From: a virus
IMG/VR virus record: IMGVR_UViG_3300022074_000140
Location: 1-37,425 of that record
DNA length: 37,425 nt
Reading direction: 5' to 3' (one strand)
Shown: positions 1-37,425 of the stretch, in pieces
Numbering within the stretch: position 1 is the first letter of the stretch
How the letters are laid out: every line of letters starts with the position of its first letter
Notes under the pieces: model-generated
What the model was told of the DNA's origin: nothing
Seen by the model: the letters and a program-made list of their open reading frames with translations, nothing else
The model's database searches: none
Translations under genes and position numbers: made by a program

Positions 1-4
1 TCGA

Positions 5-20
5 GGGGGGGTAGCCCCCC
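5..20. other. G/C hairpin at the window edge
   Basis: Six G residues face six C residues across a 4-nt loop. This is a short, very stable hairpin 80 bp upstream of the first gene. It may be the remnant of a terminator for a transcript entering from the left, or part of a genome-end structure. No T-run follows on the plus strand. The window edge prevents a firmer call. Confidence 0.35.
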
Positions 21-87
21 AGCGGTATGGCTCGATGCGGCAGAGGTTACCCGTCCGTGTTCCAGCGAACTTTCAGTTACCGACTCG

Positions 88-93
88 TATACT
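88..93 (+). promoter_or_regulatory. possible -10 box for the left plus-strand operon
   Basis: TATACT lies 6 bp before the first ATG, so a transcript starting here would be nearly leaderless. No convincing -35 box is visible 16-18 bp upstream. The surrounding CGTATACTGTC resembles CGTATAGTGTC upstream of the capsid gene on the other strand (near 24535-24545), which may mean a shared phage promoter. Weak evidence. Confidence 0.25.
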
Positions 94-99
94 GTCTAC

Positions 100-630
100 A
101 TGCCTGACTACCCGCACGATCCCAAGTATCCAGCGTTGCGTCGTTACGCCAAAGGGGAGGCTCCTCTTGCGGCCCTAAGCCATCCGAGGGGTCGGCAGCA
201 TGTAACAAGCGAGCTGAACCGGCTATTGCACATCAACGTTGAGGGCAAGCCTCGATTTACGGTTGACGACCTTGAAAAAATTTGCCAAGACCCTGAGCAA
301 TCTCCGGCCACCCTGATTGCGGCCCGTCGAGTGCTGTCCGCGTGCCGTGATCCTCGTCGGTACGTCAAGGACAAGCATGGCAACGTGTTTGCGGCTGGCT
401 CTGATTCAGAACCTGGTCGCGACTTTGATCGGATTGTTGATCGCCTAGAAGGCAAGCCGACTGTTACAGTTGAACACAAAGGTTCTGCGGAACGCACAGC
501 CGAGCAAGTGCGTAGTGAATTAGCAGGATTAGTTGCTCGCCATCCTGAATTGATGAGTATCTTCCAAATGAAACAGTTGGAGTCCGAGAATGCCGAAGCC
601 GAACAAAGCAGCGATAAAACTGACAATTGA
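100..630 (+). CDS. putative terminase small subunit-like DNA-binding protein
   Basis: This 176-residue charged soluble protein has a helical N-terminal half. A segment near residues 105-130 (DFDRIVDRLEGKPTVTVEH) resembles the linker found in DUF5681-type and other small terminase-like phage proteins, which often carry RLEGKP followed by a TVE-type stretch. If correct, it would recognise packaging sites and stimulate the large terminase encoded at 7237-8709. That gene lies on the opposite strand and is not linked, which is unusual. The gene opens the left operon, and its 3' end overlaps the next gene by 41 bp. The product could equally be another small DNA-binding protein; I see no clear helix-turn-helix. 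Confidence 0.45.
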   Translation: MPDYPHDPKYPALRRYAKGEAPLAALSHPRGRQHVTSELNRLLHINVEGKPRFTVDDLEKICQDPEQSPATLIAARRVLSACRDPRRYVKDKHGNVFAAGSDSEPGRDFDRIVDRLEGKPTVTVEHKGSAERTAEQVRSELAGLVARHPELMSIFQMKQLESENAEAEQSSDKTDN

Positions 631-895
631 TCTGGTAGCCGAGCTGAGCGAAGAGGTAATGACTCTTGACGGCTTGCAGTCCTGCATTATGGGGCTTTCA
701 ATTGGACCTGGTGGCTGCGGGCGTACTGTCCTGGTTTATGACCGTGAGAAGATCATTCAACTGTTGATCAATCGCGATGAAATGAGCAGGGAAGAGGCCA
801 TTGAGTTCTACATGTACAACATTGAGTGCTTGACTGGCATGACTGGCGGCCCGCTTTTTGTGACCCGCTCTGAGAGCATCATGGAGGGCGTGTAA
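590..895 (+). CDS. conserved phage protein of unknown function, 101 aa
   Basis: The central pattern, a GP..CGRTVLVYDREKIIQLLI stretch followed by DEMSREEAIEFYMYNIE, matches a small conserved family I recall from many aquatic phages (vLYDxxKvIxxLmxxxgMxxeeAxEfxxYNI). No function is known to me. It starts at ATG 590 inside the previous gene, with GGAG 8 bp upstream, and its TAA overlaps the next ATG (TAATG). That implies coupled translation. The product looks soluble and cytoplasmic, with no membrane segment. Confidence 0.7.
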   Translation: MPKPNKAAIKLTIDLVAELSEEVMTLDGLQSCIMGLSIGPGGCGRTVLVYDREKIIQLLINRDEMSREEAIEFYMYNIECLTGMTGGPLFVTRSESIMEGV

Positions 896-1125
896 TGGCA
901 GCCAAACGTAATTACCGCAAAGAGTACGATTCGTACCACGGTAAGCCAAAACAGATTAAAAACCGCGTGAAAAGAAAGCAGGCCCGTCGTAAACTGGGCT
1001 TGAAGAAGGGGGATCCTCGCGAAGTTGACCACAAGCGTCCTCTGAGCAAGGGTGGAGGCAACGGTCGTAAAAATTTGCGTGCTGTTTCTCGCACCTCCAA
1101 CAGAAAGAAAGGCTCCCGTGGCTAA
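895..1125 (+). CDS. small Lys/Arg-rich HNH-like protein
   Basis: A 76-residue, extremely basic protein. Its second half carries an HNH-type core: VDH near residue 42, PLSKGG, a conserved N, NLR, then SRTSNRKKG. This resembles compact phage HNH endonuclease-like proteins, which nick DNA and sometimes help packaging nucleases. The minimal domain lacks the usual CxxC zinc pairs, so activity is uncertain; it may simply bind DNA. GGAGG sits 7 nt before the ATG, which overlaps the upstream stop. The end overlaps the next GTG start by 8 nt. Confidence 0.65.
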   Translation: MAAKRNYRKEYDSYHGKPKQIKNRVKRKQARRKLGLKKGDPREVDHKRPLSKGGGNGRKNLRAVSRTSNRKKGSRG

Positions 1126-1276
1126 AAAGAAAAAGGGCAAGAAGGATGCGTGCTACCGCAAGGTGAAAGCGAAGGCCAAGGTCTTCCCATCTGCGTATGC
1201 CTCTGGTCGCATTGTGCAGTGCCGCAAGGTTGGTGCTGCCAATTACGGGAACAAAAGCAAGAAAAAGCGGAAGTAA
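1118..1276 (+). CDS. small basic phage protein, KKDACYRKVK family
   Basis: 52 residues from GTG 1118 (AAGG upstream), overlapping the previous gene by 8 nt. It has a Lys-rich N terminus, then KKDACYRKVKAKAKVFPSAY and ASGRIVQCRKVGAANYGNKS. I recall this pattern as a recurrent stand-alone small protein or repeat in aquatic phages and large viruses. The function is not established to me. Its charge suggests nucleic-acid binding or packaging with DNA. Two Cys residues could bind metal. The stop overlaps the next ATG (TAATG). Confidence 0.7.
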   Translation: MAKKKKGKKDACYRKVKAKAKVFPSAYASGRIVQCRKVGAANYGNKSKKKRK

Positions 1277-1752
1277 TGACTTGCCCGAAGTGCGAGAAGA
1301 GAGAGAAGCAGGCTGAAAACTGTCTTGCCGACTGCCAGCAGCGAAACAAGGCGTTGGAGGCGAAATCGCACCGTCTCCAGCTTGCCTTGACCTGCATGGG
1401 AACTGTCTTGGGTCAAGAAGCACTAGAAGCCGCCTTCAGCACTTCTGAAATCATTTCCGATCTAGGGGTCGTAGAAGCCTCTGTAGAGCCCGATGTGGTC
1501 GCAGTGGCTCCGACATCGCCTAAACCTCCAAAGCCCCGCACAGACGATCCTCGGCCCGCTACAAGGGTAGAGGATTTGTTTGCTTATGTACCCCCACTTT
1601 TGACGGTTGATTTCTACACAAGAAGAGAAGCCGTAGATTCTGTGCTTTTTGGTGTAACCTCTTGGGATGAATCGGTCGTAGTACCGTCACCAGGTGCTTT
1701 GTGGTTAGGCACATTCGGTTTAAATTTGCTTGAGAGGCGTAAACGTGGCTAA
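1276..1752 (+). CDS. unknown protein with N-terminal CPKC and PEP-CTERM-like tail
   Basis: The 158-residue product starts at ATG 1276, one base into the upstream stop. An open frame extends further upstream, but the TAATG overlap and the GGAAG motif fix this start. It begins MTCPKCEKREK, followed by a Cys-containing helical segment that may bind zinc or form a coiled coil. Next come a Pro-rich linker (about residues 80-100) and a globular end. The last 23 residues have the order VPSP, a hydrophobic stretch, then RRKR, which resembles a PEP-CTERM sorting tail. No signal peptide is present, which argues against true exosortase sorting. Function unknown. Confidence 0.6.
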   Translation: MTCPKCEKREKQAENCLADCQQRNKALEAKSHRLQLALTCMGTVLGQEALEAAFSTSEIISDLGVVEASVEPDVVAVAPTSPKPPKPRTDDPRPATRVEDLFAYVPPLLTVDFYTRREAVDSVLFGVTSWDESVVVPSPGALWLGTFGLNLLERRKRG

Positions 1753-1969
1753 AAAATCATCGACATCTGGTGGCCTCCGTAAATGGTTCAGTCAGAACAA
1801 GGGCAAGGGTTGGATTGACTGCAAAACCGGCAAGCCTTGTGGCAGAAGCGGTAAAAAGGACAAAAACCGTCCTTATCCAGCCTGTAGGCCAACAAAATCA
1901 CAATGCACTTCTGCTGCCAAGCGTAAAAAAGGGCCAGGCCGTATTTCTTGGAAGAAAAAGGGCAAGTAA
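1745..1969 (+). CDS. DUF5872-like small basic protein
   Basis: 74 residues from GTG 1745, which overlaps the previous gene's end by 8 nt; GAGAGG lies upstream. It begins with AKKSSTSGGLRKWFSQNKGKGW, followed by CGRSGKK, a YPACRP core and a SAAKRKKGPG tail. This order (GGLxxWFxxxW, CGRS, YPxCxP, AxxRK) matches what I remember of DUF5872, found in phages and algal viruses. The product is strongly basic and may bind DNA or metal through four Cys. No enzymatic function is known to me. Confidence 0.7.
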   Translation: MAKKSSTSGGLRKWFSQNKGKGWIDCKTGKPCGRSGKKDKNRPYPACRPTKSQCTSAAKRKKGPGRISWKKKGK

Positions 1970-2259
1970 TGGCAAAGAAAAAAGGCACAATGAAGGGCAT
2001 GTCTGTCAAGAGTGGCCATAAACGGCCCGCCTCAAAGGGTGCAGGCATGACGAAAAAGGGTGTTGCTGCCTACCGGCGGCGAAACCCTGGCTCCAAACTT
2101 AAGACTGCGGTAACTGAGAAGAAGCCAACTGGGTCTCGCGCCAAGCGACGTAAGTCTTACTGCTCTCGATCCGCAGGTCAGATGAAGATGCACAACATCA
2201 GTTGCTCAAAAACTCCGAAGAAGCGTATCTGCGCTGCTCGTAGACGCTGGAGGTGTTAA
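1969..2259 (+). CDS. DUF6321-like small basic protein
   Basis: 96 residues, starting in a TAATG overlap. The core GMTKKGVAAYRRRNPGSKL, then TAVTEKKPTGSRAKRRKSYC, SAGQM and a final RRRWRC, matches my recollection of the DUF6321 pattern (MTxKGVxxYRRxNPGSKLxTAVT ... RRKSFC ... KxRWxC). It is very rich in Lys and Arg, with conserved Cys in the second half. It is likely a nucleic-acid-associated accessory protein. The function is unproven. Confidence 0.7.
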   Translation: MAKKKGTMKGMSVKSGHKRPASKGAGMTKKGVAAYRRRNPGSKLKTAVTEKKPTGSRAKRRKSYCSRSAGQMKMHNISCSKTPKKRICAARRRWRC

Positions 2260-2281
2260 ATTGCACGGAAAAGGATGCAAA

Positions 2282-2395
2282 ATGTACGGTAAACCCAAAG
2301 CAAGTGGCAAGGCCAAGCCAGCTCGTCGTCGCCAACAGGCGGCAGCCGCAATCAACATGAAGAAAAAAGGCATGAAGCCTAGAAAGAGGAAGTAA
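2282..2395 (+). CDS. 37-residue highly basic peptide
   Basis: ATG 2282 is preceded by AAGGA at suitable spacing; TTG 2261 in the same frame would add seven residues. The product is almost entirely Lys, Arg, Ala and Gly, with ARRRQQAAAAINMKKKG in the middle. It resembles histone-tail or protamine-like peptides. The TAA overlaps the next ATG (TAATG), so it sits in the same coupled operon as the other basic proteins. The tight overlaps at both ends support a real gene despite its size. Confidence 0.55.
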   Translation: MYGKPKASGKAKPARRRQQAAAAINMKKKGMKPRKRK

Positions 2396-2859
2396 TGGCC
2401 AACTTTAACTCGACACTGGTTGCTGGAAAGGCTGCTAAGTCTGACCCAATCACACTGGGTGCTGAAAAAACGCCTTTGTTGTCAGCGTACGCGCATTTCA
2501 CACCGGATGGAACTGAAGATGCAAACGACACATTGACCATGTTCACTTTGCCAAACAAGGCAATTCTGATGGACATGGTGCTAACCTGTGATGGTTTTGG
2601 AGCTGGAATCAACCTACAGATCGGTGATTCTGGTGACGATGACCGCTACTTGTCGGCACAAAGTTTCAACTCTGGCTCTACCAAGTCGATGATTAGCGTG
2701 CTGCCAGCGATGGCCGGTTACCAGCTTTCGGCAGATACCGCAATCGTGATTAAATTTACGGGCGCTGATATGTCAACCGCCAGTAGTTTGAATGCAATTC
2801 GGCTTTATGCCTCTTACGTCATGCCTGGCTTGAAGCAGTTACCAAGAGATTACATTTGA
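2395..2859 (+). CDS. virion-type protein, distant paralogue of the capsid-associated protein
   Basis: 154 residues, not basic, ending the left operon. Hydrophobic/polar alternation suggests a beta-sandwich. A central block (DTLTMFTLPNKAILMDMVL, then a Gly/Asp-rich IGDSGDDDRYL) lines up by eye with the protein at 22950-23459 (DTITLCRLPSSCRILSVKL, then IDLGL and Asp-rich sequence), the gene just downstream of the capsid gene. I infer a head-decoration or similar virion role. AGAGGA precedes the ATG. The last 21 bp overlap a convergent gene on the minus strand. Confidence 0.55.
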   Translation: MANFNSTLVAGKAAKSDPITLGAEKTPLLSAYAHFTPDGTEDANDTLTMFTLPNKAILMDMVLTCDGFGAGINLQIGDSGDDDRYLSAQSFNSGSTKSMISVLPAMAGYQLSADTAIVIKFTGADMSTASSLNAIRLYASYVMPGLKQLPRDYI

Positions 2860-3111
2860 TTTGAGTTCGTAAATTGCTACGACGGCAACTTTGGGTATGG
2901 CGATTACATAATCAAGGGTGTCTAAATCTGGCTTCATAGCCCCGGCAACGACCAAGCAGTCATCGTCTTCGTGGACAATGAGTCCGCACTGCCAGATTTC
3001 CTGTGGCTCTGGAAGATCGTTTTTCTCTACTTCTGCATTTGGGACTGGTTCGCATGAGTCAACCCATTGAACCAGAGCAGGTCTTATCTCCGCTCGACTG
3101 TTGCATCCCAC
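2839..3111 (-). CDS. conserved phage protein of unknown function, about 90 aa
   Basis: The recognisable part begins RPALVQWVDSCEP and ends YVIAIPKVAVVAIYEL. Its layout (a V.W.DS start, then GLIVHEDDDCLVVAGA, then IPK..V..I) matches a small conserved phage family I recall without a function. The start is uncertain. GTG 3111 is used here. ATG 3180 would overlap the phosphoesterase by 97 bp, and ATA 3087 would form an ATAA overlap with its stop, mirroring the ATGA/GTGA overlaps elsewhere. It is the last gene of the long minus-strand operon. Confidence 0.55.
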   Translation of the reverse strand: MGCNSRAEIRPALVQWVDSCEPVPNAEVEKNDLPEPQEIWQCGLIVHEDDDCLVVAGAMKPDLDTLDYVIAIPKVAVVAIYELKSNVISW

Positions 3112-3851
3112 TCTGGTGCAGTCATCCTGCTGACTCTTTTTCCCAGGTTTACTTCGCCCACTACGATTGCTGCTCCCCATTGGGTGACATCCTTTCTTGA
3201 CATGTACTCAGGTTGTTTGTCCCCAAATCCTATGGTTCCAGCGTTAGCAAAGAAATGCGGCAAGAGAACCTTAGCAGACCTTTTGGCCTGGGTAACGTTG
3301 ACTGGCCTATGTGTGTGTCCACGCACTGACAGTCGCCATGAGTGGGCTCCAGTCGCGTAGTTGACTTGCAAACCCTCCAGCTCGTCACTGTTCACGCCTG
3401 CGTCAAACCCGTGAAAGAACTGGACTTGCCCTAAGTTGTAAACGCATTTAGCAGACTTTTGGTAGGGGTATTGAGCCCAACGCCGAAACTCTTCTCCAAA
3501 CACAGCGTGGTCGTTCCAGTGGACTAATGACCTCAGTCCTGCTGGCACTCTTCGCGGGTCTGGCTTCTGAATGTTGTCGTCATGATTGCCCAAGGTCCAC
3601 ACGCAAGTGGGGTCGTATGTCTGGTCTCTACAGTCAGTAAGAAAAGCATGCGCAATTTGATACTCTTCGTAGAGATCGTGGTGTGCCTCAGAAGGATGAA
3701 CAGAAGCAGCCTCCCCATCAAACAAATCGCCCAAACACACTAAGTGCGTGGGCTGATGTTCTTGAATTTTACTGAGTAGCCAAGACTTTCCAGCCTCGCT
3801 TGTATACGGGCTGTGTACGCAAGAAAAGGCCAGGAACTTAGCGGTTGTCAC
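3084..3851 (-). CDS. calcineurin-like metallophosphoesterase
   Basis: 255 residues from GTG 3851, which overlaps the preceding small gene as GTGA; an in-frame TTG at 3884 is less likely. Metal-binding motifs appear in the expected order: CVH at 11-13, GDLFD 41-45, GNHDD 88-92, HGFD near 146-149 and GHTH 177-180. The family hydrolyses phosphomono- or diesters, including nucleic acids, with two metal ions. The first motif is normally DxH, but here the Asp is Cys, so one metal site may be altered. The context beside lysis-type and structural genes does not define the substrate. Confidence 0.85.
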   Translation of the reverse strand: MTTAKFLAFSCVHSPYTSEAGKSWLLSKIQEHQPTHLVCLGDLFDGEAASVHPSEAHHDLYEEYQIAHAFLTDCRDQTYDPTCVWTLGNHDDNIQKPDPRRVPAGLRSLVHWNDHAVFGEEFRRWAQYPYQKSAKCVYNLGQVQFFHGFDAGVNSDELEGLQVNYATGAHSWRLSVRGHTHRPVNVTQAKRSAKVLLPHFFANAGTIGFGDKQPEYMSRKDVTQWGAAIVVGEVNLGKRVSRMTAPEWDATVERR

Positions 3852-4323
3852 CACTTTTGTCCGCGTGACTTGAGCCAGTCCCAAGCGTATCGTCCGGTTG
3901 CTGCTCCAAAGATGTAGGAGGAGAGGACGACGGCAATGACGGTTCCGATGTCTGACATATGGTTTTCCTTAACTTCTTGAAAGAGAGAAAGACTGCTAAC
4001 GCTGCCAGCAGACCACTGGTGATCGCTGCTGGCAGTATAAGGACTTGATCGTACTTCTGAATCGTGTAGGTCAGAAGGACCATCCCGATGCCCACTAAGA
4101 AGGGCAACTGCCCCCGCAGGGGGAGCATAAGCATTCTGCTGACCGTCATTAGAACCAACCCACCCAGTATGCCGATGCTCCCAAGCCACACAAGGGGACT
4201 CAAAGCTGGATCGACTTGTGCTACATCCGGCAACGCAAAGTGCGATGATGGCAAAGGCAATGATTGCCGCTGGCAAGAAGATGAGAGTAAGAACGGAACG
4301 GTAACAACAAGGTCCGTCCTCAC
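3838..4323 (-). CDS. multi-span membrane protein, possible holin or lipoprotein, reading frame suspect
   Basis: The GTG start overlaps the previous stop as GTGA. The 161-residue frame has three hydrophobic segments, at about 44-66, 75-93 and 95-116, then a Ser/Pro-rich tail. In the alternative frame, 4300-4217 reads as a clean lipoprotein signal (a long Leu/Ile/Ala run ending LCVAGCSTS), while the annotated frame there looks like a Ser-rich shadow. Two compensating single-base shifts would join that signal to VDPALSPLVWLG. Either the sequence carries indels or an Rz1-like lipoprotein overlaps here. Position after the 71-residue TM/coiled-coil gene suggests a lysis cassette. Confidence 0.45.
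   Translation of the reverse strand: MRTDLVVTVPFLLSSSCQRQSLPLPSSHFALPDVAQVDPALSPLVWLGSIGILGGLVLMTVSRMLMLPLRGQLPFLVGIGMVLLTYTIQKYDQVLILPAAITSGLLAALAVFLSFKKLRKTICQTSEPSLPSSSPPTSLEQQPDDTLGTGSSHADKSGDNR
3848..3958 (-). CDS. 36-residue single-span membrane protein
   Basis: ATG 3958 has AAGGAAA just upstream, and its TGA overlaps the phosphoesterase GTG by 4 nt. The product MSDIGTVIAVVLSSYIFGAA is followed by a short WDWLKSRGQKW basic tail: one membrane helix with a positively charged end. This size and shape fit a pinholin-like or accessory lysis protein, but nothing proves it. The gene lies entirely inside the 3' part of the 161-residue reading frame at 3838-4323, so one of the two may be shorter than drawn. 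Confidence 0.5.
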   Translation of the reverse strand: MSDIGTVIAVVLSSYIFGAATGRYAWDWLKSRGQKW

Positions 4324-4535
4324 TGCAGCTCCAACTTCTCGAGCCGGGACAAAATCCGTTCTTGCATCCGGGTAATCGTTTCCAACTGAGAAACCGTAAC
4401 AGCCTGCGTAACATTGAGTTCATTGATCTTTTCCTGCTGCTTATTGAGAATGCCGTAAAGGCCAACAACGAGCAGGACTGTGGTACACAGAATACCGCCC
4501 CAGTCTCGGTTCGACAGCTTTACGACGTTGCTCAT
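4320..4535 (-). CDS. small membrane/coiled-coil protein, spanin- or holin-like
   Basis: 71 residues with one N-terminal membrane span (about residues 13-31, GGILCTTVLLVVGLYGIL) followed by a charged coiled-coil-like helix rich in Gln, Glu and Leu to the end. This topology fits an inner-membrane spanin subunit or a small holin-type protein. The start ATG overlaps the upstream stop as TGATG, and its own TGA overlaps the next GTG. No sequence motif proves the role. It sits at the head of three consecutive small membrane genes. Confidence 0.55.
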   Translation of the reverse strand: MSNVVKLSNRDWGGILCTTVLLVVGLYGILNKQQEKINELNVTQAVTVSQLETITRMQERILSRLEKLELQ

Positions 4536-5074
4536 CAGATGACCTTGCCGAGAACATCGACATCGGTAGGACCAACGGCTGCGGTTTTAACCAGGACTAA
4601 AACCTGGTTGTTGCCGTCAAGATCAAAACTGTGAGCGTCTAGGTCTGAAAGGGTGTACTCGAAGGATCCATCACTGATATCAGTAGAAGCATCAGAGAGG
4701 GTGATATCAAGGTTACCAGCCTTGTTAACGATCTGCTGCCACGCTCCGACTGTACCCGTGTTGGTGGTCTCAGTATTGTCTTGCTGACCAGCGGGGTTGA
4801 CTGACCGGCCAAAGACTTGCACCACTGGATCTGTACTCATCGAGCCACTGTCCGTATATCGGGCAGCAAGGCGTAGAGTAGTGCCGTATGGAATGGTCAT
4901 AATGACGGGGGTGCTGCTCAGAGAGTCAGAGTACGGGTTTGGCGTACCAGAGTTGTCCTGAGATTTAGCGTCGTCATTGATGACTTGCCAGAAAGAAGTA
5001 AGTTGGCAGGGGCGGGAGACCTCAGATCGGTCGTTGATTGCCACTGCTGCTGCGGTTGTTGTTCCAAGAGCCAT
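4535..5074 (-). CDS. putative structural protein, 179 aa
   Basis: Rich in Thr, Ser, Asp and Gly with short beta-like stretches (VIMTIPYGTTLRLAARY, VVQVFGRSVN). No membrane span or catalytic motif is visible. The composition and position between the Bbp19-like gene and the lysis-type genes suggest a head or tail decoration or fibre protein. I do not recognise a family. ATG 5074 lies 10 bp downstream of the preceding stop, and the stop overlaps the next start. Confidence 0.5.
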   Translation of the reverse strand: MALGTTTAAAVAINDRSEVSRPCQLTSFWQVINDDAKSQDNSGTPNPYSDSLSSTPVIMTIPYGTTLRLAARYTDSGSMSTDPVVQVFGRSVNPAGQQDNTETTNTGTVGAWQQIVNKAGNLDITLSDASTDISDGSFEYTLSDLDAHSFDLDGNNQVLVLVKTAAVGPTDVDVLGKVI

Positions 5075-5083
5075 GATTTATCC

Positions 5084-5338
5084 TCAAAATCCAAGTGGAT
5101 CATACGAGTCAGAAGTAGAGGGGTTTGCAAGAAGACGGCCTTCTGGCTGCACCCGATCAAGAATATACGCGAATGCGTCCCTCAAACCCGCACGATATGC
5201 GGTGTCTTGGGAATCGCTGCCAATACCAGAGTTTAAAAATCCTGTTCGTTGACACAAGTCTTGGAACACGACTGCCCCGTCCTCGGAAGCGAAGAGGCGG
5301 CGATAAGCATCTGTAACTTTACTGCTGTTGTCGGACAC
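5084..5338 (-). CDS. Bbp19-like phage protein
   Basis: 84 residues from GTG 5338, overlapping the portal gene's end by 20 bp. The pattern AYRRLFASEDGAVVFQDLCQ, then GF, then TAYRAGLRDAFAYIL matches the small Bbp19-like family often found beside portal genes in podovirus-like phages. It is presumed virion-associated; no biochemical function is known to me. It looks helical and soluble. Confidence 0.7.
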   Translation of the reverse strand: MSDNSSKVTDAYRRLFASEDGAVVFQDLCQRTGFLNSGIGSDSQDTAYRAGLRDAFAYILDRVQPEGRLLANPSTSDSYDPLGF

Positions 5339-6938
5339 TACCTAAATCCTTTGCTGCGGCAGCGGTGTTTCGTGCCGCCATCGCTTGTTGTTGTACGGCC
5401 TGGGCTTGCATGGCCTGGGCCTGTTGTTGCTGGCGGCCTTGTCGCATCGCTTGTACTTCTTCTTCAGGCCGCAGCAAATCGGGATTCACGCCATTGTTGA
5501 ACATAATGGATCGAACTGCTTGGTCAGCATTGATGTTGTCTAGCACCTGCGGGTTGGCTTGCAAGAGCGGAAGTACGACTTGCAGGCTTTGCAGGAACGC
5601 TTGAGATTCTGCTGACCGCTTGGAGCTGGCCATCGGAGATCGATACTCGATACCCATGCCTGAACCCTTCAAGTCTTCTGGTGGTGGCGGCAGCATGCCA
5701 CTGGACCGCATCCAACTGTAAGTACCCTCAACGATTGGGTTGAGCCACTCAGCGTAGAGCCTCGAAAGGACAGGTGCAGCGGACATCAAACCTTGCTGCC
5801 GACGCTCAATGATCTCTGTGGCCGTCATGCGGTCGTTCATTGGCAACGTCAGTTTGTCCAAAAAGAATGCCTGTTCGATTCGGGCTTCTTGCTTGTCAAG
5901 AAGGCTTTGACCAATAGCAGGGTTAGCACCCGAAACCAACGGCTGCGGAATCTCTCTTTGTCCTGAACGGTAGTACAGAATTGAACCTGGGGACGTGCGG
6001 ATCGGACCTTCAATACTGTTGGCAGGAACCAGCAGAGGCGGTCTAATGGCCAGTTCAGCAGCTTCCAACAATGTCCGCGACATTGCATTAGCCACCTTGA
6101 TGCCGGGAAGCACATGCATGGCTGGACCACGCCCATACATCTCCTCTGCTGCCTTAGACCACCGAGGCACAAGGTAAGGCATGCGGTCAAAGCCACCCTC
6201 TCGTACAACCTCTTTGGTAGAGACCTCTACATACATGCTGGCAAACGGTTTGTTAGTGAAATCCATCTTGTATGGATCCCGCTCTTGGCGCTTGTAAATA
6301 GCGTGTACAAATTCAATTTCCGTGTCGGGGTTGTAAGACCCGGAGTTAGGGTCTGACATTCGCAGGATGTCTTCGGGCAGTTCGTCGCCAAACACATCCA
6401 TTGCGTCCCGCAACGACATGCGGAAGTTTCGGTAGCACTCTGTGACCTTGCCCGCCTCGTTCTCCATGATGTAGAAGTTGGCGAGCTGCCGTGTTTGGAA
6501 GACTAGGTCGTCACCCTCTTGATTGAGATACATGACAGCCGTACCAAAGGAAACAAGATCCAGATACAACTCATGAGAAGCCACAGCAAACTGACTGCGG
6601 TTAGAGTCAAAATACTCCAACATAAGCGTTGTTGACTCATGGAGATATCGTTTGATGTCTTCGCGCTGTGCCAGCCGTGCATTGCTGGCAGTCAGGCCAA
6701 ACCAACGAACACTGGTGTTTGTCAGCATCCCGGAGAGTGCAGCAGCAAGGCTTTGGGCTGCATTAGGAGCAGTGTCGTTAAAAATCTTGTTCCGACGCAT
6801 TTCCCCTGAACTGAATTCGTAGGAGAACTGTCTCGTGGGCAAGGTCAGATCAGCCACCTCTTGCCAATGGTGGTCCCAGTTTGAACGGTGGCTTTTTGCC
6901 TTTTCAAACCTTGAGATGATTTGGTTACCAAGCGTCAT
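5319..6938 (-). CDS. portal protein (head-to-tail connector)
   Basis: 539 residues, the usual size for the T7 gp8-like connector family (Head-tail_con). The family-type N terminus is clear: RFEKAKSHRSNWDHHWQEVA, LTLPTRQF, the NDTAPNAAQSLAAALSGML block and WFGLT, followed by a repeated FGTAVMYLN-type core. The C-terminal ~60 residues are Gln/Ala-rich and probably helical, as in the crown region of portals. It forms the dodecameric ring through which DNA is packaged and ejected. Its position after the large terminase and before the Bbp19-like gene differs from T7, where the portal precedes the scaffold. Confidence 0.95.
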   Translation of the reverse strand: MTLGNQIISRFEKAKSHRSNWDHHWQEVADLTLPTRQFSYEFSSGEMRRNKIFNDTAPNAAQSLAAALSGMLTNTSVRWFGLTASNARLAQREDIKRYLHESTTLMLEYFDSNRSQFAVASHELYLDLVSFGTAVMYLNQEGDDLVFQTRQLANFYIMENEAGKVTECYRNFRMSLRDAMDVFGDELPEDILRMSDPNSGSYNPDTEIEFVHAIYKRQERDPYKMDFTNKPFASMYVEVSTKEVVREGGFDRMPYLVPRWSKAAEEMYGRGPAMHVLPGIKVANAMSRTLLEAAELAIRPPLLVPANSIEGPIRTSPGSILYYRSGQREIPQPLVSGANPAIGQSLLDKQEARIEQAFFLDKLTLPMNDRMTATEIIERRQQGLMSAAPVLSRLYAEWLNPIVEGTYSWMRSSGMLPPPPEDLKGSGMGIEYRSPMASSKRSAESQAFLQSLQVVLPLLQANPQVLDNINADQAVRSIMFNNGVNPDLLRPEEEVQAMRQGRQQQQAQAMQAQAVQQQAMAARNTAAAAKDLGSVRQQQ

Positions 6939-7240
6939 TGGAGAAGCCCTCCTTCAGATTCTTCACCGCCCAGGAGAGACCCTTCAGTGCTATACCCACC
7001 TGCTGCTGCCGCTCCAGCACGACGTTGTTGATCGCGAATCGATTGCAGGTACTTTTCTGCTGCACCCTCTTGTAGCAAGGCTTGACGTTGCTGCTCTTCA
7101 AGTTCAGCCTGAAGGCGTGCTGCTTCTTTCTCAGCCTCGTTTTCGGCAAGTTCGTTTACAACGTAAGTTGTGCCAGCAGAGAGAGCGCTAATGACAAACA
7201 GGGAAAATGGGTCAATGAATGCAAGTACGGGTTCAATCAT
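6935..7240 (-). CDS. small membrane/coiled-coil protein between terminase and portal
   Basis: 101 residues: a hydrophobic N-terminal segment (residues ~3-30, ending GTTYVVNEL), then a Glu/Gln/Ala-rich coiled coil (about 32-75) and a Gly-rich tail. Both ends overlap their neighbours by 4 nt (ATGA). Similar small proteins with a hydrophobic start and a helical rod occur in podovirus structural modules. It may be a virion or ejection accessory, or a holin-like protein. I do not recognise a family. Confidence 0.55.
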   Translation of the reverse strand: MIEPVLAFIDPFSLFVISALSAGTTYVVNELAENEAEKEAARLQAELEEQQRQALLQEGAAEKYLQSIRDQQRRAGAAAAGGYSTEGSLLGGEESEGGLLQ

Positions 7241-8709
7241 CTGTGGAATTCCTCTAGTGGGTCGTAGTCATAATTGTCTACCCGCTCTTGCATGGGCATA
7301 TCAAATTCGCCTTCTGATTGCGAATGCCTGAGCATCATAACTGCGTAACGGGTTGCGGATTCGATATCATCACGTTCTGCTACGATTTTCCCGTCCTTGC
7401 GGTGCAACATTCTTTTTTCTTCAAACCAGTCCGTGAGGTTGCGGAACACGCGAAATCTGCCGGTACGCATACGTTCCAGGATTTCCATGGTCATTGGTTC
7501 TCGAGCCTGGCCACCGCCTTTGTAGTCGTCGTACCGTGCTGAGAATGGCAGCATGTTGACCCCGTGGTTCTCGTACTGGTCTTTGAGGGCTTCGCCACCA
7601 CCCTTGTCGCGGATCATGCCGTCATGGGGCCAGGCTACCGGAATCCAGTCACCCCGCGAGCAAATCGCGTGGCCGTGGTATGCAGCAGTCTCATTTGATT
7701 TTCGGTAGCAATCCGTGACATATACGATGTCGCTGTCCGCGTCGTACGCGATCCAAGCAGCCGCGGCTGGGTGGTCGATTCCGAAGTCGATTCCGCAAAT
7801 GCGCCGGAAGTGGCTTGGAATAGGAAAAGGATCGCATTGGATCTCTTCGTCGGGTACTGGGTATACCCCACCCGAACCCATCATGGGAACGCCTTTTGCC
7901 CGTGTTTCTCGTTCGTGTTCCGGGAAGGATTTGAGAAGTCGTTCTCTTTCTCCTTCGTCTAGGTGCGGAGCGTCTTGCCATGTAGCCGTCGCGTAGTAGA
8001 TGCCAGGTCCACCATCCACAAAGTGACGAATAACATCTGACATACCGAACAATGGAGTACGGGTAAATAGGACCATTCCTTTCTTATCGATGGTACGAGT
8101 TTGGGCTTCAGTAAAAATCATCTGGTCAGTGGGTTCTTCGTCAAGCCAGACCCCATGGCGTGACACACCTTGAAACTTGATATTCCCCTGCTCATAAGAT
8201 TTAAAAGCAAGTTCTGACCAGCCCCCAGATATGTGTTTGACTTTGACGGTGTCGATTACATTTTGCACACCGCATTGCCTAAAGTTGACATCTCCAATAC
8301 ATCTTTTGGGGATCCAGCCAGTGCCGTCCGGCTCTTTTGTACCTTCGATCATGCCGCCTACTAGAGCAAATTGGCAGACATCTCGTGTCAGCTCATTGGT
8401 AGGGCCAGCGACAATCCAAGACGTACAGGTGTCAAACCTCCTGCCTTCCCACCAATCTGGGTACATGCCTGTCAAATGAATGGCCACCTCGGCAGCAGCG
8501 GTCCTGGTCTTTCCGGTACGGTTACCGGCAATAATGGCACGTTCTGGGTTGGATGTGCCTTGGTTGTGCCACTCAGCCTGCCAGTCGTAAGGTCCACCTT
8601 CAGAGCCTTTAGATGCAAGTTCTCCATATTCGACTTCGATGCGAGTCGTCTTGTTGATCTTCTCAAGTTCTTCAAGAAGTTCTAGAGCCCGTGCAGATGC
8701 TTCACTCAT
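7237..8709 (-). CDS. terL: terminase large subunit
   Basis: 490 residues. The ATPase half has Walker A GNRTGKT at 62-68 and Walker B VWLDEE at 187-192. The nuclease half has GIDFGIDHP at 306-314, an HDG near 362-364 and a final DDIESATRYAVMML block, as in RNase H-fold terminase nucleases. The enzyme translocates DNA into the prohead through the portal and cuts the concatemer. The ATG overlaps the fibre gene stop (TGATG), and the stop overlaps the next start (ATGA). The candidate small subunit lies 7 kb away on the other strand. Confidence 0.97.
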   Translation of the reverse strand: MSEASARALELLEELEKINKTTRIEVEYGELASKGSEGGPYDWQAEWHNQGTSNPERAIIAGNRTGKTRTAAAEVAIHLTGMYPDWWEGRRFDTCTSWIVAGPTNELTRDVCQFALVGGMIEGTKEPDGTGWIPKRCIGDVNFRQCGVQNVIDTVKVKHISGGWSELAFKSYEQGNIKFQGVSRHGVWLDEEPTDQMIFTEAQTRTIDKKGMVLFTRTPLFGMSDVIRHFVDGGPGIYYATATWQDAPHLDEGERERLLKSFPEHERETRAKGVPMMGSGGVYPVPDEEIQCDPFPIPSHFRRICGIDFGIDHPAAAAWIAYDADSDIVYVTDCYRKSNETAAYHGHAICSRGDWIPVAWPHDGMIRDKGGGEALKDQYENHGVNMLPFSARYDDYKGGGQAREPMTMEILERMRTGRFRVFRNLTDWFEEKRMLHRKDGKIVAERDDIESATRYAVMMLRHSQSEGEFDMPMQERVDNYDYDPLEEFHR

Positions 8710-10565
8710 CAGACATTGCCGTCCAGTTTTGTCACAATCAACTTATATCCAACACAAAGACCAGTGTTAGAACTGCTCGAAGGGTCTTGGTAAATATGAC
8801 GCGGAAAGACTGCTTGTGTGCCTGCAAAAGTGCAAACACCAGAAATTCCAATCACACTACGACCCGTGCCGTTTTGTCCTTGAATACCAAGGGCAAATCC
8901 TTCAAGCACATTCCTGCCGTTTGCAGGTGCAGACAAACCCGACGAGTTTTGACGCATACCTTCGCGTGGTGTCAACGAATGGCCCCCGTCATCAATTATG
9001 ACATTCGGCACGGCGGTGATTGCACCTGATCCGCCAGTTGCACCGCCACTAGCACTAGATGCTAAAAATGGACCGATTTCTTGGATGAAAGTGGGTCCAT
9101 CTCCAAAATCTGTCGCGTCACCAATGAGTAGACCGCCAGTGCAGTCGAACTTGTAAGTGCCAGGCTGCAAGGTAAACTTGTTGTTGGACGGATCAACTGT
9201 AATCCAACTTGTAGAGTTCAAGAATACGTTGTATGAATCTGCACCCCCGCCGACATTATTAGAAATTTCCAAGGCACTAACAACCCTTGACCCCGGTCCA
9301 CCCGGAGCAATTACACCAAACAAAGCGAACTCTGCGACCCGAAAACCAGCCAACTGTTGGACGGTGTTTAGTGTCGCGGCATCCGTGCTTGCTGATGGTT
9401 CTGCCAGGCCTGTAATTCTGGTTGATTGGCCAAAGTCCAGAGTGGCGGTACTAGATCCGTTTTTGTTGAAAGTCGCATAACTGCTGCCGCCAACACGGAC
9501 AGTCAAGGCATCATCAGTGCCGTTGCCAGATCCTGGGTTCTGCTTATGGCTGTAGACAATTCCGCCCATGTTGTTATCAAGAGGGCTGCCAAAATAGATG
9601 TTGCCAAACTGTGTCGCGGATGCTGGCTCAGGGCTCAAAATTGACATGCCAGCGTTGGTATCGTCTTCTTCAATCACCAAAGTGTCGCCAGCAGCGTTTG
9701 CAGTCGCCCCAGTAACAGCTCCTGCTGAGTGATGAATGATGTGGACTGAGCCGTCAGCACTAGCGTGGTCGATGTTTACACCGATCTTGTTGCCAGATGC
9801 CGTGGATTTAATCTGACCACCGGCAACAATAAGGTCGTCGTTGACGGTTACGGTCTTGGGGCCAGTCCCGTTTCCAAGAACCACATTGCCATTACAGGTC
9901 AAGTCAGTGCCGGTAATGTTGGCAAACGTCACGTTGTCTGACGTTGCCAGGCTCATGTTTGCGCGTACTGTGGTCGGGGTAGCAACCGCGTATGCGTTAG
10001 AGGTCACAATGAGCATGTTGTTGTTTGCTTGGCCACTAGGGCTTGGCACGTTCAGACTGCTGCCTTCTCCGATGTTCGCAGCCTGCTCAACAGCCAAAAC
10101 TCGGGTCGTGATTGCGTCTAACTGTGACTTGTTGATGGCATCGCCAGAGGCTGAACCATCCGTAACGTTGACAATCCGCAGGCTCTCAGCGTCCATTGTC
10201 GTGCCGTCGGTGGTGTTTCTACCAAGTGCCTGCTGCATCTGAGCTGCGAGACGGTCTAGTGATGTCTCAACAGATTCAGCAGGAAACACTCCCGTCGCAG
10301 ACAAGTCCAAAGTCTGGGTTTCTGGCACGATACGGTTGATGCGTACCTTGGTCCCCGAGTTCAAGCCAGCATCAAAGCGAAGGGTTGCACCAGTATCTGT
10401 CTTGTCAACGATTGAAAAGCCAGTGGTAATCAGCGTCTCTGTACCGCTTTGGTCGTGCAGCACTTTGATATCACTGTCCTCAAAAAACTTGTAGGGGATT
10501 GTGAAATCAGTTTGGCTAGAAGTAGCCGTGTATTGAACCGTGTTAGTTGAGGTGCTTAGGGTCAT
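8709..10565 (-). CDS. tail fibre protein with T7 gp17-like N terminus
   Basis: 618 residues. The first ~110 (VQYTATSSQTDFTIPYKFF, FSIVDKTDTGATLRF, VRINRIVPETQTLDLSATG, FPAESVETSLDRLAAQMQQA) match the T7-type fibre N-terminal domain that docks to the tail. The middle is Gly/Thr/Asn-rich with repetitive short beta segments, including GNGTGPKTVTVNDDLIVAGG, as in trimeric fibre shafts. The last ~200 residues are the probable receptor-binding part, with no recognised enzyme or chaperone motif. The 5' end overlaps the giant virion gene as ATGA. Confidence 0.9.
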   Translation of the reverse strand: MTLSTSTNTVQYTATSSQTDFTIPYKFFEDSDIKVLHDQSGTETLITTGFSIVDKTDTGATLRFDAGLNSGTKVRINRIVPETQTLDLSATGVFPAESVETSLDRLAAQMQQALGRNTTDGTTMDAESLRIVNVTDGSASGDAINKSQLDAITTRVLAVEQAANIGEGSSLNVPSPSGQANNNMLIVTSNAYAVATPTTVRANMSLATSDNVTFANITGTDLTCNGNVVLGNGTGPKTVTVNDDLIVAGGQIKSTASGNKIGVNIDHASADGSVHIIHHSAGAVTGATANAAGDTLVIEEDDTNAGMSILSPEPASATQFGNIYFGSPLDNNMGGIVYSHKQNPGSGNGTDDALTVRVGGSSYATFNKNGSSTATLDFGQSTRITGLAEPSASTDAATLNTVQQLAGFRVAEFALFGVIAPGGPGSRVVSALEISNNVGGGADSYNVFLNSTSWITVDPSNNKFTLQPGTYKFDCTGGLLIGDATDFGDGPTFIQEIGPFLASSASGGATGGSGAITAVPNVIIDDGGHSLTPREGMRQNSSGLSAPANGRNVLEGFALGIQGQNGTGRSVIGISGVCTFAGTQAVFPRHIYQDPSSSSNTGLCVGYKLIVTKLDGNV

Positions 10566-13500
10566 TTGGGCAAGTCCTTCTTCTTATCGTTTTCATAGCG
10601 TCGGATTTCTTTTCTAATCTCATCCATAAAATCATCGGTTGCTCGTTTGAAATCCTCTTCTGTCATATCGCCAACTGATACTTCAGGATACCGAGTTCGG
10701 ATCAGCGAATTCCACAAGTTATTAGCCTGTAGTGCGGTGGTGGCAACTTCTTTGGTGCTTTTGTTGCCAACAGACATCAAAAGGAGAGCTGTAGCGACCG
10801 CAAGATCAAGCCCTTCTTTGTCAGAGATTTTTTCACCTCTCATGGCTTTGCGCAAAATCTGCACGGCATCTTCTGGCAGGTCAGAAACAAGTTCCAAGAA
10901 AGCCTGGGCTGGTTTTTCAGACCGACCGTAGTCACGAATTGCGCCTTGAGGAATCAATTCCGCGTCTTCTAGGACATCGATTGTGCCTGACCTGAGAGTT
11001 CCCGGTGCGTTCATCAATGCCCCCGGTATACCTGGGACCATTGCGCCTCCTGTTTCAACAACTCCCACCACCAGCTCGCCAGCAATCGTTCGCGGGTTCC
11101 AATCAACTTCCTCGTCTTCAGGAATTGGAATACCCCCCAACTTTTTAGCCTGGTTCATACTTTCATCGACTAGACGTTTGAAAATGGTTGCCATTGCAAC
11201 AGTAGTAAACGCAGCCGTAAGTACATTTTTGATGTTGTTCAGACTTGTCGGGTTGGACATTAGTTGACTGTACATCTTGGTGAGCGCGGCACGAAACGGC
11301 ATCATCATTTGAATCGCTGGATTCATCCGTGCATTGAAAAGACTAGGTGATGCTGAGACTGGGTTTGGCATCGGCTGGGTTTTTGAAATCGTGGGCAACG
11401 CGCGTTCGTTGGTCGCAGATTGGAACAGAGGATGTTCTAGGATTTGGCGACCGTTACGGCGTATTCCGGATGGTGTAATTTCAATACCTCTAGCCCCAAG
11501 GTCATTCAAAAGCCGATCAAAGGTTCCAGATTGATCCATCCCGAAATGGCCAACAGCAGCACTTTTGTCACCGGTCTCGGCGTAAGTAACAAGGGAATCC
11601 AGAGTCCACTGTTCAGCACTGCTCCAGATTTGCACAATAGTGTGACGGTCAACACTACGCATCATTGCAAGCGCTGCCTCTGTCAACTCCACGTCATTCA
11701 CATAAGCCGATGTTGTAGATGCGCCAGCGTCGTAACCGACTCCCACGTTCAGAGTGTTCTGGCTGAAGCGAGCCCAAAGCAAGCCTGATCCATTAATCAT
11801 CCGTTCGTACGTCTCGTTTTGCGAGTTAACGAACAAAGCACGCCCGGCCTCGGGAACACCACCCGTGAACGGATTTGCATACGTCGAATTTTTGTATCTA
11901 CTAGGGATGAGCCCAGGTTGATCACCAAAAGCCAGTGGGTATGAACCTGCCTGCTTGACTGCCGTCGTTGGGCTGACAAGACGTGTAGCGCTAACTCCAC
12001 GGTTTAGGCTACGCAGAATCTCAGACAAGTATGGAGTGTCGCCGCCGATTCGGTATCCCAAGACATCTGCAACCTCGCCTACAACCTGATTCGCCATGTT
12101 GTCGGCATACCGAGATCCACCTTTTTTGCCATCCATTGCACGTCTTGTTGAGCTGCTGCTACGACTGTTAAACAGCCCATACAACACATTTGCATTTGGA
12201 GCCATCTCGTGATGGACATAGTTCTCAGTCGCACGGCGTGAGATAAAGGACAGGCCGTCCGTAATTACGATGCCCCTTTTCTTTGTGCCAGAGCGTTGTG
12301 CCTGCGTGCTTGAAAGATCAGTAAGACTTTGTCCTCCATTTGTAAGTTCTTGCTGTACGTCCTGTTGAGTCCTTCTTTTGCCATCACCAAGAATGTCGCC
12401 ACGCCGTCGTGGGAAGAAAGTCAACCCCAGCTCAGACTGCTCAAGTCTTTGTCCCGCAGCAACCCTGACTTCGTGCATCTGGCTGGTTTCATCACTCATT
12501 GAAAGCAAGAAGTCTGACAGCTCGCGTGGCTTAAGACCTAACTGCTCAAGAATGTTCATCTGTTCGACAATTACCGCCACGTCGTTGGAAGTCAATTCCA
12601 CTGATTTAATGGTCTGACCCTTACGCACAATCTCGATTGGAGCGCCATTGACAATGATTTCCCGAAAACCGCTTTGATCCCGAATAGTTGTGTAAAGGTG
12701 GACCAACTCCATTGGGTTCATCACAACCCGTTCGTTTTCAAAGTTGAGACCTATAGACCGAGTTTGCCTGAATCCATTAACAAGTGAGCCCAAAAGCCCA
12801 GGTTGGTATGAGGGGTGGTACTCAGCGAGACGTTCTATCGGGAAACCGGCTGTGTCTGCAAACTCTACAAACGCTCTTCCATCGTCGCGTTGGCGACCTC
12901 TAACACCGCTCGATGCCACGATAAATCCATTGACAGTTTGGGCAATCTCGCTTTCTTCTCCAGCCATACGGATTGCCAAGTCTTGTGGGGACATATCTCG
13001 CAGCCCCAATCCGCCTACTAGATCACCGCCGACCTCGCCAGTTTCAGTGTCTACTTTTCTGTCTTTGAGGGGCGAAGTGCGGATTTCACTTGTAATTCTC
13101 AAATCGCGCCGTGTGTCCTCTGCAACCTTTTTGGCCGCTTCTGCTTCTTGAAGTTCTTTGTTGACGGCTAGCAGGTCGTCAATTTGTTCAGCGGCTTCGA
13201 TCTTTGCAATTCGATTTGAGTGCAGTACATCAAGAGGCTGTTGTTTAGGGTCAAGTGCCAACAAGTCAACGTCAGGCTGAGAGTTAAGATATGCGTTCCG
13301 TGCCTGATCAAACGAAGCATCAAGACGCTCGTCGCCAGTCTTTCCGTTGTCTCGAGCCCACTTCATAGTGTCTTCGGCAGAATTTTTGACATTGGTAGAC
13401 AACGGGTTGATCCGGTTGCCAAACATGGCTTGTTCAAACAGCGGTACAAGGTCAGGGTGGATTTCTTCCTTTTGAACTTTACCAACGGCTTCCGCCCAGT

Positions 13501-16500
13501 CCTTGGTATTCACCTTCCACAGTTCTGTCTCAACCAATATCGCGGTTTTCTGAACTGCTTCGATTCCCTTTTCTAAGACCTTGTCAGCAGTTGCAGTTTC
13601 CTTGGGCAACATTCTGAGAACGCGACCACGAATCGAATTATTCTCTTTGGTTGACAAACCATTCTTAGTCAGCAGTTTGTCAATCTCACCACGAACCAAA
13701 GTGAAAGCGTCCGCAGAGTCTTTGCGGTCCTGTCGTACCTCCGCAGTTTTTGCTTTCTGTTCTGCAAGTCTTGCATCACTGCGAGCCTTCTGCTCCTCAA
13801 GCCTTATCTGTGCTTTGAGAGCCGCCTCTTCACGTTGCTCACGGTTGCGCGCCCTGGTCTCAGTCGCTTCTGCTCGTTGTTTTTCCAGTTGTTCGGTTCG
13901 TGCGATGCGAGCCTTTTCGGTAGCCTCACGCACACCAGCGCGGTACGCACGACGTTCTGCTGGTGTAACTTGCTGTGGGTCTAAGGGTAATTCGTTGTCA
14001 ACCAGAAGCTGCAACTCAGACTCACTGAGTTCGATGCCAGCATCTCGTCTTCTTTTAACTTTGCCGATTTCTTTTGGATCTGCGGGCTTTCGCAACGCAT
14101 CTTTGTTGGTAATTACAATTTCTTCTACGTTGGTTTTAGATCCATCACCACTCGTTCCAGTTGCGCGATATGCATCGAACCCTTTTTCTTTGAGGGCTTC
14201 TGCAAGTTGTGCATCTACACCATCACCAAGGTAAAAGCCCTGCCCTCTGAAATTTGGATCCAAAAACTCATGGATCATTCCGCCTGCGTATTCTTCAGAT
14301 CCAGGTTTTACTTGTGGAAAACCGAGTTCTGCCAACGTGTCGAGAACTACTTGTTCGGATGCAATCTTATTTTTTTCCAGTTCAAAAGTCTGCACTGCAC
14401 CTTCAGTAGCAGCACCGTATTTTTCCGCTTCACTTAGGGTTTCCGTTGAGTAGGTGAGGGCGCTGTCAGGATCTACTTCTCCGCCTCGGTAGACTTTGAC
14501 AACGTCAGGCTTGGGTGGTTCAGGTTTCTTGGCCTTGGGCTTTTTAGCAGGAGTTGTAACTTCAACTTCTACGCCAAACTCTGCAAGCATGATGTCTCGC
14601 AGCAAACCTGCGGACTCTGATTTTGGATCAGCAAGATTTATGGTGTTTATGTCTCGTAGTTGTTCGACACTAATTTGTGTGTTGCCATATACGACGTTGG
14701 TCTGTTGGCCAAAGGAGGTTGTAGGCAGAGACCTAATGATGTCTTTTGCTTTGCCAAGCAACAGGTCAAAAGCAGGATCACCTGGCACAAGGCCACTGGT
14801 TCCTGCGTCCATCATGACTTCAGCAAGAATGCCCTCTGCTTTAGCAGTCAAAGGCTTTGGAGTTCTGGGAGCAGGCGTTTTAAGTTCAGTCCCTGCTTCT
14901 GCTGCTGCAATAAACTCATCATCCAAGAGTGGGTTTTGACGCATCGCCTCGATCTCTTCAGGCGTGTAAGGCCGAGGAGTTGAGTCAATCGGTGCAGGCT
15001 CACCCGGAACCGAAGGCTCAGGTCCACCTTGGAAGTAGGTTCTGCTGTCTGGGCTCAGACGGCTCCAGTACGCAAACTGTGGCAAATCTTGTGTAGGAGC
15101 CCCACTAGCCATGTTTGCAGGCAGCGTTCCTTCTACGGTCCCTGACACCGCCATATCGGGCCTACCAGCCTCTCTGACAGGCACGGGCCTCGAAAGACCC
15201 CCCACGGCTCCGGGAGGCGGCATAGACGTTGCAGGCGGCGGTGTGCCTTGCATTGGAGGCGGCAGTTGACCAACCGGCGCTGGGAGCTGGGCAGTCTCCA
15301 ACGGTGGCAACTCTGGCCTTGGCTGCATGCTCTGTGGCCGGAGTCCACGCCGGAGGATCTCTTTGTCGAGTTGTCTGATGACTTCTCTGGCTGCTTGTCG
15401 TTCATACCCAGTCAAAGGTCCGCGTTCAAACATTTGCGGCCTAGTGCCGTCAGGCAAGGTGGTCTCAGCACGGTGGACTGTCCCTACAACCCCACCAGGT
15501 TTGAGCCCTGCCTGTCTGGCCAAAGTGTTGCGAAGAGCGGCTAGTTGGCTACCAGACAAAGAAGATGCATCTGTTAGTGAACGTGCCATGATGGTGTCAC
15601 GAATAATTTGCGACTGAACATTTTCGAGAGCAGAAATGGCCGCGGCGACATCAAGCATCTCACCTTGCTGGCCTTGTGTCCGGTAGTGGGCTCTCATTCG
15701 TTGCAGCTCTTGCTGCACTTTCATGTATTGCATCCGGCCTGAGTAGGCTTTGACAGCCATTGGGATTGTCGAAAAGGCGGCGTACACCCCAAAGTGTTTT
15801 GGAGAGTCGCGTAGATTTTCCGACAAGTAGAGTTGTGCGGTTGCGGCTGTTCGCTCTTCTGCAAGAATCAAATCTTGCAAAGTTCCGTTGCCGACTTCAA
15901 GCGTTGCGCCTAACGCACCGCTTTTTGCGGCAGTAGTAGAGAGCTGCACCATCATCTGGGCAGCTTCTTTGGCGGTCATGTCTTTTGCGCCTTGAATAAA
16001 GAATTTTTCTAGAAGAGGCTGGGCTTGAGCCCCCATAAATTTAAAAAGCCGCAGGATGCCGTAGTGGTATGCGACGTTCACTGCTGCTAGACCCGCAGCA
16101 GTTGTACGGTCCTGTTCAACTCCCACTTTAATTCCGTCTGCGTATGTACGAGCAGCAACATCAGTCAGCAACACGGGCGCTAAAAACCACTTAGACAAAT
16201 CAACCATAAACCCAGGGGTTCGGGAAAACAGTTCGCCATCACGCTTTTGGTAGCGTTGTAAAAAATCTTGTCGTTGTAGCACGGCTTCGTCGCGTTTTTC
16301 GACCAACCTGTCCCCAAACTCGTCTTTAAATTCTTGAGCAGCCTTTTGACCAGCCTCTTCGCCTTCTCTGGCAGAAACCATCCGTTCGACCAGTGCGCCT
16401 ACTGGGACAGCAAACAAGTCTTGTGTTGCGACTCCTAAATCCTTGTCAATAACATCTAGGGCAGTAGAGAAATTGCCAAAAGGTTCTACAAGTGAGGTGA

Positions 16501-16861
16501 AAGCAGACTCGAAGAAGCCACGTTCTTCAGGCTCAACCAGTTGAAAGTCTTGTTCTACTTCGGGTGGTGTAAGTTTGACCTCGCTGCCATCTTGAAGAAG
16601 CATGAAGTTGTGCGTTGGCTGGGTAAACTCTGTCTCCTCGAGTGGCACGTCGCCTTGCACCAAACGCCGCTTGGTCATGTTGTTAATGAACATGCTGTGA
16701 GACTCGGGGGTGTACCCTGGTCCCATGTTTGAGGCATCGATGCCTTGGTACAAATCCCGCAGTCCATACGGATCGTCAGCCTGTTGGTCTAACGGTTCAC
16801 GTTGAGGACCAAACACGTCATATGGCGTGGATTTGTCAAAGTTGGAAAAGTCGAGACCCAT
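10562..16861 (-). CDS. giant internal virion / polyvalent protein with ART-like domain
   Basis: 2,099 residues from ATG 16861, overlapping the upstream stop as TGATG with AGGAG upstream; a start 36 nt earlier lacks this support. It occupies the T7 gp16 position, so it is probably ejected with the DNA. Visible parts: a helical N terminus, a Pro-rich linker near 520-650, an ADP-ribosyltransferase-like block near 785-935 (VYRGG, YST, then NVEEIVI, fitting R-S-E), and a long charged coiled coil near 950-1055. A C-terminal region has hydrophobic helices and TRLVSPTTAVKQAGS-type sequence seen in phage polyvalent proteins. I see no transglycosylase motif. The ART call is by eye. Confidence 0.8.
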   Translation of the reverse strand: MGLDFSNFDKSTPYDVFGPQREPLDQQADDPYGLRDLYQGIDASNMGPGYTPESHSMFINNMTKRRLVQGDVPLEETEFTQPTHNFMLLQDGSEVKLTPPEVEQDFQLVEPEERGFFESAFTSLVEPFGNFSTALDVIDKDLGVATQDLFAVPVGALVERMVSAREGEEAGQKAAQEFKDEFGDRLVEKRDEAVLQRQDFLQRYQKRDGELFSRTPGFMVDLSKWFLAPVLLTDVAARTYADGIKVGVEQDRTTAAGLAAVNVAYHYGILRLFKFMGAQAQPLLEKFFIQGAKDMTAKEAAQMMVQLSTTAAKSGALGATLEVGNGTLQDLILAEERTAATAQLYLSENLRDSPKHFGVYAAFSTIPMAVKAYSGRMQYMKVQQELQRMRAHYRTQGQQGEMLDVAAAISALENVQSQIIRDTIMARSLTDASSLSGSQLAALRNTLARQAGLKPGGVVGTVHRAETTLPDGTRPQMFERGPLTGYERQAAREVIRQLDKEILRRGLRPQSMQPRPELPPLETAQLPAPVGQLPPPMQGTPPPATSMPPPGAVGGLSRPVPVREAGRPDMAVSGTVEGTLPANMASGAPTQDLPQFAYWSRLSPDSRTYFQGGPEPSVPGEPAPIDSTPRPYTPEEIEAMRQNPLLDDEFIAAAEAGTELKTPAPRTPKPLTAKAEGILAEVMMDAGTSGLVPGDPAFDLLLGKAKDIIRSLPTTSFGQQTNVVYGNTQISVEQLRDINTINLADPKSESAGLLRDIMLAEFGVEVEVTTPAKKPKAKKPEPPKPDVVKVYRGGEVDPDSALTYSTETLSEAEKYGAATEGAVQTFELEKNKIASEQVVLDTLAELGFPQVKPGSEEYAGGMIHEFLDPNFRGQGFYLGDGVDAQLAEALKEKGFDAYRATGTSGDGSKTNVEEIVITNKDALRKPADPKEIGKVKRRRDAGIELSESELQLLVDNELPLDPQQVTPAERRAYRAGVREATEKARIARTEQLEKQRAEATETRARNREQREEAALKAQIRLEEQKARSDARLAEQKAKTAEVRQDRKDSADAFTLVRGEIDKLLTKNGLSTKENNSIRGRVLRMLPKETATADKVLEKGIEAVQKTAILVETELWKVNTKDWAEAVGKVQKEEIHPDLVPLFEQAMFGNRINPLSTNVKNSAEDTMKWARDNGKTGDERLDASFDQARNAYLNSQPDVDLLALDPKQQPLDVLHSNRIAKIEAAEQIDDLLAVNKELQEAEAAKKVAEDTRRDLRITSEIRTSPLKDRKVDTETGEVGGDLVGGLGLRDMSPQDLAIRMAGEESEIAQTVNGFIVASSGVRGRQRDDGRAFVEFADTAGFPIERLAEYHPSYQPGLLGSLVNGFRQTRSIGLNFENERVVMNPMELVHLYTTIRDQSGFREIIVNGAPIEIVRKGQTIKSVELTSNDVAVIVEQMNILEQLGLKPRELSDFLLSMSDETSQMHEVRVAAGQRLEQSELGLTFFPRRRGDILGDGKRRTQQDVQQELTNGGQSLTDLSSTQAQRSGTKKRGIVITDGLSFISRRATENYVHHEMAPNANVLYGLFNSRSSSSTRRAMDGKKGGSRYADNMANQVVGEVADVLGYRIGGDTPYLSEILRSLNRGVSATRLVSPTTAVKQAGSYPLAFGDQPGLIPSRYKNSTYANPFTGGVPEAGRALFVNSQNETYERMINGSGLLWARFSQNTLNVGVGYDAGASTTSAYVNDVELTEAALAMMRSVDRHTIVQIWSSAEQWTLDSLVTYAETGDKSAAVGHFGMDQSGTFDRLLNDLGARGIEITPSGIRRNGRQILEHPLFQSATNERALPTISKTQPMPNPVSASPSLFNARMNPAIQMMMPFRAALTKMYSQLMSNPTSLNNIKNVLTAAFTTVAMATIFKRLVDESMNQAKKLGGIPIPEDEEVDWNPRTIAGELVVGVVETGGAMVPGIPGALMNAPGTLRSGTIDVLEDAELIPQGAIRDYGRSEKPAQAFLELVSDLPEDAVQILRKAMRGEKISDKEGLDLAVATALLLMSVGNKSTKEVATTALQANNLWNSLIRTRYPEVSVGDMTEEDFKRATDDFMDEIRKEIRRYENDKKKDLPK

Positions 16862-19521
16862 CAGGCAGTTTCTCCTGGGCTTGCAACACCCTTCCATCCG
16901 TCTTGAGCAGCCAAGTTTTCAATGGCAGTTCTAATCATAAAGGGCGTGCCTTCAGGATACATGGTGTATGCAGCCTCTTCATACATCGCCAAGCGGAATC
17001 CAGTGGGATCTTTATCTTGCATGTACGCCTCGCCCATTTCGGGTCGATACCTGTAGGGCCGACCTTCGGGGCTCATATGGAGAGCCGCGGACAAGTGGCC
17101 GAACTCTTCAGGCAGCTCGGTGCTTGGCACATCAGTTTCGACAGTGACGGTGTTGTCTTCGTTGACGGTGACTTTCATGTACGAATCCGTGCCGATTCTG
17201 CTAACGCGACCGTTTGAATCACGCTGGTGCGCTTCAAAGTACACAACATTAGACTGACCAGGGTTGTCGGACACAACAGGTCGTTGCAGGTCGTAATACA
17301 AATTTGAATCCAAGTCATCTGCGTTTGGCATTTTCTTGGCGAAGTCAGATAGAGCTGCGTCGTTAAATTTGCCATCGCCCCCGCGGAATGGTGAATCTTG
17401 CGGGATGTACAGCATCGACTGTGGGTCAGACATACTTTCGTCACCGCGAGTCAGAAAGTAGCGACCATCTGGAATCTGCGGCATAGCCACAAACATGTCC
17501 TGCGCCGCACTTGCTTTGGACTGACGAAGGGCATCTTTTGCAACACCGAAATCAATTGTTTGGCCGGACGTAGCCTCTTCGGCAAGAAGCAAAACACTCT
17601 CGATAAAAATCCTGTCAGTGGCTAACAAACTTTTTACCCTGCGTTCTCTGTCTGTGACTACAGATTCTCCGTTTGTTTTGTAAAAACGTACACCTTGCAA
17701 CACGTTAGTGAGCAAACTTGCAGACATACCTTCAGACCCAACCTTGACAGCTTCTTCGGTTACTTGAGACCCCTCGGCAAGTATTACGTCAAAATCAGCA
17801 CCTTTGACTCCTGCATCATTCATTGTCTTAGTGGTGTAGTTGGTAAATCGGTATATGCTTGCAAAAGACTCAACAAGTTTTAGAGGATCAACTCCACGGA
17901 ATTTTTTTCGTTGCTGGCTGCTTGTTGATCTGTCAAGGTCAAGGGTAAATAGCAACCTGGTAGGAGTAGTCACGTCACCTACTTTGCCCAAAATCAACTG
18001 TTTACGCTCAGATTCGGAAATCGCTTCACCCTGAGAGGCCACCCTCATTTCGTCAAGCAAGTCATATGCAGCACGCCGCGCTGCTGGATCTTGACTGTGA
18101 GCCCCGTTAAGCACATCTAAAGCGCCGCTTGGCAAAGGAATTGATGAATCAATCGTGACTGTTGCTTTGACCAATTCTTTCCGTAAAGAAGCGCCAGCCC
18201 TGTCGTAAAGATTGTCGATCACTTCTTGGGTGTTGTAATCAGATTTTGCAAGAACTTGTCTTACAGATTCGGTGTTGTAAGTAACTGACCCGTTTTCCTC
18301 ATTTCTTGTGCCTGCTTGCTGCAACTCAGCGAAGGCTACGTCTACAGTGTTGTCGAGAGTATCGACTTTTTGCAGTGCGTCTTCTGCTCTTTTAATTGCT
18401 GCTAGTAGTTTGCTGGGGTCTCCGCCTTTTTTCAATACTTCTTCGGCTTTAGTTTTTGCACTGGCAACATGACTTGTCAGGGTCAAACTTTCGCTTGATT
18501 TAATACCGTCTGGCAAAATCCCATCTAACACGCCGTCAAGACTAGTTGCTATTGCGTCACCTTGAGTGGTCGCCGGAGTGATACCCGCACGCTGCAACGA
18601 CACGTCTGAAACACCACTTAGTTTATTTGTGATTGTCACCCCATCATATGGTCCTGAAGGATCAATCGTGTTTCCATTGGAGTCAGCGTCACTTAATACT
18701 TCAGCCCCCAAAGCCCGGTCTTTTTGCTGTGCAATCTTCAGTTCTTCTCGGTCGATGTAGTTTTCTAATCTGGAAACGTGTTCTTCTGATACTGCCCCTT
18801 TTTCACTGCCTAGAGACAGAATTTCCCGCGCACCTGTAACATCGCCCTTTTGAATCAATGCCCTGACACCAGCGCCAATGGTGGAATTGCCTTCCCTGTC
18901 GGCGATTTTCACAAGCTGCTCAGGGTCGTAGCCACGCTCGTTCCGTCTTGCCTCGATTCTGCCTTTGTGGTCAACCGCTTTCGCAACCACATCTGCTGGC
19001 GTTAAAGTTGTCTGATTGGAAACGAAACCTGTTCGTTCTACTTCGGAATCAGTGGTAAGAGATGCTAATTGTACGCCAGCACCAAGTCGGTCTCTATTGT
19101 TTCGGACAGTGACATACCTGGGTACGGCGTAGTTTCGGAGGTCTTGTGCAGCTCCTTGCCCATACTGTGCTGCTACGTTGTCAATAAGCGAGGCAAGAGA
19201 TGATTCAAATTGGGGAATGTGCTGGTTCAAAGGTGTGACCGGGGCTCCATCCTTTGTGTTTCCCAAGTCGTATACAAATTTGTCTATTTGTCGTTTGGCA
19301 GTAGAGACTGCAACTTCTGCCTCTGGTGTAAGTTCACCACTGTTGAGGGCTCTTTCTTTACGCTGCACAACTTGAGCAACATCTTCCAAACCTTTGCCAA
19401 CGGTTTGCAAGGCTTCACCGACGTTGAAGCCTTGTTGGCGTGGAACTGGTTGTATTGCGCGTGCAGAAGGTCCGCGTGCAAATGCGGGGTTGTCTACCGA
19501 TTGTGTTGGAATTTTTGCCAT
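16861..19521 (-). CDS. internal virion protein, T7 gp15 position
   Basis: 886 residues, largely helical and charged, with no membrane span or catalytic motif. It lies between a gp14-like gene and the giant gene. In T7-like phages this place holds the second internal core protein, which is ejected and forms part of the channel across the envelope. The N terminus (MAKIPTQSVDNPAFARGPSA) and the following FNVGEALQTVGKGLEDVAQV segment are typical of such proteins in marine podoviruses. Assignment rests on position and architecture. Confidence 0.7.
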   Translation of the reverse strand: MAKIPTQSVDNPAFARGPSARAIQPVPRQQGFNVGEALQTVGKGLEDVAQVVQRKERALNSGELTPEAEVAVSTAKRQIDKFVYDLGNTKDGAPVTPLNQHIPQFESSLASLIDNVAAQYGQGAAQDLRNYAVPRYVTVRNNRDRLGAGVQLASLTTDSEVERTGFVSNQTTLTPADVVAKAVDHKGRIEARRNERGYDPEQLVKIADREGNSTIGAGVRALIQKGDVTGAREILSLGSEKGAVSEEHVSRLENYIDREELKIAQQKDRALGAEVLSDADSNGNTIDPSGPYDGVTITNKLSGVSDVSLQRAGITPATTQGDAIATSLDGVLDGILPDGIKSSESLTLTSHVASAKTKAEEVLKKGGDPSKLLAAIKRAEDALQKVDTLDNTVDVAFAELQQAGTRNEENGSVTYNTESVRQVLAKSDYNTQEVIDNLYDRAGASLRKELVKATVTIDSSIPLPSGALDVLNGAHSQDPAARRAAYDLLDEMRVASQGEAISESERKQLILGKVGDVTTPTRLLFTLDLDRSTSSQQRKKFRGVDPLKLVESFASIYRFTNYTTKTMNDAGVKGADFDVILAEGSQVTEEAVKVGSEGMSASLLTNVLQGVRFYKTNGESVVTDRERRVKSLLATDRIFIESVLLLAEEATSGQTIDFGVAKDALRQSKASAAQDMFVAMPQIPDGRYFLTRGDESMSDPQSMLYIPQDSPFRGGDGKFNDAALSDFAKKMPNADDLDSNLYYDLQRPVVSDNPGQSNVVYFEAHQRDSNGRVSRIGTDSYMKVTVNEDNTVTVETDVPSTELPEEFGHLSAALHMSPEGRPYRYRPEMGEAYMQDKDPTGFRLAMYEEAAYTMYPEGTPFMIRTAIENLAAQDGWKGVASPGETA

Positions 19522-20123
19522 TAGATATACGCCATTCCGGTCACCAAACTAGTTGCCATAGACACAGCACCGCCAAGGAGCGATGCTTGAGCCTGTTGCT
19601 CGTAGTTGGTTGCCCTAAGTTCTGCCCCAAACCTGGTTGCGAATGCAGCAGCGTCTGCGTCATATTCGATGTCGGCGATGTCACGATCAACTGCGAACTG
19701 TTCCGCATGAATGACTTCTCCGGGTGACCCTGACGACAACGACACACCTGATGCTCCGTATGCAGCTCGCACACGTCCGAGTTGGATTTTGCCTGCTCGT
19801 TCTCGCCTCTTGACATCACGCTGGGCTGCGAATTCGATTTGCTGGGCGTTGTACTCGCCAAACATCCGCTCTTGGTCAGCATTGAGGCCAAAGTTGGCAG
19901 CGTTCAATCCACCGGCAATGCCTTGGCCAAAGCCTTGCAAAAAGTTTGCACCAGCCATGTAGTCAGCGCCGGTCATTGTCCCAGCGTCCATACGACCCAT
20001 GAACCCTTTGAATCTTTGACCAGCCGTTGGGTTAGTTGCAGCAGCAACACCAGCAGCCGCTGACGGGGCGTTGTTGATGAATCCAGAGGCAAGCCTCATG
20101 AATGGATCTTGGTAAGCACTCAT
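19521..20123 (-). CDS. internal virion protein, T7 gp14-like
   Basis: 200 residues rich in Ala and Gly. It has small hydrophobic helices at the N terminus (SAAAGVAAATNP) and C terminus (LLGGAVSMATSLVTGMAYI) around a central helical rod with QQIEFAAQRDVKRRERAGKI. A stretch AAYGASGVSLSSGSPGEVI resembles the ASGVDVSSGSP motif I recall from gp14-type ejection proteins. It is expected to insert in the outer membrane early in infection. Both ends overlap adjacent genes. Confidence 0.75.
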   Translation of the reverse strand: MSAYQDPFMRLASGFINNAPSAAAGVAAATNPTAGQRFKGFMGRMDAGTMTGADYMAGANFLQGFGQGIAGGLNAANFGLNADQERMFGEYNAQQIEFAAQRDVKRRERAGKIQLGRVRAAYGASGVSLSSGSPGEVIHAEQFAVDRDIADIEYDADAAAFATRFGAELRATNYEQQAQASLLGGAVSMATSLVTGMAYI

Positions 20124-22300
20124 TAGGTAGATCCTCCAATGTCACATACTGCACCAAAACCAAGGATGGTCATAGGTTGAGGATCAGTTGTTCTTACAAC
20201 GAAAGTAGAAATGCGATCTGATGAAGAGGTTGTACCAACTTCTTGTATTTGTTTAAACTGGATTGGCGGAGCATCTGACATCTCGTCTGACACTTCTCGG
20301 TAGTCAAGCGGTACTACATCGCCACCTTTTTTAACCTCTCCACCCAAACTGCGGAACATCCAGATATATGCTTTGATGAGGCGAACCACTGCAAACCTGG
20401 GGTCATCCTCACGGCCAAACCTGGCCAAGAATTGCAGAGGCTGGGTCTCCATTTCGCTGAGATACGGACGGCCAATAAGAAACCTGTTGCCCGCAACGCT
20501 AGATGTTGCGTTGCCGCTGCCATCAACCTCTAACGGGACCGTAGCGCCATCTACAAGTGCAGTAATTGTTTCATTAGCAAATCTTGACAAGCCAGTAAGA
20601 CTTGATGTCTCTTGGACAAATGTTTTTCTTTCCCAGCACTCAAGCATTTCAATCTGAGTTGAGCCCATGGTGTAGGTAAATGATTGTCCAAGCCTGTACA
20701 CCCCACGCACGCCCTGCGAATCTTCCCCGGTCATGTAGAGGCGGTCTACACCATTCTCAGTAATAACACAAATGCTTTCAAATTTACCTTTGATACCTAT
20801 TGTGTGGTCAAATTTATGCAACGCCCAGGCAAAAACATCTTCAGTTCTTTCGTAGGTGAGAGATGCTAAAACCCCATCGCCACGCAAAAACCAGCAGACG
20901 TTTGATTCTCCACGTTGGTAGCAAGATTGTGAAAACCCTTTACGGCCTAGACCAATAGCCACGTTGTCTGCAAAGACTGTTAAGTCCCTTGCTTGGTAAC
21001 GGTCGCTAGAGAAGGAAAAACCAAGTTCTCTTACACGATTGCCGTCACGTTCGGCAAAGACAATTCGGTCGCCGACTTGGATGGGGTCGCAGAAAGGACG
21101 GATGCCATAGTTGCCCTGCCGCAGCACAGCAAGGTCGGTCGGTGATAAGGCTCCAGTTACTGAACTGGCGGTCATCAAGAACTCACCATCTTCACAATGG
21201 ATAATTAGCCCTCGAGCATCAGAAGTTAGGCCGCGGATACTGTTGACTTTGTTGTCTGCGATAGTAGCGTCAATCGACAAGTCTTCTGAGACCACGCTTA
21301 CGTCAGTTGGGTCAGTTGGTCCAAAGTTGTTGAACCTGTCAGTTTTTGACAACCAGATTCTGTTTGGGCTTTTGTTTGTCCCAGCCAGTACAAGTCTTTG
21401 TTGATGAAACAGACCTGTACCAGGGAACCCTGTTGTGTCTGCGGTGAAACCGCCAAACTGCCACTCTGGAACCGACTGCTGTTTGCCGCCATCAGGAAAT
21501 GCCACAGTTACTTCACCGTAAGCGATTGTGCCGGTTTCACTCAGGATTCTGGCAACACCGCGCCGCAGTGTGGAGTTTTGGGCTGGCGTGTTCAGCTCGT
21601 CGTACTCATCAGCGACTGTCATCGCAAACAGACGACCAGTGGAATTTTCAAACACATTCTCACCAGTGGTGTTGGTGAACTTAATTATGTTTCCCACTTC
21701 CAGACCCGGAGTGCCGCCGGGGAAATCAACATCAGTGTTTTCAGGGATTACATACTGGACTTTCTGCGTGGTGTCTTCGTTTAGTGGGTCGTAGGGACCG
21801 TCTGCATATTCAAACTCCTCCCATACCCAACTTGCTGGGATGTTGTCTATGCCAGTTCTTTTAAGCCTATAGATTGGGTAGTTGCGGTGGAACACATACA
21901 AGATGTCCGCTGTCTGCGTAAAATTAAGTTCAGGCAGAGCCGCGATTGAATAACCTGGGGTTGTCAGATCAAGTTCAATTTGGCTGCCGTCAGCATCGTT
22001 GAGCGCCTCACCGTCCCGGTAAATACGCATTTTGGTATTACCTTCGATGAAGATTTCAAGGACATAAGACTCATCGTTGGAGAACTGAAACGGAATGAGT
22101 CGAGACGCAAACTCTGAAGAGCCACTGTTCTGTATGAACTCAAAGCCAGCACGACGAGTGATGCCGCCTGATTTCAGAGGGATCATGTTTACCAGTGACG
22201 ATACCCCCTGTTGGTATTTTTTTAGGTCAGTCCGGGCTTGAAGCCTGGCTCCCATCACCCCAGCAGAGAAGTCTGTTTGTGTGAACTGACGACGTGGCAT
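20123..22300 (-). CDS. tail tubular protein B (T7 gp12-like)
   Basis: 725 residues, close to the size of T7 gp12. The N terminus has the family pattern QTDFSAGVMGARLQARTDLK, then YQQGVSSLVNMIPLKSGGIT and RRAGFEFI. The remainder is beta-rich, as in the tail nozzle propeller (LYVFHRNYPIYRL, FPGTGLFHQQRLVLAGTNK, RNGNRVRELGF-type repeats). It forms the tail nozzle below the gp11-like ring. The stop and start codons overlap those of the neighbouring genes by 1 nt. Confidence 0.93.
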   Translation of the reverse strand: MPRRQFTQTDFSAGVMGARLQARTDLKKYQQGVSSLVNMIPLKSGGITRRAGFEFIQNSGSSEFASRLIPFQFSNDESYVLEIFIEGNTKMRIYRDGEALNDADGSQIELDLTTPGYSIAALPELNFTQTADILYVFHRNYPIYRLKRTGIDNIPASWVWEEFEYADGPYDPLNEDTTQKVQYVIPENTDVDFPGGTPGLEVGNIIKFTNTTGENVFENSTGRLFAMTVADEYDELNTPAQNSTLRRGVARILSETGTIAYGEVTVAFPDGGKQQSVPEWQFGGFTADTTGFPGTGLFHQQRLVLAGTNKSPNRIWLSKTDRFNNFGPTDPTDVSVVSEDLSIDATIADNKVNSIRGLTSDARGLIIHCEDGEFLMTASSVTGALSPTDLAVLRQGNYGIRPFCDPIQVGDRIVFAERDGNRVRELGFSFSSDRYQARDLTVFADNVAIGLGRKGFSQSCYQRGESNVCWFLRGDGVLASLTYERTEDVFAWALHKFDHTIGIKGKFESICVITENGVDRLYMTGEDSQGVRGVYRLGQSFTYTMGSTQIEMLECWERKTFVQETSSLTGLSRFANETITALVDGATVPLEVDGSGNATSSVAGNRFLIGRPYLSEMETQPLQFLARFGREDDPRFAVVRLIKAYIWMFRSLGGEVKKGGDVVPLDYREVSDEMSDAPPIQFKQIQEVGTTSSSDRISTFVVRTTDPQPMTILGFGAVCDIGGST

Positions 22301-22896
22301 TAGAGGCTGCTATCCGAGATTGCGCGGAAAGGCACATCAGCGAGACGAGTCTCGATGAATTGAGAAGGCTCAAGAGCCAAGTCAGGTGCTTCCCGGCTGT
22401 CTTGGAACGTAGCCAATGATAATTTGCGTTCGTATACGGCGTTGAGCTGCTGCATCAATTCTCGACTACCAGTGACTTCGAGACAAATCTCCATAGCCAA
22501 CTTGGTCGCGAAGCAGTCGATAAACAGAGAGTCGTACTGCTCTGAATCTTCGATTCTTGCGGTGTAAAGAATTTTGATCGGAGTCGTGTTCGACAATACA
22601 ACGCGGCCTTCAACTCTAAAGTCCGTTGAAAGCAATTCACATCTAGTCAATCGGATGTAGTCGTTTGGCAATTGAGATTGATACGACCAACCGAAGGCTG
22701 GAGCATCGGCCAACTGCGATAGTTGCGCTCGCTTTTGGGCGAAGTTCCAAGGGTGACAACGCAAGACAGAATCGCGAACCAGCCCGTAGACCAGATTAAT
22801 AGCGACTGCTCTGCTTGCATCGTCAGTTAGCGTAACAATTCCAGGTTGACCAAGTTGGGTCAACGCGAGGTTTGCAATGTCAACCGGAGAGGCCAT
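22300..22896 (-). CDS. tail tubular protein A (T7 gp11-like)
   Basis: 198 residues from ATG 22896. The opening MASPVDIANLALTQLGQPGI is the classic gp11 start and decides against GTG 22929, which only adds a hairpin-encoded run. RDSVLRCHPWNFAQKRAQL, and YDSLFIDCFATKLAMEICLE later, are also family features. The protein forms the gatekeeper ring between portal and nozzle. No Shine-Dalgarno sequence precedes this ATG; a 34-nt hairpin ends 3 nt upstream instead, so initiation may be regulated or coupled. Confidence 0.92.
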   Translation of the reverse strand: MASPVDIANLALTQLGQPGIVTLTDDASRAVAINLVYGLVRDSVLRCHPWNFAQKRAQLSQLADAPAFGWSYQSQLPNDYIRLTRCELLSTDFRVEGRVVLSNTTPIKILYTARIEDSEQYDSLFIDCFATKLAMEICLEVTGSRELMQQLNAVYERKLSLATFQDSREAPDLALEPSQFIETRLADVPFRAISDSSL

Positions 22897-22930
22897 AAAG
22901 GTGGACGAGGGCCAGAAGCCCCCGTCCACC
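22897..22930 (-). terminator. hairpin between the capsid-associated gene and tail tube A, possible terminator
   Basis: On the minus strand GGTGGACG pairs with CGTCCACC, extended by a further CCC/GGG step around a one-base mismatch, with a 7-nt loop. A short TTTAT follows, which runs into the next ATG. The position after the capsid block parallels T7, where a terminator follows the capsid gene and trims tail expression. The weak T-run means it may attenuate rather than stop transcription, or control translation of the next gene. Confidence 0.5.
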
Positions 22931-22949
22931 CAGGAGGGGGTTAGATGTC

Positions 22950-23459
22950 TTAGTCCAAGACGTAAAGGACTTGGAACATGATGTGACCGGCTTGGAAAGT
23001 GCCTGCATCAGTTGGGATGGTGAGAATCAGATCAAGCTGTTTCCCATCGTCTGATGTTTTATCGGCCAGTTCCCATGCTTGTGCGGTAGCAGCATCAATG
23101 TCTGCTGCCGCAGTGCCGAATCGACACTCCAATCCGGCGGTGTTTGCGTCTTGCAACGCATCGTCGCCATCAAGGAACACATCTGGATCGCCACCAGTTC
23201 CATCCGTATCGACCAAACCAAGGTCAATCAAGATTTCTTCAGTGCCTTTGGTGTCGATGTCGTCGTTAAACAACTTGACCGACAAGATTCGGCATGAAGA
23301 TGGAAGGCGGCAAAGGGTGATTGTGTCACCATCAGCAGGAGCTGAGGCAATGTTCACCACATCCATGGCAATACGGACGCGACCGCCCATGATGCCAACG
23401 TTGGACATAGACGCTGGATCGCCAACGCCAGTGATAATAGAAGAATTAGTGTTTGCCAT
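22950..23459 (-). CDS. putative capsid-associated (decoration) protein
   Basis: 169 residues directly downstream of the capsid gene, with AAGGTGA before the ATG. It is acidic, Asp/Ala/Gly-rich and beta-like, and begins MANTNSSIITGVGDPASMS. The central DTITLCRLPSSCRILSVKLF segment aligns by eye with the plus-strand protein at 2395-2859. Small genes at this spot usually encode head decoration or head-completion proteins; no experimental family is known to me. Confidence 0.6.
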   Translation of the reverse strand: MANTNSSIITGVGDPASMSNVGIMGGRVRIAMDVVNIASAPADGDTITLCRLPSSCRILSVKLFNDDIDTKGTEEILIDLGLVDTDGTGGDPDVFLDGDDALQDANTAGLECRFGTAAADIDAATAQAWELADKTSDDGKQLDLILTIPTDAGTFQAGHIMFQVLYVLD

Positions 23460-23470
23460 TTGGAATCACC

Positions 23471-24397
23471 TTAAACGGTTGCGGCCACAGTGCGGCCAAG
23501 TGCTGCGTCAGTTTCATCGACCTTGATCGATACGACTTTGCTTTCTTCCAAGCGAGTAGCACCGATGGTCATGCAGTAGTAGACGTAGGTGCTAAAGGAC
23601 TTGTCAGGACGCTCTTCGATTCGAGCCATTACGTCTTGTCCGATTCCGAGTTCAAGACCTGAACGGACGAACGCGAAGCATGTACGGATGTTTGAAGCAA
23701 CAGCAAGACGGTTGGACATGACAAACCGGAAACCCATGAAGGTGTCGATTTCGCCGTTGACCAACGCTCGGACGGTATTGAAGTCTGACGATGAGACTTC
23801 TTTGGATTGCAGCAGTGACTGCATGGCAATCGGGCTAACGACCAAGACTTTTTCTTCGTCTTCTGCCACGTTGTTCTCGTGGAATCGAGTCATGGCCTTA
23901 CGAAGTTTTTCAATGGTCAAAGCGTAGTTAGCAGCGCCCGCAGCAGTGTCAGAGTATTGAACGCCAACTTCGTTGTTGGAGTCAAACGGCGTGCTGGTGG
24001 TTCCGTCAACGCCAGTCAAGGCACTGCCGGTAGCGGCTGAAATGATCACGTCATCCATAGCACGTCCCATAGCAAAGGCAGCAGCCTGGGCGTAGGTCGA
24101 GGTTGGATCGATCAACATACGAACCTTGTCGTTCTTGTCGATCAGGTCGCCCCACTCATAATCAGAGAGGGAGTAAGCGCGACGAGCGTGAGGGGTATTG
24201 ACCAACGGAGAGTCGCTGTGACGGCTGACTTTCAGTTGGGCTTCAGTAGCACCAATTTGCTCAGTAAACTTGGTCTTTCCGACAACAGAGTTATCAGTGT
24301 TGACAAAGTCACGGAGTTTGGAGCCACGTTGTTGGACGAGCAGTTCGACGTTGTTGCGATACTGCTCAACAAAAGCGGTCGTGATATTTGTACTCAC
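23471..24397 (-). CDS. major capsid protein
   Basis: 308 residues from GTG 24397 (AGGAG 7 nt upstream). It follows the scaffold gene and has features of the HK97-fold Phage_capsid_2 type found in podoviruses: VEQYRNNVELLVQQRGSKL at the start, YEWGDLIDKNDKVRMLIDP, the AMGRAMDDVIISAATG helix and a VRSGLELGIGQDV segment, ending near TRLEESKVVSIKVDE. It builds the icosahedral head. The 149-bp leader upstream is long for this compact genome and may carry a promoter for strong expression. Confidence 0.93.
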   Translation of the reverse strand: MSTNITTAFVEQYRNNVELLVQQRGSKLRDFVNTDNSVVGKTKFTEQIGATEAQLKVSRHSDSPLVNTPHARRAYSLSDYEWGDLIDKNDKVRMLIDPTSTYAQAAAFAMGRAMDDVIISAATGSALTGVDGTTSTPFDSNNEVGVQYSDTAAGAANYALTIEKLRKAMTRFHENNVAEDEEKVLVVSPIAMQSLLQSKEVSSSDFNTVRALVNGEIDTFMGFRFVMSNRLAVASNIRTCFAFVRSGLELGIGQDVMARIEERPDKSFSTYVYYCMTIGATRLEESKVVSIKVDETDAALGRTVAATV

Positions 24398-24546
24398 GGG
24401 TATGCTCCTAAAGAGAGATTACGAAACTAACTTCGGAGTGCTACCCGCAACACGCGGACACTGCCTACCGGAGGAAGGCGGTGCTTCGGGTCTTTCCCCG
24501 CGTCAGACGGACCTACAGGCTACCCGTCAGCGACACTATACGGCTT
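24398..24546 (-). promoter_or_regulatory. leader and possible promoter of the capsid gene
   Basis: This gene-free stretch lies between scaffold and capsid. On the minus strand a TATAGT box occurs near 24535-24545 within CGTATAGTGTC. A hairpin of CGGG and CCCG arms (24487-24500) with an AAAGA-type loop follows, and AGGAG precedes the GTG. The hairpin resembles the start-associated hairpin of the right-hand cassettes (loop AAAGA in the copy at 37130-37144). No good -35 box is visible, so a promoter is only suggested. Confidence 0.35.
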
Positions 24547-25347
24547 TTAACCGTGTGCGAGGTCGTACAATTTTTGCATTTCTTGGACAGCATGCTTGTG
24601 ACCTGGCAAATGTCCGTTGAAATAGTTGTCTCGGAAGTCGGGATCCGACAGTTTTCGGTCGATTTCTGACTTGGCTTCTTCGGGTGAAAGCATGAAAGAC
24701 TGCCCCCCACCGCCGCCAATAACTTCATCTTCAGCCACCAGACGGCCAATTTTGCTAAATGCTTCGATCAGCTCAGGGTCGTTGGCCAGTCCAGTTTCAG
24801 CCAGACGTGACATCAAGGTCTCGCCGCCAAACTTCTCTACGGCAGTTTTAGCCAGATTCAAGTTTTGGTCGTAGGCAGATCCAAAGCGATTTCGTAGTTC
24901 GGTCTCCGCAGCCTGACGGTTTTCATCCTGGGCTTTGGCGTTGCCCTGCTGCTTTTCGTGTGCCGTTGTGACCATATGCCTCACCAGTCCAGCATATTGC
25001 TGCTTGTTCAGGCCAAGTCTGTGTGCCTCACTGGACAGGGCAGCATGCACCTCGGGGGACAGCGTGTCCGGCATGTTTTCTGTTGGCAGCTCGTAGCCAT
25101 CTGATTGCTCCGGTCTGCCCAGTTTTGTGTAAAACTCGGACCAGGCCTCATCTCCAGCATCTTTTGCAGGGATTGACACCCGATCTGCACCCACCATTTT
25201 TTGTGCGTTGATAGTTGACTTTGCCAAGTCTTCAACTGTCTTGATATCTTTGATCGCAGAGTGGTTGGCAATGTCTTCCGGCAGGGTTGCTCTCCATTCC
25301 TGTGCGGTTTCAAGGACAGTTTCGGGGGTTGTTTGATCTTCGCTCAT
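24547..25347 (-). CDS. capsid scaffold protein
   Basis: 266 residues, acidic and helical, immediately upstream of the capsid gene. Features seen in podovirus scaffolds include LPEDIANHSAIKDIKTVEDL near the start, GYELP, an Ala/Gln/Glu-rich helix (VTTAHEKQQGNAKAQDENRQ) and a C-terminal GHLPGHKHAVQEMQKLYDLA helix of the kind that binds capsid. It guides prohead assembly and is then removed. The ATG overlaps the previous stop by one base. Confidence 0.88.
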   Translation of the reverse strand: MSEDQTTPETVLETAQEWRATLPEDIANHSAIKDIKTVEDLAKSTINAQKMVGADRVSIPAKDAGDEAWSEFYTKLGRPEQSDGYELPTENMPDTLSPEVHAALSSEAHRLGLNKQQYAGLVRHMVTTAHEKQQGNAKAQDENRQAAETELRNRFGSAYDQNLNLAKTAVEKFGGETLMSRLAETGLANDPELIEAFSKIGRLVAEDEVIGGGGGQSFMLSPEEAKSEIDRKLSDPDFRDNYFNGHLPGHKHAVQEMQKLYDLAHG

Positions 25348-26003
25348 TAGCGGACTCCAAATTTTCTTGATCGAATGGGGTTTTCACGGTTACGGGTGGC
25401 AAAACGCCCCCGCAAGACAATCCCATCAAAGTGGGTGCTATTTTCCTGTGATGCAAACAGAGTCTGAATGTCATCAGCATCGTTGTTGTGATAGATAAGA
25501 GTGGTTTTTCTAAACATTGCTCGTCGAACAAATTTGCCGGGGATCAACAGGTCAAAATCTTGGTTGGCAGAGGTTTGTCCGTACGTCCAATTCACTGCTG
25601 GCTCTGGCACGATGTCATCTAGAGCCATAGGTGTTGTCCATTGAACGCTTGGTGAGGCTGTAATTCTCACAGCGTTGGTTGCACCAAAATCCTGCGTATC
25701 TATTGACGGATTGATTTCATTGACAAATCCAAGTCCAGCGTCTGCCGAAAAAGCACTTCTAGTCTTGTATCGAGATTCTTGTGGGTATCCACTCTCGGAT
25801 TCAAAAACGTCACTGTTGCCTAGAACCGGAATGAACCTTGGTCTTTTGACAAGTTCGAGTTGAAGCAAAATGCTGTAGGAAACCCCGAATCCCGCACCAA
25901 TAACATTGTTGGTGCTATTGACCTTAGCCGGTGTTTTTGCACTGTCGTTGGATTGGATGTAGGTGTCCTCAAACTCTGAATCTGCAATGGTGATTTCAGT
26001 CAT
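25347..26003 (-). CDS. unknown protein, possibly virion-associated, 218 aa
   Basis: A beta-rich, soluble protein beginning MTEITIADSEFEDTYIQSND, with many aromatic and Thr/Ser residues and no transmembrane span. The opening (I.DSxFxDTYIQS) faintly recalls DNRLRE-type virion proteins, but this is not a reliable match. It lies between a Holliday-junction resolvase gene and the scaffold gene, overlapping both (ATGA and a 1-nt overlap), so it is at the boundary of the DNA and head modules. Function not recognised. Confidence 0.5.
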   Translation of the reverse strand: MTEITIADSEFEDTYIQSNDSAKTPAKVNSTNNVIGAGFGVSYSILLQLELVKRPRFIPVLGNSDVFESESGYPQESRYKTRSAFSADAGLGFVNEINPSIDTQDFGATNAVRITASPSVQWTTPMALDDIVPEPAVNWTYGQTSANQDFDLLIPGKFVRRAMFRKTTLIYHNNDADDIQTLFASQENSTHFDGIVLRGRFATRNRENPIRSRKFGVR

Positions 26004-26323
26004 GCTGCTTCCTTTTGCCTTCCAATAATCGTAATTCGGACAGCCATTCCTTCGCCCTTGACTTGTGAAACATACAGCCTTATTTGGTCAGGGTTGTCAT
26101 CTGGGATTATTCCGGCCCGCACAAGACCGTCCAGAACTGGCTTGACCCCGCCGACCAGGTTATCGGGGTCCATTGCTTTACCCCGCCCACCGTAGATGCG
26201 TTCAACATGAATATCAATTGGTGCAACAACTGGGGCAAGCGACACAAACCGCTCCCCCCATTCCTCCTTTTCTTTTCTCCGATTTGCCCAATGCATGCGG
26301 ATATAGCGGTTTAAGCCGACCAA
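26000..26323 (-). CDS. rusA: RusA-family Holliday junction resolvase
   Basis: 107 residues if started at TTG 26323, right after the helicase stop. An open frame runs further upstream inside the helicase gene but looks non-coding. The N-terminal LNRYIRMHWANRRKEKEEW and the catalytic DPDN (D52, D54), KPVLDGL (D65) and GIIPDD (D75/D76) are the family signature. RusA dimers cut four-way junctions using Asp residues and Mg2+. With helicase, annealing protein and nuclease genes next to it, it likely resolves replication or recombination branches before packaging. The N terminus is a little shorter than usual, so the start is uncertain. Confidence 0.85.
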   Translation of the reverse strand: MVGLNRYIRMHWANRRKEKEEWGERFVSLAPVVAPIDIHVERIYGGRGKAMDPDNLVGGVKPVLDGLVRAGIIPDDNPDQIRLYVSQVKGEGMAVRITIIGRQKEAA

Positions 26324-26325
26324 GC

Positions 26326-27969
26326 CTACCCCATCGAAGACACATTCTTGATGGAGTCGATCTTGGTAGAGGCTTGATTCATGGTCATTTTCTTGGCATC
26401 GGCAACTGGGACACCAAGCTGGTGCAGCAGACGGATTTGTTTGAGGGTGGATAACCCCTTCTTTTGCCGCTTGAATATCTGCTCCATCAGTTGGCGTTGC
26501 TGGGGCGCTGGAATGGAGTCCGGGTCTATGTTCTGACGCATCAGAACCTGGCGCTGGTTTTCCGACAGGGGCTCGTTGTTTGTCCACTGGGATGGCTTCC
26601 TTGGCTTGACGGCCAACAGTTTAAATGGGTCTATCTGACTGCTAGACCACTCTACCGTAGCCAAGATGCCAGAACGCTTTTTCTCTTCAATCTCTTTACG
26701 TTCTTGGGTCAATCGTTGCCGCTCTTCTTCGACAACTTCTTGAACGTCAGTCTCGCCCTCTTGCTCCATACGGATACGCACCCGTTTGCTCAGGACTTCA
26801 TCATCCCCAGCCAAGATGTCTGCGGTGCAAATCAACCTGTGTTGGCCAGAGTTGCCGACAAAGTCCAATACATGGCAGCAGGGCTTATCAGAGCCTGAAA
26901 TCGCGGCCCGCCTATGTTCTGCGTCCTCCAGCCCGTCCACGACTTTTGGCAAGATCCGTGTACCACGGCCCACCATTTGCGTGTACAGAGCCCTTGATTT
27001 GGTTGGCCTGGCAATAGCGATGTACTCAACTTTGGGACAATCCCATCCTTCAGTTGCAATTTGGCAATTGCACAGGTACGAAAACTTGCCTGCTTCAAAG
27101 TCTTTTAGAAGCTGCCTACGCTCGCCCCGATCCATTTTGCCGTCTACGCTCCGCGCTGATCCTGGGCTTTGTCGGTTGATAATCTCTGCTATCCGCTCTG
27201 ATTGTTTGACGCTGGAGGCAAAAATTAGGGTGGGTCGGCCCGCGGCTGCTTCCATGGTCGGGACAGCCACGGCGTGCAGGTTTTTCTCATACTCCATCAG
27301 CCTTGCCAACTCGCCTCCGTTGAAGTCACCGGCAGTGGTTCTGATATCAGTAAAGTCCAGGCTTTCAACGTGGATCATTTTCTGCTTGACTGGAACCAGC
27401 CAGCCGTCGTGCATTGCTGCATCGATTTCGTATCGGTAGGCAACATCAGTGAAGACAGTACCCATGGCTTTCTTGTCCAGCCGGTCAGGGGTAGCAGTGA
27501 CACCCAAGATTTTGATATTGGGATTCTCTCGCAAAGCGTGGCGAAGCACCCGCTTGTACGACTCAGACACGCAGTGGTGTGCCTCATCAACCACGATGAG
27601 CCCAAAGCCTTTCCAATCGAACCGCTCAAATCTTCTCTTCTTCTCGCGGTATTTGTTGGTCCATGATGCATTCAAACTCTGTATTGATGCAACCACGGCT
27701 GGCGCTTTAAACATGCCAAACTCATCCGACCAGTAGTTTGCTTGCTCAATATCGCATGAGCTGCCTGTGGCAACCACCTTCTGATGTGCTTGATGCACCA
27801 GTTCTTCACGGTTGGCAATGATCATTGCTCTGCCCTGGCAGTTAGGCAAATACTCCACGAAGACGTGAGTCTTGCCCGTGCCGGTGGCCATCACCGCCAG
27901 ACACCGATGCCCCACATCGTGGGACGCTTTTATCTCATTGATCGCTGACGATTGATACGGTCTCAACAT
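26326..27969 (-). CDS. SF2 DEAD/DEAH-box DNA helicase
   Basis: 547 residues. The motifs are ordered and intact: Q-like RPYQ at 3-6, Walker A ATGTGKT 28-34, VVDEAH 126-131, TATPDR 158-163, and QMVGRGTRILP 331-341 as motif VI. The C-terminal ~170 residues are charged and helical, with an RLLHQLGVPVADAKKMTMNQA helix pair that may bind DNA. It resembles phage RecG/UvsW-like or type III restriction-like translocases that unwind branched DNA. Its start overlaps the ParB-like gene by 35 bp. Confidence 0.93.
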   Translation of the reverse strand: MLRPYQSSAINEIKASHDVGHRCLAVMATGTGKTHVFVEYLPNCQGRAMIIANREELVHQAHQKVVATGSSCDIEQANYWSDEFGMFKAPAVVASIQSLNASWTNKYREKKRRFERFDWKGFGLIVVDEAHHCVSESYKRVLRHALRENPNIKILGVTATPDRLDKKAMGTVFTDVAYRYEIDAAMHDGWLVPVKQKMIHVESLDFTDIRTTAGDFNGGELARLMEYEKNLHAVAVPTMEAAAGRPTLIFASSVKQSERIAEIINRQSPGSARSVDGKMDRGERRQLLKDFEAGKFSYLCNCQIATEGWDCPKVEYIAIARPTKSRALYTQMVGRGTRILPKVVDGLEDAEHRRAAISGSDKPCCHVLDFVGNSGQHRLICTADILAGDDEVLSKRVRIRMEQEGETDVQEVVEEERQRLTQERKEIEEKKRSGILATVEWSSSQIDPFKLLAVKPRKPSQWTNNEPLSENQRQVLMRQNIDPDSIPAPQQRQLMEQIFKRQKKGLSTLKQIRLLHQLGVPVADAKKMTMNQASTKIDSIKNVSSMG

Positions 27970-28645
27970 TGCCTTGTGCCGCCTCCCATGCGTGCTTCAT
28001 ACTTCGACTGACCCATCCGTGGCCGCCGCAGAACCCACAACCTTTACCTTTACATTCAGGACAAGCCCCAGCGGGGACCGCGCCTTTAACCGACATTGAA
28101 ATCTGCCCGATGAGTGATGTTACGAACGCGGTGTCAGCATGAGCTGCTGCATCCGTAGCGGTCAGTTCATTCCACGACTTTCGCATGGTGGCGATAGCGT
28201 TGATCATGTTGGTGAATGCCTCTGGGTCAGGTCCAATGTTCTTGGGGTCTTTCTCTCGCTTGTACCGCTTCACTGCATCAGACAGCGCCTTTGCGGTGAC
28301 GTTCTCTACGCCGCCAACCTCGTCAATGGTTTGCTCCCAAACCTCAACTTTTTCAGCATCGTCAAGGGTCTTGAGTTCTCGCGCTTGCCGCTCGTTGGCC
28401 ACCGGCACGATCTCTTGCACATCTTTCGTTGAAATAAGTTTGTGGGCGTAGTTTGCACCCATGCCCCATCGCTCTCGGCAGTAGTCGTTGAATGACTTGT
28501 AGTCTTGACGGTACAGCCGTTGCTCGCGAATCAAAGCCAAGGCTTGAACAACGCTTTGTGTTGTATTGAGTCCAGCCTCAATGATTTTTTCTTGCGCGTG
28601 AAGGGTGGTTATTTCTTCTGAGGTAAGTCTGATTATCTCTGCCAT
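27935..28645 (-). CDS. ParB/KorB-like N-terminal domain with DnaJ-type zinc motif
   Basis: 236 residues with AAGGAG before the ATG. Residues ~35-75 (ALIREQRLYRQDYKSFNDYC, RERWGMGANYAHKLI) match a helical DNA-binding module common in plasmid and phage ParB-like proteins. The middle is charged and helical (VTAKALSDAVKRYKREKD). Near residue 195 a CPECKGKGCGFCGGHGWVS cluster looks like one half of a DnaJ zinc finger. It sits between helicase and methylase, so a replication or partition accessory is likely. The exact role is unknown. Confidence 0.65.
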   Translation of the reverse strand: MAEIIRLTSEEITTLHAQEKIIEAGLNTTQSVVQALALIREQRLYRQDYKSFNDYCRERWGMGANYAHKLISTKDVQEIVPVANERQARELKTLDDAEKVEVWEQTIDEVGGVENVTAKALSDAVKRYKREKDPKNIGPDPEAFTNMINAIATMRKSWNELTATDAAAHADTAFVTSLIGQISMSVKGAVPAGACPECKGKGCGFCGGHGWVSRSMKHAWEAAQGNVETVSIVSDQ

Positions 28646-28649
28646 TGGA

Positions 28650-29615
28650 TCATTCTCCTTGAAGCCGCCAATATAGTTTTGAGAAGGCTAGTGCGGCAAC
28701 TTGGGGGACGACGGCGTTTCCCAATGCCCTAAGTCTGTCCACGCGGAAGGGAATCCCATGAGGCTCTCCACCCACGCAGGATTTAATAGCCCTTGGATGT
28801 TCCCACTGATACGGTCTTTGCCCTGGGCCTGCTGGAAATCGATGTTCACCGCATCCGGCAACAGGTCGCCCCGCATCTTGCCGTCCTTCCTGCGGATCTC
28901 CCGGTACGGCCACTTCCAATCTCGAGCGGTAGCCGTAGGCCAGTTGATCGCCACTCCAAGGCTCTTCCCCGGCTTTCCCTTGGCTCTCCCCTCTTCGTAG
29001 TCTCTCACCCTCTTCTTGTACTTCTCCAAAGGCTCGTCGTGGTTGCCCCTCGTCGCATGTATCGGGGTCGGTGTTGGCCACTGCTGCATTGAGTCCGAGG
29101 ATGAACCATCTTCTTCTTTGGTGAGTCGCGCCGACTTCTGCCGCTGTGAAGCATCCTGCCGTTGCTCGGTAACCCATTCCTTCCAAGTCGCTGAGGACAT
29201 TGTGGAGAACGGAGTGGTATCCGGGGGACTTTGCCGTTGCGATCCCATCGACGTTCTCAAAGAAGACTGCTGCTGGTCGAATAGATTCGATTCCGTCTTT
29301 GATGTAGGGCCAGAGATGCCGTTCGTCTTCGGTGGCTTTGCGACTGCCGCAGATTGCAAACGGCTGGCAGGGGAAGCCTCCTGTGATGAGATCCACTCGG
29401 CCTCGAAAATACCGCCATGGGAACCGAACAAGGTCCGGGTAGATAGGACACGGATCCAGTTCTCCCTCTTCCATCGCTTTGACCAAGACTGCTGTGCAGA
29501 AGGCTTCCCTCTCCACCATAGCCACGGTTCGCAGACCTTTACAAACGCTTCTGAGCCCGAGGTCGATACCCCCGATACCAGCACAGAGGGACAAATGATT
29601 AACGTGTTCATGCAT
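28650..29615 (-). CDS. C5-cytosine DNA methyltransferase
   Basis: 321 residues from ATG 29615 (AGGAG upstream); an earlier in-frame start would read through non-coding sequence. The motifs are AGIGG (SAM binding, 12-16), PC of GGFPCQPF with the catalytic Cys at 83, FFENVDGI 118-125, QRRRWFILG 166-174 and the terminal LRALGNAVVPQVA. A variable target-recognition segment lies between about 180 and 285. It methylates cytosine at C5, probably shielding phage DNA from host restriction. No cognate restriction endonuclease is seen nearby, so it is an orphan. Confidence 0.95.
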   Translation of the reverse strand: MHEHVNHLSLCAGIGGIDLGLRSVCKGLRTVAMVEREAFCTAVLVKAMEEGELDPCPIYPDLVRFPWRYFRGRVDLITGGFPCQPFAICGSRKATEDERHLWPYIKDGIESIRPAAVFFENVDGIATAKSPGYHSVLHNVLSDLEGMGYRATAGCFTAAEVGATHQRRRWFILGLNAAVANTDPDTCDEGQPRRAFGEVQEEGERLRRGESQGKAGEEPWSGDQLAYGYRSRLEVAVPGDPQEGRQDAGRPVAGCGEHRFPAGPGQRPYQWEHPRAIKSCVGGEPHGIPFRVDRLRALGNAVVPQVAALAFSKLYWRLQGE

Positions 29616-29962
29616 AGGTTCTCCTGTCAATGGGCGCACCGCCCGGATTAGGCTGGAGTGTACTTCCATGCCCCGTGTCATGCATCCTCGGCTCACCCAA
29701 GTTCACTTGGCCGACTCTCCAGCCGCCCCCTGCACATGGCATCCGAATAGGGGGACTTGTGTAGTCAGTTGCTAAACCTGGGCCGTACCGAGCTGGCGCT
29801 AAGGGTTGGCGAGACCCCGGCTGTTGTGCGCCGCTTGCACCCGTTCTTTGAGCGAGGAATGAACGGGTCCGAAAACCTCTATGCATAACAAAACAAAATG
29901 TCGCTCAGAGAGCAAATCCTCTCGCCGTTATGTGGGAGCGACGAGAGGTGAAGAGAAAGGCA
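29616..29962. other. gene-free, highly structured intergenic region, candidate ncRNA or regulatory RNA
   Basis: I find no credible gene in these 347 bp. Inverted repeats are dense. GGCTGGAG 29651-29658 pairs with 29717-29724 and encloses CCAAGT/ACTTGG at 29697-29710. CCCCCT 29726-29731 pairs with 29749-29754. ACCCGTTC 29839-29846 pairs with 29861-29868. At the upstream end (minus sense), 29900-29906 pairs with 29936-29942 and 29918-29924 pairs with 29942-29948, which makes either a pseudoknot or two exclusive hairpins. The most open frame here (minus strand, 29608-29886) has poor composition. It could be a 5' leader of the methylase gene or a separate RNA. Confidence 0.5.
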
Positions 29963-30175
29963 TCAGTTGATCGTCATCGCATCGTCGTAGTGGATCCGGA
30001 GTACATGTCCGCATTGGCACTTGTAGACGCTGTGATAGTGACCGTTGCCTTCGCGATACGCACCAAGCAGAAACGGGTCTTGGTGGTCGCACTTGGGGCA
30101 TCGGATACCGTGGTCAACTTTGGAAAGTTCTTCCTCAGTGAGCCTTCGGTTCCAGATAGCACGGGGTTTGGTCAA
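29963..30175 (-). CDS. small zinc-ribbon protein
   Basis: 70 residues from TTG 30175, which forms a TTGA overlap with the previous stop. A CPKC near residues 26-29 and a CQCG near 53-56, separated by an aromatic/Gly segment (FLLGAYREGNGHYHSVYK), give a four-Cys zinc ribbon. Such proteins often bind DNA or RNA polymerase. The specific family is not recognised. It is the last gene of the recombination operon before the structured non-coding region. Confidence 0.6.
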   Translation of the reverse strand: MTKPRAIWNRRLTEEELSKVDHGIRCPKCDHQDPFLLGAYREGNGHYHSVYKCQCGHVLRIHYDDAMTIN

Positions 30176-30462
30176 AACGGGATGTCGTCTTGATTGAACC
30201 TGGAGTTGGGGGCATCCGCTGGCTTTTGCTTTGGAGGCTCTGATTGGGTTTGACCTGGCAGTTCTCGCTCAAGCCTGCCGGACATCTTGCCGTCAGGATC
30301 TTGCCACAGGCCAAATCTGTAAGACTCCCCACCCAAACGGAAGTATCCGTTGTGCAGGGGTGCGTTGCCGTTTGCATTTTCGTTGGTGAAGACGCGGACA
30401 TAAACCTTCTGTCCTCCGTCTTCGACCTTCTCATAAACTTTTCGTGGTTGTGATTCAGTCAC
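30172..30462 (-). CDS. small ssDNA-associated protein with SSB-type C-terminal tip
   Basis: 96 residues from GTG 30462 (GAAAGG upstream), just after a strong terminator. The middle NGYFRLGGESYRFGLWQ, GKMSGRLER looks like a small beta-barrel similar to phage DUF736-like proteins. A Pro/Gln/Ser-rich linker leads to NSRFNQDDIPF at the very end. DDIPF is the tip used by bacterial SSB to recruit RecO, PriA, exonuclease I and other partners. Lying next to the annealing protein gene, it may replace or mimic host SSB. The OB fold is inferred, not seen directly. Confidence 0.6.
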   Translation of the reverse strand: MTESQPRKVYEKVEDGGQKVYVRVFTNENANGNAPLHNGYFRLGGESYRFGLWQDPDGKMSGRLERELPGQTQSEPPKQKPADAPNSRFNQDDIPF

Positions 30463-30475
30463 GGTATAGCCTTTC

Positions 30476-30514
30476 AAAAAAAACCCCGGCGGCGGGCAAT
30501 GCCCAACCGCCGGG
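30476..30514 (-). terminator. strong Rho-independent terminator after the annealing gene
   Basis: In the minus direction CCCGGCGG and CCGCCGGG form an 8-bp stem with an inner GGGC/GCCC extension, followed by a run of eight T. It begins 10 bp after the annealing-protein stop codon and ends 13 bp before the start of the SSB-tail gene. It therefore separates the annealing/nuclease operon from the SSB-tail/zinc-ribbon genes, or attenuates them. Confidence 0.9.
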
Positions 30515-30524
30515 AGACTGGAGA

Positions 30525-31166
30525 TCAAGAGATTGTGTTCAGAACAGATTGTACCTGTTCGTCGGTTGCCGTGCCATCAGTTGGCACGTTGTTGGCTTCC
30601 AAGAATGATTTTGCAAGTTCTCGGATACCGGCAGGGGTTTGGTCCGGGTGGTTCTCTTGGATCTTGTCCAAGAATTGTTGTCGGACGTTACTCATCTGCG
30701 GAGGTGCTTTACGAAGAGTTTGTACCGAATCGTCAGTCCGGTCACACACCTCTTCTTCAAGCATTGGAACCATCAGCAGGTCGCGAAGCAGGTACTTCAG
30801 AGCAGACGACTGTGCAGCCAAATAGGCTTTGTCGCCAGCTCGCCCTTTGGATTCAAGCACCGGCATTTCAAAGGACAGTGGGACAGACTCCCCGCCATCG
30901 TTGCTGTGCAAGATCCATCGACCAATGGCCGTGGTCTCACGAAGTTCCCAGCCCACTGGGACCAATACCAAGCCGTTGTTGATCAATGCCTTCTTGCAGG
31001 CACGGACCATCATGTCCACGGGGACATAGTTGTATCGGTGGTGGCTGTTGGATGCAGACTTCTGCACCCACTCAACTTCGCTCTGTGCCTTGGCCAACGC
31101 GACGTAGGTCTTGCCAAGGGTCTTCACGCGGTTTGCCGCGGTTGGTGTTGTTTTCTTTTCAGTCAT
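30525..31166 (-). CDS. erf: ERF-family single-strand annealing protein
   Basis: 213 residues. The ERF core is visible: YVALAKAQSEVEWVQKSASN near 21-40, HRYNYVPVDMMVRACKKALI, and GDKAYLAAQSSALKYLLRDL near 111-130 with LMVP after it. A C-terminal helical extension (residues ~150-210) resembles domains that bind SSB or DNA. These recombinases anneal complementary strands and help circularise or repair phage DNA. The operon links it to a Cas4-like nuclease that could make the single strands. Confidence 0.92.
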   Translation of the reverse strand: MTEKKTTPTAANRVKTLGKTYVALAKAQSEVEWVQKSASNSHHRYNYVPVDMMVRACKKALINNGLVLVPVGWELRETTAIGRWILHSNDGGESVPLSFEMPVLESKGRAGDKAYLAAQSSALKYLLRDLLMVPMLEEEVCDRTDDSVQTLRKAPPQMSNVRQQFLDKIQENHPDQTPAGIRELAKSFLEANNVPTDGTATDEQVQSVLNTIS

Positions 31167-31482
31167 CGAGATCCTCCCATCTAACTTCCATATCTTCCGT
31201 GGGCGGCATCAGTTCCCAGAGAAACTCTTCATTGAGAAGTGATTGTTCGTGATTGAACATCACACCTTCATTTTCTGGATTATCCGAAATCCAGATTTTG
31301 TAAGTAACGATGTCTTCCCAAGAAATTTCATCTGGGTCACCTGGGTAGTCGTCGGTTCGCCCGCCGTAGTACCCCAGGTCTCTTTCGATACTAATCTCTG
31401 CTTCAATCTCTCCGCTGACATACAACTCACCCACTTGGAATGAGTCTATTTCTACGCATCTATGTGTAAACCTTTTAGCCAT
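31159..31482 (-). CDS. acidic protein of unknown function, 107 aa
   Basis: Strongly acidic, with many Asp, Glu, Trp and Tyr residues (SWEDIVTYKIWISDNPENEG), no Cys pairs or membrane span. GGAG lies upstream of the ATG, and both ends overlap neighbouring genes by 8 nt. It sits between the annealing protein and the Cas4-like nuclease, so it may modulate them or mimic DNA. I do not recognise a family. Confidence 0.55.
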   Translation of the reverse strand: MAKRFTHRCVEIDSFQVGELYVSGEIEAEISIERDLGYYGGRTDDYPGDPDEISWEDIVTYKIWISDNPENEGVMFNHEQSLLNEEFLWELMPPTEDMEVRWEDLDD

Positions 31483-32383
31483 GGATTTTCTCCAATCCTA
31501 AGTGTCCGATGCTGCACCAGTCTCGGCTTGAGCAAGCCATGCACCCCTCGGCATCGGGAATCGCGGGGGCATTGTTTTTAAGTATCCAATCTGCTCTTTG
31601 ATCAATCTCTTGATGGATCCAATCGCGTGAGGATTTTAAGTGTTCCGTGGTCCACACGCAAGGGATGAACCATGTTTTCTTTGGTCGGTGGTCACCTTTT
31701 TCTTTGATGACTTGCTCGCCATCAACAGTGATGGTTGTCTTGCGCTTGTACGGCATAAGACCGGGGGTCCATAGCAGTGTTGTCTGGACAAGGTTTGCGG
31801 AGACATCGCACCAGAACGGGTCAAGGTATATCTGCCCGTCCCAAAGAGCGTGAGCGTATGCGGCCATCTGCGGCGAACGAACGGCGTAACCCCAAGGCAA
31901 ACTCTTTGTCCACTTGAAGTCGATGATGTGATAGTTGTTGTCTCCCAAGTCCACCAGCACGTCCAAGTGTGACTCAAAGACATTGCCGCTTTTCGTCGTG
32001 AAACGGACAGGGACTTCCGTATGGGTGTCCTCTGGAATGATGTCCAACTCGGGTAGGGCCGTCTCGATGAAGTACCCCATTGCCTCAGTGATCTCCCAAC
32101 ACATCTCTTCAGGGTCTATGGATTCGGAGAGAATCCGGCCCTCTTGCCCGATGGTGATGAACGTATCTTCGGTGGCGTGTGCAGTTATCTCGACGGCATC
32201 CAGCGGGCTTACAGCCAAACCTTCAGCGGCCCGCTTGACAATGAGTTCCTGGGCTCGGCCCGCTACCAGACCTCGATACATGGCTTTGGGGATCTTGGCT
32301 TCGCACTTCCCGGCCCGTTGAAGCAGGCGTGCATGGGGGCATTTAGCGGTCAGGTCGCCGCTGTGAATGAGTATTTCGTCCAT
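31475..32383 (-). CDS. Cas4/RecB-like PD-(D/E)XK nuclease with Fe-S cysteines
   Basis: 302 residues. The nuclease core is visible: GRAQELIVKRA (~42-52), HLDVLVD (139-145), IIDFKW (153-158; D155 and K157) and QMAAYA (172-177). One Cys near the N terminus (C15, CPHARLL) and three near the C terminus (C-x2-C-x5-C in GCMACSSRDWC) fit the four-Cys Fe-S cluster of Cas4/AddB-type nucleases. It probably resects DNA ends for the ERF protein. No Cas1 or Cas2 or CRISPR array is present, so it is a stand-alone phage recombination nuclease. Confidence 0.88.
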   Translation of the reverse strand: MDEILIHSGDLTAKCPHARLLQRAGKCEAKIPKAMYRGLVAGRAQELIVKRAAEGLAVSPLDAVEITAHATEDTFITIGQEGRILSESIDPEEMCWEITEAMGYFIETALPELDIIPEDTHTEVPVRFTTKSGNVFESHLDVLVDLGDNNYHIIDFKWTKSLPWGYAVRSPQMAAYAHALWDGQIYLDPFWCDVSANLVQTTLLWTPGLMPYKRKTTITVDGEQVIKEKGDHRPKKTWFIPCVWTTEHLKSSRDWIHQEIDQRADWILKNNAPAIPDAEGCMACSSRDWCSIGHLGLEKIHG

Positions 32384-32612
32384 TCTTGTTTCCAGTCTTA
32401 TGTGTTCGTTCGTACTCGATTGCGTACCACACGCGCTCGATAAACGAGATTCTAGGGTTTGTGATTGATCGATTCAGCCACCGACTGAGAGTCTCGCGCC
32501 GCAGTCCGGCCCGCTTTGCGACTTGCGTGACCTTGAGATCCAATCGAAGCATGGCTTTTAAAATCCTGGCACGATGCTCTTCGTCCGAGAGAGTTGGAGG
32601 CTTGAGTGGCAA
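32343..32612 (-). CDS. small HTH transcriptional regulator
   Basis: 89 residues from TTG 32612; the ATG at about residue 20 is an alternative. KVTQVAKRAGLRRETLSRWL (residues ~26-45) is a helix-turn-helix of the Cro/XRE type, followed by NPRISFIERVWYAIEYER. It likely represses or activates early genes. The 171-bp region just upstream holds a repeat array and a 14-bp palindrome that could be its operator. Its end overlaps the nuclease gene by 41 bp. Confidence 0.75.
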   Translation of the reverse strand: MPLKPPTLSDEEHRARILKAMLRLDLKVTQVAKRAGLRRETLSRWLNRSITNPRISFIERVWYAIEYERTHKTGNKNGRNTHSQRRPDR

Positions 32613-32655
32613 TGATTGTCTTCTCCGGCTGTCTCATGAGGTGCAGGTGCATCAT

Positions 32656-32733
32656 CGGCCCGAGTGTACACGGCCCGCAATCGGCCCGCAATCGGCCCGT
32701 GTTCGCTTCGGCCCGCGGCCCGAGACCGGCCCG
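32656..32733. repeat. array of seven CGGCCCG repeats
   Basis: Copies start at 32656, 32671, 32682, 32693, 32709, 32716 and 32727. Several neighbours are 11 bp apart, close to one helical turn, so a protein could bind them on one face. GTGTACAC overlaps the first gap. The array lies upstream of the HTH regulator and downstream of a small Cys gene, with no gene of its own. It looks like an iteron-type origin or a cooperative operator. Confidence 0.65.
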
Positions 32734-32741
32734 CCCGACGG

Positions 32742-32755
32742 CGGGATCGATCCCG
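32742..32755. promoter_or_regulatory. perfect 14-bp palindrome, probable operator
   Basis: CGGGATCGATCCCG is perfectly symmetric. It sits 9 bp from the CGGCCCG repeat array and 130 bp upstream of the HTH regulator gene. It is typical in size for a dimeric repressor site. Its binding protein is unknown; the adjacent HTH protein is the simplest candidate. Confidence 0.55.
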
Positions 32756-32783
32756 AGCTGCGCCAGCCCTGGCTGTGTTGGAT

Positions 32784-33023
32784 TCATTCGCCATCATTGA
32801 TGTACCCAACCCGCGCGTGGTCAAATCTTCCGCATTTGTTGCAACGGAGCAAGACCGATGTGCCGCGGTGACCTTCCGAGATATTTGGTTCGGTATCTAA
32901 TTCGCGTCCGGTTTTACTCTCAACACAAAACAAGCCACCGCAGCCGGGGCGGCTATCGGTGAGGGTTGGAGTGCATCGCCCGATGCTCTCTCCGGGATCT
33001 GGTAAGCGGGTTAGTTTTTTCAT
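32784..33023 (-). CDS. small Cys-containing protein, 79 aa
   Basis: Starts MKKLTRLPDPGESIGRC and ends CNKCGRFDHARVGYINDGE. It contains five Cys, including C..G...C and CNKC, compatible with one zinc site. The ATG overlaps the stop of the gp88-like gene as ATGA, which supports a real coupled gene. Function not recognised. The repeat array and palindrome follow its stop. Confidence 0.55.
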   Translation of the reverse strand: MKKLTRLPDPGESIGRCTPTLTDSRPGCGGLFCVESKTGRELDTEPNISEGHRGTSVLLRCNKCGRFDHARVGYINDGE

Positions 33024-33805
33024 GGGTGGACCGGGTAGACGATCCCAGCGATACGATCATCCGCGCACAATGTGCAGCGCCCGCAGTGGTGCGCTTCGCC
33101 CGCCGCGCCGCGGGTGTACTTGGCGGCGACTGCTGGGCAAACTGCGTTTCTCCCGGATCGGTCCCGGAGAATCGCGGCGGATTCGTGCAGGCGTGATAGT
33201 GGCGGGCGTTCCATGGATCCCCCAACTGTCGAGCATGCCCCGCGGGTCTTCTTCCAATCGGCATTGGGGACCGACTGCCGGACTACGATTTTCCCTCCGT
33301 CAAGCGGTCCCCCGCTGTATCGGATTCCCCGGAAGAGTGCGCGGTATTGGCGTGCTTTGGCTGCTGATTCGACTGGGCAGTGAATCGGGATCCCCAAGCC
33401 CGCGACGGTCTTGGTGAGTTGCCGAATGGCGGCGGCGGTTTTGCCGCGGGGGTTTTTGGGCAAGGATCCAAACGCCGAGAATCTGAACCATGGCGGGCGG
33501 TTGCCGAGTATGTCCATGGCGAGGATTTCCCGCTCTGCTTTGGCTGCGATAGCGGCGGGCGTTTCGTCTTCGTGCCGGTCCAGTTTGGCGGCGAGGTTTC
33601 TCCGTCTGGGGCTCGCCTCAAGCGTGGCGGCATAGCATCGGGCGGTTTTGGGTGAGGCGTGCGGGCTGCTGCTGTTTGGGTGATAGGGGCAAGCGGTGGC
33701 GCAGTGTTTGCCCCCGCTGCGTCCAAAGTTGAGCGCCACCGATCCGGGGCAACCTTTGCCAAAGCTGCCTAGAGCTGGTTTGTTGTTCAGTACGGCTAAT
33801 TGCAT
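33020..33805 (-). CDS. gp88-like Cys-rich protein
   Basis: 261 residues from ATG 33805, chosen because GGAG lies at ideal spacing. Longer frames would run back through the divergent plus-strand gene. Visible features: NNKPALGSFGKGCPGSVALN, HCATACPYHP, CYAATLEASPRR near 60-75, then PWFRFSAFGSLP, and a final CGRCTLCADDRIAGIVYPVH. This layout resembles the gene product 88 family of mycobacteriophages and others, whose function I do not know. Cys spacing suggests metal or Fe-S binding. Confidence 0.65.
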   Translation of the reverse strand: MQLAVLNNKPALGSFGKGCPGSVALNFGRSGGKHCATACPYHPNSSSPHASPKTARCYAATLEASPRRRNLAAKLDRHEDETPAAIAAKAEREILAMDILGNRPPWFRFSAFGSLPKNPRGKTAAAIRQLTKTVAGLGIPIHCPVESAAKARQYRALFRGIRYSGGPLDGGKIVVRQSVPNADWKKTRGACSTVGGSMERPPLSRLHESAAILRDRSGRNAVCPAVAAKYTRGAAGEAHHCGRCTLCADDRIAGIVYPVHP

Positions 33806-33928
33806 CGTTTTGGTCTCCAAGTCGTAGATTCGTAAAATCCTGGGCTCCATGCCCGACGGCGTTATAACATCTTCTACTGTTCCGTGGTACACTTGGCGCG
33901 GCAATAGTGCCAAACTGGAGTTTTTACA
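33806..33928. promoter_or_regulatory. divergent promoter region with a start-associated hairpin
   Basis: This stretch separates a minus-strand gene from the only plus-strand gene of the right half. Toward the right, TACACT at 33887-33893 could be a -10 box. It is followed by a GGCA-ATAG-TGCC hairpin at 33900-33911, then AACTGGAGT before the ATG. The order -10, hairpin, AACTGGAGT repeats the plan of the modules at 35065-37183 with another stem. Toward the left a TTATAA occurs near 33863. The -35 boxes are unclear. Confidence 0.45.
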
Positions 33929-34696
33929 ATGAATGATTCTCGTATCGAATGTTCCCCATTTTCGGAGCCCATGGACGTGGTCCGGTCTGGGATCTCCTTT
34001 TTCGGTCCCCCGTCCCCCGGTGGCGTTGGCTTTGGGTGGTTTGGAATCCCTGCCGAGTATGTCGCGCATGCAATGAAGGCGGGCATTCGGTTCGCTCAGA
34101 CTCCCGAGGTGGCTGGGCATTTCCGATGGTGTCGTGTGTCGGGTATGGCTTTCGGGAAATTGATCGTGGGAGAGGGCGAGCATATTACAGACGCGCACCT
34201 GCTCCTAGATTCGTTTGGTTTGACCGATCCCGATTGTACTTTTGACGTTTACCCTACCGAGCCGTTGCAGCGTATCCCGGTGCGGTCGGATCCTTGGACG
34301 TTCGAACAGTTTGAGAACCATATGTCCCACCTTCCTTTGTACGATTGTTCTGGGGTCTTGGATCTCCCGCGGGATGTGAGTGATAGAGGGCGCAACTTCT
34401 CGCCCTCTCTCCGGCGGCGGTTGGTCAAGTCCTGCTATAGGACGATGCCGCTGGTTCCAACTGAGGGCAAGGTTTACAGTTTCCGCGGGTTGGTGAGTGC
34501 AATGCTCGAGGATGAGATTGGGTTGGGTGTGAATGATCTTCCTGATTCGTCGGAGTGGTCCGATTTGTGGGAAGCGGGCGAGATTGTAACCCCCGCCGAT
34601 GTGGCGTACGCGGCGGCGTTGGTTCTGGAGGGCAGCGACCGATACACTTTTGAGGGTATGGAGTCCCTTTCGCCGGTTCTCAGTTTGTATTTCTGA
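33929..34696 (+). CDS. isolated plus-strand protein of unknown function, 255 aa
   Basis: Soluble, with no signal peptide or membrane span. Aromatic/Gly-rich near the N terminus (SFFGPPSPGGVGFGWFGIPA) with an acidic C-terminal half that looks helical (DSSEWSDLWEAGEIVTPADV). I recognise no family. It is the only plus-strand gene between 2.9 kb and the right end, with its own leader (AACTGGAGT before ATG) and its own terminator. It is therefore an independent transcription unit, like the morons or orphan early genes of other phages. Confidence 0.7.
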   Translation: MNDSRIECSPFSEPMDVVRSGISFFGPPSPGGVGFGWFGIPAEYVAHAMKAGIRFAQTPEVAGHFRWCRVSGMAFGKLIVGEGEHITDAHLLLDSFGLTDPDCTFDVYPTEPLQRIPVRSDPWTFEQFENHMSHLPLYDCSGVLDLPRDVSDRGRNFSPSLRRRLVKSCYRTMPLVPTEGKVYSFRGLVSAMLEDEIGLGVNDLPDSSEWSDLWEAGEIVTPADVAYAAALVLEGSDRYTFEGMESLSPVLSLYF

Positions 34697-34718
34697 TCCT
34701 GCTGCGGCGGGTTGATGT

Positions 34719-34755
34719 GCGGGCGGCTCCTTCGGGGGTCGCCCGCTGTCGTTTC
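34719..34755 (+). terminator. terminator with UUCG tetraloop for the plus-strand gene
   Basis: A 12-bp stem (GCGGGCGGCTCC facing GGGGTCGCCCGC, with two G-T pairs) closes a TTCG tetraloop, followed by a short T-containing tail (TGTCGTTT). It lies 22 bp after the stop codon and next to an oppositely oriented terminator, giving convergent termination between the two units. Confidence 0.8.
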
Positions 34756-34760
34756 AGGGC

Positions 34761-34801
34761 GAAACGAAAAGAGCCCGCCGCGGGTGGATTGCGGCGGGCT
34801 C
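34761..34801 (-). terminator. terminator, first copy of the repeated 31-nt hairpin
   Basis: GAGCCCGCCGC and its perfect complement form an 11-bp stem around a 9-nt loop (34771-34801); in the minus direction TTTTCGTTTC follows. It lies 23 bp after the stop of the 79-residue gene. The stem and loop are identical to the copies at 35859-35889 and 36729-36759. Confidence 0.85.
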
Positions 34802-34824
34802 CGGTGTGGGGCGATAGTTGGCGG

Positions 34825-35064
34825 TCACATTGCCAGCATTATTGGATCGAGGCTTTCGGGGCCGTGTTCGTCCCAAGCGGCGGCGCTCACTTCTTGCGTG
34901 CCGTGGCTCTTGGTGAAGTCCCGGCTGCATACGTCAAAGCGGATTTTTCCCTCTTCGCGGTCTGCTGGGTCAATCAATACTTCACGGCTGATAGTGGGCA
35001 AATAGATCCAAAGCAGGGTTACGCTTGGGTGTCGTCCGTCGCGGCTGATGATTTTTTCGAGCAT
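34825..35064 (-). CDS. small protein of unknown function, 79 aa
   Basis: MLEKIISRDGRHPSVTLLWI, then YLPTISREVLIDPADREEGK: a short mixed alpha/beta, soluble protein with no recognised motif. The ATG is preceded by the conserved leader (hairpin plus AACTGGAG), which fixes the start. A TTGCAA/TACAAT promoter overlaps the end of the upstream lysozyme gene, so it can be transcribed on its own. It ends at a copy of the repeated terminator. Confidence 0.6.
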   Translation of the reverse strand: MLEKIISRDGRHPSVTLLWIYLPTISREVLIDPADREEGKIRFDVCSRDFTKSHGTQEVSAAAWDEHGPESLDPIMLAM

Positions 35065-35132
35065 GTGATTCTCCAGTTCTGCGGGGCTCTCCCGCTGGGG
35101 TCATTGTAAGGGGCAGCGCTTCAGGATTGCAA
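35065..35132 (-). promoter_or_regulatory. promoter and start-associated hairpin, copy C
   Basis: Minus-strand TTGCAA (35127-35132), 18-bp spacer, TACAAT (35103-35108), then a GCGGG-AGAGC-CCCGC hairpin (35081-35095), and AACTGGAG just before the ATG. The promoter lies inside the 3' end of the endolysin gene. Confidence 0.75.
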
Positions 35133-35673
35133 GTCCGCGCCCGATATATCGGTTCTTGTTCCGGGCGGCGGTCCCGGTCTTCTGGGCGTGGCGTGGTCCT
35201 GCGTTCCAAAGCCCGAATATCTCCGCGGGGGTCTCTGCTCCGTAGCGGTCAACGTATCCCCGTAGGGCGCGGAGGCTTTCGGCAAGGTCTGCGGCAAGGT
35301 GATACGGGCGCTCGGGTGTTCCAAGGTGTTCTTGTGCGTCTTGCCATGCGCCGCGGTGTATGGCAAGGGGGCCGAGTCCATCGCCTCCGTCGTGGCTGAT
35401 GGGTCCGAGTCTCCCGCTGCTCTCCAGTTGGTGGATCGTCCATTCTACGGGCGAGCGGTACGGGCTTGGGGCATGAGCTGCGCGGGGGGTTGTGGCTTTG
35501 GGCGCTGCTGGGGGGGTTTTGGCCGTTGCCCTGGCCGTCGCCCTGGCATCAAGCTGTAGCGGCGGGTTTGCCTGCGGCGGGCTTTGTTGGGGCTTTGGTC
35601 GTGTGTTGGCGGCAATGGCTGCCCCAAGGGTGAAGGCGAGCAAGGCGCTCGCGGCGTGTTGTGATAGTTGCAT
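35101..35673 (-). CDS. secreted lysozyme-like endolysin (i-type lysozyme-like fold)
   Basis: 190 residues from ATG 35673, placed by the conserved leader. An N-terminal hydrophobic segment (residues 8-22, ending AAIAANT) is a likely signal peptide, followed by a Pro/Ala-rich linker to about 72. The catalytic domain has QLESSG (E84), Asp residues near 95-98, GPLAIHRGAW (101-110), RYG and WNAGP (156-160). E..SG, GP.QI-like, W and NxGP are the landmarks of invertebrate-type lysozymes and related bacterial proteins. It probably cleaves peptidoglycan after export by the host Sec system. The exact bond is unknown. Confidence 0.65.
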   Translation of the reverse strand: MQLSQHAASALLAFTLGAAIAANTRPKPQQSPPQANPPLQLDARATARATAKTPPAAPKATTPRAAHAPSPYRSPVEWTIHQLESSGRLGPISHDGGDGLGPLAIHRGAWQDAQEHLGTPERPYHLAADLAESLRALRGYVDRYGAETPAEIFGLWNAGPRHAQKTGTAARNKNRYIGRGLAILKRCPLQ

Positions 35674-35722
35674 CGTGGGTACTCCAGTCCCGCGGGGCTC
35701 TCCCGCTGGGCTTCTTACTGTA
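35674..35722 (-). promoter_or_regulatory. start-associated hairpin leader, copy D
   Basis: The GCGGG-AGAGC-CCCGC hairpin (35692-35706) is followed by GGGACTGGAGT and the endolysin ATG. TACAGT at 35717-35722 is the likely -10 box. No TTGCA-type -35 box is seen 17-18 bp upstream, unlike copies A-C. Between this and the terminator at 35889 there is no credible gene. Confidence 0.6.
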
Positions 35723-35846
35723 TCGGCTGCGTGGCGTGGTCGTCTTGGGTCTTCGGTGGTCGCTGCGGGTTGTTCCGGTTGTGCCGGTCGTGCGGGCGCT
35801 GCTGGGGCTCTGGGCTCCGCTGGCGTGCGCCCTGGAGTTGGGCGGG

Positions 35847-35889
35847 GCGAAACTAAAAGAGCCCGCCGCGGGTGGATTGCGGCGGGCTC
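35847..35889 (-). terminator. terminator, second copy of the repeated 31-nt hairpin
   Basis: Same 11-bp stem and 9-nt loop as the copy at 34771-34801, followed on the minus strand by TTTTAGTTTCGC. It lies 27 bp after the stop of the 186-residue gene, with an ACTATCGCC motif between them. Confidence 0.85.
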
Positions 35890-35915
35890 CAAACTGAAGG
35901 CGATAGTGTGCGGCG

Positions 35916-36476
35916 TTATCTTCCGCCGATGTGCCAGTGGCTCACGTCTCCCTCGTGGTCGTAAGTGATAACCATAGATCCGGGTCCGTTTTGTTCTGGA
36001 TCTCTCCAAGCCTCGAGGGGGTAAATGAGTCCGTCGGGCGCTTGAAGCATCAAGGTGGCGACATCGTCGCCGGTTCCGTATTCGTCATCGTCCGGGCATA
36101 GAACTAAGCCGACGATCTTGGACCCGATTAAATGCTTGGCAAGCGATTTTTGTTGCGGGTCTTTGGCTTTGGTGGGGTGCAGCAAGTTGGGAAGCGTCTT
36201 TCCGTACAATTCGAATTCTTCAGGCATTTCTTTCTCCAGTTCTTTTGGGTGGGTGTGGTGTTCAGGCATTCCGAGCATGTCCCGGCGTGCTTCTGCGAGT
36301 GTTGTGTAAGGTCCGTTCAGGTGGTCGCAACCGTCCGTATTCGAGTACCATTGGTTCATGCCGGGGGGGAAGTTTACCCACAGGAAAGCGTGAAACTCTC
36401 CACGTTCGATTTCTTCCTCGGTGCGGATGATGCGTGCGTCGTTTGGGACGTTTTCCCATGTGATCTCGTCAACCAT
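35916..36476 (-). CDS. protein of unknown function, 186 aa, with probable internal start
   Basis: Begins MVDEITWENVPNDARIIRTE; GGAAGG precedes the ATG. The N-terminal part has GPYTTLAEARRDMLGM, and the C-terminal part LMLQAPDGLIYPLEAWRDPE and VITYDHEGDVSHWHIGG. No family recognised; acidic and soluble. ATG 36227 in the same frame (Met84) has AACTGGAG 6 nt upstream, exactly the cassette-type binding site, so a shorter 103-residue form (from MPEEFELYGK) is likely. Either the gene makes two products or two ancestral genes have fused. Confidence 0.65.
   Translation of the reverse strand: MVDEITWENVPNDARIIRTEEEIERGEFHAFLWVNFPPGMNQWYSNTDGCDHLNGPYTTLAEARRDMLGMPEHHTHPKELEKEMPEEFELYGKTLPNLLHPTKAKDPQQKSLAKHLIGSKIVGLVLCPDDDEYGTGDDVATLMLQAPDGLIYPLEAWRDPEQNGPGSMVITYDHEGDVSHWHIGGR
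36228..36241 (-). promoter_or_regulatory. internal ribosome binding site AACTGGAG before Met84
   Basis: AACTGGAG (36234-36241) is followed by six purine-rich bases and ATG 36227, in frame with the longer gene. The eight bases match the site used by copies A, B and C of the start-associated module. No hairpin precedes this one. Confidence 0.5.
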
Positions 36477-36478
36477 GT

Positions 36479-36646
36479 TTAATCCTTCCCGCCGCGCTCA
36501 AGTTTGGCGATTTGACGGCTAACCTGTTTCGCCTTGTGGTGCATCAGCGATGCGGTCGCTTTGTCCGTGGCGTTTTGGCATTGCCGGGCATTGATCTGCT
36601 CGAGGCGCTTGAGTCGCTCGAGTTGCATTCGGGGTGCGGTGTTCAT
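36479..36646 (-). CDS. small helical basic protein, 55 aa
   Basis: MNTAPRMQLERLKRLEQINA, then a Gln/Lys-rich helix ending AKLERGGKD: probably one long helix or coiled coil. The start is fixed by the conserved leader and AACTGGAG. It is the first gene of a two-gene cassette with the 186-residue gene, 2 bp apart. Function unknown. Confidence 0.6.
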   Translation of the reverse strand: MNTAPRMQLERLKRLEQINARQCQNATDKATASLMHHKAKQVSRQIAKLERGGKD

Positions 36647-36715
36647 TTTTACTCCAGTTCTGCGGGGCTCTCCCGCTGTGTGGTCCATGGTACACCGTTG
36701 GCGATAGTGCTGCAA
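36647..36715 (-). promoter_or_regulatory. promoter and start-associated hairpin, copy B
   Basis: Minus-strand TTGCAG (36710-36715), 17-bp spacer, TACCAT (36687-36692), then GGACCACACA, a GCGGG-AGAGC-CCCGC hairpin (36662-36676) and AACTGGAGT before the ATG. Nearly identical to copy A. Confidence 0.8.
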
Positions 36716-36716
36716 G

Positions 36717-36759
36717 GCGAAACGCAAAGAGCCCGCCGCGGGTGGATTGCGGCGGGCTC
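36717..36759 (-). terminator. terminator, third copy of the repeated 31-nt hairpin
   Basis: Same 11-bp stem and 9-nt loop as the copies at 34771 and 35859, followed on the minus strand by TTTGCGTTTCGC. It lies 22 bp after the stop of the 110-residue gene and 2 bp before the next -35 box, so one cassette ends where the next begins. Confidence 0.85.
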
Positions 36760-36781
36760 AGGAGGGAGGACGGTGGGGGGG

Positions 36782-37114
36782 TTACTTGTTCGCTTGTCGG
36801 ACCATGTCCCGATGCTCCGTCAGGCGGTGCTGGAGGTGTTCGCGTACCTTTTCGCGTGATTTGTCGCCGATGCGGCGAAGCGTTTCCTCGTTGTATTGGT
36901 CTTGGACCTGCTTGATGATCCGGGTAACGGTGTGTAGGTCCACAATGAACGACGCAGGATAATCGCCATTCTCCTGCTCGACGTGTGCAAGGTTCTCCAT
37001 GGTGTCAACGAGGCGATCCATCTCGGGCATGCCTACGCGGCGGTCTAATTCCATCATGCGAAGGGCGATAGTATTGGAAATCTCATCAAGTTCGGTTTGG
37101 GTTGGGTTGGTCAT
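36782..37114 (-). CDS. helical protein of unknown function, 110 aa
   Basis: From ATG 37114, fixed by the leader: MTNPTQTELDEISNTIALRM, then a charged helical body and SREKVREHLQHRLTEHRDMV near the end. Soluble, no Cys, likely a helical bundle. No family recognised. It forms a complete cassette of its own (promoter, hairpin leader, gene, terminator). An in-frame extension upstream to 37156 would translate the leader hairpin and is not accepted. Confidence 0.65.
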   Translation of the reverse strand: MTNPTQTELDEISNTIALRMMELDRRVGMPEMDRLVDTMENLAHVEQENGDYPASFIVDLHTVTRIIKQVQDQYNEETLRRIGDKSREKVREHLQHRLTEHRDMVRQANK

Positions 37115-37183
37115 GTTTACTCCAGTTCTGCGGGTCTTTCCCGCTATGTGGTCCATGGTACTCGGGCTCTTCTTCTATTGCAA
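37115..37183 (-). promoter_or_regulatory. promoter and start-associated hairpin, copy A
   Basis: Minus-strand TTGCAA (37178-37183), 17-bp spacer, TACCAT (37155-37160), GGACCACATA, a GCGGG-AAAGA-CCCGC hairpin (37130-37144), then AACTGGAGT before the ATG. The loop differs from copy B while the stem is kept. Confidence 0.8.
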
Positions 37184-37425
37184 GGGTTCGCGTGCATTTT
37201 TTGGTGAGACCTGGGTGATGAGCTGAAATCCGTACCGGCTCGGCTGGGTGCGTCTTCGGTCCATACTTGTGGTTCTGCTGCATGAGTGGAGCGCCCGCGG
37301 GTGCGCGTCTTCTGTATGTCTGGCGATAGTACGGGCGAGCGTCTGCGCGTTGTCTTGGCTTGGGCATGCGGGCGCGGTGGGATGGTGGCGCGGGCGTGGT
37401 TTGCGTTGGCGGTTCGGCTCGTGGC
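37184..37425. other. GC-rich right end without a recognised gene
   Basis: A minus-strand frame starting near 37367 runs into copy A of the leader and looks non-coding (Arg/Pro/His-rich). One ACTATCGCC motif lies at 37322-37330 (minus sense), as in the other cassettes. A GCGCCCGCGGGTGCGC near-palindrome occurs near 37290-37305. The region may hold the end of another cassette that continues beyond the window. Confidence 0.4.

Follow-up and report, generated by a model that had tools for sequence, protein, structure and literature searches.

Stem-loops lying within a few bases of the 5' end of a messenger RNA, with the Shine-Dalgarno (SD) sequence left unpaired, are known from single genes, natively in ompA and papA and as an added 5' hairpin in bla, while in the gene 10 leader of phage T7 a phage promoter is followed by a hairpin from +1 onwards, and then by the SD and the gene. 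A hairpin at the 5' end hinders RppH in E. coli and makes the bla mRNA more stable, and the B. subtilis enzyme requires at least two unpaired 5' nucleotides (review PMC3997798). Reiterated elements at gene starts have been described in the cluster K mycobacteriophages and the cluster EF Microbacterium phages, where the start-associated sequence (SAS) motif, GGGATAGGAGCCC or GGGAAAGGACCCC, is situated at the SD in 10-19 copies (PMC3203893, PMC7302621). In cluster K the 13-bp SAS motif is itself the SD region, and the study describing it reported hairpins in the 17-bp repeats to be poorly supported (PMC3203893).

The stretch of DNA analysed here, hereafter the window, spans all 37,425 bp of an IMG/VR virus record. 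Its minus strand encodes a portal, a large terminase, tail tubular proteins A and B and a major head protein, as well as an Erf-like recombinase, a helicase, a RusA-like resolvase and a DNA methyltransferase. Judging from these structural and DNA-processing genes, the window phage is an uncultured short-tailed phage. The best isolate relatives of its tail tubular protein B are Pelagibacter podoviruses, with ~30 % identity, while the capsid relatives among genome contigs derive mostly from environmental or marine bacteria, many of them alphaproteobacteria. No match to the region 33000-37425 was found in a nucleotide search against phage records. Where the leftward early region begins, four minus-strand leaders each place GCGGG-N5-CCCGC-N3-ACTGGAG ahead of an ATG, as the initial annotation had reported (Table 1).

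Table 1. Features of the leader array and its surroundings in the window
Feature	Position	Strand	Remarks
Module 1 -35-like TTGCAA	37178..37183	-	17-nt spacer to TACCAT
Module 1 -10-like TACCAT	37155..37160	-	
Module 1 hairpin GCGGG-AAAGA-CCCGC	37130..37144	-	
Module 1 ACTGGAG (SD GGAG)	37120..37126	-	5 nt before ATG
Cassette 1 gene	36782..37114	-	110 aa, no family match
Cassette 1 terminator	36726..36757	-	one of three identical copies
Module 2 -35-like TTGCAG	36710..36715	-	17-nt spacer containing ACTATCGCC
Module 2 -10-like TACCAT	36687..36692	-	
Module 2 hairpin GCGGG-AGAGC-CCCGC	36662..36676	-	
Module 2 ACTGGAG	36652..36658	-	
Cassette 2 gene a	36479..36646	-	55 aa, no family match
Cassette 2 gene b	35916..36476	-	186 aa, no family match
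Cassette 2 terminator	35856..35887	-	one of three identical copies
Module 3 -10-like TACAGT	35717..35722	-	no clear -35
Module 3 hairpin GCGGG-AGAGC-CCCGC	35692..35706	-	
Module 3 ACTGGAG	35682..35688	-	8 nt before ATG
Cassette 3 gene	35101..35673	-	190 aa, hydrophobic N-terminus, no family match
Module 4 -35-like TTGCAA	35127..35132	-	18-nt spacer
Module 4 -10-like TACAAT	35103..35108	-	
Module 4 hairpin GCGGG-AGAGC-CCCGC	35081..35095	-	
Module 4 ACTGGAG	35071..35077	-	6 nt before ATG
Cassette 4 gene	34825..35064	-	79 aa, no family match
Cassette 4 terminator	34768..34799	-	one of three identical copies
Divergent gene behind fifth leader	33929..34696	+	255 aa; weak match to L155 2571-3404
Diverged fifth leader (to ACTGGAG end)	33888..33920	+	TACACT, weak hairpin, ACTGGAG 33914-33920, ATG 33929
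Conserved cysteine-rich protein	33020..34198	-	common to the uncultured phages of the window, L155, L156, L157, L159 and L164
HTH repressor-like gene	32343..32612		

The window contains exactly four matches to the hairpin pattern GCGGG-N5-CCCGC, against a mean of 0.01 in shuffled sequence (0/100 shuffles reach four). As the stem is symmetric, the hairpins are read here in the sense of the minus strand. The combined pattern GCGGGNNNNNCCCGCNNNACTGGAG likewise has four matches in the record, all on the minus strand, and none elsewhere. ACTGGAG alone is commoner than chance in the window (11 observed against 4.9 expected), and the significance resides in the combined pattern, ACTGGAG by itself not being rare. 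The TTGCAR boxes 17-18 nt from the -10 box that had been proposed for three copies are present, while the third copy retains only TACAGT. Of the distances reported earlier, that of ~10 nt between the -10 box and the hairpin applies to three copies (10 nt each) and shortens to 7 nt in the fourth, and ACTGGAG does precede the ATG in all four, at a gap of 5-8 nt. The spacing between hairpin and SD is identical throughout. Stem and ACTGGAG are 100 % identical across the four copies and the loop 80 %, while identity falls to 23 % in the -30 to -17 region and 31 % in the coding starts, with the flanks (-60 to -45, -30 to -17) at a near-random 23-31 %. Identical stem and SD blocks amid randomised flanks thus argue for selection on the blocks and against a recent duplication.

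The genes behind the four modules are mutually unrelated, as had been claimed and as is borne out by protein comparison among the cassettes. No family match was obtained for the cassette proteins in PHROG and Pfam, no match for the cassette 1 protein in phage records, and no homologue of the cassette genes was detectable in the relatives discussed below. Two features were absent from the initial annotation. Cassette 2 includes a second cistron, gene b, with an internal ACTGGAG at 36234-36240 ahead of an in-frame ATG, and a 32 bp intrinsic terminator is present in three identical copies, with none between cassettes 3 and 4. Since these terminators close transcription units, the region constitutes an array of short cassettes.

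The likeness to the cluster K SAS that had been suggested stands as an analogy of concept and fails for the motif and the arm structure. Like SAS and ESAS, the window carries short conserved repeats directly upstream of the starts of several unrelated non-structural genes, mostly in one orientation and in intergenic gaps, and often with an upstream inverted repeat. However, the window unit consists of ACTGGAG behind GCGGG-N5-CCCGC rather than of GGGATAGGAGCCC or GGGAAAGGACCCC, and in place of the imperfect ~17-bp arms and variable spacer of ESAS its arms are perfect and 5 bp long (5-7 bp in the relatives L155 and L159). Unlike SAS, this group of phages has a perfect, GC-rich hairpin of 5-7 bp upstream of a plain SD and right after the promoter, with 2-4 copies in each phage, and a common terminator closes three of the window units. 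A stem-loop at, or very close to, the predicted 5' end and a downstream SD predicted to be unpaired would be features in common with ompA, papA and the modified bla, but the window element is reiterated before unrelated genes of one virus. T7 gene 10 depends on a promoter for the phage's own RNA polymerase, whereas the window boxes resemble host sigma-70 boxes. No described phage leaders of the promoter-hairpin-SD kind were found in the literature, and no RNA family in Rfam 15 matched the window at the gathering threshold. The window element fits best among the 5'-terminal stem-loop leaders, as a new form employed as a reiterated part.

A fifth, diverged leader, also absent from the initial annotation, lies on the plus strand (33888-33931 including the start region). 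Its weak hairpin may be drawn as GGCA-ATAG-TGCC or as TTGGCGC..GTGCCAA, and it aligns with the minus-strand leader of L155 through the TGTTCCGTGGTACA and TGGAG blocks. The divergent plus-strand gene behind it may be orthologous between the window and L155, and at this locus a diverged module is kept in both phages.

Relatives were gathered by portal and head-protein scans. The first portal-based relatives either lacked the early region or had a different one, and were set aside. Record G030 (locus L155) encodes a head protein 79 % identical to that of the window and keeps the early gene order. The leader of its first cassette reads TTGCAA-17-TAGAAT-7-GCGGA-ATGG-TCCGC-AT-ACTGGAG-N6-ATG and that on the opposite strand, in divergent orientation, TACAGT-11-GCGGA-ATGG-TCCGC-CG-ATTGGAG-N8-ATG. 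Within this divergent pair the hairpin-to-SD spacing is exact and the loop stands in sense orientation in both copies. Relative to the window, the fifth stem pair is A-T in place of G-C, a compensated change, and the loop has 4 nt. In alignable sequence, the covariation that had been proposed as a check is thus limited to this one pair, perhaps a single event; MAFFT misplaced the L155 stem, and the L155 alignment was left out of the pair counts. The search for the proposed pattern in related phages, allowing three mismatches, found none in 68 related records, the L155 version being missed because its loop length differs.

The phage L159 has a homologue (43 %) of the cysteine-rich protein gene, whose product has no match in PHROGs, Pfam or phage records. 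Two of its leaders carry TACTGT, then, 6-7 nt on, the hairpin (C)GGGTTC-AYTCG-GAACCC(G), and then AAGGA and the ATG, and precede an 82-aa gene and a DUF932 gene. In the 29 kb L159 record the (C)GGGTTC-N5-GAACCC(G) hairpin occurs only at these two leaders. Its stem is unrelated in sequence to that of the window and cannot be aligned with it, which leaves a common origin of the two sets of leaders as a candidate only. The architecture is conserved in both relatives with changed stems, and the base sequence of the hairpin seems to count for less than its form and placement. Selection on structure had originally been argued from the varying loop; that argument has only two loop alleles behind it (AGAGC in three copies, AAAGA in one), and the conclusion is supported instead by the L155 and L159 hairpins. 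In L156 and L157, TACCATGG and nearby inverted repeats precede the homologue of the cysteine-rich protein gene, but these are single and different and were rejected. L159 also contains direct repeats of GGTTAGCCGCTACGGGT(C/T)CGGGGTTCTCTTAG at 4677-4775, just upstream of its second hairpin leader, and the L164 contig, which carries a homologue of the same gene, has a long degenerate array of ~8-bp units (CCACGGTA-type) at 18001-18270.

A blind scan of ~2.7 Mb for promoter-hairpin-SD leaders recurring within one contig flagged the window and two relatives that retain the early region, L155 and L159; the one other hit was a GC-rich pair lacking promoters (L013). Helicase-related loci (1.1 Mb) and capsid relatives in bacterial genome contigs (0.27 Mb) yielded no repeated leaders, and when the window, L155 and L159 were each shuffled 40 times with dinucleotides preserved, no group of two or more leaders arose. 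Single promoter, hairpin and SD sites over 2.4 Mb showed no usable positional signal outside the group of these three phages; only repeated leaders are therefore informative. An exact-pattern scan of viral contigs returned nine single-copy matches, close to the number roughly estimated to arise by chance for a pattern with 17 fixed bases. Among these, L009 has promoter, hairpin and SD, but as a single copy in an unrelated phage whose leader folds differently, and was not counted.

In all eight leaders (four in the window and two each in L155 and L159) the hairpin begins 6-11 nt past the -10 box, and thus at the expected mRNA 5' end. The reading we favour, and regard as somewhat probable, is that the leader forms a 5'-terminal mRNA stem-loop with an exposed SD, a putative stabiliser of early mRNA or setter of its translation. 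A sigma-70-like promoter would start transcription at the hairpin or a few bases before it; with a start ~7 nt past the -10 box, 0-4 unpaired nucleotides would stand ahead of the stem. The mRNA would thus open with a GC-rich stem-loop, directly after which the SD (ACTGGAG) would lie single-stranded ahead of the start codon. So few unpaired 5' bases would block pyrophosphate removal and 5'-end-dependent decay, while the unpaired SD would allow strong expression of the small early genes. Protection of the 5' end with an exposed SD is preferred because of these 0-4 nucleotides and the RppH and bla precedent, and would presuppose 5'-end-dependent decay in the host. In predicted RNA folds the 5-bp stem dominates locally in 4/4 copies, and the centroid structures of most copies leave the SD unpaired; the folding z-scores of the whole leaders are modest (+0.8 to -2.4). 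Should the leaders act in this way, early mRNA starts would be standardised by structure and not by sequence, and sequence-pattern searches would overlook such leaders. Repeated promoter-hairpin-SD leaders may represent a sequence-independent route to such regulation in metagenomic phages, and offer a testable model of early gene control in uncultured phages as well as ready-made leader and terminator parts.

The same repeat could act as DNA. A dimeric phage repressor binding GCGGG-N5-CCCGC at the transcription start might repress the cassettes jointly, the phage-specific stems then reflecting repressor specificity, a combination that we consider unlikely. The spacing between half-site centres is 10 bp (9 in L155), the repeat overlaps the expected transcription start, stem identity with a free spacer fits, the repeat sequence varies between phages, and a HTH repressor-like gene is present at 32343-32612. 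An operator would, however, be expected to be phased with the promoter, and an RNA element with the SD, and it is the spacing to the SD that is rigid, while that to the -10 box ranges from 7 to 10 nt (11 in the minus-strand copy of L155) and that from SD to ATG also varies; an RNA-level unit is therefore favoured. Furthermore, the repeat is confined to leaders and never precedes the HTH gene, other candidate operator sites exist in the strand-biased ACTATCGCC (one in promoter 2) and the GGGC repeats upstream of the HTH gene, and the sense orientation of the loop in both copies of the L155 divergent pair points, weakly (p=0.5), the same way. At the RNA level, hairpin and SD might instead be bound by a phage or host protein or by a small RNA, placing translation of the cassettes under joint control. 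The hairpin-SD block is fixed at 25 nt, the AGA/GGG linker and ACTGGAG are conserved beyond the needs of anti-SD pairing, L155 keeps ATTGGAG and ACTGGAG, and ACTGGAG also precedes the internal and divergent starts; but the hairpin sequence and loop differ between phages, so that a co-varying partner would be required, and we rate joint control of this kind slightly below the repressor. Least probable is the passive spread of a functionless hairpin, with leader and terminator copied by recombination as cassette end pieces, for despite the three identical 32-bp terminators, the similar leaders around unrelated genes and the encoded Erf-like recombinase, the flanks and promoter spacers are randomised around an invariant stem and SD, and two relatives repeat different hairpins at the same position.

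Further repeats accompany the array. The motif ACTATCGCC (ACTAT[CT]GCC) is confined to the minus strand in the window early region (33900-37330), where five copies are exact and a sixth is a near match, among them one in the promoter 2 spacer, two just before terminators and one in the divergent leader, where it stands in the place of CTATGGAC in L155. It is likely the window counterpart of that repeat. All 14 copies of CTATGGAC in the 18.5 kb L155 contig lie on the plus strand, at 2041-14861, and 11 of them fall within 2041-6143, against a third-order expectation of 0.09 over the first 6.5 kb; coding and non-coding DNA alike contain copies. This polar repeat appears stoperator-like. Like the stoperators that cluster A mycobacteriophages carry, and that PMC3203893 contrasts with SAS, the ACTATCGCC and CTATGGAC repeats are short, asymmetric, dispersed and in one orientation, a likeness that concerns these repeats only, the hairpin module being unlike a stoperator. 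The terminator of L155 is related to that of the window and has the same ATCCACCC loop, with a stem that is different yet still complementary. It is conceivable, though doubtful, that this phage group uses a modular expression code of a phage-specific hairpin and SD cap, a standard terminator and, alongside, a stoperator-like motif, in which hairpin divergence would, for example, avoid cross-talk or match a phage RNA-binding regulator.

The minus strand of the window carries 13 copies of GCGGGCCG and the plus strand none (1.3 expected), with four at 32671-32734 and one at 32507, close to the HTH gene, where the minus strand of 32507-32734 holds a GATTGCGGGCC-type cluster. The corresponding region of L155 (6442-6507) contains five spaced copies of TCGGGCAG, and these arrays may be described as iteron- or operator-like. 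At the opposite end of the window, a contig (L018/L072) is 99.9 % identical to the left 6.4 kb and ends, at 6443-6878, in inverted portal-gene sequence, probably an assembly chimera. One further record (L068) carries two paralogous copies of the window 1948-2259 and 3084-3884 genes, at 7679-8729 and 12083-14117.
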